A stretch of DNA of 64,000 bases, taken from positions 358,006 through 422,005 of the forward strand of contig CAJTGF010000001.1 in assembly GCA_910575585.1 (NCBI GenBank). The letters run 5' to 3'. Shown piece by piece: positions 1 through 64,000 of this stretch. A program made the position numbers and the translations under genes. Numbering within the stretch: position 1 is the stretch's first letter; each line of letters begins with the position of its first letter. The notes under the pieces were generated by a model. It was given only the letters and a program-made list of their open reading frames with translations, did not search any database and was not told where the DNA came from. The DNA comes from Clostridiaceae bacterium (GTDB lineage: Bacteria; Bacillota; Clostridia; Lachnospirales; Lachnospiraceae).

Positions 1-426
1 GCCAGGCTGCTGTTTGCGGACCAGCCGGATATGGTGGGGCTTTTGGTGCTGTACGCGGCGTTTGGAGCGATACTGGGGCATAATTATCCGTTTTATATGC
101 ATTTTAACGGCGGGAAAGGGATTGCCTGCACGGCAGGGCTTTTGGTTTCCATTGACTGGAGGCTTACCCTGATCTGCCTGATCGTGTTCGCGGTTATCGT
201 GGGGGTGACCAGGTATGTGTCTTTAGGGTCTTTGGTGGTGGTGAGTATTTTCCTGGCCTGGATGGTGGTGTTCGGGACAATGGGAGAGTACGGAGTAAGG
301 GCCGGTCTTTTGTGGGAGTTCTACGGAGTGGCAGGCATGATCGCGGCTTTGGCGTTTCTGCGGCACCGGGCCAATTTAAAGAGGCTGTTTTCGGGAACGG
401 AAAATAAGATCGGAGTAAAGAAATAG
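1..426 (+). CDS. plsY: Glycerol-3-phosphate acyltransferase PlsY (5' partial)
   Basis: This is the C-terminal part (141 residues visible) of the integral-membrane acyltransferase that moves an acyl chain from acyl-phosphate to glycerol-3-phosphate in the first step of phospholipid synthesis. The reading frame is open to base 1, so the N-terminus lies outside the window. The conserved motif GHNYPFYMHFNGGKG, typical of PlsY motif 2, is present and is followed by hydrophobic segments and a short basic tail. It lies 12 bases upstream of gpsA, the usual plsY-gpsA pairing of Firmicutes. Family assignment is firm. Confidence 0.95.
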   Translation, partial: ARLLFADQPDMVGLLVLYAAFGAILGHNYPFYMHFNGGKGIACTAGLLVSIDWRLTLICLIVFAVIVGVTRYVSLGSLVVVSIFLAWMVVFGTMGEYGVRAGLLWEFYGVAGMIAALAFLRHRANLKRLFSGTENKIGVKK

Positions 427-438
427 GATGGAGGAGTT

Positions 439-1446
439 ATGGCGAAAATAGGAATCATCGGCGCAGGAACCTGGGGTACAGCCCTGGGTCTTGTGCTTTA
501 TGGGAATGGGCATCAGGTGACTTTGTGGTCGGCGTTTTCAGAGGATGCCAAGGAGCTTGACAAGAAACGGGAGCACAAGAATCTCCCTGGGGTAAGACTG
601 CCCGGGGATATGGAGTTTACGGATTCCATGGAACAGGCCATGGAAGAGAAGGAGGTTTTGGTGCTGGCAGTGCCTTCGATCTACGTCCGGTCTACGGCAA
701 AGGAGATGGCGGCGTTTTGCAGGGCCGGCCAGGTGATCGTCAATGTGGCCAAAGGCATTGAGGAGGATTCTCTTTTGACGCTGTCCCAGGTGATCGAAGA
801 GGAGCTTCCCAATGCCGACGTGGCGGTTTTGTCCGGGCCCAGCCATGCGGAGGAGGTAAGCCGCGGGGTGCCTACGACCTGTGTGGCCGGCGCCTCAAAG
901 CGGGAGCTGGCGGAAATGGTCCAGAACCTGTTTATGAGTCCCAAGTTTCGGGTGTATATAAGCCCTGACGTGCTGGGGATCGAGCTGGGAGGAGCGCTAA
1001 AGAACGTGATCGCCCTGGCCGCAGGCATTGCCGACGGGCTGGAGTATGGGGATAACACCAAAGCGGCGCTGATCACCAGAGGGATCCACGAGATTGGGCG
1101 TCTGGGCATGAAAATGGGCGGGGAATCGGAGACCTTCGGCGGTCTGTCCGGCATCGGCGACCTTATTGTGACCTGCGCCAGCATGCACAGCCGAAACCGG
1201 CGGGCCGGCATCCTGATGGGCCAGGGTTATTCCGTGGAGGAGGCCATGAGCCAGGTGGGCATGGCGGTGGAGGGCGTGTACTCGGCCAAGGCTGCCTGGA
1301 AGCTGGCCAGGGAATACCGGGTGTCCATGCCTATTGTGGAGCAGGTGAACCAGGTGCTGTTTGAAGGGAAGGATCCGGCGGAGGCGGTCAGGGAACTGAT
1401 GATGCGGGATAAGACCAGCGAGATGGGGACGGCGGCGTGGAAGTAG
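439..1446 (+). CDS. gpsA: NAD(P)-dependent glycerol-3-phosphate dehydrogenase
   Basis: This cytosolic enzyme reduces dihydroxyacetone phosphate to sn-glycerol-3-phosphate, the substrate of PlsY just upstream. It has 335 residues, normal for the family. The N-terminal Rossmann motif GAGTWGTALG is at residues 8-17. The catalytic ELGGALKNVIALAAG block lies near residue 185 and the C-terminal GGLSGIGDLIVTC motif near residue 235. A GGAGG ribosome site precedes the ATG. It is probably co-transcribed with plsY. In many Clostridia spoIVA follows directly. Here about 7.7 kb of other genes separates them. Confidence 0.97.
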   Translation: MAKIGIIGAGTWGTALGLVLYGNGHQVTLWSAFSEDAKELDKKREHKNLPGVRLPGDMEFTDSMEQAMEEKEVLVLAVPSIYVRSTAKEMAAFCRAGQVIVNVAKGIEEDSLLTLSQVIEEELPNADVAVLSGPSHAEEVSRGVPTTCVAGASKRELAEMVQNLFMSPKFRVYISPDVLGIELGGALKNVIALAAGIADGLEYGDNTKAALITRGIHEIGRLGMKMGGESETFGGLSGIGDLIVTCASMHSRNRRAGILMGQGYSVEEAMSQVGMAVEGVYSAKAAWKLAREYRVSMPIVEQVNQVLFEGKDPAEAVRELMMRDKTSEMGTAAWK

Positions 1447-1511
1447 ATAAGGGGCTTGGAGAAGAAGGCGGTTTGTGGGGAAAATAAGAGGCAGGCAGAG
1501 GGGGAAGGAGC

Positions 1512-3107
1512 ATGGGGATTTACGTGAATCCAAGGAACGTGGCGTTTCGAAGGGCTTTAAACGGGGATATCTACATTGACAAGACGGATCTGATCACCCA
1601 TGTGAATGAGAGGATCGGCAAGCCGGACTGTTTTTTGTGCGTCAGCCGCCCCCGGCGGTTTGGAAAGTCCATGGCGGCGGATATGCTGGCGGCGTATTAC
1701 AGCAAGGGGTGCGATTCGGCGCAGCTATTTGCGGGGAAGAAGGCGGAGAAAGCCCAAAGTTTCCGGAAACATCTGAACCAGTACCATGTGATCCGGCTGG
1801 ATGTGCAGCGGTTTGTGGAGACCCGGCGGGATCTGGATACGTTTATCGGGGAGATGGAAAGCCGGATCGTGGCAGAGCTGGCGAGAGAATTGGAATTGCC
1901 GGATCGCGGCGGATGTGTGTCTGATCAAAGGTTGAAGGATGTTCTGCAGCAGAGTTTTTATGAGACGGGACACGGTTTTATATTCATCATTGATGAATGG
2001 GACTGCGTGTTCCGCATGGCCAAGGCCAGAAAGGATGTGCAGAAGGCGTATCTGGATTTTCTGCGGGGGCTGTTTAAAGGGTCCGAGTATGTGGAACTGG
2101 CTTATTTGACGGGGATTCTGCCGATCAAGAAATACGGGGAGCATTCGGCGATCAATATTTTTGGGGAGTACTCCATGGTTGACCCGAAAAATCTTGGGGA
2201 GTATTTTGGATTTACGGGGGAGGAGGTCCAAAAAGAGTGTCAGAGCCATGGGGTGGATTATGAGGAGGTGGCCAGATGGTACGACGGGTATCTGCTGGGA
2301 GGGCTCCATATTTATAATCCGAAGTCTGTGGTTGATGTGCTGACCTGGAAGAAGTTTAAGAGCTATTGGACAGGCACGGAGACGTACGAGGCGCTGAAAG
2401 TATACATTGATATGAATTTTGACGGGCTGAAAGAGGCGGTTGTCATGATGTTGGGGGGCGGACGGTGTAAGATCGACCCTACTACCTTTCAGAATGATAT
2501 GACCACATTTAAGACTAGGGATGATGTACTGACTCTTTTAGTGCATTTGGGATATTTAACTTATGATGAGAAAGACAGTGTGGTTTTTATTCCCAATCAA
2601 GAGATTAGCCAGGAATTTATGCGCGCGGTAAAGGTGGGCGGCTGGGACGGCGTCATGGACGCGCTGAAGCGCTCTAAGGAGCTTCTTGCCAGCACCTGGG
2701 CTATGGATGAGAGGGCAGTGGCCGATGGGCTGGGCAAGATCCACAGCGAGACCGCTTCCATGCTGAAATATAATGATGAAAATTCTCTGACTTGCGCCAT
2801 CCTTATGGCGTACTACAGCGCCAAGGCATACTATTTGAATCCCATTATGGAACTGCCTACCGGGAAAGGATTTGCGGATGTGGCATACCTTCCCAAGCCG
2901 GGAGTGGACAAGCCGGCTTTGGTGGTGGAGTTAAAGTGGGATCAAAACGCCAGAGGAGCCATAAGCCAGATAAAAGAGAAGAGGTATGGGGACTGGGTTT
3001 CGGGATATACAGGGGAGATTCTGTTAGTGGGGATCGGGTATGACAAGAAAAAGAAGACCCATCAGTGCGTGATTGAACGGTGTGATCAGAAAGAAAGGTT
3101 ATACTAA
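1512..3107 (+). CDS. AAA-ATPase-like / PD-(D/E)XK nuclease-superfamily protein
   Basis: This is a 531-residue protein of the widespread two-domain family with an N-terminal predicted AAA-ATPase and a C-terminal PD-(D/E)XK nuclease-like domain, often multicopy in gut Firmicutes and Bacteroidetes. The N-terminal part has a P-loop-like SRPRRFGKSM near residue 45 and a Walker B-like FIFIIDEWD near residue 155. The C-terminal part has the nuclease core with FADVAYLPKPG followed by VVELKWD. The ATG follows a GGAAGGAG ribosome site. A short dyad over the stop codon (3098-3114, GTTATA/TATAAC) followed by TTTTCT may be a weak terminator. The cellular role of the family is not established; mobile or defence-related functions have been suggested. 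Confidence 0.85.
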   Translation: MGIYVNPRNVAFRRALNGDIYIDKTDLITHVNERIGKPDCFLCVSRPRRFGKSMAADMLAAYYSKGCDSAQLFAGKKAEKAQSFRKHLNQYHVIRLDVQRFVETRRDLDTFIGEMESRIVAELARELELPDRGGCVSDQRLKDVLQQSFYETGHGFIFIIDEWDCVFRMAKARKDVQKAYLDFLRGLFKGSEYVELAYLTGILPIKKYGEHSAINIFGEYSMVDPKNLGEYFGFTGEEVQKECQSHGVDYEEVARWYDGYLLGGLHIYNPKSVVDVLTWKKFKSYWTGTETYEALKVYIDMNFDGLKEAVVMMLGGGRCKIDPTTFQNDMTTFKTRDDVLTLLVHLGYLTYDEKDSVVFIPNQEISQEFMRAVKVGGWDGVMDALKRSKELLASTWAMDERAVADGLGKIHSETASMLKYNDENSLTCAILMAYYSAKAYYLNPIMELPTGKGFADVAYLPKPGVDKPALVVELKWDQNARGAISQIKEKRYGDWVSGYTGEILLVGIGYDKKKKTHQCVIERCDQKERLY

Positions 3108-3166
3108 ATATAACTTTTCTGTATGGCTTTACCATGGCAAAAAGCCAATGCGAAAAAGCAAAAGTG

Positions 3167-3195
3167 TTGACAAGTGAAAATGTTGAAGCTATAAT
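3167..3195 (+). promoter_or_regulatory. Consensus sigma-A promoter for the amino acid binding protein
   Basis: TTGACA (3167-3172) and TATAAT (3190-3195) are separated by 17 bp, a perfect vegetative promoter. The start codon of the binding-protein gene lies 51 bases downstream behind GAGGAGGAGA. A short dyad TGGCTTT/AAAGCCA (3124-3147) sits just upstream and could be a regulatory site. Confidence 0.85.
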
Positions 3196-3245
3196 GTAAA
3201 AAGTTTTACTTGAAATGTTTGCATAAGTATGAGGAGGAGAACATT

Positions 3246-4445
3246 ATGAAAAAACTGATCGCATTAGGATTAACGGCGGCTATGGCTGCTTCCTTAAGCG
3301 CCTGCGGCGGCAACGGAGGGGATACCACCACGGCTGCGGCAGGAGGGGAGACTGCGGCTGCTGCGGATAACACGACGGCAGGTACTGACGGAGGCTTTAA
3401 GATCGGCGTGATCGGGCCCCTTACGGGACCGGCTGCGGCATACGGCATCGCGGTTCAAAACGGCGCGGACCTGGCTGTGAAGGAGATCAACGAGGCAGGC
3501 GGCGCCAACGGCATTATGCTGGAGATGAATGCCCAGGATGATGAGCATGACCCCCAGAAATCCGTTAACGCTTACAATACTTTGAAGGACTGGGGCGCTC
3601 AGGCTATCGTAGGCTCCACCACATCAGACCCCTGTATCGCGGTGGCGGCGGAGACTTCCAATGACAATATGTTCCAGATCACTCCGTCCGGCTCCGCCGT
3701 AGAGTGTGTGGCTCCGGACAATGTGTTCCGCGTATGTTTCGCCGACCCGGATCAGGGTACGGCTTCCGCCGTGTACATTGGCGAGAACAAGCTGGCTACG
3801 AAGATCGCGGTGATCTATGACAGCTCCACCACCTATTCTTCCGGCATTCGGGAGGCTTTCGTGAAAGAGGCTGCCAACCAGGGTCTGGAGGTTGTGGCTG
3901 ACGAGGCGTTTACCGCCGACAATGCCACGGACTTTTCCGTACAGCTGGACAAGGCAAAAGAGGCCGGCGCGGAGCTGGTGTTTTTACCCGTCTACTATCA
4001 GGAGGCTTCCGTTATTTTAAAGCAGGCCAGCGATAAGGATTTTGCTCCCATCTTCTTTGGATGCGACGGCATGGACGGTATCCTGACGGTTGAGAATTTT
4101 GACACGGCGCTGGCCGAGGGGCTGATGCTTTTGACTCCTTTCTCCACAACCGAGGAGAGCAGCAAGTCCTTTACCGAGGCTTATGTGGCGGCTTACGGGA
4201 TTGAACCCAATCAGTTTGCGGCAGACTCCTATGACGCGGTTTACGCCATCAAGGCGGCTCTGGAGAAATCCGGTGTTGCCGCGGACGCCGATTACTCTGC
4301 GGTGTGCGACGCGTTTAAGACGGCCATGACCGAGATCACCATCGACGGGCTCACCGGAGAGGGCATGACCTGGAACGCGGCAGGAGAGCCGGACAAGGCG
4401 CCTAAGGCGGTTAAGATCGTAAACGGCGTTTACGAGATGCAGTAA
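3246..4445 (+). CDS. livK: Branched-chain amino acid ABC transporter substrate-binding lipoprotein
   Basis: This is an extracellular lipid-anchored binding protein of the LIV transporter (periplasmic-binding-protein type 1 fold), 399 residues from the ATG at 3246. That start is preferred because a strong GAGGAGGAG site precedes it and it gives a clean lipoprotein signal: basic MKK, a hydrophobic stretch and a lipobox ending LSAC with Cys20. An Ala/Thr/Gly-rich linker follows, then the ligand-binding domain beginning FKIGVIGPLTGPAAAYG. It heads livKHMGF. Hairpins and a second promoter follow it, so it is probably made in excess over the membrane parts. Specificity (Leu/Ile/Val or another amino acid) cannot be read from sequence. 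Confidence 0.93.
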   Translation: MKKLIALGLTAAMAASLSACGGNGGDTTTAAAGGETAAAADNTTAGTDGGFKIGVIGPLTGPAAAYGIAVQNGADLAVKEINEAGGANGIMLEMNAQDDEHDPQKSVNAYNTLKDWGAQAIVGSTTSDPCIAVAAETSNDNMFQITPSGSAVECVAPDNVFRVCFADPDQGTASAVYIGENKLATKIAVIYDSSTTYSSGIREAFVKEAANQGLEVVADEAFTADNATDFSVQLDKAKEAGAELVFLPVYYQEASVILKQASDKDFAPIFFGCDGMDGILTVENFDTALAEGLMLLTPFSTTEESSKSFTEAYVAAYGIEPNQFAADSYDAVYAIKAALEKSGVAADADYSAVCDAFKTAMTEITIDGLTGEGMTWNAAGEPDKAPKAVKIVNGVYEMQ

Positions 4446-4466
4446 ATAGTCTGGGATGGACCAGTT

Positions 4467-4494
4467 AAGGGGGTTGTCGTATGACGGCCCCTTT
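4467..4494 (+). terminator. Hairpin terminator/attenuator after livK
   Basis: AAGGGG (4467-4472) pairs with CCCCTT (4488-4493), with an inner GTC/GAC pair, followed by TTT. It lies 22 bases past the livK stop and probably ends or attenuates the livK transcript. Confidence 0.65.
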
Positions 4495-4536
4495 TACATA
4501 GGATGGAAAGGTGTGAAAGTTTGTCAGAGCAATCGT

Positions 4537-4567
4537 AAGAAGGGCTGTCGCTATGACGACCCTTCTT
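4537..4567. repeat. Second hairpin in the livK-livH spacer
   Basis: AAGAAGGG (4537-4544) and CCCTTCTT (4560-4567) form a perfect 8-bp stem with an inner GTC/GAC pair. The loop core resembles that of the first hairpin (4467-4494), so the two look like diverged copies of one palindromic unit. It may add to attenuation or stabilise the 3' end of livK mRNA. Confidence 0.6.
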
Positions 4568-4636
4568 CCATTCCTGTTGACACCATGGCTAATCACTCCG
4601 CTGATTCGCCATGGGCCAGTGCCGTTACGGGGGCAG

Positions 4637-4679
4637 GCATATGTCCCATCGCCGCAGGCGATTTTAAATGGGCATATGC
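4637..4679. repeat. Long imperfect inverted repeat in the livK-livH spacer
   Basis: Arms GCATATGTCCCAT (4637-4649) and ATGGGCATATGC (4668-4679) pair with one bulge and enclose a smaller CGCC/GGCG hairpin. A further CCATGGC/GCCATGG pair lies just to the left. The 348-bp spacer contains no supported gene. It is unusually palindromic and could be a REP-like element or an operator ahead of the livH promoter. Confidence 0.55.
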
Positions 4680-4717
4680 GGTTACGTTATAGCGGGCGGG
4701 CTAAGGGAATCTTTGCC

Positions 4718-4746
4718 TTGCGCATCGTTTTTACCTGTGATATAAT
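4718..4746 (+). promoter_or_regulatory. Extended -10 promoter for livHMGF
   Basis: TTGCGC (4718-4723), a 17-bp spacer and TATAAT (4741-4746) preceded by TGA (extended -10). It is 47 bases upstream of the livH ATG. The permease and ATPase genes can therefore be expressed independently of livK. Confidence 0.75.
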
Positions 4747-4793
4747 TCGACATAATATTGTTTTTTATTCTAATGGAGTGAAGGGGTGGATTC

Positions 4794-5675
4794 ATGAGTT
4801 TTCTTTCGTATCTAATCAGCGGGGTCAGCCTGGGCAGCATTTACGCGATCATTGCCCTTGGGTATACCATGGTGTACGGCATTGCCAGGATGCTGAATTT
4901 TGCCCATGGGGATATTATCATGGTAGGGGGCTTTGCCATTTTCACCATGGTCAGCACCCTGGGCATGGCGCCTATGGTGGGGATCTTGACGGCGGTGGCG
5001 GTGTGTACGGTTTTAGGCGTTACCATTGAGTTTGTGGCGTACAGGCCGCTGCGGGGGGCTTCCTCTCTGGCGGTGCTGATTACGGCCATCGGCGTCAGCT
5101 ACCTTTTGCAGAACGTGGCGCTTCTCATCTTCGGCTCCAATGCCAGACAGTTTACGTCCGTGGTCACCGTGCCGGGGATCAAATTGGCAGGGGGGCGGCT
5201 GTCCATATCCGGCGAGACCATCGTTACGATCGTGGTCTGCTTTGTCATCATGGCTGGGCTGACCGCGTTTATCAACAAGACAAAGGTGGGGCAGGCCATG
5301 CTGGCGGTGTCCGAGGACCGGGGAGCCGCCACTCTTATGGGGATCAATGTGAATAAGACCATTGCCATTACCTTTGCGATCGGTTCGGCTCTGGCAGCCA
5401 TCGCAGGGGCTCTTTTGTGTTCCACCTATCCGTCCCTGACACCGTACACCGGCTCCATGCCGGGGATCAAGGCGTTTGTGGCGGCCGTGTTCGGCGGGAT
5501 CGGTTCCATACCCGGGGCCCTGATTGGCGGCATCATCCTGGGAGTTGTGGAAAATCTGTCAAAGGCGTACATTTCTTCCCAGCTGTCGGATGCCATCGTG
5601 TTTTCTCTGCTCATTATCATCCTGTTGGTGCGTCCTACGGGAATCCTGGGCAAGAAGATCAATGAGAAAGTGTAG
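4794..5675 (+). CDS. livH: Branched-chain amino acid ABC transporter permease LivH
   Basis: One of the two membrane permease subunits of the LIV transporter, 293 residues with about eight hydrophobic segments. The N-terminal block SLGSIYAIIALGYTMVYG and the following MLNFAHGDIIMVGG are hallmarks of LivH. The C-terminus VRPTGILGKKINEKV is typical. It has its own promoter upstream and is followed directly by livM. Confidence 0.94.
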   Translation: MSFLSYLISGVSLGSIYAIIALGYTMVYGIARMLNFAHGDIIMVGGFAIFTMVSTLGMAPMVGILTAVAVCTVLGVTIEFVAYRPLRGASSLAVLITAIGVSYLLQNVALLIFGSNARQFTSVVTVPGIKLAGGRLSISGETIVTIVVCFVIMAGLTAFINKTKVGQAMLAVSEDRGAATLMGINVNKTIAITFAIGSALAAIAGALLCSTYPSLTPYTGSMPGIKAFVAAVFGGIGSIPGALIGGIILGVVENLSKAYISSQLSDAIVFSLLIIILLVRPTGILGKKINEKV

Positions 5676-5684
5676 GTGTGTGTG

Positions 5685-6779
5685 ATGGTGAAAGGAAAGA
5701 AGAATAAACTGCTGATTCAAAACGGCATTACCTACGCCATGGTGATCCTCTTTTGGGCGGTGATTCAGGCGCTGTCGGCAGGGGGCCATGTGTCCAGCCT
5801 GATGAAGGGGCTTTTGGTGCCGCTGTGTATCTATGGGATCCTGGCGGTGTCTTTGAATCTTACGGTGGGGATCTTGGGGGAGTTAAGCCTTGGCCATGCG
5901 GGCTTTATGTGCGTGGGCGCTTTTTCCGGGGCCTTTTTTACCAAATGCGCGGAGACCATGATTCCAAGCGTTGGGGCGCGGTTTTTCATTGCGCTGGTTG
6001 TGGGAGCGGCTGTGGCGGGGGTGTTCGGCATCCTGATCGGGATCCCGGTCCTTCGGCTGAAAGGCGACTATCTGGCCATTGTGACACTGGCCTTTGGGGA
6101 GATCATTAAGAACCTTATCAATGTAATGTTTATCGGAAAAGACTCCAGGGGCTTTCATTTTTCCATTAAAGACAGTTTGTCTCTGGGGCTGGAGGACGGA
6201 GGCGAGGTGATCGTCAAGGGCGCCCAGGGCATCACCGGCACGCCAAGGGCCGCTACTTTTACCATCGGGATCCTGCTGCTTTTGCTGACTTTGGCAATCG
6301 TTTTGAACCTGATCAATTCCCGTACCGGGCGTGCCATCATGTCCATCCGGGACAACCGGATCGCGGCGGAGTCTATCGGGATCAATATCACCAAGTATAA
6401 GCTGATGGCGTTTTCCATCTCCGCGGCGCTGGCAGGCATGGCAGGGGTTCTTTATGCCCACAGCCTGGCTACGCTGGCTGCCACATCGGCCAATTTCGGA
6501 TACAACAAGTCCATCATGATCCTGGTGTTTGTGGTGCTGGGAGGTCTGGGCAATATCCGGGGGTCTGTGATCGCGGCTATTGTGCTGACGGCCCTTCCGG
6601 AGCTTCTGCGGGGGCTTAACGACTACCGCATGCTGATCTATGCCATTGTGCTGATCGTGATGATGCTGTTTAATTCCAGCCCCAAGGCCATTGAGATGCG
6701 GGGCATCATGATGGAGCGGCTTAAGGGAAAGAAGGCGGGATCTGCCCAATCTTCCCAATCTGCCGCAAAGGAGGCTTGA
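5685..6779 (+). CDS. livM: Branched-chain amino acid ABC transporter permease LivM
   Basis: Second permease subunit, 364 residues from the ATG at 5685 (an in-frame GTG at 5676 is possible). It has multiple membrane segments, and the family motif LGELSLGHAGFMCVGAF appears near residue 65. The EAA-like loop contains RDNRIAAESIGINITKYK, which contacts the ATPases. The tail is cytosolic, Lys/Ala/Ser-rich and non-hydrophobic. It starts within 12 bases of livH and its stop codon overlaps the livG start (TGATG), indicating translational coupling. Confidence 0.93.
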   Translation: MVKGKKNKLLIQNGITYAMVILFWAVIQALSAGGHVSSLMKGLLVPLCIYGILAVSLNLTVGILGELSLGHAGFMCVGAFSGAFFTKCAETMIPSVGARFFIALVVGAAVAGVFGILIGIPVLRLKGDYLAIVTLAFGEIIKNLINVMFIGKDSRGFHFSIKDSLSLGLEDGGEVIVKGAQGITGTPRAATFTIGILLLLLTLAIVLNLINSRTGRAIMSIRDNRIAAESIGINITKYKLMAFSISAALAGMAGVLYAHSLATLAATSANFGYNKSIMILVFVVLGGLGNIRGSVIAAIVLTALPELLRGLNDYRMLIYAIVLIVMMLFNSSPKAIEMRGIMMERLKGKKAGSAQSSQSAAKEA

Positions 6780-7543
6780 TGAGTATGGCAATGTTGGAAG
6801 TAAAGAACCTTGGCATTTCGTTTGGAGGGTTAAAGGCGGTAGATAATTTTAGCATGACCATTGAGAAGGGGGAACTGTACGGGCTGATCGGACCAAACGG
6901 CGCCGGCAAGACCACGGTGTTCAACCTTTTGACCGGAGTGTACCGGCCAGATATGGGGTCGATCCATCTGGACGGGAGAAACATTACGGGAAGAAAGACC
7001 ATTGAGATCAACCAGGACGGGATCGCCAGGACTTTCCAGAACATCCGCCTGTTTAAGGAGCTAAGCGTTCTGGATAATGTGAAGGCGGGGCTCCACAACC
7101 ACCACCCCTATTCCACCATTGAGGGTATTTTCCGGCTTCCTAAGTATTACAGGGTGGAGCGGGAGATGAATGAGCGGGCCATGGAGCTTTTGAAGGTGTT
7201 TGATCTGGACAGGGAGTGTGATTACAAGGCGTCCAATCTGCCTTACGGCAAGCAGAGGAAGCTGGAGATCGCCAGGGCCCTGGCCACAGGTCCCAAGCTT
7301 TTGCTGCTGGATGAGCCTGCCGCAGGCATGAACCCCAACGAGACGGCGGAGCTGATGGAGACCATCCGCTTTGTGCGGGAAACGTTTGACATGACCGTTT
7401 TGCTGATTGAGCATGACATGAAACTGGTGTCGGGCATCTGTGAGAAATTGACGGTGCTGAACTTCGGCCAGGTGCTGACCCAGGGGGAGACGTCGGCGGT
7501 GCTCAATGACAAGCGGGTCATCACGGCATATCTTGGAGAGTAG
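6779..7543 (+). CDS. livG: Branched-chain amino acid ABC transporter ATP-binding protein LivG
   Basis: First of two ATPase subunits, 254 residues. Walker A GPNGAGKTT, the LivG-type signature NLPYGKQRKLEIARAL and Walker B LLLLDEPAAG are all present, and the H-loop is in LIEHDM. The start at 6779 overlaps the livM stop and has AAAGGAGG about 5 bases upstream; ATG 6785 is the alternative. It pairs with LivF to energise transport through LivHM. Confidence 0.94.
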   Translation: MSMAMLEVKNLGISFGGLKAVDNFSMTIEKGELYGLIGPNGAGKTTVFNLLTGVYRPDMGSIHLDGRNITGRKTIEINQDGIARTFQNIRLFKELSVLDNVKAGLHNHHPYSTIEGIFRLPKYYRVEREMNERAMELLKVFDLDRECDYKASNLPYGKQRKLEIARALATGPKLLLLDEPAAGMNPNETAELMETIRFVRETFDMTVLLIEHDMKLVSGICEKLTVLNFGQVLTQGETSAVLNDKRVITAYLGE

Positions 7544-7557
7544 GAGGAGAGGACGTT

Positions 7558-8268
7558 ATGGCGATACTGGAGGTAAAAGACCTGGAAGTCTATTATGGCG
7601 TGATCCAGGCCATTAAGGGAATCTCTTTTGAAGTAAACCAGGGGGAGATCATTGCCCTTATCGGGGCTAACGGCGCAGGGAAGACGACGACTCTCCAGAC
7701 GGTCACGGGGCTGATCGCGGCTAAGGCGGGAAAGATCATCTACGACGGCGAGGATATCACCAGGATCGCCAGCCACAAGCTGGTGGGCATGGGGATGGCT
7801 CATGTGCCGGAAGGGCGGCGGGTGTTTTCCCAGCTGTCCGTTCTGCAGAATCTGAAGCTGGGGGCTTATACCAGAAGGGATAAGGGGGAAGTGGAGGAGT
7901 CTCTTAGGACCATTTACGCCCGTTTTCCCAGACTGGAGGAGAGAAAGAATCAGCCGGCAGGGACCTTGAGCGGCGGGGAACAGCAGATGCTGGCCATGGG
8001 GCGGGCGCTGATGTCCCATCCTAAGCTGGTGGTCATGGATGAGCCGTCTATGGGACTTTCCCCGATTTATGTCAATGAGATCTTTGATATTATAAAGGAG
8101 ATCAATGAAAGCGGCACCACGGTGCTCTTGGTGGAGCAGAATGCCAAGAAGGCTCTTGGCATCGCCCACAAGGCTTATGTGCTGGAGACAGGGAAGATCG
8201 TGTTAAGCGGCGACGCGAAGGAACTGATGAACGACGATTCGGTGAAAAAGGCTTATTTAAGCGAATAG
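7558..8268 (+). CDS. livF: Branched-chain amino acid ABC transporter ATP-binding protein LivF
   Basis: Second ATPase subunit, 236 residues. Walker A GANGAGKTT, signature LSGGEQQMLAMGRAL, Walker B LVVMDEPSMGLSP and the H-loop region LLVEQNAKKAL match LivF. GGAGGAGAGG precedes the ATG. It is the last gene of livHMGF. No hairpin terminator is visible after it; a 7-unit tandem repeat starts three bases past the stop. Confidence 0.94.
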   Translation: MAILEVKDLEVYYGVIQAIKGISFEVNQGEIIALIGANGAGKTTTLQTVTGLIAAKAGKIIYDGEDITRIASHKLVGMGMAHVPEGRRVFSQLSVLQNLKLGAYTRRDKGEVEESLRTIYARFPRLEERKNQPAGTLSGGEQQMLAMGRALMSHPKLVVMDEPSMGLSPIYVNEIFDIIKEINESGTTVLLVEQNAKKALGIAHKAYVLETGKIVLSGDAKELMNDDSVKKAYLSE

Positions 8269-8271
8269 CGG

Positions 8272-8327
8272 GATTGGCAGATTGGCAGATTGGCAGATTG
8301 GCAGATTGGCAGATTTGGAGATTGGGA
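8272..8327 (+). repeat. Seven-copy 8-bp tandem repeat (GATTGGCA)
   Basis: Five exact copies of GATTGGCA (8272-8311) are followed by two diverged copies, GATTTGGA and GATTGGGA (8312-8327). The array fills the gap between livF and the next gene. The last degenerate copy supplies the GGGAGG ribosome-binding site of that gene. The unit length is not a multiple of three, so copy-number change would alter spacing and any frame read through it. Expansion or contraction by slipped-strand mispairing is plausible. Confidence 0.85.
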
Positions 8328-8340
8328 GGTTTTAAGTCAT

Positions 8341-9129
8341 ATGAGAAAAGGCCGGAGTGTGGCAGGCAGGAAAAAAAGAACGGCCAGGATTCTGGCGGCG
8401 GTTTTCGCGGCAGCGGTTTTGAGCGCCGGCACTGCTTTTGGGGCCGTGACCCAGGTTGGGCCGGGGGTGCCAAAGGCGAAAGAGGCGTTTCAGGCAAAGG
8501 AGTTTGCGCTTCCGGAGGAAGCCAGGGTACTGGTGGTGGTGGAAGGGACCGGTGGCAGCGACTGTAAGGTCTATGCTTATGAGAAGGCGGATGAGAGCTG
8601 GGAGCTGCGGGTTGAGACGGCGGGGATCCTGGGAAAGAACGGCATGAGCAATCACCGGACTACCGGAGATAAGACCACCCCCATCGGCGTGTTCCGCATG
8701 AATACTCCGTTTGGGCAGAGCGAGGCCCAGGAGGGCTTTCCCGGGGATTATATTAAGGTGAAGGAGAGCCATGTGTGGTCCGATGACCAGAACCGGCTGG
8801 TGGACGACGCCGGTGAGGTTGGGGAGCATGTGGGGACCGCGGCGTACCAGGGATATTATGATTACGTTATTGACGCGGGATTTAATCCAAAGGCCATCCC
8901 AGGTCAGGGGAGCGCGCTGTTTCTGCACTGCCGGGTGCCGGAGGCCGCCAGCACCGGCGGGTGCGTAGCCATCCCTAAGGAGGAGATGGAGAAGGTCATG
9001 AGGCTGTATGGGACTTACGGCAGTGGGGCATGTTTTATCGCTCAGGCGCCGGAGGGGACTTTTTCGAAGATCTATGAGTCCTATGGGGTCAATGACGGGC
9101 TGTCTCCGGCCGGTGATTTTGGCGTGTGA
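8341..9129 (+). CDS. Secreted L,D-transpeptidase-like (YkuD-type) protein
   Basis: A 262-residue exported protein. The start at 8341 follows GGGAGG by 11 bases and gives a signal peptide with a basic MRKGRSVAGRKKRTAR region and hydrophobic core ending near AGTAFGA. The body has the YkuD-like active-site region: a His in ALFLHCRVP followed by STGGCVAIPKEE with the predicted nucleophilic Cys. Such enzymes act on peptidoglycan stem peptides, making 3-3 cross-links or attaching groups. The motif deviates from the canonical SHGCIR form, so the exact reaction is uncertain. Downstream a hairpin terminator overlaps the spoIVA promoter. Confidence 0.8.
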   Translation: MRKGRSVAGRKKRTARILAAVFAAAVLSAGTAFGAVTQVGPGVPKAKEAFQAKEFALPEEARVLVVVEGTGGSDCKVYAYEKADESWELRVETAGILGKNGMSNHRTTGDKTTPIGVFRMNTPFGQSEAQEGFPGDYIKVKESHVWSDDQNRLVDDAGEVGEHVGTAAYQGYYDYVIDAGFNPKAIPGQGSALFLHCRVPEAASTGGCVAIPKEEMEKVMRLYGTYGSGACFIAQAPEGTFSKIYESYGVNDGLSPAGDFGV

Positions 9130-9139
9130 GAATTATTAT

Positions 9140-9168
9140 GAATAAGTTTTTACCCCCTTGCATATATT
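9140..9168 (+). promoter_or_regulatory. Candidate SigE-type mother-cell promoter of spoIVA
   Basis: GAATA (9140-9144), 16 bp, then CATATATT (9161-9168) fits the SigE consensus of Bacillus/Clostridia (KHATA, about 16 bp, CATACAHT-like). spoIVA is a known SigE regulon member. The promoter lies inside the inverted repeat 9151-9190. Confidence 0.7.
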
Positions 9169-9195
9169 TTAGAAGCACAGCAAGGGGGTATTTTT
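9151..9195 (+). terminator. Intrinsic terminator overlapping the spoIVA start region
   Basis: TACCCCCTTGC (9151-9161) and GCAAGGGGGTA (9180-9190) form a perfect 11-bp stem with an 18-base loop, followed by TTTTT (9191-9195). It ends transcripts from the upstream gene. Its 3' arm contains the AAGGGGG ribosome site of spoIVA and its loop holds the candidate SigE -10. Confidence 0.85.
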
Positions 9196-10671
9196 ATGGA
9201 GCAATTTTCTGTATACAAGGATATTCAGGCAAGGACCGGAGGCGAGATCTATCTTGGGGTGGTGGGACCTGTGCGGACGGGGAAATCCACATTCATCAAG
9301 CGGTTTATGGAGCTTATGGTGCTTCCGGAGATGGAGGATGAACACACCAGAACACAGGCCAGGGATGAGCTGCCCCAGAGCGCGGCGGGGAAGACCATTA
9401 TGACCACAGAACCGAAGTTTATTCCCAAGGAGGCGGCCCAGGTGGCTTTGGGGGACGGCATTGATGTCCTGGTAAGGCTGATTGACTGCGTGGGATTTAT
9501 GATCGACGGGGCTGCGGGACATATTGAAAATGACAGCGAGCGGCTGGTGAAAACGCCGTGGTACGATCATCAGATCCCATTTACCAAGGCGGCGGAGATC
9601 GGCACCAGAAAGGTTATTACGGACCACTCCACCATTGGGATTGTGGTGACGACAGACGGGACCATCGGGGATATTAAGCGGACTGCCTATGTTCCGGCGG
9701 AGGACAGAACAGTCAGCGAGCTGAAGGAGCTGGGGAAACCGTTTATCATCCTGCTTAATTCGGTGAAGCCGTTTTCCGACGATACCAGGCAGCTGGCGGC
9801 GGAGATGAACAGCAAGTACGGGGTGTCTGTTCTGCCGGTAAACTGCGAGCAGTTAAAGAAGGACGATATCTTACATATTCTGGAAGTGGTTTTGAAGGAG
9901 TTCCCGGTGACCCAGCTGAATTTTAAGATCCCCAAATGGCTGGAGATCCTGCCGTCGGACCACTGGCTGAAAGCCGGTGTGATACAGGCGGTGCGGGATC
10001 TTATGGGCAAGGTCAACCAGATGAAAGATGTGACGGCGGCCCTGGCCGGGGTGGTGACAGATGTGGTCCGGGGCATGAAGACAGACCGGATGGATCTGTC
10101 TGACGGCACGGTGTCCGTGGATGTGAATGTGGATGACCATTATTATTATGATATTTTAAGCGATTATGTGGGGATCCCCATTAACGGGGAATATCAGCTG
10201 ATGCAGCAGCTGCGCAGCCTTGCCAGGATGAAGCAGGAGTATGAGAAAGTCCAAAGCGCCATCAGCCAGGTGCGGCTGCGGGGCTACGGGGTGGTGACGC
10301 CGGAGAAATCGGAGATCATCCTGGATGAACCTCAGGTGATCCGCCACGGGAATAAGTACGGGGTGAAGATGCGGGCGGAGGCGCCGTCCATTAACATGAT
10401 AAAGGCCCATATTGAGACGGAGATCGCGCCTATTGTGGGCAGTCAGCAGCAGGCGGAGGATCTGATCGCGTATATTAAGCAGAATGCCCGCAACAGCGAC
10501 GAAGGCATATGGAATACGAATATATTTGGCAAATCTATCGAGCAGATCGTGGAGGACGGCATACAGGCCAAGGTATCACAACTGACCGAAGACTGCCAGA
10601 TGAAGTTACAGGATACACTGCAGAAGATCATTAATGACAGCAAAGGGGGGATGATCTGCATTATTATTTAG
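9196..10671 (+). CDS. spoIVA: Stage IV sporulation protein A
   Basis: SpoIVA is the mother-cell ATPase that polymerises on the forespore surface as the basement layer of the spore coat. The protein is 491 residues, close to the usual 492. The N-terminus MEQFSVYKDIQARTGGEIYL and Walker A GPVRTGKST (residues 24-32) are diagnostic. The C-terminal region ends with SKGGMICIII, the kind of hydrophobic tail needed for localisation. Its presence shows that the organism sporulates or descends from a sporulating line. A candidate SigE promoter and a terminator-embedded ribosome site precede it. Confidence 0.97.
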   Translation: MEQFSVYKDIQARTGGEIYLGVVGPVRTGKSTFIKRFMELMVLPEMEDEHTRTQARDELPQSAAGKTIMTTEPKFIPKEAAQVALGDGIDVLVRLIDCVGFMIDGAAGHIENDSERLVKTPWYDHQIPFTKAAEIGTRKVITDHSTIGIVVTTDGTIGDIKRTAYVPAEDRTVSELKELGKPFIILLNSVKPFSDDTRQLAAEMNSKYGVSVLPVNCEQLKKDDILHILEVVLKEFPVTQLNFKIPKWLEILPSDHWLKAGVIQAVRDLMGKVNQMKDVTAALAGVVTDVVRGMKTDRMDLSDGTVSVDVNVDDHYYYDILSDYVGIPINGEYQLMQQLRSLARMKQEYEKVQSAISQVRLRGYGVVTPEKSEIILDEPQVIRHGNKYGVKMRAEAPSINMIKAHIETEIAPIVGSQQQAEDLIAYIKQNARNSDEGIWNTNIFGKSIEQIVEDGIQAKVSQLTEDCQMKLQDTLQKIINDSKGGMICIII

Positions 10672-10683
10672 AAGGTGTTTGCA

Positions 10684-10744
10684 AATGGATGGTTTGCCTG
10701 CGGGAGTATGGATTGGCTTGCAGGGGGATCCATCCATTTTTTGT
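10684..10744 (+). terminator. spoIVA terminator
   Basis: AATGGATGG (10684-10692) pairs with CCATCCATT (10730-10738), followed by a run of T. Further weak pairing is possible inside the large loop. It starts 12 bases after the spoIVA stop. Confidence 0.7.
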
Positions 10745-11003
10745 TATAGGGGCGGGCGGTTGGGATAAGGATAAACTGGTTGAGATACCTTGGAAAACCA
10801 TGTATAATGAAAGCGGAGTGTTGCGAGGAACGGAGTAATATGAGCAACAAAAGTGAAAAGAGTATGGGGATGATAAGCGGTTGGACAAACACTGCTGGCA
10901 GAATATCAGAAGATCGATATCCGTCTGTGGACTCTGGAGCAGGAGAAGCCATTGGTAAGGTATGCAAAGATGAGAGGTTTAGAGAAAAGGAGTAACAAAG
11001 GCT
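10745..11003. other. Spacer upstream of the PARG-like gene, no convincing gene
   Basis: A 71-codon ORF (10780-10995) is open but has no clear ribosome site and no recognisable domain. A neighbouring frame (about 10880-11000) looks somewhat protein-like (TLLAEYQKIDIRLWTLEQEK) but has no start, so a gene remnant is possible. AAAAGGAG near 10985 serves the next gene. Confidence 0.35.
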
Positions 11004-11942
11004 ATGGACAGAAAAGCAGTTGCCAGAGAGACGCTTCATATTTTGAAACAGGGCTACTATGATGCGCCGGTTAAAGCTAAGGGCGGGACAAAAGCCGGGG
11101 AACAGGAGAAAAAGCGGGTAAGTATCGCGGATGATATGAAATGGTCTGTCAGCCACAGCATTTTGATCACGCCGCAGGAGAGCAGCAGGCTGCTGGAAAC
11201 GTATGAGGCAGAGGTTGAGGCGGCATTTGGCGAAAAACCAGGGGAAGCGGGAGCGATGGCAGATAAAAAGGCAGACAGGCAAAGTCAAACCGTGGATATG
11301 GGCAGCCGGGTGGAGAACATCTCCACGGTGGATGCCATCCGAATGCTTTTTGCGGAGGGGAAAGTGAAGATAGGGGTTTTAAATTTCGCCAGCGCCAAGA
11401 ATCCGGGAGGCGGGTTTCTTAACGGAGCCATGGCGCAGGAGGAGAGCCTGGCGGCATCTAGCGCGCTTTATGAGACTTTGACGGCCAATGAGGAGTATTA
11501 CAGGGTGAATCGGGCCAACAGGTCTATGATGTATACGGATTACGGCATTTATTCGCCTAATGTGACCTTTTTTAGGGACGGCAGGTTTTGCCTGACGCAG
11601 GAGCCGGTGAAGGCTTCGGTGCTGACGATGCCGGCGGTGAATATGGGGCAGGTCCTGCTAAAGGGCGAGGATATGGAGGAAGCAAAAAGGGTGATGCGGC
11701 GGCGGATGAAGCTGACGTTGGCCATTTTTGCCAATCAGGGGGCAAAAGATCTGGTTCTTGGGGCTTATGGGTGCGGCGTGTTCCGAAATGATCCCTTGCA
11801 GGTGGCCGTGTGGTGGAAGGAGATCCTGGAGGAAGGATTTGACCGGTATTTTGAGTCCGTGATCTACGCGGTTCTGGATCGTTCCAGGGATCAGACTTGT
11901 ATTAGGGCGTTTCAGAAGGTTTTTTTGGGAGAAGGGGAGTAG
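11004..11942 (+). CDS. Microbial PARG-like macrodomain protein (TIGR02452/DUF2263 type)
   Basis: A 312-residue protein resembling the bacterial-type poly(ADP-ribose) glycohydrolase family (macrodomain fold). The key segment FASAKNPGGGFLNGAMAQEE carries the GGG loop and the QEE catalytic pair of bacterial PARGs. AYGCGVFRNDP near the C-terminus is the second conserved macrodomain loop. An N-terminal helical region of about 90 residues precedes it. Such enzymes remove ADP-ribose from proteins; the substrate here is unknown. The gene stands alone between spoIVA and a convergent methyltransferase. Confidence 0.82.
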   Translation: MDRKAVARETLHILKQGYYDAPVKAKGGTKAGEQEKKRVSIADDMKWSVSHSILITPQESSRLLETYEAEVEAAFGEKPGEAGAMADKKADRQSQTVDMGSRVENISTVDAIRMLFAEGKVKIGVLNFASAKNPGGGFLNGAMAQEESLAASSALYETLTANEEYYRVNRANRSMMYTDYGIYSPNVTFFRDGRFCLTQEPVKASVLTMPAVNMGQVLLKGEDMEEAKRVMRRRMKLTLAIFANQGAKDLVLGAYGCGVFRNDPLQVAVWWKEILEEGFDRYFESVIYAVLDRSRDQTCIRAFQKVFLGEGE

Positions 11943-12035
11943 AAAAAGGCAGGATCAGGGGAAGATGGGACAGATGAGCTAAAAAACAGAGGGGAAAAAG
12001 AGGGGGCAAAGAAACAGGGGGAGGGACAGGCGGGA

Positions 12036-12836
12036 TCATGCCCGTCTGCCCAGCTGCCAGAAGGCCACGGCGCTTGCGGCGGCGACATTGAGGGAATCCA
12101 CCCCATGGAACATGGGGATCCGGACCGTATAGTCGCAGCTGTTGATGGTGGAGTCGGTCAGGCCGTCACCCTCGGATCCCAGAAACAGGGCCAGTTTTTC
12201 CTCACCCATAAGTTTGGGGTCGTCAATGGACACGGAGCGGTCTTTTAAGGCCATGGCAGCGGTTTTAAAACCCATTTCATGGAGGGAACAGGTTCCCAGA
12301 TACGTCCATGGGATCTGAAACACGCATCCCATGCTGACTCTTATGGCGCGGCGGTATAAGGGATCGCTGCACCCGCCGGTCAGCAGGACGGCGTCCATGC
12401 CAAGGGCAGCCCCGGAGCGGATGATGGCGCCTACGTTGGTGGGGTTCATGACATTTTCCAGAACCACTACGCGGCGGGCGCCGGCGCAGAGATCCCGGGC
12501 GTCGGGCAGAGGGCGGCGGTTCATGGCGCACAGCATGCCTCTGGTCAGATGGAAGCCTGTAAGCTTTGACAGGACTTGGGAGTCAGCGGTAAAGACGGGG
12601 ATATGGCCGCATCGGGACAGAACGTCTTTTCCTTCTCCGGAAAGCTGTCCCGGCTCCGCAAGGATGGAGATGGGGCGGTATCCGGCGTCCAGAGCCCGCA
12701 GGATGACCTTGGGACTCTCGGCGATGAAGACTCCCGGGGCAGGTTCATTGAGATGGAGCAGCTGTGGCTCCGTCAGCCGCGCATAGATGTCTAATTCCGG
12801 CGCGGAAAGGTCGGTGATGGTTATAAGTTTGGGCAT
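12036..12836 (-). CDS. TrmH/SpoU-family RNA 2'-O-methyltransferase
   Basis: A SAM-dependent SPOUT methyltransferase of 266 residues, probably modifying rRNA or tRNA. The three SpoU motifs are visible: ENVMNPTNVGAIIRSGAALG, LALFLGSEGDGLT and IPMFHGVDSLNVAAASAVAF. The N-terminal roughly 110 residues form the small RNA-binding substrate domain. The start at 12836 is preceded on the minus strand by AAAGGAG. It is divergent from the next gene and convergent with the PARG-like gene. Confidence 0.9.
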   Translation of the reverse strand: MPKLITITDLSAPELDIYARLTEPQLLHLNEPAPGVFIAESPKVILRALDAGYRPISILAEPGQLSGEGKDVLSRCGHIPVFTADSQVLSKLTGFHLTRGMLCAMNRRPLPDARDLCAGARRVVVLENVMNPTNVGAIIRSGAALGMDAVLLTGGCSDPLYRRAIRVSMGCVFQIPWTYLGTCSLHEMGFKTAAMALKDRSVSIDDPKLMGEEKLALFLGSEGDGLTDSTINSCDYTVRIPMFHGVDSLNVAAASAVAFWQLGRRA

Positions 12837-12968
12837 ATGGGACTCCTTTATGGCGATGGTTTTCCGTCAGTTATTCTGATGGTAATGGTATCACATGGCT
12901 GTCGATTTCGCAAGCGTATACCTTACCGTGTAAAGAGAGCATATTTAGATGAAGAGGAGGAATCGGGC

Positions 12969-13688
12969 ATGGATCATCAGCTGGTCCGGAAGGCGCTTAT
13001 CAACTGGGAGAGGGTAGGCAGAGACAGTTATCTGCGGGATATTGAGGCTATTAGGGGGCTGGATGAGATTGAATTTACCAGCTCCATTACGTTTTTTGTG
13101 GGGGAAAATGGAAGCGGAAAGTCCACGGTGCTGGAGGCCATCGCCATTGCCTGTGGATTTAACCCGGAAGGGGGGAGCAGGAATTATCGATTTTCCACCT
13201 ATGATTCCCACTCGGAGCTTTGCGGGGCCATGAGGATCGTGCGGGGAGTCCGCAGACCGGAGTGGGGATATTTTCTAAGGGCGGAGAGTTTTTACAATGT
13301 GGCGACCAAGGAGGAGGACTATGCTGATTCCCTCCATCCTTCCCAGAGGTTTCACGAGAAATCCCATGGGGAAAGTTTCCTTGCCATTGCCCAGACACAG
13401 TTAAGGCCAAAGGGGCTGTATTTTCTCGATGAGCCGGAGGCGGCTTTGTCTGTGCAGCGGCAGCTGACTCTGCTGGCGGAGATTGACGAGTGCGCCGGGC
13501 AGGGATCCCAGTTTATTATTGTGACCCATTCCCCTATTCTTCTTGGGATCCCGGGGGCGCGGATCTTGACTTTTGACAGCGGGCAGGTCCATGGCTGCCA
13601 GTACGAGGAGACGGACAGTTATCAGGTGACGGAGATGTTTATCAACAATCGAAAACAGTTGCTTACAAGGCTTATTGGGAGAGGGTAG
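12969..13688 (+). CDS. Small ABC-type AAA ATPase
   Basis: A 239-residue stand-alone ATPase of the RecF/SMC-like ABC class. Walker A is GENGSGKST, a degenerate signature region SHGESF lies near residue 135, Walker B is LYFLDEPEAALS and the H-loop is VTHSP. There are no membrane segments. The ATG at 12969 is chosen because GAGGAGG sits 8-9 bases upstream; an earlier in-frame ATG at 12837 has no ribosome site. The function is unknown; relatives are often annotated as AAA family ATPase or ABC transporter-like. Confidence 0.82.
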   Translation: MDHQLVRKALINWERVGRDSYLRDIEAIRGLDEIEFTSSITFFVGENGSGKSTVLEAIAIACGFNPEGGSRNYRFSTYDSHSELCGAMRIVRGVRRPEWGYFLRAESFYNVATKEEDYADSLHPSQRFHEKSHGESFLAIAQTQLRPKGLYFLDEPEAALSVQRQLTLLAEIDECAGQGSQFIIVTHSPILLGIPGARILTFDSGQVHGCQYEETDSYQVTEMFINNRKQLLTRLIGRG

Positions 13689-13731
13689 GGCATTTTTTGG
13701 ACTGGATATGGCCAAAAGGAGGGGAACAGGA

Positions 13732-13758
13732 ACCAAATTCATTGTGGGACATAAGATA
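13732..13758 (+). promoter_or_regulatory. Candidate SigK-type promoter for the collagen-like gene
   Basis: AC (13732-13733), 16 bp, CATAAGATA (13750-13758) matches the late mother-cell SigK pattern AC-N16/17-CATANNNTA. This suits a gene for a spore-surface collagen-like protein. The leader would be about 180 bases. The rest of 13689-13947 shows no gene. Confidence 0.55.
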
Positions 13759-13947
13759 TAGTAAGCCAAGCATTTCCCCGGGGGTTCTAAGGAGCCATAG
13801 GAGAGGGAGTGGAGAAGCCGCGGGGAAGGCTGGCTGACAATGCAGGAAGCGCGCTGAAAGGTGCAGACGGAGCGGCGGAAAACGTCCCTGGCAGCAGGGA
13901 GACGGAGCGTATTTCCTGCATGAGGCATGAGCAGAAAGGAGAAGATT

Positions 13948-14763
13948 ATGTTTCCAGATGAATTAGACGGACTTGATAACGTAAATGACTGGAGCTGTCC
14001 CGAGGGGGAGTACCTGGCGGAAGAGAGCTTAGACATTTTAGTTGAAGAAGGGCGGAGAATGTGCTGCAACCAGTGGAATGGCTGCTGCTGCCGGGGACCC
14101 AGAGGCCCAAGGGGACCGCAAGGTCCTGCGGGAGTTCCTGGAGCAAGAGGCCCGAGAGGATTTCAGGGTCCTATGGGAGTGCCGGGCCCTGTGGGAGCGA
14201 TGGGCCCCCAGGGACCCGTAGGGCCCACCGGACCGGCAGGGTCCGGGGCGGCAGGTCCAACAGGTCCTCAAGGCCCGCAAGGTCCGGTAGGCCCACAGGG
14301 GCCTGTTGGCGCAACGGGAGCGACCGGGGCGATGGGACCCACTGGCCCCCAGGGGCCAATGGGTCCGGCAGGAGCGACGGGAGCAACGGGAGCGGTAGGT
14401 CCTCAAGGCCCCCAAGGTCCGGCAGGAGCGACGGGAGCGGTAGGTCCGACAGGTCCGCAGGGTCCGGCAGGAGCAACGGGAGCGGTAGGTCCGACAGGTC
14501 CGCAGGGTCCGGCAGGAGCGACGGGAGCAACGGGAGCGGTAGGTCCGACAGGTCCGCAGGGTCCGGCAGGAGCGACGGGAGCAACGGGAGCGGTAGGTCC
14601 GACAGGCCCGCAGGGTCCGGCAGGAGCAGCCGGAGCAGAAGGCCCCACAGGCCCGCAAGGACCAACAGGAGCCACGGCTCCTTATATTTATACAAAACAA
14701 CTACAGACCCATATCAAGACCGAAAGAGCAGATCGGCAGATTGATAGCTATGCCATCTTTTAA
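13948..14763 (+). CDS. Collagen-like (Gly-X-Y) spore-surface protein
   Basis: A 271-residue protein with an acidic N-terminal segment starting [12 protein letters not shown], a Cys-rich patch ([10 protein letters not shown], residues about 42-51) and then some 65 uninterrupted Gly-X-Y triplets rich in GPTGPQ and GATGA. Proteins of this kind form the hair-like nap of spore exosporia (BclA type) in Bacilli and Clostridia. The start at 13948 follows AAAGGAGA. Unlike BclA relatives there is no C-terminal globular domain: after the repeats only about 25 unrelated residues remain, suggesting a truncated 3' end. Nearly identical DNA repeats inside the gene make length variation likely. Confidence 0.8.
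14412..14640 (+). repeat. Near-identical 45/54-bp coding repeats
   Basis: At DNA level, units encoding [15 protein letters not shown] (45 bp) and [18 protein letters not shown] (54 bp) recur almost without change. They could recombine or slip in multiples of 9 bp and so vary collagen-domain length in frame. Confidence 0.8.
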
Positions 14764-15638
14764 AGACAACATAAAGATACTTGTTTTTGTTGGTGATCCA
14801 AGCATCATACCCCTTTGCCATTCACATCATTCACATAATAAGCAGCTTCCCGCCCCATTTACTCATACTTTTTACGTGAAATACTTCACTCCGAAGGAGC
14901 CTGCATTACAGCATGCTCTTCGTTTGACGCCTGTTGTACTGTGAGAGCATCGGTCTCGCTGATTTTTTCGTTTATTTGCCCTGATATTTTTACCGCATCT
15001 GCGGTTAATGCGGCAGCCTTTTGCTGTAACTGCACAAGTTTTTTCGTTCTTAGCAATTGATTGGGTATCGCCTGTTCTTCCTTTATCCATTTTTATCTCG
15101 CTCTCCGGTACCATGGCTTCTCCTTCCGCCTGGGGCTGTGAGGATCGCACGACTCTCTTTTTTCGCGCTATTTGTGCTACAGCCTTGGTAAATACTTGTG
15201 CAAATTTTTCTTTCAATGGGCTTCAACAGATAATGAAAGGCGGATGCGTCAAAGGACTCTTTCTACCACATATAAGAAGAAGTACGGCATGAGTTCCTAT
15301 GAGTATCGACGAAAAGGAAGATGACAGTAGATCCGGCCAAGGCGCTCTTTGTGGGAAACCATGGGGAGCGTTTTTTGGCGTGATAAAAATGAGGAAGAGG
15401 AAAGAAAAGGGACCGGTGCCGGGAAATGATATTGGACAAATGTGCTGTCATAAACTATGTTATATAATAAATAAATGTACGTTCGGAATCTCTCTTGCGC
15501 CTGTCTTTGTGTGTGATTTTCCGTCATATGCATATAAATTTATCTACATCTGACAAAAAATCATCTCACAAAATCAGGCACAAAGAGACTCCGAGAGTAC
15601 ATGATAATGTGAAAGGAGGATGGAACATTTGGAAGCCG
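14764..15638. other. Degraded intergenic region after the collagen-like gene
   Basis: No intact gene is supported. On the minus strand, 15216-14886 encodes a lysine-rich reading frame that runs on into a second frame (ALTADAVKISGQINEK..., stop 14886-14888), as if one frameshift broke a small gene. On the plus strand, 15241-15324 encodes a short basic tail (TTYKKKYGMSSYEYRR) of unknown origin. Both look like remnants of a mobile element. The remainder is AT-rich with no recognisable feature. Confidence 0.4.
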
Positions 15639-15995
15639 CTAGAGCGTGTTTGGATAACCAAACCCAAACATTTTGATAAATTCATGCCATCCTAAAATAC
15701 AGATCCCCAACCCAAACAATGCGGCAAAGGCCAGAAGTGGCAGCCATACGAAAGTCTTCTTTTTATAAAAGCATTCTTTGCACAATGAGAATGTTACGGG
15801 CAGGATCGCAAGCAGCCAGAGCAACAGTCCTATAAGTCCCAAAAACACAGCAATATCAGCTTCTGATCCCATGTCATACATATATCCCTTTCCATGTCCG
15901 GTGATGTTCATGTATATACAGCCGACCCAAAGAGGCGAAGAAATGCTCATAAACAAGAACCATAGTATGGAAAGGGCGGTCTTTACTTTTCGCAT
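15639..15995 (-). CDS. Small membrane protein of unknown function
   Basis: A 118-residue protein with three to four hydrophobic segments (residues about 6-26, 46-70 and 83-103). The start at 15995 is chosen because TTGGAGG lies 8 bases upstream on the minus strand; the longer frame begins at 16070 without one. It is not recognised as any family. It lies between debris and a recombinase pseudogene, so it may be cargo of an old element. Confidence 0.55.
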   Translation of the reverse strand: MRKVKTALSILWFLFMSISSPLWVGCIYMNITGHGKGYMYDMGSEADIAVFLGLIGLLLWLLAILPVTFSLCKECFYKKKTFVWLPLLAFAALFGLGICILGWHEFIKMFGFGYPNTL

Positions 15996-16295
15996 ATGAT
16001 TTCCTCCAATATTATGGGTTGTTAATTTCTTTGCTGATCCAAGTATAGCACATCTTCCGGCCCAGGACAATCAGTGTTTTAGAGAGTGTTTGAAAGTTTG
16101 CAGAAGATTGGACCCAGATGAGGGAGCGTAGTGGGCTTGGCTGACCGAATAAGGACCAAATATGCCGCAAAGTGGGGCGTGCCTGGCGCCGCGAATACTG
16201 GCAAGCTGATGGCACATAAAATGTCATGGGCCATTTTTTAGGAGAGTTCCATAAGAAATGGCGGCATAGGTTAAGGATTGGAAGGGGCAGTATCA
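15996..16295. other. Spacer before the recombinase, no gene seen
   Basis: About 300 bases without a supported ORF. Short coding-like pieces carry several stops in every frame. The last bases (GGAAGGGG near 16280) could serve as ribosome site for the TTG start of the recombinase. Confidence 0.4.
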
Positions 16296-17855
16296 TTGAG
16301 GAAGGTAAGCAGGATCGAACCTGCCGGGACAATATCTTTTAAGCGGAAAAAAGTGGCGGCTTATGCCAGGGGTTCCAGGAACACTCAGCGGCTTATGCAT
16401 TCCGTTTCTGCGTAGATATGCCATTACCGAGCGGTTATCCGTGACAATCCCCAATGGGAGTACGCAGGGGTGTACGCGGACGAAGGGATCAGTGCGACTG
16501 ACACGAGGCACCGCGACGGATTTAACAAAATGGTGCAGGATGCACTGGATGGGAAAATCGACCTTATCGTCACCAAGTCCGTGAGCCGCTTCGCAAGGAA
16601 CACGGTGGACAGCCTCACCACGGTCCGGAAGCTGAAGGAGAAAGGCGTGGAGGTTTATTTCCAGAAGGAGAACATCTACACGCTTGATTCCAAGGGCGAG
16701 CTGCTCATCACCATCATGTCCTCGCTGGCGCAGGAAGAGTCCCGCTCCATTTCGGAAAACGTGACATGGGGGAAACGGAAGCGGTTTGCGGACGGCAAGG
16801 TCAGCTTGGCCTACAGTTCCTTCCTCGGATACCGGAAAGGGGAGGACGGGCAGATGGAGGTTGTGGCGGAAGAGGCGGAGACGGTGCGGCTCATCTATCG
16901 GATGTTCATGCAGGGGCAGACGCCTTATGCTATCGCAAAGTACCTCACGGATAAAGGCATCCCGACGCCGACGGGAAAGAAAACATGGCGGCACAGGACG
17001 GTGGAGAACATCCTTTCCAACGAAAAGTACAAAGGCGATGCCCGCCTGCAGAAGTGCTACACGGTGGACTTCCTTTCCAAGAAGCGCAAGGCGAACGAAG
17101 GGGAGGTGCCGCAGTATTACGTGGAGGGCAGCCATGACGCCATCATCGAGCCTGCGGAGTGGCAGCTCGTGCAGATGGAGATACAGCGGAGGAAGGACCT
17201 GGGGCGGAGCCATAACTGCTGCAGTCCGTTCTCGGCAAAGCTGAAATGCGACGACTGCGGCGAATACTTCGGCTCCAAGGTCTGGCATTCCAACAGCAAG
17301 TACAAGCGGACGATATGGCAGTGCAACGCCAAGTTCAAAGGCGAAAGCAAATGCGCCACGCCCCATCTGTACGAGCAGAGGATAAAGGAGCTGTTCCTTG
17401 AGGCGGCCGGCATCCTGATGGAGAAACGGGAGGAAATCATCGGTGACTGCCGGGCGGTCATGGAAGCTCTGGCGGACTGCGGTTCCATTGACACAGAGAT
17501 GGAAGCGGTCAGCAGCGAGATGGAGGTGACCGCGGGGCTGATCCAAAAACTGGTCGATGAGAACGCCACCCGGAAACTTGACCAGCACGACTACCGCAAA
17601 AAGTATGACGGGTATGCCAGTCGGTACGCTGCTTTGGAGAGCCGGATGGACAGCCTGGAAAAAGAGCGGGAGAGGAAGGAAATTCAGTATGACATTTTCA
17701 GCGGCTTCCTTGCGGGGCTTAACGAAACGGAGGAACTGCCGGTGGACTTCAATGAGAAGCTGTTCCACAGGCTTGTGGATTACGCAACGGTCTATCCGGC
17801 CGGCAGGGTGGTATTCACTTTCCGCAACGGCGTGGAAGTCAGGACGGAGATTTAA
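16296..17855 (+). pseudogene. Large serine recombinase interrupted by an amber codon
   Basis: One continuous frame of 519 codons from TTG 16296 encodes a large serine site-specific recombinase. It has an N-terminal resolvase domain (KKVAAYARGSRNT with the candidate catalytic Ser), GVYADEGISATDTRHRDGFN, the arginine-rich TKSVSRFARNT block, a recombinase domain, a zinc ribbon (CDDCGEYF...C...C) and a C-terminal coiled coil. Codon 40 (16413-16415) is TAG where Gln is expected (HSVSA-stop-ICHYRAVI). The normal YARVS is YARGS. Internal initiation at GTG 16470 would lose the catalytic Ser. It is therefore probably dead unless amber is suppressed. The high GC contrasts with the AT-rich DNA that follows. 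Confidence 0.85.
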
Positions 17856-17863
17856 AGAAGGCA

Positions 17864-17909
17864 GCGGGCAGGTTCTGAGGATTTCCGGATATCCTGCCCG
17901 CCTGTTTTT
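17864..17909 (+). terminator. Recombinase terminator
   Basis: GCGGGCAGG (17864-17872) pairs perfectly with CCTGCCCGC (17893-17901), followed by CTGTTTTTG. It lies 9 bases past the recombinase stop. Confidence 0.85.
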
Positions 17910-18064
17910 GTGTATGGAAAATGCCTGTCGAATAAAGTGTTTTTTTGCATGGAAATCTGCAAGGATTTGAGGTATAATTTCCATGTTGTGGCTTTAAATG
18001 AATTATAACTTCTAATTTACAAAATTTAGGTAACAATAATTTACCGTGTAAAGGAGTGTGTAAT

Positions 18065-19346
18065 ATGAACGAAAATATTGATAGTCATGCCATCTGTGAG
18101 GGGGGTAGATAGTGAAACTAATTGGGTTTGCAAAATCTGTAAAGATTTGCCAAAGTACGCAGGAATGTATTTGAATCAGCGTGAATGTGAAAAAGACAAA
18201 GTGCAGAACGAAAAGGTGCAGAACGCTGATCTCATACAACTAAAATATTATTATGCTTTATTACACCTATTGGATGACATACATATGCGTCCAGAATGTC
18301 CTAACCCAGGAAATGTTGAATCGGAATACACAGTCCGGAAATGCCCAACCCCAGAGCATTTTAACCACTATCGAAACATATATAATATTTATGCGAACAT
18401 TTTGATGTCCGAAAAGGGACTTAATCAAATTAATCTAAGATGTGATATTTGTGCCGTTTTGCCGTATGCTATTTTTTATGATTTAGATATGCTTGCGAAA
18501 AATATGCATAGTGATGAAATGGAGAAAGCACAAAAACTAGAGTTAGACGCAGTGATTACAGACTATTATTTAGAGACAGTTGGTTCTTGTGAACGGTGGG
18601 ACGAGTGTTCAACGGGAGTGGACTGGTTGGAACTGATGAACAGTGTCCAGTTATTAAGGAAATACTTAGAAACGAAAGATCGTAAGGAGTTGCAAATTAG
18701 TTTGAACGATTGGAACAGAGCACGGGCTTGCGACAATATTTTGAACACTGGAGTAAAAACAACTTCTAGAGATTTTCAGACGAAGGACATTCCGTTGTGT
18801 GTGTTGGAAAAGAAAACTCTTGTATATATGGATTTTGGCGTTTATCAACTATATGAGAGTAATGAAGTTTTCCATACACAACTGGATAATTATGTTAAAA
18901 TGGACGAAATACAATTTGTATATAGCCCTACTCATATGGAAGAGGTATGTAGGATGGGCGATTCTACATTTGAGAACAAACGGCGAGAGAACGTTTCAAA
19001 AATTTGTAGTAACTGTGAAGTCCTTCCGGTTCAGGATGGGCGGCTCAGAATTCTCACAGAACCCGTAGATGTATGCTTTACCCGTGCGAAAAAACTTCAG
19101 AATTTGAACCAGTATGCTGAAGAATCAGAATGTGCTACGTTTGAGGTTTTGGAGGAAAAAACGTGTGGATTACTCAAGTGGGACGAAAAAGAGGCGGAAA
19201 AACGCAGAAAGGAAATTTCTGCATTAACATCAACACAGTTATTTGATCCGAATAATGAAACGATTGATAACGAGAGTCTCAATAGGGTATTCTATTTGGC
19301 ACGGGCAGGCCCCCAGGATTATCAGTACGTTTTTGGAAAGCTATGA
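18065..19346 (+). pseudogene. PIN-like-domain protein, frameshifted at a G6 tract and truncated
   Basis: AAAGGAGTGTGTAAT and the ATG at 18065 open a frame MNENIDSHAICEGG that stops after 15 codons. The main body is open in another frame from a run of six G (18100-18105). One G fewer would join them as ...AICEGVDSETNWVCKICKDL... The N-terminal half is Cys-rich (CKICKDL, CDICAVL). The C-terminal half has a PIN-like look: LVYMDFGVYQLYES, later FVYSPTHMEEV. At about 19276 the sequence passes into a flavodoxin tail read out of frame, so the true C-terminus is lost. The function of the intact family is unknown to me. The DNA is AT-rich and foreign-looking. Confidence 0.6.
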
Positions 19347-19527
19347 TTTTTCCGAAAAGACGATTGTTCCATTCTGTACCTCCCATAGCAGCGGGATTGG
19401 TTCCAGCGCTGTGAACCTTCATACACTGTGCCCGGATTCTGTGGAATGGGTGGAGGGAAAGCGGTTTGAGGCCGGAACTTCCAGAGATACTATGGAAGAA
19501 TGGATTCAAAGTATCGGGATTCAATAA
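19276..19527 (+). pseudogene. C-terminal fragment of a flavodoxin
   Basis: The frame ending at 19527 reads SIGYSIWHGQAPRII, then TFLESYDFSEKTIVPFCTSH, SSGIGSSAVNL and a WVEGKRFEAG tail. This matches the C-terminal third of the Flavodoxin_4-type flavodoxins common in Clostridia. The N-terminal FMN-phosphate loop is absent; upstream sequence belongs to the PIN-like gene. This marks a deletion or insertion junction near 19276. Confidence 0.8.
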
Positions 19528-19563
19528 TTCATGTTTTTGAAACAAGGCAAGTATATCTTGCCC

Positions 19564-19600
19564 AAAGAGGTCAGTCTGCCTTGTGCGGATTGACCTTTTT
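19564..19600 (+). terminator. Terminator after the flavodoxin fragment
   Basis: AGGTCA (19568-19573) pairs with TGACCT (19591-19596), extended by GTC/GAT, and is followed by TTTT. It was probably the native flavodoxin terminator. Confidence 0.65.
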
Positions 19601-19635
19601 ACGTTATTTTGATTCTGATGAAAGGAGCTATGAAA

Positions 19636-19761
19636 ATGACAAAAGACATTTTGGTGATTACCTGTGATGCCGGATCTTTTCATGGCATCCAGGAAAGAAT
19701 CACGATGGATGATTCAAAAGTTGTAAACTGGTGTGTATGTGTGTTAAAGAGGAAAAAATAA
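19636..19761 (+). CDS. Short ORF, possible truncated gene
   Basis: A 41-codon frame (MTKDILVITCDAGSFHG...VLKRKK) begins 10 bases after GAAAGGAG. It is not recognised. The start looks genuine but the product is short and the region contains broken genes, so it may be the N-terminus of a truncated protein. Confidence 0.35.
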   Translation: MTKDILVITCDAGSFHGIQERITMDDSKVVNWCVCVLKRKK

Positions 19762-19771
19762 TTTTTCTTTT

Positions 19772-20218
19772 ATGTGCGATATCATGGATAGCAATATTTC
19801 TATATTTGAATCACAGAATATATTTATGAATATTGTCAAAAGTCTTGGTTTTACAATAGAAAGGGATCGTAATGGTCAATTTCGAATTCCTAAAAATATT
19901 GAACCTACCGATTTTATTCAGTTAGTTGCCCTTGAGGAATATACAATAAAAATAGTAGAAGAGAAGAACGGAAGATTATCTCCATGTATGCTAAAAGATT
20001 TTTGCAAAACATTTGTCAGAAATCATACCATTTCGGTAGGATATGGAATTCGTAATTTGAAATCTGTTAGATTAGGAGATTTAAAGGAGGCAGATTTAAA
20101 TTCAATTAGTAATTCAGTTGTTAATGAAACATGTAATGATCCAATGCAAAGGGATAAGTATAATAATCTATGTCCATTTACCTATGTTAGGAGAAACATT
20201 CAACAGATTAACAAATAA
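19772..20218 (+). CDS. Hypothetical AT-rich protein
   Basis: A 148-residue protein (or 144 from ATG 19784), not recognised. It is soluble, without signal or membrane segments, and has a predicted helical N-terminus followed by mixed sequence ending RRNIQQINK. No strong ribosome site is visible. The low GC matches the following two ORFs and differs from the chromosome backbone, suggesting horizontal acquisition. Confidence 0.45.
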   Translation: MCDIMDSNISIFESQNIFMNIVKSLGFTIERDRNGQFRIPKNIEPTDFIQLVALEEYTIKIVEEKNGRLSPCMLKDFCKTFVRNHTISVGYGIRNLKSVRLGDLKEADLNSISNSVVNETCNDPMQRDKYNNLCPFTYVRRNIQQINK

Positions 20219-20235
20219 CAATTGGAGGGTGTAAA

Positions 20236-20544
20236 ATGAATTTTATTTTTTCAGGAAGTAAAGAAAAGTTTGAACAGGAAATTTCAAAATGGATAAAGAA
20301 GAACGATGTTAATAAATTTATTGAAGGCATTACAAAGTTATCTCTATATTTTAGCGATGATGAATATATAACTGTAACAAGTGGCTTTAATAGTCATGCT
20401 GTAGTTAAACTTAATGAAGCAGAAGGAGAAAAATGTGTAGTTTTAGAAATGGTGAGAACAAAATTGCGTATAATTACTGAGGGTGTTTTACCGCCTAGAA
20501 ACAGAGAATGCTTTAATATCAATTTAAACTGTAAATATAGGTGA
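20236..20544 (+). CDS. Hypothetical small protein
   Basis: A 102-residue soluble protein that starts 6 bases after TTGGAGGGTG and lies 17 bases after the previous ORF, so the two may form an operon. The first 50 residues are helical and charged (KEKFEQEISKWIKKND), followed by beta-like sequence. It is not recognised. Immunity-type proteins of polymorphic toxin systems are one possibility, but nothing seen here demonstrates it. Confidence 0.5.
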   Translation: MNFIFSGSKEKFEQEISKWIKKNDVNKFIEGITKLSLYFSDDEYITVTSGFNSHAVVKLNEAEGEKCVVLEMVRTKLRIITEGVLPPRNRECFNINLNCKYR

Positions 20545-20858
20545 GGCAATCAATGTAAAATTGAGGATAAGGATATACAAAAGATTTTTTTGTGTCTATG
20601 TGATAAAAATGTTATACGAGAAAACGGAAATGGTGTATATAAGTATAATTTGTAAAAGATTATAGCCCATGTCTTATCGCACATCTAGAAACAATAAGTC
20701 TTCTGAATCATATATCAAATATTTTTAAGGATTATGGAAGAAAGGAAGCATGTTTTTTCCGCAGAGTGGCTATGAGGGAACTGATTTGTCTCTGAGGTAA
20801 AAATGCAAAACAATATATGAGTGTTTGTTTAAAAAACGTATTGCGAGGGGATTTATGA
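20545..20858. other. Spacer with a gene fragment
   Basis: No complete gene. 20554-20655 is an open frame without a good start (CKIEDKDIQKIFLCLCDKNV... stop TAA), which reads like the C-terminal end of a lost gene. The remainder is AT-rich with stops in all frames. GAGGGGAT near 20845 is the ribosome site of the next ORF. Confidence 0.4.
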
Positions 20859-21137
20859 ATGGGGAAAAGACCTTTGATTATTCATGGAAATGAAGCTATT
20901 GAAGTGGCGAGTGATATAATTGCAGAATTAGCAGGTGTCAATGGATTTGATGTACCGCATTGGATTGAATATGAGGAAGTTAATATAATGGATAAATGTT
21001 TTAAACCGCATAAAAAAACGATTTTGCATGATTATATAGGTGCTTCATATTCATTTAGTATATATTACCTGTTGGATAAGCATTTTCCGATGGCAGTCAT
21101 TAACCAATTGAAAGAATTATTTGATTTCTATAAATGA
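20859..21137 (+). CDS. Hypothetical small protein
   Basis: A 92-residue protein beginning MGKRPLIIHGNEAIEVASDI, soluble, no recognised domain. A GAGGGGAT ribosome site precedes the ATG. The high Tyr/His/Phe content and the isolated position in an AT-rich block suggest accessory DNA. A hairpin plus T-run follows. Confidence 0.5.
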   Translation: MGKRPLIIHGNEAIEVASDIIAELAGVNGFDVPHWIEYEEVNIMDKCFKPHKKTILHDYIGASYSFSIYYLLDKHFPMAVINQLKELFDFYK

Positions 21138-21144
21138 CAATATG

Positions 21145-21174
21145 AGAAAAGGGCTGGTCAATGGCTCTTTTTTC
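21145..21174 (+). terminator. Rho-independent terminator
   Basis: AAAAGGGC (21147-21154) pairs with GCTCTTTT (21164-21171, one G-T wobble) followed by further T. It lies 8 bases past the preceding ORF. Confidence 0.6.
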
Positions 21175-21370
21175 ATTTTTGTAATTCATGAATTTCTTTA
21201 TTTCTAAAATATAACATTCAAACTAAATTCCCCAATACACATAAAACCGTTTCCTTTTATCAGATAATCTCCGCAGGAAATAAAATCGATAAATCTGAAA
21301 AATGAAGATATTTTACAAGACGCAGGAAAAAATAAGAGGTAAAATGGCTTTTGACAAGGAGGTAATCCAC

Positions 21371-22207
21371 ATGAAGAAAGAAAGAAATAAGGACAGTGGT
21401 GTACGATGATGAATTGAGGATGGAGGCATACCGTTTTGAGGGAATCGTGCAGCCTTTTCCAAGCCATTTCCATGAGCATTATGTCATTGGGTTTGTGGAG
21501 AAAGGGGAGCGGGTGCTTTCCTGCCATGACAGGGAATATGCCATAGAGGAAGGGAGCATCGTGCTTTTCAATCCGGGTGACAGCCATGCCTGCGTACAGA
21601 GTGATGAAGGGACGTTTGATTACCGGGGATTTAACATTTCTAAGGAGGTCATGCGCGATCTGGCGGAGGAAGTTACCGGGAAACGGGAGCTTCCGGGATT
21701 TTCAAAGAATGTTATCTGGGATGAGGAAATAGCCTGCCACCTGCATCCTCTGCATGAGATGGTCATGAAAGGGACAGGGGAGTTTAAGAAAGAGGAAACA
21801 TTGCTGTTCCTGCTTTCATACCTCATCCAGAATTACGGGAAGCCATTTGAAAGCTGCATCCCGGAATGCAGGCAGGAGATTGAAAAAGCCTGTGAATACA
21901 TGACAGCGCATTTTACGGAGCGCATTTATTTAGACCAGATATGCCGCCATGCCGGGCTTAGCAAATCAACGCTGCTGCGGGCATTTACAAAAGAAAAAGG
22001 AGTCACGCCGTACCGCTACCTTGAGACGGTCCGCATCAATGAGGCAAAAAAGCTGTTATCGGAAGGAGTGCCGCCCGTGGAGCTGCCATAAAGACAGGGT
22101 TCTCAGACCAGAGCCATTTTACAAATTATTTCAATCAGTTCATAGGGCTTGCGCCGGGGACTTACCGTGAAATGTGGCACTCTTTTTGGTTTGCCCGCAC
22201 CGTATGA
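21371..22207 (+). pseudogene. AraC-family transcriptional regulator with two frameshifts
   Basis: A strong AAGGAGG and ATG at 21371 open a frame (MKKERNKDSG) that soon stops. The regulator body is in the next frame from GTG 21396. It has a cupin-like N-terminal sensor (FPSHFHEHYVIGFVEKGE) and then the first helix-turn-helix (IYLDQICRHAGLSKSTLLRAF). Near 22082 one base is missing: GTGGAGCTGCC should be GTGGAGGCTGCC. The second HTH continues in another frame as AAIKTGFSDQSHFTNYFNQF up to TGA 22205-22207. As written the protein would lack its second HTH and not bind DNA normally. The adjacent DUF2000 gene is a common partner. Confidence 0.8.
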
Positions 22208-22232
22208 TAGGAATGGCGGGACGGAATATGTC

Positions 22233-22484
22233 ATGGCGGGAGAGACGGCCATCGGGATAAAGCGCCAGGGACTTTTATTCCTGCCGGACGGGAACCTGCC
22301 GGATATAGGCTTGGAGGACATCCTGCGGTTTGCAGCGGCAAATGGAATCGTAAGGATACTGGCAGATATTCCGGGAAGGGAAGAACTGCCGGAGCAATAT
22401 GGGCGGTTAGGTTTTTGCAGGGCTTATCTTTACCGCTGTTATCAGAAAAATAAGGAGGCGGAATCCTCCGGAAAAGAGGGATAG
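22233..22484 (+). CDS. Hypothetical protein, possible GNAT-like C-terminal remnant
   Basis: A frame of 84 codons from ATG 22233 (open back to 22149). The end, YGRLGFCRAYLYRCYQKN, resembles the last strand of GNAT acetyltransferases, but the acetyl-CoA loop is not seen. There is no clear ribosome site, so it may be the tail of a larger lost gene between the AraC regulator and DUF2000. Confidence 0.35.
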   Translation: MAGETAIGIKRQGLLFLPDGNLPDIGLEDILRFAAANGIVRILADIPGREELPEQYGRLGFCRAYLYRCYQKNKEAESSGKEG

Positions 22485-22487
22485 AAA

Positions 22488-22910
22488 ATGGATTTACAGA
22501 ATGAAAAATGTGTCATGGTGATTGACGAGAACCTGCCGCTTGGCATCATAGCGAACACGGCGGCGATCATGGGCATCACGCTGGGGAAGCAGATGCCGGA
22601 GGTCGTAGGCGCGAATGTGTATGACAGGACGGGCAACGGGCATTTGGGGATCATTGAATTCCCGGTGCCGATCTTAAAGGGCAATGTGGAGGTGATCAAG
22701 TCTATCCGTGAAAAGCTGTATGAACCGGAGTTTTCGGACTTGACGGTGGTGGATTTTTCAGACCTTGCGCAGGGATGCAAGACCTATGATGAGTTTATTG
22801 AAAAGATGAAGGACGTTCCAGAAACGGAACTGAATTATTATGGGGTTGCTATCTGCGGGGCAAAAAAGAAAGTAAACAAATTGGCAGGAAGTATGGCGCT
22901 GCTGAGATAA
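22488..22910 (+). CDS. DUF2000 family protein
   Basis: A 140-residue soluble protein matching DUF2000, a family with a peptidyl-tRNA-hydrolase-like fold and unknown activity. Signature stretches are CVMVIDENLPLGIIANTAA at residues 8-26 and a C-terminal YGVAICGAKKKVNKLAGSMA. It is frequently adjacent to AraC-type regulators, as here, and could be its target. It starts 4 bases after the preceding ORF. Confidence 0.8.
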   Translation: MDLQNEKCVMVIDENLPLGIIANTAAIMGITLGKQMPEVVGANVYDRTGNGHLGIIEFPVPILKGNVEVIKSIREKLYEPEFSDLTVVDFSDLAQGCKTYDEFIEKMKDVPETELNYYGVAICGAKKKVNKLAGSMALLR

Positions 22911-22927
22911 AGGATATACAAAAGCTA

Positions 22928-22970
22928 ACCGCCGCAGATGGCTTACCACCACATGCGGCGGTCTGCCTTT
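22928..22970 (+). terminator. Hairpin terminator after DUF2000
   Basis: ACCGCCGCA (22928-22936) and TGCGGCGGT (22954-22962) form a perfect 9-bp stem, followed by CTGCCTTTTCC. A second small hairpin (CTGCC/GGCAG) partly overlaps the tail. Confidence 0.75.
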
Positions 22971-23073
22971 TCCGCAGGCAGGCCGGACGACCCGATAAGG
23001 GAAATTGCTTGGAAAGCGAGGAGGTTAGAGGTAATATGCTTACACGGCGATTTGCGTTTCTCCTATATTGGAC

Positions 23074-23122
23074 GAATGGCGATATGCCATATTCGGGTGG
23101 TGGTGTATGAGCCTTCCATACA
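23074..23122. promoter_or_regulatory. Two dyads upstream of blaI, candidate operators
   Basis: GAATGGC (23074-23080) faces GCCATATTC (23086-23094), and TGTATG (23104-23109) faces CATACA (23117-23122). BlaI/MecI repressors bind TACA/TGTA-type dyads upstream of their own operon, so the second dyad is a reasonable autoregulation site. A 24-codon ORF (23037-23111) overlaps it and may or may not be translated. Confidence 0.45.
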
Positions 23123-23203
23123 AAAGCGTCAACATATCTTAATAATTAACGATAATTGACCGATATATAAAATGGAAATAAAAATCGAAAGGAGGGAAAC
23201 GGT

Positions 23204-23617
23204 ATGGCAAAGGAAGAGATTACACCGAGTGAATGGCAGATCATGGAAGTCCTGTGGGCGTGCGGGGAGCCTTTGACATCCTCCGAGGTTTACAAGAGGA
23301 TGCAGGGGAATGTGGATATGTCGATGAGGATGGTGCGGGTGCTGATGAACCGCCTGAACCAGAAGGATATCCTCGGATACACCGTAGATGAGCATGATTC
23401 AAGGGTTTACCACTACTATGTGCTGAAGCAGAAGGAGGAATGCGTGAAGGAGAAAAGCAGGAAGTTTGTGGACAGCTATTTTTCCGGCAGCGGGACAAAT
23501 GCAATGGCGGCACTGCTGCAGAGCTTCGCATTGACAGATGAGCAGATAAAGGAACTGGAGGAGATTCTGGAGAAAAGCAAGGGGCAGAATGCGGAATCCT
23601 CGGATAAAAAGGAATGA
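23204..23617 (+). CDS. blaI: BlaI/MecI-family transcriptional repressor
   Basis: A 137-residue winged-helix repressor. TPSEWQIMEVLWACGEPLTSSEVYKRM is the characteristic N-terminal HTH region; the C-terminal dimerisation/cleavage segment follows. In the known system the M56 peptidase partner triggers its inactivation. Preceded by AAAGGAGGG. It overlaps the next gene by 4 bases, the usual blaI-blaR1 arrangement. No beta-lactamase lies in the window, so the regulated target is unknown. Confidence 0.9.
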   Translation: MAKEEITPSEWQIMEVLWACGEPLTSSEVYKRMQGNVDMSMRMVRVLMNRLNQKDILGYTVDEHDSRVYHYYVLKQKEECVKEKSRKFVDSYFSGSGTNAMAALLQSFALTDEQIKELEEILEKSKGQNAESSDKKE

Positions 23618-24867
23618 TGGCCATGCCCGACTGGAGACAATTAGCCAGCCTTATAAATTTTTGCACGGCTTATTACACTACTCAGCTTGTGCGGTGTGCG
23701 GCATTTTCATTCGTGCTGATCGGGCTTGTGATGCTGCTCCGGAAGATACATTTTTCGGAACGGACATTTTTAAGGGGGATGTCGTGGGCATTGTTCCTGG
23801 TCATCCCGTTTCTTGGAAGATTGAAGATGTTTTATGAAAATGCCGCCGTACTAAAAGCAACATGGAGGATTACGGCAGTAACGGTTTCATGGCTGTGGGG
23901 TGACCGCATTTATATGGCAGGCATTCTGGTGACTGCCATCTGTATATTTGGAAAACGGATACGTCTTCAAAGAACTGTTTCCGGAATGGAAAAAGTTATG
24001 TTTGAAAATGTCCGTATCTATGTTACAGACATGAATATCACGCCATTTACCGTCGGGCTGTTAAAGCCGAAAATCGTCCTGCCGAAAGTGATGGCGGACA
24101 GTTACAGCAAAGATGAGCTTAAGTCTGTTATACAGCATGAGCAGACGCATATCCGGTTAGGGCATTTATGGTTTGGCTTTGCATGGGATATGCTCAGATG
24201 CCTCCTGTGGATCAACCCATTACTGACAGTTTTCCAGAAACATTTCCGTGCAGATATGGAGGACATCTGCGACAGGGTGTGCATACAAAGCAGCAGAAGG
24301 ACGGCTCATGAATATGGGATGGTATTGCTGAAAACCCTCAAACTGCTGAGTTCCGAATCGGAGACTGCACCGCCCATCGTTACCTATGCGGGGGAAAGGG
24401 AATTTGCGGACATGAAAAGGAGGATGGGCGAAATTGCCGGTTTCCGTCCATACCGGAAAAAACTGTGCGTAGGCATGGTAGCCACAGCTTTTCTGATGAT
24501 TGCGGCCATGCTGTTGGCGGTACATACACATTCCTATGCCCGCTGCAATGAAAGCAGGGACATTCTAGTGGGAAATTATGACGGGGAACCTCAAGTTATT
24601 TCTTATGATACCGAGGAATTAAGCCAGATGATTTCATATGATGACAGATACGTTTATGTTGAAAGGCAGGCCTTTGAGGATTTTTTAGAAGAAAACAATG
24701 CGGAAGGAGAAATTTGGATTGTCTTCGGCGGATTTTATAAACTTCCGGGTTTGGCTGGCATAGCGGAATCCTGTATTTATGAAAGCAGTTCAAAAGACAG
24801 GATAATACAGATTCCCTATGAAAGTATAAGGAATTACTGGTATTATGAGCTGCTTGAAATATTATAG
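23614..24867 (+). CDS. BlaR1-type M56 family membrane metallopeptidase
   Basis: A 417-residue membrane protein with several N-terminal hydrophobic segments and the zinc-peptidase motif HEQTH (SVIQHEQTHIRLGH, residues about 171-184), followed by the downstream acidic MEDICDR. A further hydrophobic segment (residues about 287-305) leads to an external tail of about 110 residues. That tail is not the penicillin-binding sensor domain of BlaR1/MecR1: no SxxK or KTG serine-penicillin motifs are seen. It probably senses another envelope signal and cleaves the adjacent BlaI-like repressor. Confidence 0.85.
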   Translation: MMAMPDWRQLASLINFCTAYYTTQLVRCAAFSFVLIGLVMLLRKIHFSERTFLRGMSWALFLVIPFLGRLKMFYENAAVLKATWRITAVTVSWLWGDRIYMAGILVTAICIFGKRIRLQRTVSGMEKVMFENVRIYVTDMNITPFTVGLLKPKIVLPKVMADSYSKDELKSVIQHEQTHIRLGHLWFGFAWDMLRCLLWINPLLTVFQKHFRADMEDICDRVCIQSSRRTAHEYGMVLLKTLKLLSSESETAPPIVTYAGEREFADMKRRMGEIAGFRPYRKKLCVGMVATAFLMIAAMLLAVHTHSYARCNESRDILVGNYDGEPQVISYDTEELSQMISYDDRYVYVERQAFEDFLEENNAEGEIWIVFGGFYKLPGLAGIAESCIYESSSKDRIIQIPYESIRNYWYYELLEIL

Positions 24868-24925
24868 GCCAACTGTACAGTTGAAACGGATTTCAAATAA
24901 ATTTATTATCAAGGAGTAAAAAATT

Positions 24926-25720
24926 ATGGCAATGGAGATTACAAACAATTACAGAAGTTATGTAGCGCAGGGTATGGCGGGAAACTCTGCTGCAGGCAGC
25001 ACGAAAAAGAAGGAAACAGAAAAAACACAGGAGACGGCAGAAAACAGTAAATCCAAGAAGACAGCAGAGTATGCGAATGAACTGGCCAAACTTGTTCCAA
25101 GCGTAGATTTTAAGGTTGGAAATGTCTGCTCATCAGCCAAAAGTGGCAAGTCACTGACCGTCAATCCCCAACTTTTGGAAAAAATGCAGAATGATCCCGA
25201 AAAAGCAAAGGATATGGAAGACATGATAAAAGGCGTTGAGTCTATGTCTAGATTGGCAGAAGGCATGGCGAAAGCCACTGGCTGGACTATAGTGTATCAG
25301 CACAGTTATATTGATGAGAACGGAAAATATCATTGCAGAATGCAAACCAGAAACGATGGTATGTTAAAAATGAGTGCTAAGATGCGGGAAGAAAGGAAGA
25401 AAATTTCTGAGAAACTGTTTGAAAAGACAAAAGAAAAGGCAGCAGAAAGGAAGGAAAAATTAGCGGAAACATTAGAAGAAAAGAAAACGGCAGAAGCAGA
25501 GGAAGTAACTGCGGAAAAGGCAGAGGGTGGATCAGCTTACAACAAGGCCGAACAGCTCATAAATGAAAAAATGGCTGCTTCCAATTCCAAAGATGGCACG
25601 ATTTATCTGAATGACACAGATATGAAAACAATCATCGAGGCTGCCCGGGAAGAGGATGCGGGCAAAACCACTGTGAAAGATCAGCCGCAGGTTGGCGCGG
25701 ATCTGGATTTGAAGATATAG
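24926..25720 (+). CDS. DUF6033-like protein with a coiled-coil region
   Basis: A 264-residue hydrophilic protein beginning MAMEITNNYRSYVAQGMAGN. The N-terminus looks like the clostridial DUF6033 family, from memory; the family function is unknown. Residues about 65-155 form a conserved-looking core ending YQHSYIDENGKYHC. Residues about 157-205 are a Lys/Glu-rich helix, probably coiled coil. AAGGAG precedes the ATG. It is probably mobile-element cargo. Confidence 0.6.
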   Translation: MAMEITNNYRSYVAQGMAGNSAAGSTKKKETEKTQETAENSKSKKTAEYANELAKLVPSVDFKVGNVCSSAKSGKSLTVNPQLLEKMQNDPEKAKDMEDMIKGVESMSRLAEGMAKATGWTIVYQHSYIDENGKYHCRMQTRNDGMLKMSAKMREERKKISEKLFEKTKEKAAERKEKLAETLEEKKTAEAEEVTAEKAEGGSAYNKAEQLINEKMAASNSKDGTIYLNDTDMKTIIEAAREEDAGKTTVKDQPQVGADLDLKI

Positions 25721-25799
25721 AGAGGCAATTCAGGGGATTTTTGCAGAAAGAAAGTGAATACCGGGCAGAAATGTGCCGGTCAGAGGGGAGGTGGCATGG

Positions 25800-26219
25800 A
25801 TGGCCAGGGGAAAGGAAAAGGTGCGGACCGGTTTTTACATCGAGAAGGAAGTGCTGGAGATGGCAGACAGTCTCCTGCCAGCCGCCAATGTGCGCTCCCG
25901 GAATGAGTTTGTCACGGAGCTACTGAAGTTCTACTGCGGCTATCTGAATTCCGGAAAGGCCGAAGACTATCTGCTGCAGTCCCTGTCCTCCGTCCTGACC
26001 AGCACGGTGCAGGATACGGAGAACCGTCTGGCCCGGATGGACTTTAAGATCGCGGTGGAGTTTTCCATGCTGGCGCATATGATCGCTTACCATTCGGAGA
26101 GCCGGATTGATGAAAGTGTCTTCCGGAAGCTCCATGCAAAGTGCGTGGAGGAAGTGAGGCGTCTCAACGGCGCGGTGGAACTGAATGACGCATACAAGTA
26201 TCAGAAACGTGAAAACTAA
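25800..26219 (+). CDS. Small RHH-like protein of a mobile element
   Basis: A 139-residue protein from ATG 25800, chosen because GGGGAGG lies 8 bases upstream. The N-terminal KVRTGFYIEKEVLEMADSLL and RSRNEFVTELLKFYCGYL suggest a ribbon-helix-helix-type DNA-binding region. The rest is helical. Such small proteins are common beside integrative elements in Lachnospiraceae. The function is not known. Confidence 0.6.
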   Translation: MARGKEKVRTGFYIEKEVLEMADSLLPAANVRSRNEFVTELLKFYCGYLNSGKAEDYLLQSLSSVLTSTVQDTENRLARMDFKIAVEFSMLAHMIAYHSESRIDESVFRKLHAKCVEEVRRLNGAVELNDAYKYQKREN

Positions 26220-26295
26220 AAGTAAAAAAGTTTATTGGTTTTGTATATGGACTGCCAGAACAGTTCCGTTTATGTTGGTTGAAAAAAGGAGTGAA

Positions 26296-26586
26296 ATGAA
26301 AATGGACAGAGAAGAAATCTATGAGATGGTGATTCGGGAGATGACAGAAACGGCAGTGCGCGAGCGCAATGAGCAGTCACCGGAGGAGCAGGAACTGCAG
26401 GACAAGGTGGCCAGACTGAGCAAGGAGATGCAGGAGAAGATCAAAGACCTGCCGGAGGATGTGAAAAAAGCCATCACGGATTATGTGGAGGCGACGCTGC
26501 TGGCGGCGGATCACGACTGCCTATATCTGTATGTGCAGGGAGCAAAGGACTGCGTGGCGCTGCTGAAGAAGCTGGGTGTGCTGTAA
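26296..26586 (+). CDS. Small DUF6809-like protein
   Basis: A 96-residue acidic helical protein starting MKMDREEIYEMVI. The end, YLYVQGAKDCVALLKKLGVL, is like that of the DUF6809 family, as I recall it. GGAGTGAA precedes the ATG. It follows the RHH-like gene and precedes a PIN toxin. The function is unknown. Confidence 0.6.
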   Translation: MKMDREEIYEMVIREMTETAVRERNEQSPEEQELQDKVARLSKEMQEKIKDLPEDVKKAITDYVEATLLAADHDCLYLYVQGAKDCVALLKKLGVL

Positions 26587-26647
26587 CAGGAAAAGGAAAG
26601 TACGCTGTCTGTCCTTGCAATGATGATAAATTAAAAAATACAGGGAA

Positions 26648-26675
26648 TGACTTTTTAGGTGTTTCATGGTAGAAT
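26648..26675 (+). promoter_or_regulatory. Possible promoter of the PIN toxin gene
   Basis: TGACTT (26648-26653), 16 bp, TAGAAT (26670-26675), 24 bases ahead of the toxin ATG. Both boxes are imperfect, so this is a tentative call. Confidence 0.4.
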
Positions 26676-26699
26676 AGAATAAAAGACGGGAGGCATGCG

Positions 26700-27203
26700 A
26701 TGCGTAAATTGAAGGTTTATCTGGACACCTCAGTGGTCAGCTACCTATATCAACTGGATACACCGGAAAAAATGAAAGATACACTGGAATTGTGGGAGCT
26801 ATTCAGACAGGGACGCTATGAAGTGTACATCTCTGATATCGTGCTGAATGAGATCAGCGGGTGCATCCAGGAAAAGCTGGATATCCTCCTTGGCTATCTG
26901 AAACAGATCCAGTACCATCTGTTCTACACGGATGAGGATACGGTGGAGCTGGCAGAGAAATTCATTGATTTTGGTATCCTGAAGAAAAAGAGCTTTGACG
27001 ACTGCAGGCATATCGCTGCAGCGATCCTGGCCGGATGTGATATCATTACATCCTGGAACTTTAAACATATCGTAAATGTAAAGACAGTGCGGGGAGTCAA
27101 GACCATCACGACACTGGAAGGTTACAAGGATCTGTTGATCTATCCGCCCTCTGTGCTGCTGGAAGGAGATGATGAGGATGATGACGAAACCGATAGTGAG
27201 TAA
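26700..27203 (+). CDS. PIN-domain protein, toxin of a toxin-antitoxin pair
   Basis: A 167-residue PIN-fold RNase-like protein. The N-terminal KVYLDTSVVSYLY holds the first catalytic Asp, YISDIVLNEI an acidic position, KKKSFDDCRHIAAAILAGCD the third, and the family ending IITSWNFKHIV is clear. The C-terminus is extremely acidic (EGDDEDDDETDSE). The small downstream gene overlaps it by 26 bases, which suggests a toxin-first TA operon. The predicted activity is RNA cleavage, inferred from the family. Confidence 0.8.
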   Translation: MRKLKVYLDTSVVSYLYQLDTPEKMKDTLELWELFRQGRYEVYISDIVLNEISGCIQEKLDILLGYLKQIQYHLFYTDEDTVELAEKFIDFGILKKKSFDDCRHIAAAILAGCDIITSWNFKHIVNVKTVRGVKTITTLEGYKDLLIYPPSVLLEGDDEDDDETDSE

Positions 27204-27354
27204 GGATTTTAATCTGGAGGATATTCGGAAGATCCGGGAATATAATTCTCTGCGCCATGTCCAGATGACTCCAAAAGAGATCATTGAGGACACCAGACAG
27301 GGAGCGGACATGGTTCTGGAGAAGCTTCAGAAAAGTGAAAAGATGAGTGTTTAA
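27178..27354 (+). CDS. Small antitoxin-like protein paired with the PIN gene
   Basis: A 58-residue protein (MMTKPIVSKDFNLEDIRKIR...). The start at 27178 is preferred because AGGAG lies 9 bases upstream; ATG 27169 and 27181 are alternatives. It contains LEDIRKIREYN and MTPKEIIEDTRQGADMVLEK, like short partners that follow PIN toxins of this kind. A terminator follows. Confidence 0.65.
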   Translation: MMTKPIVSKDFNLEDIRKIREYNSLRHVQMTPKEIIEDTRQGADMVLEKLQKSEKMSV

Positions 27355-27364
27355 TGGAAGGCAG

Positions 27365-27393
27365 AAAAGGTGGTCAGGGATGATCACCTTTTT
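27365..27393 (+). terminator. Terminator of the PIN toxin-antitoxin operon
   Basis: AAAAGGTGGTCA (27365-27376) pairs with TGATCACCTTTT (27381-27392, one mismatch), followed by T. It lies 10 bases past the antitoxin stop. Confidence 0.8.
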
Positions 27394-27519
27394 CGCCAAT
27401 CTAATAAATGAATTTATATATTCCTGATACTGCGATATATAGTTGTTAAATTCTAGATTATGAAGATTGGCAAACGAAAAAACAACCCAAATTTCTTCAA
27501 ATAAAACAATATGGTAATG

Positions 27520-27759
27520 ATGAGGAAACCTAGGATTTTTGTTAGCTCTACTATTTATGATTTTAAAGATTTAAGATCCGCATTAAAAAAATATATTGAA
27601 AAAGAAATTTTGTTAGATGAGGAGTTACGAGATAAAGGAGAAGGGATTGAAACGATTACAAAGCAATCAAGTACTATAATAAAAAATTCAGAATTGATTT
27701 TTAATTTTATAGAGGAGAGCGGTTCTGACAGTCTAATTACTGGCTGGATGGAACACTAG
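27520..27759 (+). pseudogene. Fragment of a DUF4062-domain protein
   Basis: An 80-codon frame beginning MRKPRIFVSSTIYDFKDLRS, the hallmark N-terminus of DUF4062 proteins, which are usually several hundred residues long. After about 25 residues the sequence no longer follows the family (KYIEKEILLDEELRDKGEGI...) and stops. An internal deletion of a larger, possibly defence-related gene is likely. It lies immediately left of the invertible promoter. Confidence 0.65.
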
Positions 27760-27842
27760 GATTCGTGTGTAAAATGTATGGATGGTTTGGCTTTTTACGG
27801 ACTTCCACCCACGAAAACAGAAAATGGAGCCGCAGTCTATTA

Positions 27843-27881
27843 AAAAAGTGTCGCTTAATAACTAGTTAAGCGACACTTTTT
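27843..27881. repeat. Left inverted-repeat recombination site (IRL)
   Basis: A 39-bp near-perfect palindrome. The core is arm GTCGCTTAA (27850-27858), 7-bp asymmetric spacer TAACTAG, arm TTAAGCGAC (27866-27874). It extends outward to AAAAAGT and ACTTTTT. The 25-bp core 27850-27874 recurs exactly, in inverse orientation, at 28059-28083. Inverted arms around a short asymmetric spacer are the classic layout of a tyrosine-recombinase crossover site. Read leftward, it also forms a strong stem followed by six T, an intrinsic terminator. Confidence 0.88.
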
Positions 27882-27924
27882 ATTTATACGATCCTAGAAA
27901 CATCATTTTTCTATAACGAGTCTG

Positions 27925-27953
27925 ATTATATCATCATTTTTCATAGGTGTCAA
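27925..27953 (-). promoter_or_regulatory. Perfect sigma-A promoter inside the invertible segment, facing left
   Basis: On the minus strand, TTGACA (27953-27948), a 17-bp spacer and TATAAT (27930-27925) preceded by TGA (extended -10). Nothing on the minus strand downstream of it is a gene; transcripts would run into the terminator-like IRL within about 50-80 bases. Confidence 0.88.
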
Positions 27954-28058
27954 CTGGGTGGAATTGTCATTTTGTCTGGAAAATTATAATTATTATCTGA
28001 AACTTTACGCATATATATAGATTTTACTGTCTTTTTTAATTGAAAAAAGATAAAAAAT

Positions 28059-28083
28059 GTCGCTTAACTAGTTATTAAGCGAC
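28059..28083. repeat. Right inverted-repeat recombination site (IRR)
   Basis: The exact reverse complement of 27850-27874: arms GTCGCTTAA and TTAAGCGAC around spacer CTAGTTA. The inner flank ATAAAAAAT resembles the inner flank of IRL; the outer flank (CAGTTTACAACTG) does not and has no T-run. It ends 26 bases before the first gene of the locus. Confidence 0.88.
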
Positions 28084-28109
28084 CAGTTTACAACTGATCT
28101 TTAAGGGAG

Positions 28110-28613
28110 ATGAGGAATATCTGGTATCTTCTGAAGTGTCCTGAGGGCAATGAGACAGATTTTATGGATAAATGTCTTAAAATCATAGATTCGGAAGAAA
28201 TGGAAGAGATGTTGTGTTTTCAGTATCAGCGTATGATACGTTACGGCGGAACGTGGCATCTGGAAAAACGGATCGCTCTGCCGGGGTGTATTTTTGTAGC
28301 TGCTGCTGATGTGCCAAGGAAAAGAAAGCAGCAGAGGAGTTCTAATAGAAATGATAAAGTCTTTGTGACTCCCTGTGAGTTTCCGTATCTGAAGGAGTTG
28401 TGTGACAGTGGCTCCCTTATTGAGCTATCCAAGGGAGTGATAAAGAACGGGACTACTGTTGTGACCAGCGGGCCGCTGAAAGGCCGGGAGTCTCTCATAC
28501 GGAAAATCGACCGACATAAAAGGACGGCGGAGATTGAGATTCCCTTTGGCAGCGGTAAAAAGCAGATAACGATAGGGCTGGAGATTTATGAGAAAGAGAT
28601 ATCTGGAGTGTAA
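28110..28613 (+). CDS. NusG-like transcription antiterminator (LoaP/UpxY type), first copy
   Basis: A 167-residue NusG paralogue. The N-terminal NGN domain shows MRNIWYLLKCPEG and LEKRIALPGCIFVAA (the LFPGYVF-like strand). A KOW region lies at GTTVVTSGPLKGRESLIRKI. Specialised NusG paralogues ride RNA polymerase across long operons for polysaccharides or antibiotics and suppress termination. This one is the first gene after the invertible promoter, so it would be produced only when the switch is ON. The start at 28110 has AAGGGAG very close upstream, an unusual spacing. Confidence 0.8.
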   Translation: MRNIWYLLKCPEGNETDFMDKCLKIIDSEEMEEMLCFQYQRMIRYGGTWHLEKRIALPGCIFVAAADVPRKRKQQRSSNRNDKVFVTPCEFPYLKELCDSGSLIELSKGVIKNGTTVVTSGPLKGRESLIRKIDRHKRTAEIEIPFGSGKKQITIGLEIYEKEISGV

Positions 28614-28844
28614 AAAATTCGCGCCACAAAGGATCCAGGGATCTTAAGCATATTCTTGGATTTATCAGGATTGAGGACAGGATCGCTGAAGCATTGGCAC
28701 AGGGATCAGGTTTTCATGGTCATATTGGCAGAGCAGGGCTGCAGTGGGATCTATGGCTGCGGGATGGCGAAGCCTGCCCTAAAATGCGGGGGTATGAGTA
28801 TGGGGGACGCCATGGGACCGGAATAACAGAGTGGAGGGCTGAAA
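28614..28844 (+). other. Structured leader between the two NusG-like genes
   Basis: A 231-base spacer with no gene and several GC-rich complementary segments, for example AGGGC (near 28735) against GCCCT (near 28778), and GGCTGC repeats. LoaP-type factors recognise RNA hairpins in the leaders of their operons, so this may be the loading site. I see no convincing promoter here. Confidence 0.4.
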
Positions 28845-29363
28845 ATGTGGTATGTCATACAGACTCTTAGCGGGCAGGAAGAGAGAACTGCTGATATGAT
28901 CAGGAAGATGATCTCTCAGGATTGTATTAAGGAATGTTTTGTTCCGAAAAGGGAGAGACTGAAAAAGTTTCATGGAAGCTGGAATAAGGTAGAGGAAGTA
29001 TTGTTTCAGGGTTATGTATTTTTGATCTCGGAAAGACCGAAGGAATCGTATGAGAAATTGAAACAGGTCCCCAAATTAACAAAGGTGCTTGGGAGAGAGA
29101 CGGATTACTTTCTTGCATTGGGTGAACAAGAAAAGCGACTTGTTGAGGGTATTGGAGATCAGGAACATAAAACCACTTTATCCCAAATAGTGGCAGGGCA
29201 AGAAAAGAAAATACAGGTAGTTGATGGGCCTTTGAAAGGTTATGTGGGCAATATTGTAAAAACGGATCTCCATAAGAGGGAAGTGATGATAGCAGTGGAG
29301 TTTATGGGAAGAAAGATGGAGCTGAAAATGGGGATTGAGATGGTGGAAATGGGTGAGAAATAG
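28845..29363 (+). CDS. NusG-like transcription antiterminator (LoaP type), second copy
   Basis: A 172-residue NusG paralogue with the canonical start MWYVIQTLSGQEERTADMI. The NGN strand is EEVLFQGYVFLISE, and the C-terminal KOW domain includes IQVVDGPLKGYVGNIVKTDL. It fits LoaP better than the first copy. It leads the long co-directional polysaccharide operon (about 34 kb) and probably keeps polymerase from stopping within it. A GGAGGGCTG site precedes the ATG. Confidence 0.88.
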   Translation: MWYVIQTLSGQEERTADMIRKMISQDCIKECFVPKRERLKKFHGSWNKVEEVLFQGYVFLISERPKESYEKLKQVPKLTKVLGRETDYFLALGEQEKRLVEGIGDQEHKTTLSQIVAGQEKKIQVVDGPLKGYVGNIVKTDLHKREVMIAVEFMGRKMELKMGIEMVEMGEK

Positions 29364-29411
29364 AAAATTGATGGTTGAATATCACGAATGAAAAAGAGGA
29401 AGGAGATCAGC

Positions 29412-30083
29412 ATGAATTATTTAGTAGTCGTTGCCCACCCTGATGATGAAGTATTGGGGGCAGGGGCAACAATCCATAAACTGATCACAGAGGGGGAAAA
29501 AGTAGCTGTGGCAATCCTTGTTGGAAAGGCGGATGCCAGAGCAAATATCTCATCAACTTTATTAGACGATGAAGCGGAGGCCATGGGCATCATGGGCGTG
29601 GAAAAAGTATATCATGCTGATTTTCCGAATATCAGATTAAATACGGTGCCTCATCTCGATCTAGTCCAGTTCATCGAGTCCTGCATTATAGATTGGCAAG
29701 CTGAGGCGATCATCACACACCATCCAAGTGATGCAAATATTGACCATCACGAGACTGGAAAAGCCGTCAATGCCGCATGCCGTCTGTTCCAGAGAACAGA
29801 TGGCGTGCCGAAATTGGAGGAATTGCTCTACATGGAAGTTCCTTCTAGTACGGAATGGAGTTTGAATACCGCCGAAAACCGTTTTGTTCCTAATACATTT
29901 ATTGAGATCGGCGAAGACGGTGTAAAGGTAAAGATGAAGGCTTTGGCTGCTTACAAGGGTGTCATGAGACCGTTTCCCCATCCGAGATCGGAAAGGGCGA
30001 TAGAAGGCTTGGCAGCATATCGGGGAGTGCAGTCTGGTCGTGAATACGCAGAGGCTTTTGAGAGTGTGTTTCGATGTGGATAA
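29412..30083 (+). CDS. PIG-L family sugar deacetylase
   Basis: A 223-residue zinc-dependent de-N-acetylase of the PIG-L/LmbE family. VVVAHPDDEVLG (residues about 5-16) is the metal-binding signature; ITHHPSDANIDHHETG holds the second His motif. Family members remove N-acetyl from GlcNAc-type sugars or conjugates. The start at 29412 follows AAGGAG, whereas the frame opens at 29388. It is paired with the LpxD-like acyltransferase 9 bases downstream, suggesting deacetylation then re-acylation of an amino sugar. Confidence 0.88.
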   Translation: MNYLVVVAHPDDEVLGAGATIHKLITEGEKVAVAILVGKADARANISSTLLDDEAEAMGIMGVEKVYHADFPNIRLNTVPHLDLVQFIESCIIDWQAEAIITHHPSDANIDHHETGKAVNAACRLFQRTDGVPKLEELLYMEVPSSTEWSLNTAENRFVPNTFIEIGEDGVKVKMKALAAYKGVMRPFPHPRSERAIEGLAAYRGVQSGREYAEAFESVFRCG

Positions 30084-30092
30084 GGAGTTTTT

Positions 30093-30998
30093 ATGGATTA
30101 TTTTCGTGTCAATGTCAGTACATATGATAGTTCGAAGGAATTTGTGGTCACCCGCCCGGCTTCTATGAACAATCCAAAAGATCATTCTGTGATGTTTATC
30201 CAGAAAAAATATCTGAGCAATGCTAGTAAATTCGCAACGGTTTTTGGCTGTCTGATATTCTGGCCTGATGGTGTCGAAGTGCCAGTGGATATTTCTAGCA
30301 AACATGCTGTCTGTATTTGCAAAGATCCCCACATTGAGTTTTGCCGCTTCTTTAAGGAGCATGGCATCACAAATTACGTGCTGCCAGGAGAGATCGTTGA
30401 ACGAGATCATTATATAACATGTGGAAATGTTGAGATAGGTGAAGGGACAAAAGTATTTCCGTATGTGTATATCAATGGTAACGTGACAATAGGAAAGAAT
30501 TGTTATATTGGAGCGGGAACAAAAATTATCGGCAACGTGTATATAGGCGATGATGTGCTGATCAGGGAAAATGCAGTCATAGGGGCTGATGGCCTTACGA
30601 CAGATCGGGATGAAAACGGAGAGGCGGTCACAATGCCTCAATTTGGCGGTGTGATCATAGAGGATAATGTTCAGATCGGGGCTTCTGTGATCATAGAAAG
30701 AGGGGCTATTGACAATACGGTAATAAAATCCGGCTGCAAATTAGACAATGCTTGTTTTGTGGCGCACAATAACACGATCGGTAATAACGTATTTATGGTT
30801 GGTGAGAGCAGTACATTTGGAAGCGTCACGATCGGAGATAATACTTTGATCTCAGGAAACGCATCTATTCGGCAGGGATTGTCTGTGGGAAAAAATTGCA
30901 TTGTTGGAGTGGGCTCGATTGTCACAAGAAGCGTGAAGGATAAGACTACAGTTATGGGGAATCCGGCAAAAGCGATATTTTCCCCGGGGAGCAGGTAA
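30093..30998 (+). CDS. LpxD-like left-handed beta-helix acyltransferase
   Basis: A 301-residue protein with an N-terminal alpha/beta domain (residues 1-105) followed by hexapeptide repeats (VEIGEGTKVFPYVYINGNVT...) and a C-terminal VMGNPAKAIF loop. The two-domain layout and AHNNTIGNNVFMVGESS resemble UDP-3-O-acyl-glucosamine N-acyltransferase (LpxD). Gram-positive bacteria do not make lipid A, so it more likely N- or O-acylates a surface-glycan sugar. An ACP and acyl-activating genes follow, giving a plausible donor. The exact acyl group is unknown. Confidence 0.82.
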   Translation: MDYFRVNVSTYDSSKEFVVTRPASMNNPKDHSVMFIQKKYLSNASKFATVFGCLIFWPDGVEVPVDISSKHAVCICKDPHIEFCRFFKEHGITNYVLPGEIVERDHYITCGNVEIGEGTKVFPYVYINGNVTIGKNCYIGAGTKIIGNVYIGDDVLIRENAVIGADGLTTDRDENGEAVTMPQFGGVIIEDNVQIGASVIIERGAIDNTVIKSGCKLDNACFVAHNNTIGNNVFMVGESSTFGSVTIGDNTLISGNASIRQGLSVGKNCIVGVGSIVTRSVKDKTTVMGNPAKAIFSPGSR

Positions 30999-31003
30999 GG
31001 CAT

Positions 31004-31750
31004 ATGGGGCTTCTCAATAAAAAAATTTGTTTGATCACCGGCGCGGGAAAAGGGATAGGAAAGAAAACAGCAGAGCGGTTTGCGCAGGAAGGGGCTGTGG
31101 TCTATATTACAGACCGTTCAGAGAGAGAAATAAACGCTGCAGCGGAGAAAATAAGCAAAAATTATTGCGCAGAAGTCATCCCGCTGGTTTTTGACATAAC
31201 GGATGACCTTGAGGCCAAAAAGGCTATTCAAAGGATAAAAAAGGAAAGCGGTCGTCTTGATGTACTTGTAAACAATGCCGGAATTATGCGAGATAATGTG
31301 ATCGGCATGATAGGGAAGCAGTTGATGGCAGATGTGTTTGATGTCAATGTTTTTGCTGTTATCAATATGATCCAACTTGCCAATAAGCTGATGAGCCGCC
31401 AAAAATCTGGAAGTATCATCAACATATCAAGCATTGTAGGATTAGAGGGGGCGGCAGGACAACTTGTGTATGCTGCCTCGAAAGGAGCGGTAGCATCTTT
31501 AACGAAAGCAGCTTCCAAAGAACTTTCGCCCAATGGCATCAGAGTTAACGCGGTTGCTCCAGGTCTGATCAACACGGGATTATTGCAGGCTATTGGCGAC
31601 ACAAAAATTGTGGATAATCTTAAAAATGTCCGCATGGGAAGATTAGGCGAACCTATGGATGTTGCAAATGTGATCCTATTTTTAGCATCTGACCTTTCAG
31701 CATATGTTACTGGAGAAATAATAGGGATTGACGGAGAGGCTCAGGTATAA
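31004..31750 (+). CDS. SDR-family 3-oxoacyl-ACP reductase-like oxidoreductase
   Basis: A 248-residue classical short-chain dehydrogenase. TGAGKGIGK (residues 11-19) binds NAD(P), NNAGIMRDN is conserved, and Ser with YAASKGAVASLTKA gives the catalytic Tyr-x-x-x-Lys. It is very FabG-like. Located five bases after the acyltransferase and just before an ACP, it could reduce a keto or aldehyde group on an ACP-bound acyl intermediate. Housekeeping FabG is less likely given the context. Confidence 0.88.
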   Translation: MGLLNKKICLITGAGKGIGKKTAERFAQEGAVVYITDRSEREINAAAEKISKNYCAEVIPLVFDITDDLEAKKAIQRIKKESGRLDVLVNNAGIMRDNVIGMIGKQLMADVFDVNVFAVINMIQLANKLMSRQKSGSIINISSIVGLEGAAGQLVYAASKGAVASLTKAASKELSPNGIRVNAVAPGLINTGLLQAIGDTKIVDNLKNVRMGRLGEPMDVANVILFLASDLSAYVTGEIIGIDGEAQV

Positions 31751-31781
31751 GGATGGGGTAATATAAGAAAGGGAAAAGAAA

Positions 31782-32024
31782 ATGAATAATCTGGAAAAGT
31801 ATGACAAGGTATTTAAGGAGGTGCTTGAAGTTAGTGAGGATCAGTTGAAAGGACTTAAATATCAGGATATTGAAGCGTGGGATTCTGTAGGCCATATGGG
31901 TTTGATATCTGCCCTTGAAGATGCTTTTGATATCATGATGGATACGGATGACATCATTGATCTTAGTTCCTATGAAAAGGGCATGGAAATTCTTGCTAAA
32001 GACGATTACGGAGTTGAATTTTAA
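31782..32024 (+). CDS. Acyl carrier protein
   Basis: An 80-residue acidic helical carrier. The DSVGHM motif (residues about 35-40) holds the Ser that receives phosphopantetheine. It overlaps the start of the acyl-activating ligase by one base. This dedicated ACP probably carries the acyl group handled by the surrounding ligase, reductases, thioesterase and acyltransferase. Confidence 0.9.
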   Translation: MNNLEKYDKVFKEVLEVSEDQLKGLKYQDIEAWDSVGHMGLISALEDAFDIMMDTDDIIDLSSYEKGMEILAKDDYGVEF

Positions 32025-33442
32025 TGGGTAAAATATGGGATCTGGAAGTGCATAAGAGGAAAAAGGCCCTTATTGATGAGTTTGGCAATTGGATGACTTA
32101 CGATGTGCTGGATCATGAAGCATGCGTCCTCGCGCATAAGATTGGGCATCGCTGCCTGGTTTTCGCGCTGTGCAGAAATGAGATGGGGTCTGTTTTAGGA
32201 TATACTTCATTTATTAATAACGGGATCGTCCCGGTAATGGTTAATAGTCATCTTGACGAGGTGCTTTTGGAGAATTTACTCAAAACGTATTCTCCCCAGT
32301 TTCTGTGGGTCCCGAAAGATCAAAAGCAACAGTTTTCAGGAATGACGACAGAGCATGAGGCGTATGGATATGTTCTGCTGAAGACGGGATATGGGACAAC
32401 ATATCCTCTCTATGAGGAACTGGGTTTGCTCATCACCACATCCGGGTCCACAGGCTCTCCAAAACTTGTGCGTCAGTCTTATGCCAATGTCCTTGATAAT
32501 GCCAGATCCATAGCAGAGTATTTGAAGCTGGATGATAAGGAACGTCCGATCACAACTCTGCCAATGAATTACGTATATGGACTATCCATTATCAACTCTC
32601 ATTTCCTGGTTGGAGCAACTCTGCTTTTGACTGATAAGACATTGATGCAGAAGGAGTTCTGGAGTTTTTTTAAGGAAGCAGAAGCGTCTTCCTTTGGCGG
32701 CGTGCCTTATACCTATGAAATGCTGGACAAGCTTCGTTTTTACCGCATGAAGCTTCCAAGCCTGCGTACTATGACACAGGCCGGAGGGAAGATCACGCCG
32801 GATCTTCATGAGAAATTTGCGTCATACGCGGCAGAGCAGGGCAGAAATTTTGTGGTCATGTACGGCGCCGCTGAGGCGACAAGCCGCATGGGTTATCTGC
32901 CTCCGGAAAAGGCTGTTGAGAAAAAGGGGTCCATGGGCATCCCGATCCCCGGTGGAAAGTTTACGCTGATAGATGCTGACGGCCAGGAGATCACAGACCC
33001 TTTGACCACAGGTGAACTTGTTTATGAAGGCAAGAATGTGACATTGGGGTATGCAAAGCGCGGAGAAGATCTGATCAAAGGTGATGAACGCAATGGCAGG
33101 CTTGAGACCGGTGATATGGCTCAGTTTGACGCCGACGGATTCTACTATATTGTTGGCCGAAAGAAAAGGTTCTTGAAGATTTACGGTAACCGTGTAAATC
33201 TTGATGAGATCGATCGTCTTATCAAAGTAGAGTTTGGCATCGAGGTTGCCAGCACAGGTGTTGATGATCATATGTATATTTTTGTGACAGATGAGAAAGT
33301 GGCAGGGGCCGTGCGAGATTTTGTGATTAGTAAGACAAAGCTTAACCCAGTGTCATTTAAGGTGCTGGTTATTGACGAGATACCCAAAAACGATTCTGGC
33401 AAGACCCTATATAAGGAATTAACAAAATATTATGCAGAATAA
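32024..33442 (+). CDS. AMP-forming acyl-activating ligase (ANL superfamily)
   Basis: A 472-residue adenylate-forming enzyme. The P-loop LITTSGSTGSPK is at residues about 136-147. VMYGAAEATSRMGY, LETGDMAQFDADGF and the C-terminal catalytic Lys in KNDSGKTLYKEL complete the core motifs. It is predicted to adenylate a carboxylic acid and load it on the adjacent ACP or CoA. It overlaps genes on both sides, so the operon is tightly coupled. The substrate cannot be read; a short hydroxy acid is proposed from context. Confidence 0.88.
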   Translation: MGKIWDLEVHKRKKALIDEFGNWMTYDVLDHEACVLAHKIGHRCLVFALCRNEMGSVLGYTSFINNGIVPVMVNSHLDEVLLENLLKTYSPQFLWVPKDQKQQFSGMTTEHEAYGYVLLKTGYGTTYPLYEELGLLITTSGSTGSPKLVRQSYANVLDNARSIAEYLKLDDKERPITTLPMNYVYGLSIINSHFLVGATLLLTDKTLMQKEFWSFFKEAEASSFGGVPYTYEMLDKLRFYRMKLPSLRTMTQAGGKITPDLHEKFASYAAEQGRNFVVMYGAAEATSRMGYLPPEKAVEKKGSMGIPIPGGKFTLIDADGQEITDPLTTGELVYEGKNVTLGYAKRGEDLIKGDERNGRLETGDMAQFDADGFYYIVGRKKRFLKIYGNRVNLDEIDRLIKVEFGIEVASTGVDDHMYIFVTDEKVAGAVRDFVISKTKLNPVSFKVLVIDEIPKNDSGKTLYKELTKYYAE

Positions 33443-34136
33443 GGAATTGCAGCTGTTTATCCTTCCATATGCCGGCGGGAGCATTGCGGCATTTAAGAGA
33501 TTAACAGATCTGATTGATGAACGCATAGAAGTGATCACAGTCGAATATGCCGGAAGAGGGACCAGAGCAAAAGAGCCGCTGGCAGAGAGCGTCCAAAGCT
33601 TGCTGGATGATGCGATCGCTTATTGTCAAGAGCGGAGAAAACAAGGGCTTCCATATGCTGTAATGGGTTATAGCATGGGAAGCGTGCTGGCATATGAGAT
33701 GATCGCGCGTCAAGAAATCTTTGGCCAGCTTAGACATTTTTTCATTTCGGCTGAAGTATCGCCGAAAGACCGCTGGCTGGAATTGCGGAAAGTGGAAGAT
33801 CCCACGGAAGAAAGGATCCTTGAGAGAGCGAGACGGCTTGGCGGTTTGGAAGAGAGGATGTTGAAGAACAAGCGGTTTTTTGATATCTATATAAAGCCGA
33901 TGCTGTCAGATTATAGACTTTTTTTTGATTATCAGTTTAGCGACCGCTATGAGAAGCTCCATGTTAATACCACATTCTTCTATTGTCAGCAGGACACAGC
34001 TCTTGAGGATGTGAAAAAATGGGATGAGCTAATTGACGGAGAATTTGCTTTTTATGAGATGGGAAAAGACCATTTTTTTATCAATCAGCGTTATGAGGAA
34101 ATGGCAGGGATAATCAATAGGACCCTGGTACAATGA
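33432..34136 (+). CDS. Type II thioesterase (alpha/beta hydrolase)
   Basis: A 234-residue thioesterase of the kind found beside NRPS and PKS systems. The N-terminus LQLFILPYAGGSIAAFK contains the oxyanion region, GYSMGSV the nucleophile Ser and KDHFFI the catalytic His. It probably hydrolyses stalled or wrong acyl groups from the ACP. It overlaps the ligase stop by 11 bases. Confidence 0.88.
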   Translation: MQNKELQLFILPYAGGSIAAFKRLTDLIDERIEVITVEYAGRGTRAKEPLAESVQSLLDDAIAYCQERRKQGLPYAVMGYSMGSVLAYEMIARQEIFGQLRHFFISAEVSPKDRWLELRKVEDPTEERILERARRLGGLEERMLKNKRFFDIYIKPMLSDYRLFFDYQFSDRYEKLHVNTTFFYCQQDTALEDVKKWDELIDGEFAFYEMGKDHFFINQRYEEMAGIINRTLVQ

Positions 34137-34145
34137 GCAGAGGGA

Positions 34146-35240
34146 ATGGGCATGATATTTGATGAGATGTTGAACATTCCTCCGTATTCGCTGGATGCGG
34201 AGGAAAAAGGAAGGTTACTTACAAAACGGCTGGTGGAGTTGACAAAGCTTCATCGGGAACATTGTTATGAATACAAGAACATGCTGGATGCAATTGGATT
34301 TGATGTGGATAAAGCGCAGTCTTATAAGGATCTGCCATTCCTTCCCGTCCGCCTTTTTAAGGAGATGGATCTAAGATCTGTCCCACAGGATGATGTAGTA
34401 AAGACCATGACATCTTCCGGAACAACAGGACAGTCTGTCAGTAAGATCTATCTTGACAGGACGACTTCTTCCAATCAGCAGAAGACGATGGTGAAGATTG
34501 TTTCTGGATTCACCGGCTCCAGCCGCATGCCGATGATCATCATTGACTGTCCCAGTGTGGTCAAGAACAGAGTAATGTTTTCCGCTCGTGGGGCCGGGAT
34601 CCTGGGATTCTCTATTTTTGGCAGTAAGAAGATATATGCATTGGATGATGACATGAAGCTGGATGCTGAGGGCATGAAAATGTTCCTGGAGAAGTTTAAA
34701 GGGCAAAAGATCCTGCTGTTTGGATTTACGTTCATGATCTGGCAGCATTTCTACAAAGAACTTCTCAGATTAAAGGAAAAAGGCATCACGTTTGATCTTT
34801 CCAATGGGATCCTTATCCATGGGGGAGGTTGGAAGAAACTGATATCAGAGGCAGTGAGTCATGATGAATTTCATAAGAAAATGGAAGATGTCTGCGGCCT
34901 GCATGATATTCATGACTACTATGGCATGGTGGAACAGACAGGCTGCATCTATATGGAGTGCGAATTTGGACATCTCCATGCAAGCAATTTCTCAGATGTG
35001 ATCATCCGCCGTCCCCTGGACTTTTCTGAAGCCGATATTGGTGAGACCGGTATCATCCAGGTTGTGAGCGCGATCCCGGAATCGTATCCCGGGCACAGCT
35101 TGCTGACGGAGGATGAGGGTTCTATCCTGGGTGTTGATGACTGTCCATGCGGGCGCAAGGGAAAGTATTTTAAGATCAATGGACGTTTGAAGAACGCAGA
35201 GATAAGGGGGTGCAGCGATACCTATGCAGCTAAGTTTTAA
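34146..35240 (+). CDS. LuxE-like acyl-protein synthetase
   Basis: A 364-residue protein of the LuxE family (PF04443), an ANL relative that activates a fatty or other acid with ATP and hands the acyl group to the reductase LuxC. VVKTMTSSGTTGQSVSKIY carries the phosphate-binding loop. HDYYGMVEQTGCIYMEC and the zinc-like GVDDCPCGRKGKYFKINGR end are family features. It overlaps the luxC-like gene by 17 bases. No luciferase genes are present, so the role is aldehyde production rather than light. Confidence 0.85.
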   Translation: MGMIFDEMLNIPPYSLDAEEKGRLLTKRLVELTKLHREHCYEYKNMLDAIGFDVDKAQSYKDLPFLPVRLFKEMDLRSVPQDDVVKTMTSSGTTGQSVSKIYLDRTTSSNQQKTMVKIVSGFTGSSRMPMIIIDCPSVVKNRVMFSARGAGILGFSIFGSKKIYALDDDMKLDAEGMKMFLEKFKGQKILLFGFTFMIWQHFYKELLRLKEKGITFDLSNGILIHGGGWKKLISEAVSHDEFHKKMEDVCGLHDIHDYYGMVEQTGCIYMECEFGHLHASNFSDVIIRRPLDFSEADIGETGIIQVVSAIPESYPGHSLLTEDEGSILGVDDCPCGRKGKYFKINGRLKNAEIRGCSDTYAAKF

Positions 35241-36411
35241 AGGATTACAGTATGTGGTTGGCACTCCCGAAATTGTGGAGAACATGCAAAATGTCAGACG
35301 GCTGCGTCCCTTTGATTGTGATGTTATTTCGTTCCTGAACGATCTGTCGTCTGAATTGCGAAAGAACAGAGGATATCCTGATGTTGCGACCTTTGGGTTT
35401 TGGTGCAGAAAAGCGGCGCTGTTACAGGAAAAGGAAAAGTATGATGATGTGAGTGAACGGTTTGGAAAAGGCATCGTTTTCCACAGCACACCTTCCAATG
35501 TGCCTGTGAACTTCGCGTTCAGCTTTGCGGCGGGACTTCTTGCCGGCAATGCAAATATTGTGCGTTTGCCTGGCAAACCTTTTGAACAAGTAGGCATCAT
35601 TAGCGATGCCATCAGCCGACTGCTTGGTCATAATCATAAAAATATGGCTCCCTATATCGCTTTTGTGAAATTTCCTCCCATGAAGGAGATCTCGGATGCA
35701 TTTTCTGCTCTTTGTAATGTGCGCGTTATTTGGGGCGGCGATATGACGGTGGATGAACTGCGTCAGTCTAAGATACCTGCAAGAACTACAGAGATCACAT
35801 TTGCTGACCGCCATTCCATCGCAGTCATTGATGCAGATGCTTATCTTGCAGAGGAACGGAAAGATGCAGTGATCCAAAACTTCTATAATGATACTTATTA
35901 TTCCGATCAAAATGCCTGTACTTCACCTCGCATTATCTTTTGGAAAGGGGACAAGACAGCAGAGGCAAAATCGGATTTTTGGAAGCGCGTTCATGGGTTG
36001 GTTATAGAGAAATATAGTCTTGCGCCTGTTCAGTCTGTTGGCAAATTGAACGCAATGTATTCAGTTGCCTCACAGAAGAAGGTCAAGCTTGAGAACAGTC
36101 AGGATATGCTCATCACAAGGCTTGCTGTCAACGAGATCCAAAAGGATTTGATGGACTATAAATACAACAGCGGTTTTTACTTTGAGAAGGATATCGACAG
36201 TCTGGATGATATTGTTAATGTCTGTGATATCCGCTGCCAGACAGTAACGTATTTCGGAGTAAAGGAAGAGGAATTTAGAAAGTTCCTGGAAGAGAGCAGA
36301 CCTATTGGGATCGACAGGATCGTGCCAATGGGCAAGTCCATGGACTTTGCTCTGATCTGGGATGGTTATGACCTCATCCGGCAGATGTCCAGAAAAGTTA
36401 CTATTATTTAA
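35224..36411 (+). CDS. LuxC-like acyl-CoA/acyl-protein reductase
   Basis: A 395-residue aldehyde-forming reductase of the LuxC family (PF05893). Conserved PSNVPVNFAFSFAAGLLAGN lies near residue 86. The catalytic Cys is predicted in YYSDQNACTSPR near residue 232. It would reduce the acyl group received from the LuxE-like partner to an aldehyde using NAD(P)H. In a polysaccharide locus the aldehyde is presumably an intermediate of a sugar substituent. Confidence 0.87.
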   Translation: MQLSFKGLQYVVGTPEIVENMQNVRRLRPFDCDVISFLNDLSSELRKNRGYPDVATFGFWCRKAALLQEKEKYDDVSERFGKGIVFHSTPSNVPVNFAFSFAAGLLAGNANIVRLPGKPFEQVGIISDAISRLLGHNHKNMAPYIAFVKFPPMKEISDAFSALCNVRVIWGGDMTVDELRQSKIPARTTEITFADRHSIAVIDADAYLAEERKDAVIQNFYNDTYYSDQNACTSPRIIFWKGDKTAEAKSDFWKRVHGLVIEKYSLAPVQSVGKLNAMYSVASQKKVKLENSQDMLITRLAVNEIQKDLMDYKYNSGFYFEKDIDSLDDIVNVCDIRCQTVTYFGVKEEEFRKFLEESRPIGIDRIVPMGKSMDFALIWDGYDLIRQMSRKVTII

Positions 36412-36421
36412 GAGAGTTCGT

Positions 36422-37447
36422 ATGGGAATGAGACAGGGGTATACCCAAAGGGTACACCTTAATACAAACTCCTTCGGAGTGGGGGCACTTCGTGCTATAA
36501 GGTATACACTTGGAAACAGAAAAGTTGCAATTGTCGGCGCCGGATATGTGGGCTCGTCCATTGCCTATGCTTTGGCATTAAAGGACGCCGCCAGAGAAAT
36601 TGTGATGATTGATATCAATCATGAGAAGACAGATGGTGAGGCAAAGGATATCAGGCACGGACTTCCGGGCATCGGGACTGCTGATTTGTATGCCGGGGAC
36701 TATAGTGATTGTGAAGATTGCGATCTGATCATCATCACAGCCGGACGCGGCAGGAAACCAGGGGAGACCAGACTTGATCTTGCAAATGAAAATGTGAGGA
36801 TCATGAAGTCGGTCATCGAGAGCATTCAAAAGTATTATAGCAGAGGGGTTCTGCTGATTATTTCAAACCCTGTGGATGTGCTGACTTTCAAAGCGGCTCA
36901 ATGGATGGGTTTGCCTGATGGAATGGTCTTTGGTTCCGGATGTATTCTGGATTCTTCACGTTTTGTAAGGTGCGTGGCAGATTATGTCGGACTTAGCACA
37001 GGCGTTATTAATGGATATGTTGTTGGAGAACACGGAGACGGTCAGGTCCCGGTTTGGAGCCATGTTACGGTAGGAGGCATCCCGGTCGGGGAATACTGTA
37101 AGGATGCAGGGATTGATTGGAATGATCAGATAAAGGCGGAGATTGCTGAAAATACAAAGGTCATGGGGGCGCGGATCATTTCCGCAAAGGGCCGTACACA
37201 TTATGGAATAGCCACCTGTGTCTGCCAACTTGCTGATGCCATTATAAACATGCGTCCGACCATAGCAAGTGTGAGTTCTGTCTTGATGGGTGAACATGGG
37301 TGCAGAAATACCGCATTGTCGGTACCCTCCGTTGTGGGACCATCGGGTGTTCAGCAAAGAATTCGAGAAAAGTGGGATCCGGACGAGTATAGAAGGTTCT
37401 TTGCTGCAGTAGAGAATGTAAGAGAAATACTAAACAGAATTGATTAG
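36422..37447 (+). CDS. LDH-family 2-hydroxyacid dehydrogenase with malate-type specificity residue
   Basis: A 341-residue member of the lactate/malate dehydrogenase superfamily, LDH-like subgroup. VAIVGAGYVGSSIA binds NAD; TAGRGRKPGETRLDL is the substrate loop; DSSRF and GEHGDGQVPVWS carry the catalytic Arg and His. In LDH the loop reads ANQKPGETR; here the specificity Gln102 is Arg, the residue that makes the fold accept oxaloacetate/malate. The start at 36422 follows luxC by 10 bases. Residues about 4-28 are encoded by a palindromic insert and are not typical of the family. Confidence 0.85.
   Translation: MGMRQGYTQRVHLNTNSFGVGALRAIRYTLGNRKVAIVGAGYVGSSIAYALALKDAAREIVMIDINHEKTDGEAKDIRHGLPGIGTADLYAGDYSDCEDCDLIIITAGRGRKPGETRLDLANENVRIMKSVIESIQKYYSRGVLLIISNPVDVLTFKAAQWMGLPDGMVFGSGCILDSSRFVRCVADYVGLSTGVINGYVVGEHGDGQVPVWSHVTVGGIPVGEYCKDAGIDWNDQIKAEIAENTKVMGARIISAKGRTHYGIATCVCQLADAIINMRPTIASVSSVLMGEHGCRNTALSVPSVVGPSGVQQRIREKWDPDEYRRFFAAVENVREILNRID
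36452..36507. repeat. Palindromic mini-element inside the 5' end of the LDH-family gene
   Basis: Outer arms GTACACCTTA (36452-36461) and TAAGGTATAC (36498-36507), one mismatch, enclose two tight hairpins with TTC loops: ACTCCTTCGGAGT (36468-36480) and GCACTTCGTGC (36485-36495). The whole folds into a cloverleaf-like arm in DNA or RNA. It is in frame with the gene. It resembles a small inserted palindromic repeat or MITE. Confidence 0.7.
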
Positions 37448-37460
37448 CGGAGAGAATGAT

Positions 37461-38117
37461 ATGGCATATGTTAGCACTCATCAATTTACGGCACGGCAAA
37501 AACGATATCTGCGAATAAAACGATTTCTGGATTTACTGTTAGCAATAATCCTGCTTGTTCCGGCATCCATTATCATGCTTTTTTTTATCATATGGATCAG
37601 ATTAGAGTCCAAAGGCGCGGCCATATTCAGACAGCGCAGACCGGGATACCATCAGAAAATTTTTACAATGTATAAGCTGCGTTCTATGAGAGTTGAAACA
37701 CGGGATAAAAATGGACGGGCATTGACAGATCAGGAACGCATGACCGTATCTGGAAGAGTCGCCAGGAAAACAAGTATAGATGAGCTGCCGCAGCTGATCA
37801 ATATCATCAAAGGAGAAATGAGTTTTATAGGTCCGCGTCCATTCTTGATCAATGATCTGGGAACCTACAGCAAAGAACAATTGATACGTTTTGATGTACT
37901 GCCGGGGATGTCTTCATGGACATCAATCCACGGCAGGGCGAATCAAAGCATTGAGAGCAAATACAATCATGAGATTTATTATGTAAATAACATTAGTTTA
38001 AAATTGGATATGGAAATATTCATAAAAACTGTTGCGTTGGTATTTAGTCAGAAGGATGTGGAAGATCATGTAACAGAGGGAAGGATCGCAGCAGAGATTA
38101 TTGAGGACAAAAAATGA
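37461..38117 (+). CDS. Initiating sugar-phosphate transferase (bacterial sugar transferase family)
   Basis: A 218-residue membrane-associated polyprenyl-phosphate glycosyl-1-phosphate transferase (PF02397). One N-terminal hydrophobic segment (LDLLLAIILLVPASIIMLFF) is followed by the cytosolic catalytic part: FRQRRPGYHQKIFTMYKLRSM, then KTSIDELPQLINIIKGEMSF and IGPRP. It starts the repeat unit by placing the first sugar on undecaprenyl phosphate. The start at 37461 is preferred over in-frame 37440. It overlaps the epimerase gene by 4 bases. Confidence 0.92.
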   Translation: MAYVSTHQFTARQKRYLRIKRFLDLLLAIILLVPASIIMLFFIIWIRLESKGAAIFRQRRPGYHQKIFTMYKLRSMRVETRDKNGRALTDQERMTVSGRVARKTSIDELPQLINIIKGEMSFIGPRPFLINDLGTYSKEQLIRFDVLPGMSSWTSIHGRANQSIESKYNHEIYYVNNISLKLDMEIFIKTVALVFSQKDVEDHVTEGRIAAEIIEDKK

Positions 38118-39010
38118 AGCGGATTCTTATTACAGGAAAAGGCAGCTACATAGGCACTAAAGTAGAAGAATGGCTGGGAAAGTATCCAGATGACTATAAA
38201 GTGGAAGTATTGGATATGATTGGAGATGGATGGAAAGAGTTGGATCTTCACGGATATGATGTCGTTTATCATGTTGCGGGGATCGCGCATAGAAAGGATG
38301 CAACTGATGATCTGTATGAACAAGTTAATCATGTTCTGGCAGTTGATGTAGCTGAAAAAGCTGCTGATTCCGGAGTGAAGCAGTTTGTGTTCATGAGCAG
38401 TGGAGCGGTATATTCACAGAGCGACAGGAAACATGGCTCCATAGTAGTTGACAGAGATAGTCCATTTTTACCGGAAACTCCATATGGATATAGTAAATTA
38501 AGAGCGGAAGAAGACATTAAGAGGATAAAAAGAAGTATGAAAGTAGCCATACTACGTCCGCCTACGGTATACGGGCCCGGTGCAAAGGGGAATTATAATC
38601 GTTTAGCAAGGATATCAAAGACATCTCCAATATTTCCGGATATCAACAATAAAAGATCCATGATTTATATCGATAATTTGTGTGAGTTTGTTAGATTGAT
38701 AATTGATAAGGAATGTGAAGGAGAATTCTTGCCGCAAAATAGGGATTATGTAAAAACGTCAGATATGGTTCGGATAATAGCGAGGGCCAATGGTCATAAA
38801 ATATGGATCACGCCAATATTGAATAGGTGGATTCAGCTTTTGGCAAAATATTTTGATTCAATCAATAAAGCCGTTGGCACATATTACTATGAAAGAGAAT
38901 GTTATTTTGAAGATAAATATATAATAGTTGATTTTGAGAAGTCAATAATCATGACAGAAGATATAGTGAAGAGATGTCTCTGTTTTGCAGATACGAAGGT
39001 GAATACATGA
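38114..39010 (+). CDS. NAD-dependent epimerase/reductase (extended SDR)
   Basis: A 298-residue extended-SDR sugar-nucleotide enzyme. The N-terminus ILITGKGSYIGTKVEEWL has a degenerate GxxGxxG, and PYGYSKLRAEED holds the Tyr-x-x-x-Lys pair. VYHVAGIAHRKD is typical of the WbpV/WbpK group, which act with WbpL-like initiating transferases to make 6-deoxy-N-acetyl sugars such as QuiNAc or FucNAc precursors. The adjacency to the initiating transferase fits. The exact product is not determined. Confidence 0.8.
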   Translation: MKRILITGKGSYIGTKVEEWLGKYPDDYKVEVLDMIGDGWKELDLHGYDVVYHVAGIAHRKDATDDLYEQVNHVLAVDVAEKAADSGVKQFVFMSSGAVYSQSDRKHGSIVVDRDSPFLPETPYGYSKLRAEEDIKRIKRSMKVAILRPPTVYGPGAKGNYNRLARISKTSPIFPDINNKRSMIYIDNLCEFVRLIIDKECEGEFLPQNRDYVKTSDMVRIIARANGHKIWITPILNRWIQLLAKYFDSINKAVGTYYYERECYFEDKYIIVDFEKSIIMTEDIVKRCLCFADTKVNT

Positions 39011-40248
39011 AAATTCTTTTATATACATTAATTTTTCCTCCAGATACATGTTCTAATGCTTTTATTTTTTCTGATATGACAACTGAATTTTTGAAATCAG
39101 GAGATGAAGTAACTGTTATAACCACAACACCGCACTATGATGAGGAACGTGCTGAAGGAAAAAAGAAATATTTAGAGAAGGGGAAAAGCAAGTGGTATCG
39201 TAAAAGCAATTATATGGGAGCATTTGTATATCATATTGATGTGGTTCCTCGAAAAGGAAATATTAAGGACCGGCTGGATACTTTTTATAGATTTCATCAT
39301 TACTGTACGAAGCTGCTTACGATTGAGAAAATAGAAGCAGATGTTGTTATTTGTCAAACTCCACCGATGACCATAGGAATTGATTGTCATAGGATAGCAA
39401 AACGGCTGCATGCCAGTTCGGTAATGATTCTTCAAGATCTGTGGCTGGATGCTATGATAGATGCTGGAAGAATAAAAGGTATCATGGCATACCTGCTTCG
39501 ACAAATTGAAATATATGAATATAAGAAAATGGATTTACTTACAACTATAGATGAAGCAATGGGGAAAAGGATAAAAGATATTTCTGGTATTCAACCTTTT
39601 GTGATTCCAAATTTCGTTGATTGTTCGATATATAGTCCACGAGTGCCAAATGCGGATGACTATGATAAATACAATATAGATAGAGAGAACTTTGTAATCA
39701 GCTATGTTGGCAATATTGGTGAAGCACAGGACTTGGAGCCGCTGATCCAGTATGCAAAGCATAATAAGAAGGCACGGATCATAATAGCTGGAAATGGTTC
39801 AAGAGAAGGATATTACAAAAAAAGAGTCAGGGACGAGGATCTGGATTCCGTTTCATTCATAGGGTATATATCAAGAGATGAGGCGAGGATCGTAAATAGT
39901 GTTAGTGATGTATGCATGATCATGTTGGCAAAACATGTTGCAGCGACCAGCTTTCCGTCAAAAATATATTCTTTAATGGCCATGGGAAAACCGATCGTGA
40001 TTTCATGCGCGGAAAATAATGAAGCAGGGCAATTTGTGGAACAACATGAAATAGGATGGAGATGTGATGTCGGCAATTATGAAAGGATCAATGCTTTGCT
40101 CGATCTTGTAGGAGCAAATGAAAAGCAGAGAAGGATCCGGGGGGAAAATGGAAGAAGCCTTGTTCTGAGAGAATATTCACCAGGTAAGATCGTGAAGAGG
40201 TATAAAGATATCATAAGCGAAATGCGAGATCACCCCTGTATCAAATAG
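39007..40248 (+). CDS. GT4 family glycosyltransferase, WbuB-like
   Basis: A 413-residue GT-B glycosyltransferase. The N-terminus MKILLYTLIFPPDTCSNAFI, the domain linker FVISYVGNIGEAQDLEPLI and the C-terminal donor loop TSFPSKIYSLMAMGKPIVIS match the WbuB group. WbuB homologues are thought to transfer N-acetyl-L-fucosamine, and this locus has the UDP-L-FucNAc genes (59.8-63.3 kb). It overlaps the epimerase stop (ATGA). Confidence 0.85.
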   Translation: MKILLYTLIFPPDTCSNAFIFSDMTTEFLKSGDEVTVITTTPHYDEERAEGKKKYLEKGKSKWYRKSNYMGAFVYHIDVVPRKGNIKDRLDTFYRFHHYCTKLLTIEKIEADVVICQTPPMTIGIDCHRIAKRLHASSVMILQDLWLDAMIDAGRIKGIMAYLLRQIEIYEYKKMDLLTTIDEAMGKRIKDISGIQPFVIPNFVDCSIYSPRVPNADDYDKYNIDRENFVISYVGNIGEAQDLEPLIQYAKHNKKARIIIAGNGSREGYYKKRVRDEDLDSVSFIGYISRDEARIVNSVSDVCMIMLAKHVAATSFPSKIYSLMAMGKPIVISCAENNEAGQFVEQHEIGWRCDVGNYERINALLDLVGANEKQRRIRGENGRSLVLREYSPGKIVKRYKDIISEMRDHPCIK

Positions 40249-40281
40249 GAAAGGTTACGATATTAATCTGAAGGAGCGAAG

Positions 40282-41454
40282 ATGATGAGTTATCCGGTTA
40301 TTAAAAGTAGATCAAATAGACCGTATCAGATTTGCAACTGCTGTGTGATGGACACAACTGATGAGGACATAATATTTGACTTAAATGGTGTCTGTATGCG
40401 TTGTAATGAGTATAAGGAGCGGATTGAACCTACGTGGAATCACGGAAAAGGACATGAGAAGGAGCTGGAACAGCTTACCACTGCTATCAAAAAGTCTGGT
40501 GAAGGTAAGGAATATGATTGTATCCTCGGCCTTTCTGGGGGATTGGATTCATCATATATGCTTCACTTGGCTGTGAAAGAGTGGGGATTGAGGCCATATG
40601 TATATCATATAGACGCCGGATGGAATCTATTAGTTGCAGAAGAAAATATCCAAAAAATCACCGACAAATTAGGTGTGGAGCTTCATATTGAAAAACTCGA
40701 CTGGGAAGAAATGAGAGAAATGCAGCTGGCATGGTTTCGTACTGGTCTTGAGTCTCTGGATGTCCCGCAGGATCATGCTTTTATAGCTGTGATCGATAAA
40801 TTGGCTGGGAAATTGGGTATCAAGTATATATTGAACGGCTATAACATTGCAACTGAAGTATATGCGGATCCAGCTTCATGGGGCAAAGGAGGTGGACCCA
40901 CAGGAGATGGTACATACCTAAAAGATGTCATAAAGAAGTATAGTACAAAGCCTATAAAAAAATATAGTTTTACCAATGGATTTAAACATAAATTTGTTGT
41001 GCCATTTATCCATGGGGTAAAAACCGTAACTCCACTTAACTATGTTTCTTTTACTAAAAAAGATATGATAGATACATTGAGCAGAGAGTATGGATATGTT
41101 CCATATGGCCAAAAACATTTTGAGGATCTAATCACAAAGTTTTTGGAAGGGTACTGGGTACCCACGCGATTTGGTCATGATATCAGACGGGCATGGTTGA
41201 GTTCACTGGTCATTACAGGGCAGATGAGTAGAAATGATGCTCTTAAGATCCTTGAGCAGCCGCCATTATCTGAAGACGAGAGTAAAGAACTCTTTACTGA
41301 AGTTGCTAGTAAACTTGGTATTTCAGAGAAGGAGTTGAAGGAGTTCCATGAGATGCCAGAGTGTACAGAAAAGTTCAGGAGCCAGGAAAAGATCTATACT
41401 TTTGGGATAAGATTGTATGAGAAGGTTGGCTTGGAGATGAGGATAAGGAAGTAA
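40282..41454 (+). CDS. N-acetyl sugar amidotransferase (WbpG/PseA-like)
   Basis: A 390-residue PP-loop ATPase. The N-terminus has zinc-binding cysteines (QICNCCVMDTTDEDI, GVCMRCNEY). The ATP pyrophosphatase loop is ILGLSGGLDSSYML near residue 82. Homologues WbpG, PseA and WbuX convert an N-acetyl group to an acetamidino group on sugars such as ManNAc3NAcA, pseudaminic or legionaminic acid. With a nonulosonate pathway downstream, an acetimidoyl nonulosonate is the simplest proposal. HisH/HisF-type ammonia-supply partners are not seen. Confidence 0.87.
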   Translation: MMSYPVIKSRSNRPYQICNCCVMDTTDEDIIFDLNGVCMRCNEYKERIEPTWNHGKGHEKELEQLTTAIKKSGEGKEYDCILGLSGGLDSSYMLHLAVKEWGLRPYVYHIDAGWNLLVAEENIQKITDKLGVELHIEKLDWEEMREMQLAWFRTGLESLDVPQDHAFIAVIDKLAGKLGIKYILNGYNIATEVYADPASWGKGGGPTGDGTYLKDVIKKYSTKPIKKYSFTNGFKHKFVVPFIHGVKTVTPLNYVSFTKKDMIDTLSREYGYVPYGQKHFEDLITKFLEGYWVPTRFGHDIRRAWLSSLVITGQMSRNDALKILEQPPLSEDESKELFTEVASKLGISEKELKEFHEMPECTEKFRSQEKIYTFGIRLYEKVGLEMRIRK

Positions 41455-41562
41455 AAAATATTCTGTATCAATGATATGGTGGTGAATGAAGAGGGAACCA
41501 AGTTTGTTTTCTGGATGTGAAATAGGGGGGACTTATTAATTACAGGGAGAGGATGGGATTTT

Positions 41563-42012
41563 ATGAAGCAGAAATTTACAGGGCTTAAGGAGCTGATTTT
41601 GGAAAGAGGAAGAAATTATGTGTTGATTGACAGGGTGTACAATCAAACTCTCTTGAGGACTCTTTATTCCATGGGGGATATATTTACTATATGCAGTTCA
41701 TGGGAGAATTTTCCCACTACTTGTATCGAGGCTCAGTGCTGCGGAGTACCAGTCAGTGGGTTTGATCGATGTGGAACAAAGGAAACGGTAATTACGGAAT
41801 ATGGGAAGAGGAAAAATGCAGAAAAATTATCTGAGGATAATCAGATGGAGACATTTGTGGAATATGGAGATATAGAGGCACTTACAGAAGTAACGAAGAA
41901 ACTTCTAGAGAATGGGAATGAAAAAACGCAATTATCCAATATAGCAAAGAAATGTTATTCAAAGGAACAGATGAGTAATGCTTATTTGAATCTGTATCAG
42001 GAGATAATGTAA
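41563..42012 (+). pseudogene. C-terminal half of a GT4 glycosyltransferase
   Basis: A 149-codon frame corresponding only to the donor-binding half of a GT-B enzyme: LRTLYSMGDIFTICSSWENF, then PTTCIEAQCCGVPVSGF and KETVITEYG. The acceptor-binding N-terminal half is missing. It lies in AT-rich DNA next to the N-terminal half of a related enzyme. It is unlikely to be functional by itself. Confidence 0.75.
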
Positions 42013-42023
42013 AGGAAGTAGTT

Positions 42024-43042
42024 ATGAAAATATTACTGATTGATGTAAACTGCAAATACAGCAGTACGGGAAAGATTGTTTATGATTTGTATACGAATCT
42101 GCGAAAAGAAGGACACAAGGCAGCCATCTGTTACGGTCGTGGAAAATCAATAAAGGAACCAGGAATTTATAAATTTGGTCTGGATTGGGAAACGTATTTG
42201 CATGCGGCACTTTCAAGAGTAACAGGATACAATGGATGTTTTTCAAGGTTTTCTACGAAGCGTTTGATCAGATATATTGATCATTTTAATCCTGATATTA
42301 TCCATATCCACGAACTGCATGCTTATTTTGTAGATATAGTGCCGCTGATTAGTTATATTAAAAAGAAAAAGATTCAGGTGGTGTGGACCTTTCACTGTGA
42401 ATATATGTATACAGGGAAATGCGGGCATGCCTATGACTGTGAAAAATGGAAAACGGAGTGTGGAAATTGTCCGTATCTACGCGATTACCCCAAAGCATTG
42501 TTTGCCGACCGTACAAAAGAAATGTTTCGGTGGAAGAAGAAACTTCTTTCAGATTTGGATATGACCATTGTATGCCCATCAGAGTGGCTTGCTGAACGAG
42601 TGAGGCAGTCTTTTCTAAAGGATAAACGGATTGTCGTGATTCATAATGGAATAGATACCAGTATTTTTCATCCAGTTGAAGCAGATTCTTTGAGGGAAGA
42701 ACTTGGAATACCAGAGGGGAATAAGGTGGTATTGTCAGTTGCACCGGATATTATGAGTGAACGTAAGGGTGGGAAATGGGTCCTTAAACTTGCGGAACGA
42801 ATGGAAGATGAGAAGGTTACGTTTGTTCTGGTCGGGGGGGTAACAAGAAGAAAAGGAATGTCATAGAGATGGGAAGAATTTATGATAGACAGAGACTGGC
42901 ACAATACTACGCAATGGCAGATGTATTTATAATGTGCAGCCAACGGGAAGTATTTCCTACTACTTGCATCGAGGCACAATGTTGTGGAACGATCGTTGCC
43001 GGATTCGATGTGGGAGGTGCGAAAGAGACGAAGGTAGGATAA
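42024..43042 (+). pseudogene. GT4 glycosyltransferase split at a poly-G tract and 3' truncated
   Basis: The N-terminal 280 codons (MKILLIDVNCKYSSTGKIVY...) encode a GT-B enzyme with HIHELHAYFVDIV, WTFHCEYMYTGKCGH and CPSEWLAERVRQS. At a run of seven G (42834-42840) the frame leaves the family and stops. With one more G it would continue as NVIEMGRIYDRQRLAQYYAM and FPTTCIEAQCCGTIVAGF to TAA 43040-43042. Even then about 60 C-terminal residues would be lacking. The G-run makes slippage-based on/off variation possible, although decay is the simpler reading. Confidence 0.78.
42834..42840 (+). repeat. G7 homopolymer at the glycosyltransferase frameshift
   Basis: Seven consecutive G after GTC. Eight G would restore the open frame. 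Homopolymer runs of this type are slippage-prone and also error-prone in sequencing. Confidence 0.85.
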
Positions 43043-43111
43043 GAGGGTTAAGAGAGTTAAGAGAGATTATGCTAAAGTGATGGCAGGTGAGGATTTAATT
43101 TGGAGGAATAA

Positions 43112-44377
43112 ATGGCGTTCTTTGTTATGTATATGCTATGTGGAATAGGAGTCTATCTATATTTTTATAAAAACACAAAAGATACTTTAAATCCATTTGG
43201 AATTTCACTTGGATTATTTCTTCTGTCATTTGGATTTAGCTGTCTTCAGTTGAATCCTGTTCAGTTCGAATTATCGCTGAATACACATTTTATTATTATT
43301 CTGACAGCAATAGAGATTTTTTGTGTTGGTATAATTTTTACAGTTCCATTGAAAACACATTTGAGACGTAGCGATCAATATCCAATTATTACATCAAATT
43401 ACACATTTTTTATGTATATTTTGGTCGGTATAGTATTTTTGACATGCTTTTTTGTTTGGATGTATGTAGAAATGTATCAGATATATGGAAATAATATTGG
43501 TGGCAGCGATAGGAAGACGATGATGAGTAATGCTATAAATACTTCGAGGGTAGTGAGCTATATAATACAAATTCTTCCTTATACAGTCTTATATATTCTA
43601 TATGATTTATTATTTAATTTAAAAAGAAGCAAAAAAAAAGTTGTTTTTGGCCTATTATATATAATATGGGTGATTATATTCATATGGAATATTTTGGTAT
43701 CCAGAGGTACACTGTTGATTGTTTTTCTTGGTAGTCTTTTTCTGATCAGTAGAAAATATAAATTGAAGTTGAAAGAAACTTTATTTATATTTATGGGGCT
43801 AGCAATTATAATGGCATTATTAATGACTCTACGAATGAGTTCCACATCAGTTGTATTTTCAGGGAATACATCAAATGCATATTTTAATACCATATACAAT
43901 TATGTTGCGATCACATTTCAAGTTTTTGATAAATTGGTTCGTCATGGAAGTCCATATTCGCTTCTTTCTGCTACATGGATAACTTTTAGTAAAATACTAG
44001 GTACATACAATCCTGATACGCAATTACTTTATACAGTTGGAATATATAATGCAAAAACATTTTTATATTCATTTTATCATGATCTTGGTTTGATTGGTAT
44101 TGTTGTTTATCCAATCTTAATATTTAGTGTAATAGGGTTTTTGTATAATAAGTCAATGACGACAAAACCTTATTATATCTTATATTTGGCGACACTGCAG
44201 AAACCCATAATGGTTATTTTTTTTGGTAACTATTTTTTTGGCTCTTTTTCGAATGATATTCCATATTATACAACATTTTTGCTTGTACTTTTGTCATATC
44301 ATCTAAAAATTGGATTTAGGTGGTACAGAAACAAACGTGCTAGAGATAAACTACAGCTTGAAGTCCAATGTAGATAA
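43112..44377 (+). CDS. wzy: Wzy-like repeat-unit polymerase
   Basis: A 421-residue polytopic membrane protein with about ten hydrophobic segments and a large central extracytoplasmic loop, beginning MAFFVMYMLCGIGVYLYFYK. Sequence identity in this family is always low, but topology, the conserved-looking RGTLLIVFLGSLF segment and position beside Wzx and glycosyltransferases indicate an oligosaccharide repeat-unit polymerase. A TTTGGAGGA site precedes the ATG. The AT-rich composition is typical of wzy. Confidence 0.82.
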   Translation: MAFFVMYMLCGIGVYLYFYKNTKDTLNPFGISLGLFLLSFGFSCLQLNPVQFELSLNTHFIIILTAIEIFCVGIIFTVPLKTHLRRSDQYPIITSNYTFFMYILVGIVFLTCFFVWMYVEMYQIYGNNIGGSDRKTMMSNAINTSRVVSYIIQILPYTVLYILYDLLFNLKRSKKKVVFGLLYIIWVIIFIWNILVSRGTLLIVFLGSLFLISRKYKLKLKETLFIFMGLAIIMALLMTLRMSSTSVVFSGNTSNAYFNTIYNYVAITFQVFDKLVRHGSPYSLLSATWITFSKILGTYNPDTQLLYTVGIYNAKTFLYSFYHDLGLIGIVVYPILIFSVIGFLYNKSMTTKPYYILYLATLQKPIMVIFFGNYFFGSFSNDIPYYTTFLLVLLSYHLKIGFRWYRNKRARDKLQLEVQCR

Positions 44378-44392
44378 AGGTGGATAATTAAT

Positions 44393-45274
44393 ATGATTTT
44401 TAATTCTATTCAATTTCTGTTTTTTTCAGTTTTTTTATGATATACTTTGTAATTCCGAAAAAATCAGATATATATGGCTGTTACTATCCAGTTACTATTT
44501 TTATATGTGCTGGAACCCCAAATATATTGTTCTTATTTTGTTTTCTACCATGATAACTTACCTGAGCGGTCTTTTTATAGATGTGATTAAAAAGAAAGTG
44601 TCTCGAGACTATACTCAAAAGTGTTATATAAAGGTTGGTGTAGCCGTAAGTTTTTTGCTGAATTTGCTTATACTTTTTTATTTTAAATATTTTGAATTTA
44701 CTATTACTGCCATTAGCCGAATCATCGGGATAATAGGTGTAAGAATTTCTGTGCCGGCTTATGATGTGATACTTCCTGTAGGGATATCTTTCTATATTTT
44801 TCAAGCTTTGGGATATACGATGGATGTATACAGAGGAGTCATTCAAGCAGAAAAAAACTATTTTCGCTATGCGCATTTTGTCGCTTTTTTCCACAATTGG
44901 TGGCAGGGCCTATTGAGCATTCGGAAAATCTTTTGAGTTAGATAGACAAGCCTACCTGTTTTGATGTGGAGCAGGTGCGTCAGGGACTGCTTACCATGGC
45001 TTATGGGCTCTTTATGAAGGTAGTGGTCGCAGATCGACTTGCCAGTATCATTAACCCCATTTACAGTAATTGGAACAATCAGACAGGGATGAGTCTTATG
45101 ACGGCTACAATCCTCTTTGCGTTTCAGATATACTGTGATTTTGAAGGATATTCCCAATTGGCAATCGGCAGTGTCCGGGTTCTGGGATTTCATATCAATC
45201 AGAATTTTAAGAATCCATATCTATGTACCAGTATCCGGGATTTTTGGCAGATGTGGCATATATCCCTTAATTGA
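44393..45274 (+). pseudogene. Decayed MBOAT membrane O-acyltransferase
   Basis: Pieces of one AlgI/DltB-like MBOAT gene lie in shifting frames. The N-terminus (MIFNSIQFLFF...) is broken at poly-T and poly-A runs. Then come WNPKYIVLILF..., LPVGISFYIFQALGYTMDVY and FFHNWWQG, then a one-base loss and an in-frame TAG (44938-44940). After that QVRQGLLTMAYGLFMKVVVA and DFWQMWHISL appear. The normal arginine after WHISL and the rest of the protein are missing. Several independent lesions show it is a pseudogene. Confidence 0.85.
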
Positions 45275-45815
45275 GAATCACTTTGAGCTATGGCCGATTT
45301 TGCGTCTGCAGGATGTCTTGCCTATGATGGAAGCTTATCCTGTGTATCTGAAAAAGTGTTTGGAGCTTTTTGGGTCGGGCAGTGGGAATAGGACAGAGGA
45401 AGGTCTCTGTTCACGAGAGGCTTTTAATGAATATGGAGATATTGTCATAGAACGAGCTGATTCCAAGTATACCTTTGAATCTCCGGTGAATGCCCCGACT
45501 GTAAACGATACAGTAATTGCCAGAATTAATGAATTGTCTGAATGGCTGTCAGAGAGAGGGGCAGTGCTTTTGGTGGCCGGATGTCACATAGGAAAGGAGG
45601 AGTTGACTGTGCCGGAGGAGGAGTTTATAGAGGCTCAAAATATGTTGAAGGAAGGTTTGTCGTGTCCGTTTATCTCGGATTATCGGGATTATATGTTTGA
45701 TTATCGTTTATTTTATGATAGCAATGCGCATCTAACTACAGAGGGGGTGGAGCTGAGAACACAGCAGTTGATTGAGGATTTGCAGCAGTGGATGGAACTG
45801 AATGCCGATTCGTGA
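45270..45815 (+). pseudogene. C-terminal remnant of the MBOAT-associated SGNH/DltD-like partner
   Basis: After the abrupt MBOAT end the frame continues as ENHFELWPILRLQDVLPMME... to DYRLFYDSNAHLTTEGVELR. This resembles the C-terminal half of the periplasmic SGNH/AlgX-like protein that normally follows MBOAT genes. The NAHLTTEG segment would carry the Asn/Asp-His region. Its N-terminal half and signal anchor are missing. One deletion at about 45270 therefore removed the MBOAT tail and the partner's head. Confidence 0.65.
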
Positions 45816-45894
45816 AGAATGGAAGTTTCAATGATAAGATTTAGGCGTATAGAAACATAAGTGCAGAGGAGAAAGTGAGAATAAAACTTCGATA

Positions 45895-47292
45895 ATGATT
45901 AAAAAGTATAAAGAATTATTTTCTAATACTGCGATATTTGCGGTTAGTAATGTATTATCAAAATTTATTCTAAGTTTGTTGCTTCCATTATATACAAGGG
46001 CACTCACTACGGAGATGTATGGTAAGGCTGAACTCATAACTACAATAGCGGATTTCTTAATTCCAATTTGTTCTTTTGCAATACAGGATGCATTGTTTCG
46101 TTATGGAATGGAAAACGGAAAAAGGCAAGAAGAAGTATTGAAAGATTCTATTCTAGTACTTGGAATTGGGACAGGACTGCTATTTGTTGCATCTATTGCA
46201 TTGAGATTCTATGAACCTGTCGGCTCCTTATATATTATGTTCTGGATTGTGTCAGGGGTATCTATGTGGCGTTCGGCTTTTAGCCTTTATTCGAAAGCAA
46301 TAGAAAAAACGGTGATTTTTGCGGTAGATAGCATAGTTTATAATGCATTACTAGGTGTTTTTAATATTATTTTTCTGTTTATTTTTAAATGTGGGTTATA
46401 TGGATATTTTCTGTCCATGGTTTCAGCAGGAATAAGTTCAATCGCTTATCTTGCTATCAGTACCAACAGTATAAGGACCATTTTTCATACAGAATATAAT
46501 TTTGTGCTGCTTAAAGAGATGCTGGGATATTCAACGCCTCTGGTTTTTAATTCGATTTCTTGGGGACTTACCCATATTGTGGATAAATTAATGTTGACGA
46601 ACTTATGTGGAAGCAGTGCAAATGGTATTTATTCAGCTGCATCAAAGATACCGGCATTGTTGTCTTTAGTGACCGGCATTTTTACCCAGGCATGGATGTT
46701 GTCGGCGATCAAAGATTATCAGTCGGACAGAGATAAAAGATTTTACAGCAATATATTTGACATTACTCATATTTCTGTATGTGCTGGTACTTTGATTATT
46801 TTGTTATTAAACAATAACTTATTCTTAATGGTTTTAGGGGGCGATTTTGCTGATTCGATTAGGTATGCCCCGGTATTATTGATGGGAAGTGTCTTTTTGA
46901 CATACTCAAATTATTATTCGCCTATTTATTCAGCGATGAAGAAGAGTAAACAAATTATGTATTCATCTATATGCGGAGGAATTGTGAATTTTATATTAAA
47001 TGTAGTACTGATTCCAAAGATGGGAATAATGGGAGCCTGTCTGGCGACAGCGGTTTCCTACGCTTTTATTGCCGGGTATAGAATGATAGATTGTCAGATT
47101 AAATTTCCTTTGAATATACCGTATTACAGGTGGATTTTGTCAATGATTGCGATGATTGCTGCTGCATATATAACTGTTCAGGACAAAAATTATATCCTGA
47201 TGATTAGTATTGCCACATTGGCTATTTTTTTTCTATACAGATCTTTGATTTTGGATTTTATATCCAGAATTATCAAAGTTATTAAGCAGTAA
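45895..47292 (+). CDS. wzx: Wzx-like oligosaccharide flippase
   Basis: A 465-residue polytopic membrane protein with about twelve to fourteen hydrophobic segments. The N-terminus NTAIFAVSNVLSKFILSLLL and LPLYTRALTTEMYGKAELI are characteristic of polysaccharide-transport (MOP superfamily) flippases. It moves undecaprenyl-linked repeat units across the membrane for Wzy. The ATG follows a weak ribosome site. Confidence 0.9.
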   Translation: MIKKYKELFSNTAIFAVSNVLSKFILSLLLPLYTRALTTEMYGKAELITTIADFLIPICSFAIQDALFRYGMENGKRQEEVLKDSILVLGIGTGLLFVASIALRFYEPVGSLYIMFWIVSGVSMWRSAFSLYSKAIEKTVIFAVDSIVYNALLGVFNIIFLFIFKCGLYGYFLSMVSAGISSIAYLAISTNSIRTIFHTEYNFVLLKEMLGYSTPLVFNSISWGLTHIVDKLMLTNLCGSSANGIYSAASKIPALLSLVTGIFTQAWMLSAIKDYQSDRDKRFYSNIFDITHISVCAGTLIILLLNNNLFLMVLGGDFADSIRYAPVLLMGSVFLTYSNYYSPIYSAMKKSKQIMYSSICGGIVNFILNVVLIPKMGIMGACLATAVSYAFIAGYRMIDCQIKFPLNIPYYRWILSMIAMIAAAYITVQDKNYILMISIATLAIFFLYRSLILDFISRIIKVIKQ

Positions 47293-47326
47293 GGTTTTCT
47301 TAATGTACTTAAACGGAGGAATATGT

Positions 47327-48628
47327 ATGAAAGCGATAATCGTATATGAAGTATACAACAGAGAATATGATAATTGCCTGCTGTTAAAAGCAGCTTTAGA
47401 ACGACAAGAGTGCAATGTCCAGATTGTATATAAAATGGATTTGGTTTCACAGACATACAGTGAAGAGAAAACATTAATTTTTATTCCTAATTGTTATAAT
47501 TCTGAAGACTTCAAATATTACTATTATTGTGCCAACAGAGCAAATGCGCTGTTTATTAATTTGCAGTATGAACAAGTCCTTTCTGGAGATAAATTGAATC
47601 TAGATTATCATATGCCAAAAGGAAAAGCTACAGAGATAATTAATATATGTTGGGGAAAAGCTTTTGCAAATTTTCTCAGGGGAAGAGGAATCGATGTAAA
47701 TAATATAGTTGTTTGTGGAGCCATGCAATTGGATTTTTTAAGAAAAGAGTTTGAAAGTTTTTGGATAAATAAGAAAGATATAGCTGAAAAATATCAACTG
47801 CCTCTGAATCTGCGATGGGTTTTATTTATTTCAAGTTTCTCATTTGCCAATAATCCGTTGGTAAATAAAGCATCTGATAGTGAACTGGGGAAAAATAATA
47901 ATCTTGACTTTAGAAATTTATCAATTGAATCAAGAAATGTAATCTTAAAATGGTTTGATAGATACCTGGAATCGAACACAGATGCCGTGATAATCTATAG
48001 AAAGCATCCAATGGAGGTATATGACAAATCATTTTCATCTATAAGTGAAAAGTATCCAGATCGTTTTTTGAAAATTTCGGATTATAATATAAAACAATGG
48101 ATTATGATTTCTGATTCCATATGTAACTGGTACAGCACTTCAGGGGTTGAATGTGTTGCCGCAAATAAACCGTTTGATATTCTCAGGCCATATCCAATGC
48201 CGCCCGAAAAAGAGGTAACATTATACAGAGGGGGACATTTTATTGAATCTTATGACGAATTTGTACGTTCTCTTCAATCAAAACAAAAAGATTTTCCTTT
48301 TGATGTAACAAGAGTCTATAACGATTATAAAATAGATGAGATACCTGCATATCGGAAAATTGTAGATTTTTCTATGGCATACTATGGGAGAAGCGAATCG
48401 GCCTCGTATTGGGATAAAGACTTTTTATTTAACAGGAAAAAATATGTAGTAAAACATAAGATAAAGATAAAGTACAATTTAAAGAAATTTTATCAGCTAT
48501 TATATCGTAGAGGATTTAAAATAAATTCTAAAAAAATCAGACGCAAGTATTTCGTTGATGATTGGGAATTTCAGGCATTGCTAATCGATGATCGAGACAA
48601 ATATCGTAAAATCAAATCTATTATATAA
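47327..48628 (+). CDS. Surface carbohydrate biosynthesis protein, candidate glycosyltransferase
   Basis: A 433-residue cytosolic protein from ATG 47327 (GGAGGA upstream). It resembles the 'surface carbohydrate biosynthesis protein' group seen in sialic-type sugar clusters, with a GT-B-like layout: IYRKHPMEVYDKSF near residue 225 and CNWYSTSGVECVAANKPFDI near residue 262. In such clusters it is a candidate nonulosonate or other sugar transferase. The C-terminus is basic. I infer this from context and partial resemblance; the activity is unproven. Confidence 0.6.
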   Translation: MKAIIVYEVYNREYDNCLLLKAALERQECNVQIVYKMDLVSQTYSEEKTLIFIPNCYNSEDFKYYYYCANRANALFINLQYEQVLSGDKLNLDYHMPKGKATEIINICWGKAFANFLRGRGIDVNNIVVCGAMQLDFLRKEFESFWINKKDIAEKYQLPLNLRWVLFISSFSFANNPLVNKASDSELGKNNNLDFRNLSIESRNVILKWFDRYLESNTDAVIIYRKHPMEVYDKSFSSISEKYPDRFLKISDYNIKQWIMISDSICNWYSTSGVECVAANKPFDILRPYPMPPEKEVTLYRGGHFIESYDEFVRSLQSKQKDFPFDVTRVYNDYKIDEIPAYRKIVDFSMAYYGRSESASYWDKDFLFNRKKYVVKHKIKIKYNLKKFYQLLYRRGFKINSKKIRRKYFVDDWEFQALLIDDRDKYRKIKSII

Positions 48629-48775
48629 CAAAAGGGTAAGCAAGTTTAACTTGGAAAAATTTATATCATATAGTAATTATGCGTTCGATTTCAATATTTA
48701 AATTGGATATTGAGGGGAACTAGGAAAGGTTATCAGCTGAATGAAAGGAATGTAAGTTGTCTGGGAGTGTAGGAA
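48629..48775. other. AT-rich spacer before the nonulosonate genes
   Basis: 147 bases with no ORF or clear hairpin. The composition changes here from AT-rich (wzy-wzx region) back toward the backbone, consistent with a modular boundary in the locus. Confidence 0.4.
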
Positions 48776-49828
48776 ATGGATAGTAATGAACTGCAAAATC
48801 TAATAGGAAGAAAAGACATTAAAGTGTCGGAGGCCATGCGAAGGATAAATAAGAATTCTTTTGGGATCCTGTTTTTGGTAGATAGTAAAGATGCTCTTAT
48901 CTCGTGTATAACGGATGGGGATATAAGAAGATGGCTTTTATCTGGAGGGACGATGGAAGGAGCAGCTCTTGATGCAGCTAATCACCAGCCTAAATATGCT
49001 AAGACAATAGATGAAGCTAAGGTTTTATATCATAAGAGAAATTATATTGCGATTCCAATTATAGATGAAAGCGGAATTGTGATTGATGTTTATACAGGTG
49101 GTGTTGGAGAGCATCACAAAATACGTACCCCCCTAAATATACCGGTAGTTATCAATGCAGGAGGAAGGGGGACAAGGCTGGATCCCTTTACAAGAGTGCT
49201 GCCAAAGCCACTGATTCCTGTGGGAGAGCTCCCGATCATAGAACTTATCATGCAGGAATATCAGTCATATAGTTGTAACGACTTTCATATTATCGTAAAT
49301 TACAAACGGGATTTGATGAAAGCATATTTTGCAGATAATGAAAGGCAGTATAATATAACATGGCATGATGAGGAAAAACCTCTTGGTACTGGCGGTGGAT
49401 TAAGTCTCCTTCGAGGAAGAATTGAAGATACATTCTTCTTTGCAAACTGCGATGCGCTTCTTACGGCCAACTATGAAGGCATGCTGGAGTTCCATCGGAA
49501 GAGCAGGAATGTCATCACCATGATCTGTGCCTGTAAGAATATTACCATTCCATATGGAGTGGTGGATATGGGGAGAAATGGTGTTATTAAAGGGATGAAG
49601 GAGAAACCAATCATATCGTTTTTGACTAATACGGGTATCTATATAGTTGAACCAGAAGTTATTGATGATGTGGAAGACGATGTGCCAATGGGATTTCCGG
49701 ATATTGTAGAGATAGTGCGTCATAAGGGTAAGAATGTAGCTGTATTTCCCGTTAGCGAGAACGACTGGATGGATATGGGGCAGCTGCCGGAACTTGAGAA
49801 GATGAGAATGAGACTGTATGGGAATTAA
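48776..49828 (+). CDS. CBS-domain sugar-phosphate nucleotidyltransferase (PtmE-like)
   Basis: A 350-residue protein with two N-terminal CBS motifs (residues about 5-115, CITDGDIRRWLLSGGTMEGA) and a nucleotidyltransferase domain starting PVVINAGGRGTRLDPFT with the downstream PKPLIPVG. This arrangement is that of PtmE, which makes GDP-glucosamine for legionaminic acid synthesis in Campylobacter. It heads the nonulosonate gene block here. The nucleotide specificity (GDP or UDP) is inferred from family only. Confidence 0.85.
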   Translation: MDSNELQNLIGRKDIKVSEAMRRINKNSFGILFLVDSKDALISCITDGDIRRWLLSGGTMEGAALDAANHQPKYAKTIDEAKVLYHKRNYIAIPIIDESGIVIDVYTGGVGEHHKIRTPLNIPVVINAGGRGTRLDPFTRVLPKPLIPVGELPIIELIMQEYQSYSCNDFHIIVNYKRDLMKAYFADNERQYNITWHDEEKPLGTGGGLSLLRGRIEDTFFFANCDALLTANYEGMLEFHRKSRNVITMICACKNITIPYGVVDMGRNGVIKGMKEKPIISFLTNTGIYIVEPEVIDDVEDDVPMGFPDIVEIVRHKGKNVAVFPVSENDWMDMGQLPELEKMRMRLYGN

Positions 49829-49842
49829 CGGAGAATCATGTA

Positions 49843-50535
49843 ATGGGCAAGCTGATCTTAATAGGCGGTGGCGGACATTGTAGATCAGTTCTCGATTCGG
49901 CTCTTGCTATGAACATATTTGAAGAAACCGTGATTATAGATGCCAGATTAGAAGCCGGTTCAACAGTTCTTGGATGCAGAGTGGCGGGGACAGACAGCGA
50001 TCTTTCTAAACTAAAAGAGTTAGGATTTACATATGCATTTGTAACGGTAGGAAGTATAGAGTCCGCAAATTTAAGAAAGAAACTCTCTGCTGTTGCCGGA
50101 AATCTGGGATTTCAATTTCCGGTTATATGCGATCCAACAGCATATGTTTCCAAATTCGCGTCAGTAGCAGAGGGAACATTTATTGGAAAGCATGCAGTTA
50201 TAAACGCAGCTGCCAAGATTGGAAAACATTGTATCATTAACACAGGATCGATAATTGAACATGAATGTATAGTTGGAGACTACTCTCATCTTTCAGTAGG
50301 ATCCATTTTATGTGGAAACAGTCATGTTGGAATTGAGAGCTTCGTTGGCGCGGGAAGTACTGTGATACAGGGGATCTCCATAGGAGATCATACGATTATA
50401 GGAGCTAACAGTACGATACTATCTAATGTGGAGGATAACATGAAGGTTTATGGAATAACTGCAGGGCGGGGGGGTATTAGCTTAACTTTGCTTAGGATGC
50501 CATCTTTTTGGGATTTATATTTGGAGGTGGCATAA
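49843..50535 (+). CDS. NeuD/PglD-family sugar acyltransferase, first copy
   Basis: A 230-residue protein with an N-terminal Rossmann-like domain (MGKLILIGGGGHCRSVLDSA) and a left-handed beta-helix of hexapeptide repeats (IGKHAVINAAAKIGKHCIIN...). This family N- or O-acetylates amino sugars in sialic, legionaminic and bacillosamine pathways. The catalytic His is expected in NTGSIIEHECIVGD. It is followed immediately by a second, diverged copy, so two different acyl transfers are probable. Confidence 0.87.
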   Translation: MGKLILIGGGGHCRSVLDSALAMNIFEETVIIDARLEAGSTVLGCRVAGTDSDLSKLKELGFTYAFVTVGSIESANLRKKLSAVAGNLGFQFPVICDPTAYVSKFASVAEGTFIGKHAVINAAAKIGKHCIINTGSIIEHECIVGDYSHLSVGSILCGNSHVGIESFVGAGSTVIQGISIGDHTIIGANSTILSNVEDNMKVYGITAGRGGISLTLLRMPSFWDLYLEVA

Positions 50536-51177
50536 ATGAAGAAACTTGTTATTGTAGGTAACGGAGGATTTGCGAGAGAGGTAGAATGGCTAGTTAAAAA
50601 GATCAATGCGATCAAACCTACTTGGGAGTTTTTAGGATTTATTGACAATGTAATAAATTCAGAAGAAGTAGTTGGCAACGATGACTATATAGTAAATCAC
50701 AAGGATGAACTCTATGTCGCCATAGCTATTGGAACTTCTGGAATTCGAGAAAAAATATATAAGGAATATAAGAAAAACTCTCATATACACTTTGCAAATC
50801 TGATCGATCCAAATGTAATATATTCTAACCGGATTTCGCTTGGCGAGGGGAGTATTATATGTGCCGGAACGATTTTGACTGTTGATATTTCGATTGGAAA
50901 CTGCAGTATCATCAACCTTGACTGCACCGTTGGACATGATGTCGTTATGGGGGATTTTGTTACTATAAATCCTGGAGTAAATATTTCCGGAAACGTTGAT
51001 CTCGGATCCAGATGTAATATCGGAACTGGAACCCAGATCATACAAGGTCTTAAAATAGGGATGGATACTGTCGTTGGCGCGGGCGCGGTTGTAAATAAAG
51101 ATCTGCCAGCCAACTGCACCGCTGTTGGAATCCCTGCAAGGATTATTAAGATAAGGGAGGACAGCGCTAATGAATAA
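50536..51177 (+). CDS. NeuD/PglD-family sugar acyltransferase, second copy
   Basis: A 213-residue PglD-like acyltransferase: KKLVIVGNGGFAREVEWLVK at the start, NLDCTVGHDVVMGD with the catalytic His, and a C-terminal VGIPARIIKI loop. It starts directly after the first copy's stop and overlaps the thiolase by 8 bases. This coupling to thiolase and hydroxybutyryl-CoA dehydrogenase makes it a candidate 3-hydroxybutyryl transferase. That specificity is inference. Confidence 0.85.
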   Translation: MKKLVIVGNGGFAREVEWLVKKINAIKPTWEFLGFIDNVINSEEVVGNDDYIVNHKDELYVAIAIGTSGIREKIYKEYKKNSHIHFANLIDPNVIYSNRISLGEGSIICAGTILTVDISIGNCSIINLDCTVGHDVVMGDFVTINPGVNISGNVDLGSRCNIGTGTQIIQGLKIGMDTVVGAGAVVNKDLPANCTAVGIPARIIKIREDSANE

Positions 51178-52363
51178 AGTTTATATTGCTGGTGCGTGTC
51201 GTACACCAATTGGAAAAATGGGAGGGAGTTTATCTTCTTTGTCAGCAGTTGATCTTGGTTCGCTTGTCATAAATGAAGTTTTGCTGCGTTCCAATATTCG
51301 TGCTGAACAGGTTGATCATGTCTATATGGGATGTGTGATCCAGGCAGGACTTGGGCAGAATGTTGCGAGGCAGTCAGCATTGAAAGCCGGACTTCCAGTA
51401 GCTGCAACAGCTCAAACTTTGAATATTGTATGCGGTTCCGGGCTTGATGCTGTAAATTCCGCGGCTCGGATGATCCAGAGTGGTGAGGCGGATATCGTGG
51501 TTGCAGGCGGGATGGAAAGTATGTCAAATGCGCCGTTTGCATTGATGGATGGGCGTTATGGATACAAGATGGGCAGCCCTATGATCAATACACCTCTGGT
51601 CGATACAATGATCAAAGATGCCTTGTGGGATGCAGTGAATGATTATCATATGGGTATCACAGCAGAGAATATTGCTGCGAAGTGGGGGATCACAAGGATA
51701 GAGCTTGATGAGTTTTCTGCTTCTTCTCAAAATAAAGCTTCTGCGGCAATTTCAAATGGAAATTTTATGGAAGAGATTATTCCCGTCTTAGTTAAAGGAT
51801 ATAGAGGCGATATCATAGTAGATGCCGACGAAGGACCGCGCCCGGAAACAACTGTAAAGACACTGGCCAAATTAAGACCAGTCTTTAAGTCAGATGGAGT
51901 TATAACTGCGGGGAATAGCTCGGGAATAAATGATGGCGCGGCAGCGGTCATACTTGTGTCCGAAGAGAAGAGAAAGGAACTGAAGATTGAACCACAAGCA
52001 GAATGGCTTGGAGGTGCTCTTGGCGGGGTAGATCCTGCTGTTATGGGGATTGGTCCTGTTGCATCTACAAGAAAGCTTTTGAAGAGGCTGAATATGACAA
52101 TAGACGATATCGATCTTATTGAAGGGAATGAAGCATTTGCAGCGCAGTCTATTGCAGTTAAAAGGGACTTGAACATTCCAGATGAAAAATTAAATGTTAA
52201 TGGAGGAGCGATCGCCCTTGGACATCCAGTAGGAGCGTCTGGATGCAGGATACTGGTTACCTTAATACATGCATTAAAACAGAAAGGAAAATCTACTGGT
52301 CTTGCTATGCTATGCATAGGCGGAGGTATGGGGTGTTCGACAATCCTGAGGAGGTGTATGTGA
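51170..52363 (+). CDS. Acetyl-CoA C-acetyltransferase (thiolase)
   Basis: A 397-residue biosynthetic thiolase condensing two acetyl-CoA to acetoacetyl-CoA. Active-site Cys is in TLNIVCGSGLDAVN, His in NGGAIALGHPVGASG and the second Cys in CIGGGMGCS; ALGHPVGASG is diagnostic. A thiolase is unusual inside a polysaccharide locus. With the next gene it would supply 3-hydroxybutyryl-CoA. Confidence 0.93.
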   Translation: MNKVYIAGACRTPIGKMGGSLSSLSAVDLGSLVINEVLLRSNIRAEQVDHVYMGCVIQAGLGQNVARQSALKAGLPVAATAQTLNIVCGSGLDAVNSAARMIQSGEADIVVAGGMESMSNAPFALMDGRYGYKMGSPMINTPLVDTMIKDALWDAVNDYHMGITAENIAAKWGITRIELDEFSASSQNKASAAISNGNFMEEIIPVLVKGYRGDIIVDADEGPRPETTVKTLAKLRPVFKSDGVITAGNSSGINDGAAAVILVSEEKRKELKIEPQAEWLGGALGGVDPAVMGIGPVASTRKLLKRLNMTIDDIDLIEGNEAFAAQSIAVKRDLNIPDEKLNVNGGAIALGHPVGASGCRILVTLIHALKQKGKSTGLAMLCIGGGMGCSTILRRCM

Positions 52364-53199
52364 TGAAAATAGCAGTAGTCGGAACTGGAACTTTGGGATT
52401 GTCGATCACACAGGTGTTTTGTCAATGCAACAAGATTGAAAAGGTTTATCTTTGTAAAGGAAGATGGTCATCTGAAAGGGACAGCAAGAAAAGTTTGTCT
52501 GAGACTTTTGACAAACTAGTTGCCAAAGGAAAGATGACTCGGAAAGATGCGGATAGTTTTCTTGCTAAAATAATTATGGGCACAAAGGATAATGCTAAAA
52601 ATGCGGATCTGCTGGTAGAGGCAGTTTCAGAAAATCTCGAAATCAAACAGGCAGTTTTTAAAGAACTGGATAGGATCTGTGGTCCTCAATGTATTTTTAC
52701 CACAAACACATCATCACTTCCAATTCAAGTTATAGGAGCGGAATTGTCGCGTCCATTAGTTGGGATGCATTTTTTTAATCCGGCTCCGGTAATGAAATTG
52801 GTTGAGGTCATTGTAACGGATAAAGTGCCGCAGGAAACCATTGATGTTGTGATGAAAGTTGCAATGGATATAGGAAAAATACCTGTAGAAGTAAGAGAAG
52901 CTCCTGGGTTTGTGGTGAATCGCGTGTTGATCCCGATGATCAATGAAGCTGTCGGTATTTACTCGGAAGGTATTGCGTCTGTGGAGGATATTGACACAGC
53001 GATGAAGCTTGGCGCAAATCATCCCATGGGACCACTGGCACTTGGGGATTTGATCGGACTTGATGTTGTGCTAGCTATCCTTAATGTTATGTTAAAAGAA
53101 ACAGGGGACAATAGATATCTTCCTCAGCCAATGTTAAAAAAAATGGTTCGGGAGAAAAAATTAGGCAAAAAGACTGGCCAAGGTTTTTATCAATACTAA
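52363..53199 (+). CDS. 3-hydroxybutyryl-CoA dehydrogenase
   Basis: A 278-residue 3-hydroxyacyl-CoA dehydrogenase. The NAD motif is IAVVGTGTLGLSI, then the catalytic His in GMHFFNPAPVMKLVEVI and the EAPGFVVNRVLIPMINEA family block. The start at 52363 overlaps the thiolase stop (TGATG). It reduces acetoacetyl-CoA to (S)-3-hydroxybutyryl-CoA in known relatives. The likely use here is an acyl donor for an amino sugar rather than butyrate fermentation, because crotonase and butyryl-CoA dehydrogenase are absent. Confidence 0.92.
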   Translation: MKIAVVGTGTLGLSITQVFCQCNKIEKVYLCKGRWSSERDSKKSLSETFDKLVAKGKMTRKDADSFLAKIIMGTKDNAKNADLLVEAVSENLEIKQAVFKELDRICGPQCIFTTNTSSLPIQVIGAELSRPLVGMHFFNPAPVMKLVEVIVTDKVPQETIDVVMKVAMDIGKIPVEVREAPGFVVNRVLIPMINEAVGIYSEGIASVEDIDTAMKLGANHPMGPLALGDLIGLDVVLAILNVMLKETGDNRYLPQPMLKKMVREKKLGKKTGQGFYQY

Positions 53200-53209
53200 G
53201 GGGGGAATT

Positions 53210-54205
53210 ATGAGCAGATCTTTAATAATTGCAGAAGCAGGAGTAAACCATAACGGCAGTCTTGAAATGGCAAAAATGCTGGTTGATGAAGCTTATGCAT
53301 GCGGTGCAGATATCGTAAAGTTCCAAACTGCGAAGTTAGATCTACTGGTATCCAAAAACGCACATATGGCAGATTACCAAAAAGAGAATACAGGTGTGGT
53401 GGAAAGCCAAAAAGATATGCTCAGGAAATTGCTCCTCAGTTTCGAAGATTTTATTGAACTGGCAGATCATTGTAAAAAGGTTGGCATATCGTTTCTGTCG
53501 ACGCCATTTGATATAGAAAGTATCCATTTTCTCGATACCATTCAGGATCTTTGGAAAATACCATCAGGAGAGATCACAAACTATCCTTACCTCGTTGAAA
53601 TAGCAAAAACCGGTAAGGATATCATCCTTTCAACTGGTATGGCAGAAATGAAGGAGATTGAGGATGCCATTAGGATCTTAGAATTAAATGGAGCGAAAAA
53701 TATTACAATACTGCATTGTACAACGGAATATCCGGCGCTTATTGAAAATGTAAATCTGAGTGTGATGAAAACGTTGAAGGAGAAATTTGGATATCCTGTA
53801 GGATATTCTGATCATACCCAGGGCATTGAGGTGGATTTGGCGGCTGCCGCGCTTGGAGCGGCAGTGATCGAAAAACACTTTACACTAGACAAAACACTTA
53901 CGGGACCTGATCATAGGGCAAGCCTTGAGCCTCATGAGCTGAAAGCAATGGTAGATGGGATACGTAAGATTGAGATCGCATTAGGTTCAAGTGAAAAGAA
54001 GCCATCCTATGAGGAGTTGAAAAACAGGAGTGTTGCCCGTAAGAGTATTGTGGCCAAAAGAAATATTAAGGCAGGGGAGCACCTGACTGTTGATAATATC
54101 ACAACGAAACGTCCTGGAACTGGTATCAGCCCAATGCGATGGAGCGAGGTTCTTGGAACGAGAGCAATCAGAGATTTTGACGAGGATGAACTGATCGAAC
54201 TATGA
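53210..54205 (+). CDS. NeuB-family nonulosonate synthase (legionaminate/sialate type)
   Basis: A 331-residue PEP-dependent synthase. RSLIIAEAGVNHNGSLEMAK opens the TIM-barrel; GEITNYPYLVEIAKTGKDII, CTTEYPALIENVN and GYSDHTQGIEVDLAAAALGA are conserved; an antifreeze-like SAF domain (residues about 275-331, RKSIVAKRNIKAGE) closes the protein. It condenses a ManNAc-type six-carbon sugar with phosphoenolpyruvate. From the neighbouring dehydratase and aminotransferase, legionaminate synthase (LegI) is more likely than plain sialate synthase. Confidence 0.93.
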   Translation: MSRSLIIAEAGVNHNGSLEMAKMLVDEAYACGADIVKFQTAKLDLLVSKNAHMADYQKENTGVVESQKDMLRKLLLSFEDFIELADHCKKVGISFLSTPFDIESIHFLDTIQDLWKIPSGEITNYPYLVEIAKTGKDIILSTGMAEMKEIEDAIRILELNGAKNITILHCTTEYPALIENVNLSVMKTLKEKFGYPVGYSDHTQGIEVDLAAAALGAAVIEKHFTLDKTLTGPDHRASLEPHELKAMVDGIRKIEIALGSSEKKPSYEELKNRSVARKSIVAKRNIKAGEHLTVDNITTKRPGTGISPMRWSEVLGTRAIRDFDEDELIEL

Positions 54206-55428
54206 AAAAGATAGCGGTAATAACTGCAACAAGAGCTGAATATGGTCTGTTGTCTCCGGTGATTAAAGAACTTAGAAAGGATGAGAGCAATGGGCTAAAG
54301 ATTGATCTCATCGTTACCGGAACTCATTTATGCGACACCTATGGAATGACTATAAAAGACATAGATGACAGGATCGATCATCAGATTCCAATTTCTGTCA
54401 GATCAAATACAGAAAGGGATATATCTGCCAATCAGGCGGATGCGCTTATTAAATTTACAGATTTATTTTTAACAGAGAAGTATCATGCAGTGATGCTTCT
54501 GGGCGATCGCTATGAAACACTGGCGATTGCAATAGCTGCGGGGAACACAAAAATTCCCATATTTCATCTTTGCGGCGGTGATACAACCGAAGGCGCTCTT
54601 GATGAATGGATCCGCCATTCGATCACGAAGATCAGCTATATGCATTATGTAACAAATGAAGAAAGCAGGAGAAGAGTTATTCAGTTGGGCGAAGATCCAG
54701 CCAGGGTCTTTGATTACGGATCTACAAGTATAGATAATATTCTGCGTGTTGCTGATATGAATAAAACAGAAGCTTTGAATAGTGTTGGCTTGGGAGATTG
54801 CAGATATGCAGTCTGCACCTATCATCCGGTAACGATGGAAGATGGATGCGTGGATGATCAGGTGAATGAATTTGTGGAGGCGATCAAGGCATACCCGCAG
54901 TTGAACTTTATCGTTACGAAATCCAACGCTGACCAGGGCGGCGCCAGAATCAATGAATTGCTGGATGAGGCGGAGAAAGCGGTTGATAACCTGCATGTAT
55001 TTACATCTCTGGGCATCCATCGGTATCTGTCACTGATGAAACATGCGGAATTTGTATTTGGTAATTCATCGAGCGGTATCATTGAGGCTCCGGCATTCAA
55101 AGTCCCTACTGTCAATATTGGCGACAGGCAGCGGGGGAGACTGCAATCAGCAAGTATTATTAACTGTAAAGCGGACAGAAAGAGCATGATCTTGGCTATG
55201 GAGAGAGCTATGGGAGACAAACACCGAGCAATATGCAAAACGGTGATCAGTCCTTATGGTTCAGGCAATGCAGGGGAGAAAATAGCTAGAAAGACAGTTG
55301 ATATGGTTTTGAATGGGAAGATCGACTTAAAAAAGAAATTTTATGATATTGGAGATTGGAAAAATTCTGATAAAAGAGAAAATAGACTTAAAGAAAGGTT
55401 TAATAATGTTTTGGTGATGGATATATGA
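54202..55428 (+). CDS. NeuC/LegG-type hydrolysing 2-epimerase
   Basis: A 408-residue sugar-nucleotide 2-epimerase that releases the nucleotide and gives the ManNAc-type substrate of the synthase. Family marks are KIAVITATRAEYGLLSPVIK, LLGDRYETLAIAIAAGN, IFHLCGGDTTEGALDEWIRH and the C-terminal FGNSSSGIIEAPAFKVPTVN. It overlaps both the NeuB and NeuA homologues by 4 bases. The LegG role (on 2,4-diacetamido-trideoxy hexose) is inferred from context. Confidence 0.93.
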   Translation: MKKIAVITATRAEYGLLSPVIKELRKDESNGLKIDLIVTGTHLCDTYGMTIKDIDDRIDHQIPISVRSNTERDISANQADALIKFTDLFLTEKYHAVMLLGDRYETLAIAIAAGNTKIPIFHLCGGDTTEGALDEWIRHSITKISYMHYVTNEESRRRVIQLGEDPARVFDYGSTSIDNILRVADMNKTEALNSVGLGDCRYAVCTYHPVTMEDGCVDDQVNEFVEAIKAYPQLNFIVTKSNADQGGARINELLDEAEKAVDNLHVFTSLGIHRYLSLMKHAEFVFGNSSSGIIEAPAFKVPTVNIGDRQRGRLQSASIINCKADRKSMILAMERAMGDKHRAICKTVISPYGSGNAGEKIARKTVDMVLNGKIDLKKKFYDIGDWKNSDKRENRLKERFNNVLVMDI

Positions 55429-56105
55429 AAAATCTTGCGATAATACCCGCCCGTAGCGGATCGAAGGGACTAAAAGATAAAAATATCAGGTTGTTAAATG
55501 CGAAACCTTTGTTGGCTTATTCCATTGAAGCAGCCCTTGAGGCACAATTGTTCGATACGGTAATGGTATCTACAGATTCAGAAAAATATGCAGATATTGC
55601 CCGGCAGTATGATGCAAAGGTTCCATTTCTCCGTAGTGAGAATAATTCATCTGACACAGCTTCTTCTTGGGATATGGTGGAAGAGGTGCTGAAGACTTAT
55701 GAGAATAAGGGACAGTATTTTGATACATTTTGTTTGCTGCAGCCAACATCGCCCTTGCGAAAATCAGATGACATAAAAAAAGCATATCAGTTATATTTGG
55801 AAAGGAAAGCACTGGTGGTTGTATCAGTATGCGAGGTTGATCACCCATTAAACTGGTGTGGAGTATTAGATGAGACACAAAGTCTTAATGGATTTATTAA
55901 AAAAGATAGTGCTGCTCAACGGCAGAGAGAAGAGATGTTTTATCGTCTTAATGGTGCAATCTATATTGCAGATATTAAAGAGTTTCAAAAAGAACATTTT
56001 TTTTATAGAGAAGGTAGTTACGCATATATTATGAGTAAAGAAAGAAGCGTAGATATTGATACGGAAACAGATTTTAAATATGTAGAATTTTTATTGAACA
56101 ATTAG
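55425..56105 (+). CDS. CMP-nonulosonate cytidylyltransferase (NeuA/LegF type)
   Basis: A 226-residue cytidylyltransferase activating the nonulosonic acid with CTP. IIPARSGSKGLKDKNIRLLN is the nucleotide-binding start. LLQPTSPLRKSDDI and DIDTETDFKYVEFL complete the pattern. CMP activation shows the product is a nine-carbon sialic-type sugar. It is last of the tightly overlapping NeuB-NeuC-NeuA set. Confidence 0.93.
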   Translation: MKNLAIIPARSGSKGLKDKNIRLLNAKPLLAYSIEAALEAQLFDTVMVSTDSEKYADIARQYDAKVPFLRSENNSSDTASSWDMVEEVLKTYENKGQYFDTFCLLQPTSPLRKSDDIKKAYQLYLERKALVVVSVCEVDHPLNWCGVLDETQSLNGFIKKDSAAQRQREEMFYRLNGAIYIADIKEFQKEHFFYREGSYAYIMSKERSVDIDTETDFKYVEFLLNN

Positions 56106-56336
56106 TATATATGATATTTTGTTGAAGTCATCAATCGTTGGATATATTTCATTGATAGGATAATTACCAGTTATATATTTTATTAAAATTTGTAAGTTTT
56201 TTATGAATGTAACAGATGATACTTCCAGATGATGGAGGTTCTGCATCGTTACTATATGGAGCATGATGAGGGACTGAAAGAAGTATTTGAAAAAGCGAAA
56301 AGCTTTTTACGTTAAGATGGGATGGGAGACGTATTG
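56106..56336. other. Spacer with a small gene fragment
   Basis: No complete gene. 56229-56315 encodes a short open frame (MMEVLHRYYMEHDEGLKEVF... stop) that looks like a gene's C-terminal end, probably a leftover of an earlier cassette arrangement between neuA and the fusion gene. The rest is AT-rich without clear signals. Confidence 0.4.
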
Positions 56337-58565
56337 ATGAAAATGATCAAGACAATTCTTGTGGTCGGATATGGATCTATGGGTAGGAGGCGCATAAGGC
56401 TTGCAAGTGAGCTGCTCCCGGGCGCAAAGTTTATCTGTGTGGATAGTGATCTGGATAGGCAAGATCAGGCAATCAATGATGGGCATCAGGCAGTAGCTTC
56501 ACTGGATGATGGTATTAATATGGATCCGGATCTTGCATTTATTTGCACTTCGCCGGGACATCATGCTGATATGATACTAAGGCTTTTAAACGCCGGGATC
56601 CATGTATTTACGGAACTAAATCTTACATCTGACAAATATGATGAGATCAGGGATACAGCAGAAAAACACGATACAGTAATCTTTATCTCCAGTACATTGA
56701 TCTATAAGCGTCAGATGGAGATCTTTAAGGAAATCGTATCCAAACAGCATAAACCGCTGACATATATCTATCATGTTGGACAATATCTTCCGGATTGGCA
56801 TCCGTGGGAGAGTTATAAGGACTTTTTCATTGGGAAAAAAGAAACAAACGGTGTACGGGAGATAATGGCGATACAGTTACCATGGATCATAAGCACATTC
56901 GGCAAGGTGGAGGATATCAAAGCGTCCAGCCAGAGATGTACCAGTTTAGATATTGATTTTCCTGACAGCGTGGTACTTAATATCAAACATGAAAATGGGA
57001 ACGTTGGATCTTTTACTGTTGATGTAACATCCAGGAAAGCAGTAACAAGGCTGGAGATCATAGGAGAGGATGTTCACATTTTCTGGGACGGACACAATGA
57101 TGATCTATACAAACTGGATCTGGAGACCAAAGGATTAGAGAGACTGCAGGTTTACGGATCCGAGGAACATATAGAAGGGTACTCTGACAACATTGTGGAA
57201 GAACCCTACAGAGATGAGATAAGGGAGTTCCTTAAAGCTATCAATGGAGAAAAGGTCAGATACGGCCTGGATGAAGATGCTTACGTATTGAATATCATTG
57301 ATAAGATTGAACAAGATCATAAAGGCCCTCGCAGATCTTTTCGATTAGATGATTTCATAAATACATATGTTACGAAACGTTCTTCGTCCATGTTCGATCC
57401 GGATATCTTGTCAAATAAGAATAAACTGTCGGCTGCCATAGGCGGTAAATCAGTACTTGTTATCGGAGGCGCCGGCAGTATTGGCTCCTCCTTTATCCGC
57501 GCGGTCCTGCCATTTAAACCTGCCGAACTTGTTGTGGCTGATACAAATGAGAACGCTTTAACGGAGCTGACCCGTTGTCTGCGGTCATCAGCTGCGCTGA
57601 GTTCCTGTGTTCCGGATGTTTATCTGCCATATCCTATGGATTATAGTTCTATAACTTTCAAGCGCATGTTTACCCATCATAAACGGAGCAATGGCTCTTA
57701 TGGTTTTGATATTGTGGCTAACTTCAGCGCACATAAACATGTTAGGTCTGAGAAGGATATCTATAGTGTGGAAGCATTATTAAGGAACAATGTAATAAGC
57801 GCAAAAGGGCTGCTGGATCTGCTGGAGTCCTATGCGCCGGAGACTTATTTCTGTGTTTCCACGGACAAAGCGGCTAATCCTGTGAATATTATGGGGGCTT
57901 CCAAACGGATTATGGAGGATCTGATATTTTCCTACAGCGATGCGTTTCCTGTAAAGACAGCCAGATTTGCAAATGTGGCTTTTTCCAATGGCAGTCTTCC
58001 GGCTGGGTTTCTCCAACGGATCGATCAGCATCAGCCGTTATCAGCTCCATCAGATGTGAAACGATACTTCGTGAGTCCTGAAGAGTCCGGACAGATATGT
58101 ATGTTATCTGCAATGTTAGGACAAAACCGCGCGATCTTCTTCCCAAAACTTGAAGAGGCGCAGATGGCTGCATTTGACAAGATAGCAGAGGATTTGCTGG
58201 CGGAGATGGGCTATGAGATCGATTATTGTTTGTCAGAAGATGAGGCAATAGAAAAGGCGTCACAGTGGATGGAGGGCCGGCCGTATCCTGTATATTTCAG
58301 TGTATCGGACACAAGCGGCGAGAAAGCATATGAAGAATTTTATGTGGAAGGCGAGGCCGTGGATCTGGCCAGCTTTGGATCGTTAGGCGTGATCACGGAT
58401 AAGAAGATCCCAAAGCGGGCAGCTGTGGCTGATCTGATCCATGCTTTGGATACCGCATTTGAATCTGAAAGCTGCACGAAGGCAGATATTGTGAAGATCA
58501 TAGGCTCATATCTTCCGAATTTCGCGCATATTGAGACGGGGAAGAGTCTTGATGGGAAAATGTGA
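56337..58565 (+). CDS. Gfo/Idh/MocA oxidoreductase fused to a LegB/FlaA1-type 4,6-dehydratase
   Basis: A 742-residue two-domain protein. Residues about 1-330 are a MocA-type oxidoreductase: TILVVGYGSMGRRRIRLA, LAFICTSPGHHADMILRLL, INGEKVRYGLDEDAYVLNII. Residues about 365-742 are a dehydratase: SVLVIGGAGSIGSSFIRAVL, ANFSAHKHVRSEKD and STDKAANPVNIMGASKRIME, with the Met-for-Tyr active site of PglF/FlaA1-like dehydratases. Such dehydratases make the 4-keto-6-deoxy GlcNAc nucleotide used by the DegT aminotransferase that follows. Both functions are normally separate genes in legionaminate clusters. The start at 56337 is chosen for GGGAG spacing; 56322 is possible. Confidence 0.85.
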   Translation: MKMIKTILVVGYGSMGRRRIRLASELLPGAKFICVDSDLDRQDQAINDGHQAVASLDDGINMDPDLAFICTSPGHHADMILRLLNAGIHVFTELNLTSDKYDEIRDTAEKHDTVIFISSTLIYKRQMEIFKEIVSKQHKPLTYIYHVGQYLPDWHPWESYKDFFIGKKETNGVREIMAIQLPWIISTFGKVEDIKASSQRCTSLDIDFPDSVVLNIKHENGNVGSFTVDVTSRKAVTRLEIIGEDVHIFWDGHNDDLYKLDLETKGLERLQVYGSEEHIEGYSDNIVEEPYRDEIREFLKAINGEKVRYGLDEDAYVLNIIDKIEQDHKGPRRSFRLDDFINTYVTKRSSSMFDPDILSNKNKLSAAIGGKSVLVIGGAGSIGSSFIRAVLPFKPAELVVADTNENALTELTRCLRSSAALSSCVPDVYLPYPMDYSSITFKRMFTHHKRSNGSYGFDIVANFSAHKHVRSEKDIYSVEALLRNNVISAKGLLDLLESYAPETYFCVSTDKAANPVNIMGASKRIMEDLIFSYSDAFPVKTARFANVAFSNGSLPAGFLQRIDQHQPLSAPSDVKRYFVSPEESGQICMLSAMLGQNRAIFFPKLEEAQMAAFDKIAEDLLAEMGYEIDYCLSEDEAIEKASQWMEGRPYPVYFSVSDTSGEKAYEEFYVEGEAVDLASFGSLGVITDKKIPKRAAVADLIHALDTAFESESCTKADIVKIIGSYLPNFAHIETGKSLDGKM

Positions 58566-58609
58566 TCAGATCTGTCTTGATCAAAAATAGAAGAAGGATG
58601 AGAAGGATC

Positions 58610-59755
58610 ATGATACCTTTGGCAATGCCGGATTTAACCGGCAATGAAAAAAAATATTTGGATAACTGCATAGATACTACATATGTATCTTCGGTTGGTG
58701 AGTATGTGACTAAGTTTGAGGATATGACCGCGCAGGCAACCGGAAGTATTGGAGCTGTGGCCACATCATCCGGCACAACAGGACTCCACGCTGCATTGAC
58801 TGCTGCAGGGGTTAAACATGGTGATCTAGTTATCATACCAACATTTACATTTATCGCGTCTGCAAACGCCGTCCGGCATTGCGGCGCTGACCCATGGATG
58901 ATGGATATCCGTACATCCAACTGGTGCCTGGATCCTGATCTGGTAAAAACAGAGATTGAGATCAACTGCAGGCGGAGAGAAGACGGGAAGCTTTACCATA
59001 AGGCGCGTAATAAGCGTGTTGCCGCGCTGATGCCGGTATACACTCTCGGTAATATGCCGGACATGAAGGCATTCCGTGGTATTGCTGATGCGTATCAGAT
59101 CCCTCTCATCGCAGATGCCGCATGCGCAATAGGCGCGATCTATGAAGGACAGGCTCTCGGTCCTCTTGCAGATATGAGTGTGCTGTCTTTTAACGGCAAC
59201 AAGACCGTCACCTGCGGCGGCGGCGGTGCGGTAGTCGGCTGCGATCATAAGTTGTTAGAACATGTGCGTCATCTGACCACGACTGCCCGTGTCTGGCCGG
59301 ATTATGATTTCGATGAGGTTGGCTTTAATTATCGCATGACAAATATCCAAGCTGCCGTAGGCGTGGCGCAGATGGAGAGACTGGGCAGTTTCGTTGATGC
59401 AAAGCGTAAGGTAAGAAGGTACTATGAGGAACGATTAGATGAGCTGCAGAAGAAAGGCATTGGTTTCTTTCCTGCAACAGATGGGGCTTCCTGCTGGTTT
59501 TCAGGGATTGTTCTGCCAAAAGGGACAGATCTGGAGAATGCGAAAGAGATATGCGCCAAGTTAAAGAAAGAAGATATCGAAGCGCGCCCATTCTGGAAAC
59601 CTGTGCATCTGCAAGCCCCATATCTGGCTTGTCCAAGGAGTAAGTTGGATATTGCGCAAAATCTGTGGCAGAGGATGATCACACTGCCTTGCAGCACGAA
59701 TATTACGGAGGAAGAACTGGAGAAGGTTGTTAAGGCTGTGAAAGAATGTGTGTAG
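58610..59755 (+). CDS. DegT/DnrJ/EryC1 sugar aminotransferase (LegC-like)
   Basis: A 381-residue PLP-dependent aminotransferase placing an amino group at C4 of a keto-sugar nucleotide. The PLP Lys is in LSFNGNKTVTCGGGGAVV; ATSSGTTGLHAALTAAGV and FNYRMTNIQAAVGVAQMERL are family motifs. The start at 58610 is used because GAAGGATC precedes it; the frame opens at 58562. Immediately after the dehydratase fusion it fits LegC in the legionaminate pathway. Confidence 0.9.
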   Translation: MIPLAMPDLTGNEKKYLDNCIDTTYVSSVGEYVTKFEDMTAQATGSIGAVATSSGTTGLHAALTAAGVKHGDLVIIPTFTFIASANAVRHCGADPWMMDIRTSNWCLDPDLVKTEIEINCRRREDGKLYHKARNKRVAALMPVYTLGNMPDMKAFRGIADAYQIPLIADAACAIGAIYEGQALGPLADMSVLSFNGNKTVTCGGGGAVVGCDHKLLEHVRHLTTTARVWPDYDFDEVGFNYRMTNIQAAVGVAQMERLGSFVDAKRKVRRYYEERLDELQKKGIGFFPATDGASCWFSGIVLPKGTDLENAKEICAKLKKEDIEARPFWKPVHLQAPYLACPRSKLDIAQNLWQRMITLPCSTNITEEELEKVVKAVKECV

Positions 59756-59818
59756 GTGCCAAAGGGCATCAATGGACGGACGGGAAATACTGCGAATTTC
59801 GTAAAGGAGATATGATCA

Positions 59819-60886
59819 ATGCAAACCATAACCGATCAGTTTAAAAATAAGTGCCTTGTTATTACGGGAGGTACAGGAAGCTTTGGCTCAACAGTACTCA
59901 AACACTTTTTGACATCAGATATCTCTGAAATCCGTATGATCTCCAGGGATGAGAAGAAACAAGACATGATGAGACATGCGCTCCAGGCCAGGTATCCCGA
60001 ATACTGTTCCAAAGTACAGTTTTATATCGGTGATGTGAGAGATATCGATTCTGTTCGCAATGTCATGTTCGGAGCCGATTATGTATTCCACGCGGCAGCA
60101 TTGAAAGAAGTGCCATCGTGTGAGTTCTTTCCAATGGAAGCTGTTAAAACCAATATTATCGGTACTGACAATGTGATCACAGCGGCGGTTGAGAACAAGG
60201 TTGAAAAAGTTGTGTTTTTGTCAACGGATAAAGCGGCATATCCCATCAACTCCATGGGTATGACCAAGGCCATAGGCGAGAAGGTTGTCCAGGCAAGAGC
60301 TCAAAAAGCGTTTGAACGCAGCGGTACAGTTTTAGCCGGTACAAGATACGGCAATGTTATGTGTTCACGGGGATCGGTTATCCCTTTGTTCATCGACCAG
60401 ATCAAGCGTAAAGCGCCGATCACCATCACAGATCCCAACATGACGAGATTTCTAATGAATCTGGATGAAGCGGTAGAACTTGTAGCCTTTGCTTTTGAGC
60501 ATGCCCAGCCAGGCGATCTGTTCATCCAGAAAGCCGATGCCAGCACCATCGGAGACCTGGCTGATGGTGTGATGAAAGTGTTCGGGAGGACGGAGAAAAA
60601 GGTTATCGGTACACGTCACGGGGAGAAGCTGTATGAAACCCTGATGACCAGAGAAGAACAGCTAAGAGCTGTGGATATGGGACATTATTTTCGGATCTGT
60701 CCAGATGGAAGAAGCTTGAACTATGATAAGTTTTATGTTGAGGGTAATGTTCTGACAGAAGGGGATGAGGCTTATACAAGTCATAATACGAATCGTCTCG
60801 ATGTAGATGGTGTGGTAGAAAAGATCATGACAACGGATTATGTTAAGGAAGAACTTGAGGGCCGGCCTCATGCCGTAGAAGTATGA
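59819..60886 (+). CDS. capE: UDP-GlcNAc 4,6-dehydratase/5-epimerase (CapE/FnlA)
   Basis: A 355-residue SDR that begins UDP-N-acetyl-L-fucosamine synthesis from UDP-GlcNAc. KCLVITGGTGSFGSTVLKHF, HAAALKEVPSCEFFPMEAV and STDKAAYPINSMGMTKAIGE are the CapE/FnlA/WbjB signature blocks. GTRYGNVMCSRGSVIPLF is also typical. It overlaps the next gene by 4 bases. Together with the two downstream genes it makes a complete FucNAc cassette. Confidence 0.93.
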   Translation: MQTITDQFKNKCLVITGGTGSFGSTVLKHFLTSDISEIRMISRDEKKQDMMRHALQARYPEYCSKVQFYIGDVRDIDSVRNVMFGADYVFHAAALKEVPSCEFFPMEAVKTNIIGTDNVITAAVENKVEKVVFLSTDKAAYPINSMGMTKAIGEKVVQARAQKAFERSGTVLAGTRYGNVMCSRGSVIPLFIDQIKRKAPITITDPNMTRFLMNLDEAVELVAFAFEHAQPGDLFIQKADASTIGDLADGVMKVFGRTEKKVIGTRHGEKLYETLMTREEQLRAVDMGHYFRICPDGRSLNYDKFYVEGNVLTEGDEAYTSHNTNRLDVDGVVEKIMTTDYVKEELEGRPHAVEV

Positions 60887-62091
60887 TACATTCAGGAACA
60901 GGAGATATTTGTGCTATGGGATATCCTAAATGGAAAGATAATGGCAGGATAAAATTGATGATAATCGTCGGTACACGCCCGGAGATCATCAGGCTTGCCG
61001 CTGTTATAAAAAAATGCCGTAACTATTTTGATACGATCCTGGTCCATACCGGACAGAATTATGATCATAACTTGAATGGTATATTCTTTAAGGATCTCCG
61101 ATTGGCAGATCCGGAGCTGTATCTGGACGCTGCAGGAGCAGATTTAGGAGAGACCATGGGGAACATCATTGCCGCAAGCTACAAGGCGATGGCAGAAATG
61201 GAGCCGGAGGCAGTATTGGTCCTTGGCGATACAAACAGCTGCCTGTCTGTGATCGGAGCAAAACGTCTTCATATTCCGATCTTCCATATGGAAGCAGGAA
61301 ACAGGTGTAAGGATGAGTGTCTGCCGGAAGAGACGAATAGAAGGATTGTGGATATCATTTCAGATGTCAATCTGGCATATTCCGAGCATGCGCGCCGTTA
61401 CCTTGCGGATTGCGGCTTACCAAAAGAGCGCACTTATGTTACGGGATCGCCTATGGCCGAAGTGCTGACGGAGAATCTGGATGCGATCAAAGCATCGGAT
61501 GTGCATCAGAGATTAGGTTTAGAGAAAGGGAAATACATCCTTCTTTCTGCCCATAGGGAAGAAAATATTGATATAGAGAAGAATTTTATCAGTCTGTTTA
61601 CCGCGATCAATAAGATGGCAGAGAAATATGATATCCCTATCTTGTATTCCTGCCATCCGCGATCAAGGAAGAGGCTGGAGGCATCTGGATTCCAATTGGA
61701 TCCTCGGGTGATTCAACATGAGCCGTTGGGATTTCACGATTATAACTGTCTGCAGATGAATGCGTTTGCTGTAGTATCTGATTCCGGAACACTTCCGGAG
61801 GAGAGCAGTTTTTTTACGTCAATAGGACGGCCTATAGCGGCAGTGTGTATCAGAACATCCACGGAAAGGCCAGAGGCATTGGACAAAGCTTGTTTTATTC
61901 TTTCAGGCATTGATACAAAGGGGTTACTGCAGGCTGTGGATACTGCTGTAGAGATGGTTAGAGAAGAAAAGAACGGCGGGGCGATCCCGGTACCGGATTA
62001 TACGGATATCAATGTGTCGGATAAGATCGTGAAGATCATTCAGTCCTATGTTGGCGCGGTAAATAAGATGGTTTGGAGAAAAGAAATATAG
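60883..62091 (+). CDS. capG: UDP-N-acetyl sugar 2-epimerase (CapG/FnlC)
   Basis: A 402-residue non-hydrolysing 2-epimerase related to WecB. KLMIIVGTRPEIIRLAAVIK, NLGETMGNII-like region, GDTNSCLSVIGAKRLHIPIF and the C-terminal SDSGTLPEESSFF are present. In this cassette it performs the final C2 inversion yielding UDP-L-FucNAc. The start at 60883 overlaps CapE's stop; ATG 60916 or 60958 are alternatives. Confidence 0.9.
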   Translation: MIHSGTGDICAMGYPKWKDNGRIKLMIIVGTRPEIIRLAAVIKKCRNYFDTILVHTGQNYDHNLNGIFFKDLRLADPELYLDAAGADLGETMGNIIAASYKAMAEMEPEAVLVLGDTNSCLSVIGAKRLHIPIFHMEAGNRCKDECLPEETNRRIVDIISDVNLAYSEHARRYLADCGLPKERTYVTGSPMAEVLTENLDAIKASDVHQRLGLEKGKYILLSAHREENIDIEKNFISLFTAINKMAEKYDIPILYSCHPRSRKRLEASGFQLDPRVIQHEPLGFHDYNCLQMNAFAVVSDSGTLPEESSFFTSIGRPIAAVCIRTSTERPEALDKACFILSGIDTKGLLQAVDTAVEMVREEKNGGAIPVPDYTDINVSDKIVKIIQSYVGAVNKMVWRKEI

Positions 62092-62103
62092 GATGGTGGG
62101 ATA

Positions 62104-63303
62104 ATGGATATACTGGTGACTGGCGCTGCAGGATTTGTTGGCCGTAATCTTATAGAAAATCTGAAAAACATCCGGGATGGAAAGAACAGGACCAGACCGG
62201 GTATTGTGATCGGAGAGATCTTTGAATATGATTTGTCATCTGCACCCGAGGAATTGGATGCGTATTGCAAGAAGGCTGATTTTGTCTTTAATCTTGCGGG
62301 AGTGAACAGGCCGGAGGATCCAGAGGAATTTAAGAAGGGCAATTTTGGATTTGCATCTGCACTTCTGGATACTTTGAGGAAATATGGGAACAAGGCTCCC
62401 GTGATGCTTGCCAGCAGTATTCAGGCGACACTTGCAGGCCGGTTTGGAACATCAGAATATGGTCTCAGCAAGAAAGCCGGTGAAGACCTGTTCTTTCAGT
62501 ATGGCGAAGAGACAGGCGCTAGGGTATTCGTGTATCGGTTTCCTAATGTGGTTGGAAAATGGGTGCGTCCCAACTATAACAGCGCTGTGGGGACCTTTTG
62601 TAATAATATAGCCAATGATCTACCTATAACGGTGGATGATCCTGCCGTTGAGTTGGAACTGCTCTTTATTGATGATCTGATCGAAGAGATGTTTGACGCG
62701 CTGGAAGGAAAAGAGCATCACTGCGAGTTTGATGGCGTAAAAACCATACAAAGAGAAGACGGACGTTATTGCTGTGCGCCTACAACACATAAAGCTGCTT
62801 TGGGATATATTGTTGAATGTTTGAATCAATTTAAAGATCAGCCCCGGACGCTGATCATGCCGGCGATCCCGGATGGTTCCTTTGAGAAGAAGCTGTATTC
62901 TATGTATTTAAGTTATCTTCCAAAGGAGAAGGCTGTCTTTGATCTGAAGATGAGCAAGGATGACAGAGGTTCTTTTACCGAGATAATCAAGACTCTTGAT
63001 CACGGTCAGATCTCTGTAAACATCAATAAGCCCCAAGCTGTAAAAGGACAGCATTGGCACAATGGAAAATGGGAGATCTTTATCGTTGTTTCCGGTCATG
63101 GGCTGATTCAGGAACGGAAGATCGGGTCTGATGAGGTGATCCAGTTTGAGGTCAGCGGCGAAAGGCTCCAGGCAGTACAGATGCTGCCAGGGTATACGCA
63201 TAATATCATTAATCTATCTGATACGGAAGACCTTGTAACTGTGATGTGGGCAAATGAGATATTTGATCCGGAACATCCTGATACATACCGCGAGCCGGTG
63301 TGA
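62104..63303 (+). CDS. capF: CapF/FnlB-type bifunctional reductase with cupin domain
   Basis: A 399-residue enzyme with an N-terminal SDR domain (DILVTGAAGFVGRNLIENL; EYGLSKKAGEDLFF with Tyr and Lys) and a C-terminal cupin of about 110 residues. Its zinc ligands are probably in KGQHWHNGKWEIFIV and MLPGYTHNIIN. In CapF the cupin does the C3 epimerisation and the SDR the C4 reduction. It completes the CapE-CapG-CapF set. It is the last gene of the locus in the window. Confidence 0.93.
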   Translation: MDILVTGAAGFVGRNLIENLKNIRDGKNRTRPGIVIGEIFEYDLSSAPEELDAYCKKADFVFNLAGVNRPEDPEEFKKGNFGFASALLDTLRKYGNKAPVMLASSIQATLAGRFGTSEYGLSKKAGEDLFFQYGEETGARVFVYRFPNVVGKWVRPNYNSAVGTFCNNIANDLPITVDDPAVELELLFIDDLIEEMFDALEGKEHHCEFDGVKTIQREDGRYCCAPTTHKAALGYIVECLNQFKDQPRTLIMPAIPDGSFEKKLYSMYLSYLPKEKAVFDLKMSKDDRGSFTEIIKTLDHGQISVNINKPQAVKGQHWHNGKWEIFIVVSGHGLIQERKIGSDEVIQFEVSGERLQAVQMLPGYTHNIINLSDTEDLVTVMWANEIFDPEHPDTYREPV

Positions 63304-63669
63304 GGATGATAACGCAGCAGAGGAGGAAGGAAAGGGCGCTGCTATATACTGGAAGATGAATCTAACGAAAAAGTATTTGCCGCATCTGGTGAGGGTGTAA
63401 GAAATTTTGTGTCTATAGAAATTTAGGTTTCCCTGGTAAGAGTTCGATATGTAGTTTTTTGCTGTCGATTCCATGAATTTCCTGCTGTCGAAAGTTCTTT
63501 CTATTTATAGTATAACCACTGGGGGATTCTTTATACATTGTTACTTGATTTTTTCGTACCAAAATAAAGACATCTCAAAGTCTGCTTTTTGTGGGCTCTG
63601 CCCACACCCGGCCTCCGGAATAAAACTGGGCTTTTCTGGCAATACTCTCAATGCCGATGGAATAAGGCT
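63304..63669. other. Non-coding region after capF
   Basis: About 370 bases with no supported gene. A perfect small hairpin GTGGGC/GCCCAC lies near 63589-63603. The right half probably belongs to the 3' flank of the transposon fragment that follows. Confidence 0.4.
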
Positions 63670-63715
63670 GGGGCGGCTGCCTTTTCACTTGGAGCCGCCC
63701 TGGCTTTTTCTTTTT
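63670..63715 (+). terminator. Strong hairpin terminator with T-runs
   Basis: GGGCGGCT (63671-63678) pairs with AGCCGCCC (63693-63700), followed by TGGCTTTTTCTTTTT. It would end rightward transcription from the polysaccharide locus. It also lies immediately beyond the stop of the minus-strand transposase fragment. Confidence 0.8.
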
Positions 63716-63866
63716 ATAAATACTGTGTCAGCCTTTCTCCGTATAGGACGATCAGCTGGTTCAGCACCTGGTCCCATCCACGGTATCTCTGGGTCCATTT
63801 CTTTGTGATGTTCTCACTGGCCAGATACAGCATCTTCTCCAGGGACTGGTCACTAGTAGTCTGTCC
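63714..63866 (-). pseudogene. IS256-family transposase, C-terminal fragment
   Basis: On the minus strand the frame ends SDQSLEKMLYLASENITKKW, then TQRYRGWDQVLNQL and ERLTQYL, the hallmark C-terminus of Mutator/IS256 transposases. Only about 50 codons remain; upstream sequence is unrelated. It is a relic insertion marking the right border of the polysaccharide locus. Confidence 0.85.
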
Positions 63867-63889
63867 TTGAAATATTTGTGTAAATATTA

Positions 63890-64000
63890 TCATATGTACT
63901 TGAGCTCTGGATCAATGTCAGCCTCTGCGATATCTTCTGCGGTAATCTCATCGGTCTTGTACGTCCAATGATAAACTACTGGCGCCTCATTGATCTCATC
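63890..64000 (-). CDS. Partial hypothetical protein at window edge
   Basis: A minus-strand frame open to the window end, reading EAPVVYHWTYKTDEITAEDI then AEADIDPELKYI and a stop at 63890-63892. It is not recognised. The N-terminus is outside the window. The frame differs from the transposase fragment, so it is probably a separate gene truncated by the insertion or a natural end. Confidence 0.4.
   Translation of the reverse strand, partial: DEINEAPVVYHWTYKTDEITAEDIAEADIDPELKYI

Follow-up and report, generated by a model that had tools for sequence, protein, structure and literature searches.

In Bacteroides fragilis, capsule loci are headed by UpxY, an antiterminator that is a paralog of NusG, and the invertase FinA/Mpi is a serine recombinase. 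RecV, of Clostridioides difficile, is a tyrosine recombinase. The site of a tyrosine recombinase consists of arms around a 6-8 bp strand-exchange region, which is identical in both partners. The available excerpts of the literature on RecV describe switches in which recombinase-driven inversion of regulatory DNA affects flagella, toxins, and c-di-GMP enzymes. For B. fragilis, the accessible part of the published record reports invertible regions at seven loci, driven by the invertase finA, with repeats that are likened to hin in the title of a cited reference (PMC3090145), and UpxY genes have been found near invertons (PMC11892184, available part). The same part of that survey describes an inverton group 139 and an invertase group 35, mostly from Clostridia and with a tyrosine-type recombinase; one member of group 139 spans 257 bp with 26-bp repeats, and nearly all group 139 invertons lie near a group 35 invertase, near meaning within 5 kb (PMC11892184). 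Antitermination by LoaP is established in Bacillus velezensis, and a leader hairpin of the UNCG type has been described for it (PMC12691694, available part). Our literature search, which left most subscription literature outside, found no title or abstract on the switch described below.

The window, that is, the whole 64-kb stretch of DNA analyzed here, is the end of a 422-kb contig in a genome of 6.1 Mb. A sequence-only reading had proposed that it carries an invertible promoter, in the OFF orientation, ahead of a polysaccharide locus. This proposal gained support from sister switches in both orientations and from the polysaccharide genes downstream, and the 234-bp segment 27850-28083 is very probably an invertible promoter switch in the OFF state, flipped at its 25-bp sites by a tyrosine recombinase encoded elsewhere and controlling an operon headed by LoaP. 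The features of the locus are the following.

27843..27881, no strand: predicted distal (gene-far) recombination site, core 27850-27874, GTCGCTTAA TAACTAG TTAAGCGAC
27875..28058, no strand: interior of the predicted invertible segment, 184 bp, without an ORF of 80 aa or more
27925..27953, minus strand: promoter TTGACA-17-TATAAT with a TG-extended -10, pointing away from the operon (OFF)
28059..28083, no strand: predicted proximal (gene-near) recombination site, GTCGCTTAA CTAGTTA TTAAGCGAC, gene side without a T-run
28084..28109, plus strand: leader between the proximal site and the first gene, with Shine-Dalgarno AAGGGAG
28110..28613, plus strand: first gene, divergent LoaP/NusG-like, IWYLLKCP class, 167 aa (NF033641 1e-28, 100.6 bits, cut-off 125)
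28845..29363, plus strand: second LoaP-family antiterminator gene, 172 aa (PF02357; NF033641 153.4 bits, above the cut-off of 125)
29388..63303, plus strand: polysaccharide biosynthesis operon, by Pfam-type domain matches
37440, plus strand: initiating sugar transferase gene, within the polysaccharide operon
45895, plus strand: Wzx-like flippase gene, within the polysaccharide operon
53210-56105, plus strand: genes for NeuB, a NeuC-like epimerase, and a CMP-transferase (cytidylyltransferase), within the polysaccharide operon

The 25-bp copies are exact inverse complements of each other, and the inverted match around them reaches 34 nt at 97% (27850-27883 / 28050-28083). Each copy is in itself a palindrome, GTCGCTTAA-N7-TTAAGCGAC, in which arms of 9 bp surround an asymmetric spacer of 7 bp (TAACTAG or CTAGTTA). 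When searched with up to three mismatches, this pattern was found at two places in the 64-kb window, both of them the sites listed above, against 0.01 expected, and a chance palindrome was rejected on this count. The stretch 27760-28109 is not touched by any ORF of at least 80 aa. The promoter matches the sigma-70 consensus at 12 of 12 positions (27953-27925), with the TG of an extended -10; a 12/12 match is expected 0.03 times per window, and a second copy of the pattern lies at 3167. Flipping the segment in silico moves the promoter to the plus strand, at 27980-28008, and its predicted start to about 28015, some 95 nt 5' of the ATG at 28110. The sequence-only reading had described two exact inverted copies with this arm and spacer design, a gene-free segment, a perfect promoter facing outward on the minus strand, and a flipped promoter about 100 bases before the first gene; each of these was reproduced, the coordinates and the exactness of the repeats included.

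Several other accounts of the sites were considered and rejected. There was no Rfam match at gathering scores in the window, which speaks against a known structured RNA, and no tRNA in it, as a tRNA-linked element would have; a phage origin was rejected on zero exact matches among viral contigs. Antisense pairing of both hairpins was rejected as well, the loops of the distal minus-strand and proximal plus-strand transcripts in the OFF state being identical, not complementary. Upstream, an 82-aa ORF at 27511-27759 ends about 90 bp before the distal site and shows a partial DUF4062 match just below the cut-off; it looks like a gene remnant.

The two sites differ in their surroundings. The distal core sits within a longer hairpin, with 16-bp arms and A/T runs on either side, that is predicted to be a bidirectional terminator. 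Over 35 switches, the mean predicted hairpin energy was -21.7 kcal/mol for an OFF transcript through the distal site and -13.5 kcal/mol for an ON transcript crossing the proximal site, and the next 10 nt contained 5.8 and 3.5 T on average (paired tests, 5e-7 for energy and 5e-6 for T count, n=35). The values for the window are -19.7 kcal/mol and 6 T (distal) versus -11.0 kcal/mol and 3 T (proximal). The distance from the -10 to the facing site has a median of 50 bp (28-62). Since a simple terminator scan of the window flagged the proximal copy on the minus strand and left the distal copy at 27850 unflagged, termination at the distal site is a prediction.

The main genes from 28110 to the contig end are all on the plus strand. 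The polysaccharide operon headed by LoaP spans at least 35 kb and reaches the contig end at 64000, and its sugar genes bear out the 35-kb polysaccharide locus of the sequence-only reading. In addition to the genes listed above, it encodes a PIG-L deacetylase, acetyltransferases, glycosyltransferases, and nucleotide-sugar epimerases; among the operon ORFs tested against Pfam, those at 43112 and 47303 had no match. Judged by this gene content, the window locus is a surface polysaccharide locus, and its product is probably a nonulosonic-acid-containing glycan, because NeuB, the epimerase, and the cytidylyltransferase occur together. Genes for an AMP-binding enzyme, a thioesterase, LuxE, LuxC, a thiolase, and a 3-hydroxyacyl-CoA dehydrogenase lie inside the operon, at 32024-36411 and 51170-53199. 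An acyl or aldehyde modification of the window glycan is possible.

The product of the ORF at 28110 did not match the Pfam NusG family. With the NCBIfam LoaP model NF033641 (cut-off 125), the window gene at 28845 and the second gene of the C11 locus (149.0) score above the cut-off; the first gene of the window and six other first genes (102.3-122.5) score below it. The UpxY model NF033644 stayed below its own cut-off wherever it was reported for the nine LoaP-like genes tested (best 58.5 vs 100), and in each of the nine the LoaP score exceeds the UpxY score. First genes of the IWY class (28110, L076, L091, and others) have ATC or ATT where the MWY class has ATG. This codon is at the usual distance from the Shine-Dalgarno, and an upstream ATG mostly overlaps the Shine-Dalgarno; L076 and L091 have no in-frame ATG, GTG, or TTG after the last stop. 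Initiation at AUC is possible in LoaP-like genes of the IWY class.

The sequence-only reading missed that the window switch is one of about eight in the genome, which have their arms in common and their spacers mostly not, and that a candidate recombinase acting in trans tracks the sites. A search of the source genome (G000) for the arm pattern, with the spacer left free and up to three mismatches allowed, gave 21 matches; the reversed control pattern gave none. Fourteen of these matches form seven intact inverted pairs, and two are copies with the spacer CTGATTG on contigs C131 and C28, an eighth switch divided between two contigs. The remaining ones are a perfect orphan on C3, a degenerate copy on C86, and three weak matches with three mismatches and no partner. 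Copies within the intact pairs are 209-222 bp apart. All seven pairs enclose a 12/12 promoter in the OFF direction beside a LoaP/NusG-like gene, so that the OFF orientation claimed earlier for the window promoter is shared by every intact switch. Sugar genes were found downstream in all five other loci tested with Pfam (C1, C9, C11, C19, and C43); the C10 locus stops at a contig end, and at C28 the Pfam test covered the first gene and the integrase. Across the eight pairs there are seven different spacers, TAATCTG being common to C10 and C11.

The divided CTGATTG switch has its copies at G000:C28:29194 (L019) and G000:C131:5391 (L018). Some 300 bp from the C28 copy there is an integrase of the Tn916 type (417 aa), and the C131 side continues into other ORFs, as if an integrative element had been inserted inside the invertible segment. 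This integrase was rejected as the invertase; it has Tn916 integrase domains and looks like part of an inserted element. Elsewhere in the genome, three large serine recombinase genes of the Resolvase family stand in a row on each of contigs C8, C9, C22, C108, and C128.

Sites with at most one mismatch were present in five of the 61 genomes searched, namely the source and four congeners. Among named genomes, 45 stretches had them, in a search that required one perfect copy per stretch and favored neither end. The named carriers include Hungatella MAGs, [Clostridium] symbiosum ATCC 14940, Clostridium transplantifaecale, and Bacterium 1XD21-70. Lone sites from unrelated taxa (Moraxella, Tamlana, Bizionia, Paraburkholderia, and Shewanella) account for five of these 45 and form no pairs, and G066 has a single unpaired site. 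There are 43 distinct pairs of sites 100-500 bp apart (filtered for at most one spacer mismatch), with 26 distinct spacers among them. If the spacer filter is dropped and distances up to 2 kb are allowed, 44 pairs are obtained, and the spacers are exact inverse complements in all 44; in comparisons across pairs, spacers match in 26 of 1,892 (1.4%). The matched 7-bp spacers therefore agree with the rule for tyrosine-recombinase sites, an identical strand-exchange region. Arms were perfect at 34 of 35 distal sites and at 4 of 35 proximal sites, and spacer identity despite this drift of the arms fits the need of a tyrosine recombinase; a mere terminator needs none. Spacers are not addresses strictly reserved for one locus each, and some common to several loci were also seen in G010 and G064.

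Two pairs have other contents. At L221 5389-6927 (G064:C17), a GTCGCTTAA pair 1.5 kb apart with the spacer ATGCCCC encloses a 290-aa ORF, not a promoter-only segment. The pair L222 3971-4176 (G064:C55; also L070) has the spacer CTAGTTA, as in the window, without a strong promoter and without a LoaP-like gene; it is possibly a decayed switch.

Orientation could be scored for 35 of the 43 pairs, the gene side being unscorable in the other eight, which were excluded from the count. Of these, 32 are OFF and three are ON (L058, L102, and L113). The interiors of two OFF switches align directly in 488 of 496 comparisons, and the interior of an ON switch aligns inverted to that of an OFF switch in 91 of 96. 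One locus was found in both states, ON in C. transplantifaecale (L102/L233) and OFF in [C.] symbiosum (L083/L234). Its far side is collinear in the two species (86% over 1,603 nt, 79% over 1,572 nt); this match ends 1.9 kb and 1.1 kb before the switch is reached, and the sequence in between is dissimilar. Its gene side is collinear from the proximal site (76% over 706 nt, with further blocks beyond). Between the two, 142 nt match at 85% in inverted orientation, the proximal site and its inner flank in one species corresponding to the distal ones in the other; the spacers differ (CTGACTA and CTGGTTA). The ON switch L113 has the inner half-arm TTAAGCGAT and the flank GGTTTTTGACAG (GAT|GGTTTTTGACAG) at its distal site. 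In its nearest OFF match, the paralogous switch L056, the same half-arm piece is at the proximal site, and the outer half-arms have not moved. The GAT half-arm is at the proximal site as well in L052 and L060, the other two scored OFF switches of the L113 genome. As the inner half-arm moves and the outer half-arms stay between L113 and L056, the exchange falls between the arms. Both orientations of the invertible promoter are found at the level of the family (3 ON and 32 OFF of 35), and inverted repeats flank a promoter at the window locus. When orientations were compared across related genomes, the idea of inversion survived through the inverted sister switches, and no inverted copy of the window locus itself was seen among the loci compared.

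The candidate for the flipping enzyme is a tyrosine recombinase of 328 aa (PF00589) encoded at G000:C100:3033-4019, between a glycosyltransferase gene and a Wzz-like chain-length gene (weak Wzz match, 1e-4). Recombinases of this C100 type (at least 56% identity) were found in five of five site-positive genomes and in one of 56 site-negative genomes (G005) among the 61. Fisher's test for this co-occurrence gave 1e-6, and 9e-5 within the genus, both too optimistic given shared ancestry. G005, which is 73% complete, has no site at up to three mismatches. Six further, more distant genomes with sites were reached via the named loci (G067 is the same as G011 and was counted once), and five of them have a C100-type recombinase; no recombinase match was found in G066, the genome with the single site. 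Apart from paralogs of the C31 type and a second, broken copy in G065, other recombinase matches at E 1e-30 are at most 38% identical. The C100 protein is full length, and the catalytic motifs are conserved in 15 of 15 recombinases.

A control recombinase of the source genome was found in 29 of 32 genomes, site-positive and site-negative alike. By its identity to the source copy, the five distant positives stand at 64-68% and many negatives at 63-69%, and the nearer genomes G006 (77%) and G003 (75%) have neither sites nor the enzyme. The co-occurrence is not fully independent because the site-positive genomes are partly close kin, and it was examined, among integrases and resolvases, for the C100 family and this one control recombinase only. 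A Wzz neighbor is present at eight of 15 recombinase loci, four of the seven others being covered by 1.5 kb of flank only, and in G064 a recombinase is about 3 kb from a switch. The protein search for relatives at E 1e-60 covered the best 120 of 194, and a search against solved structures gave distant matches only, to Xer and Int proteins; the interpretation was unaffected by both. The C100 recombinase is likely the shared flipping enzyme; because a paralog on contig C31 of the source genome is 67% identical to it, this identity stays inferred. In a tree built without outgroups, the C31 branch (support 94/91) contains G000, G010, and G011 only, and each of these three genomes has the C100 type too. 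The C31 paralog (L141 3878-5153) is flanked by a 22-bp inverted repeat (95%) with copies about 1.2 kb apart, and no repeat of this type was among the five longest at the corresponding genes of G010 and G011.

Other genomes of the genus have recombinases 30-38% identical to the C100 type. A scan for palindromes with matched spacers detected sites at eight of 21 such sister recombinase loci (33-38% identity in these eight) and at none of seven control integrase loci; a scan of the surroundings of the sister recombinases for inverted repeats with exact arms of 14 nt had given nothing useful. At the eight loci, inverted sites 1.25-1.5 kb apart enclose the recombinase gene, the called ORF overlapping the edge of a site in L170 and L176. 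Five of the eight have arms of the type GTCGTAGAG-N7-CTCTACGAC with small changes at most, and L170, L172, and L186 have variants; L172 comes from another family of the order. The sister sites have the same 25-bp layout, mostly with outer GTCG/CGAC, and a matched 7-bp spacer. Some other GTCGTAGAG-type pairs are just 350-550 bp apart, and a LoaP-like gene adjoins the sister unit in L180 and L181. Arms of the GTCGTAGAG type (at most one mismatch) occur in 14 of the 61 genomes, none of which has GTCGCTTAA arms. Compared with the window switch, the sister units thus have a homologous recombinase and the same layout, but different arms and the recombinase inside the segment.

Three other explanations were weighed. 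It is unlikely that the switches are real and the flipping enzyme is not the C100 recombinase, the C31 paralog, another integrase or resolvase, or several enzymes doing this work. The source genome offers candidates, with its 67% paralogs and with 47 Phage_integrase and 59 Resolvase matches in total; G010, G011, and G064 have two such genes each, and G005 has a C100-type gene and no sites. Against this, G022, G024, G061, G062, and G063 have sites and a single family match each (E 1e-30), and in the tree the C31 branch is not found apart from the C100 type. Another view denies inversion and takes the palindromes for bidirectional terminators only, the outward promoter yielding a terminated RNA of about 75 nt as its product. 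We consider this very improbable, since terminators have no need of hairpin-loop spacers that agree exactly, as inverse complements, within all 44 pairs and for the most part vary from locus to locus, and since three switches stand in the inverted orientation, including the one whose locus is collinear on either flank. Its merits are a distal hairpin that is terminator-like in most scored loci, the conservation of the promoter, the start region, and the distance to the facing site (median 50 bp), and the common orientation of all intact copies in the source genome.

That same uniformity, seven of seven intact switches OFF in the source genome and 32 of 35 across genomes, could also mean that inversion was formerly active in the family and that the window locus or strain is now locked OFF. 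There is little to be said for the probability of this, as the arms of both window copies are perfect, their spacers match, and the recombinase has its full length and its catalytic motifs. A population that is mostly OFF would also give a majority-OFF assembly, and the available part of the B. fragilis work reports the LC promoter OFF in all three genomes compared (PMC3090145).

Under the preferred reading, an invertible promoter flipped by a recombinase acting in trans, the C100 recombinase would recognize the common 9-bp arms GTCGCTTAA/TTAAGCGAC, and the 7-bp spacer would be the strand-exchange region that must match between partners. Because most loci have their own spacer, each locus would flip mostly alone, and one shared enzyme is predicted to switch the window cluster and several similar ones largely independently. 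In the OFF state, the transcript from the promoter would run about 70 nt into the distal site, the predicted terminator. In the ON state, it would cross the proximal site, with its weaker hairpin and no T-run, and reach the LoaP-like gene about 95 nt on; LoaP would then help the polymerase along the long operon. With confidence slightly above even, we favor a wider proposal, that Clostridia independently built a multi-capsule switchboard like that of Bacteroides. It would combine a trans-acting tyrosine recombinase, a common 9-bp arm, and a 7-bp spacer serving as an address that mostly confines flips to their own locus. Its sites would act as one-sided terminators, the gene-far copy keeping its strength and the gene-near copy having decayed; the OFF state would thereby be tight, and transcription in the ON state would continue into LoaP. 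Recombinase subfamilies would have their own arm code (GTCGCTTAA or GTCGTAGAG) in the same 25-bp layout.

A hallmark of Bacteroides is capsule switching at many loci through one shared invertase. If our reading is true, the same plan exists in Clostridia (Hungatella-like genomes, [Clostridium] symbiosum, and relatives) with another recombinase class, a convergent route to surface variation; many surface states per strain are then predicted, and deletion of one enzyme should freeze every locus. The variation of the spacers is a natural data set on how one recombinase serves many loci with no scrambling of the chromosome, and the two arm families are another on recombinase specificity.

Among the described systems, RecV-controlled loci, in the excerpts available, are not polysaccharide operons headed by LoaP, and the likeness is by description only. 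Inverton group 139 was likewise compared by description; in the available part of that survey its members lie close to their invertase, whereas the enzyme of the window family is mostly on another contig or distant (PMC11892184). The words symbiosum, hathewayi, Hungatella, NusG, and LoaP do not occur in its main text, and it is possible that some of the present switches were catalogued before within group 139 (PMC11892184). The window family resembles B. fragilis, as far as the accessible accounts describe it, in having several polysaccharide loci, each with an invertible promoter and a NusG-paralog first gene, and one invertase. It is unlike B. fragilis in that its candidate enzyme is a tyrosine recombinase, in a genome with its 59 Resolvase matches, and not a serine recombinase like FinA/Mpi; in its 9-7-9 bp sites, which are terminator-like and have a spacer varying by locus; and in an antiterminator that scores as LoaP-like, not as UpxY.
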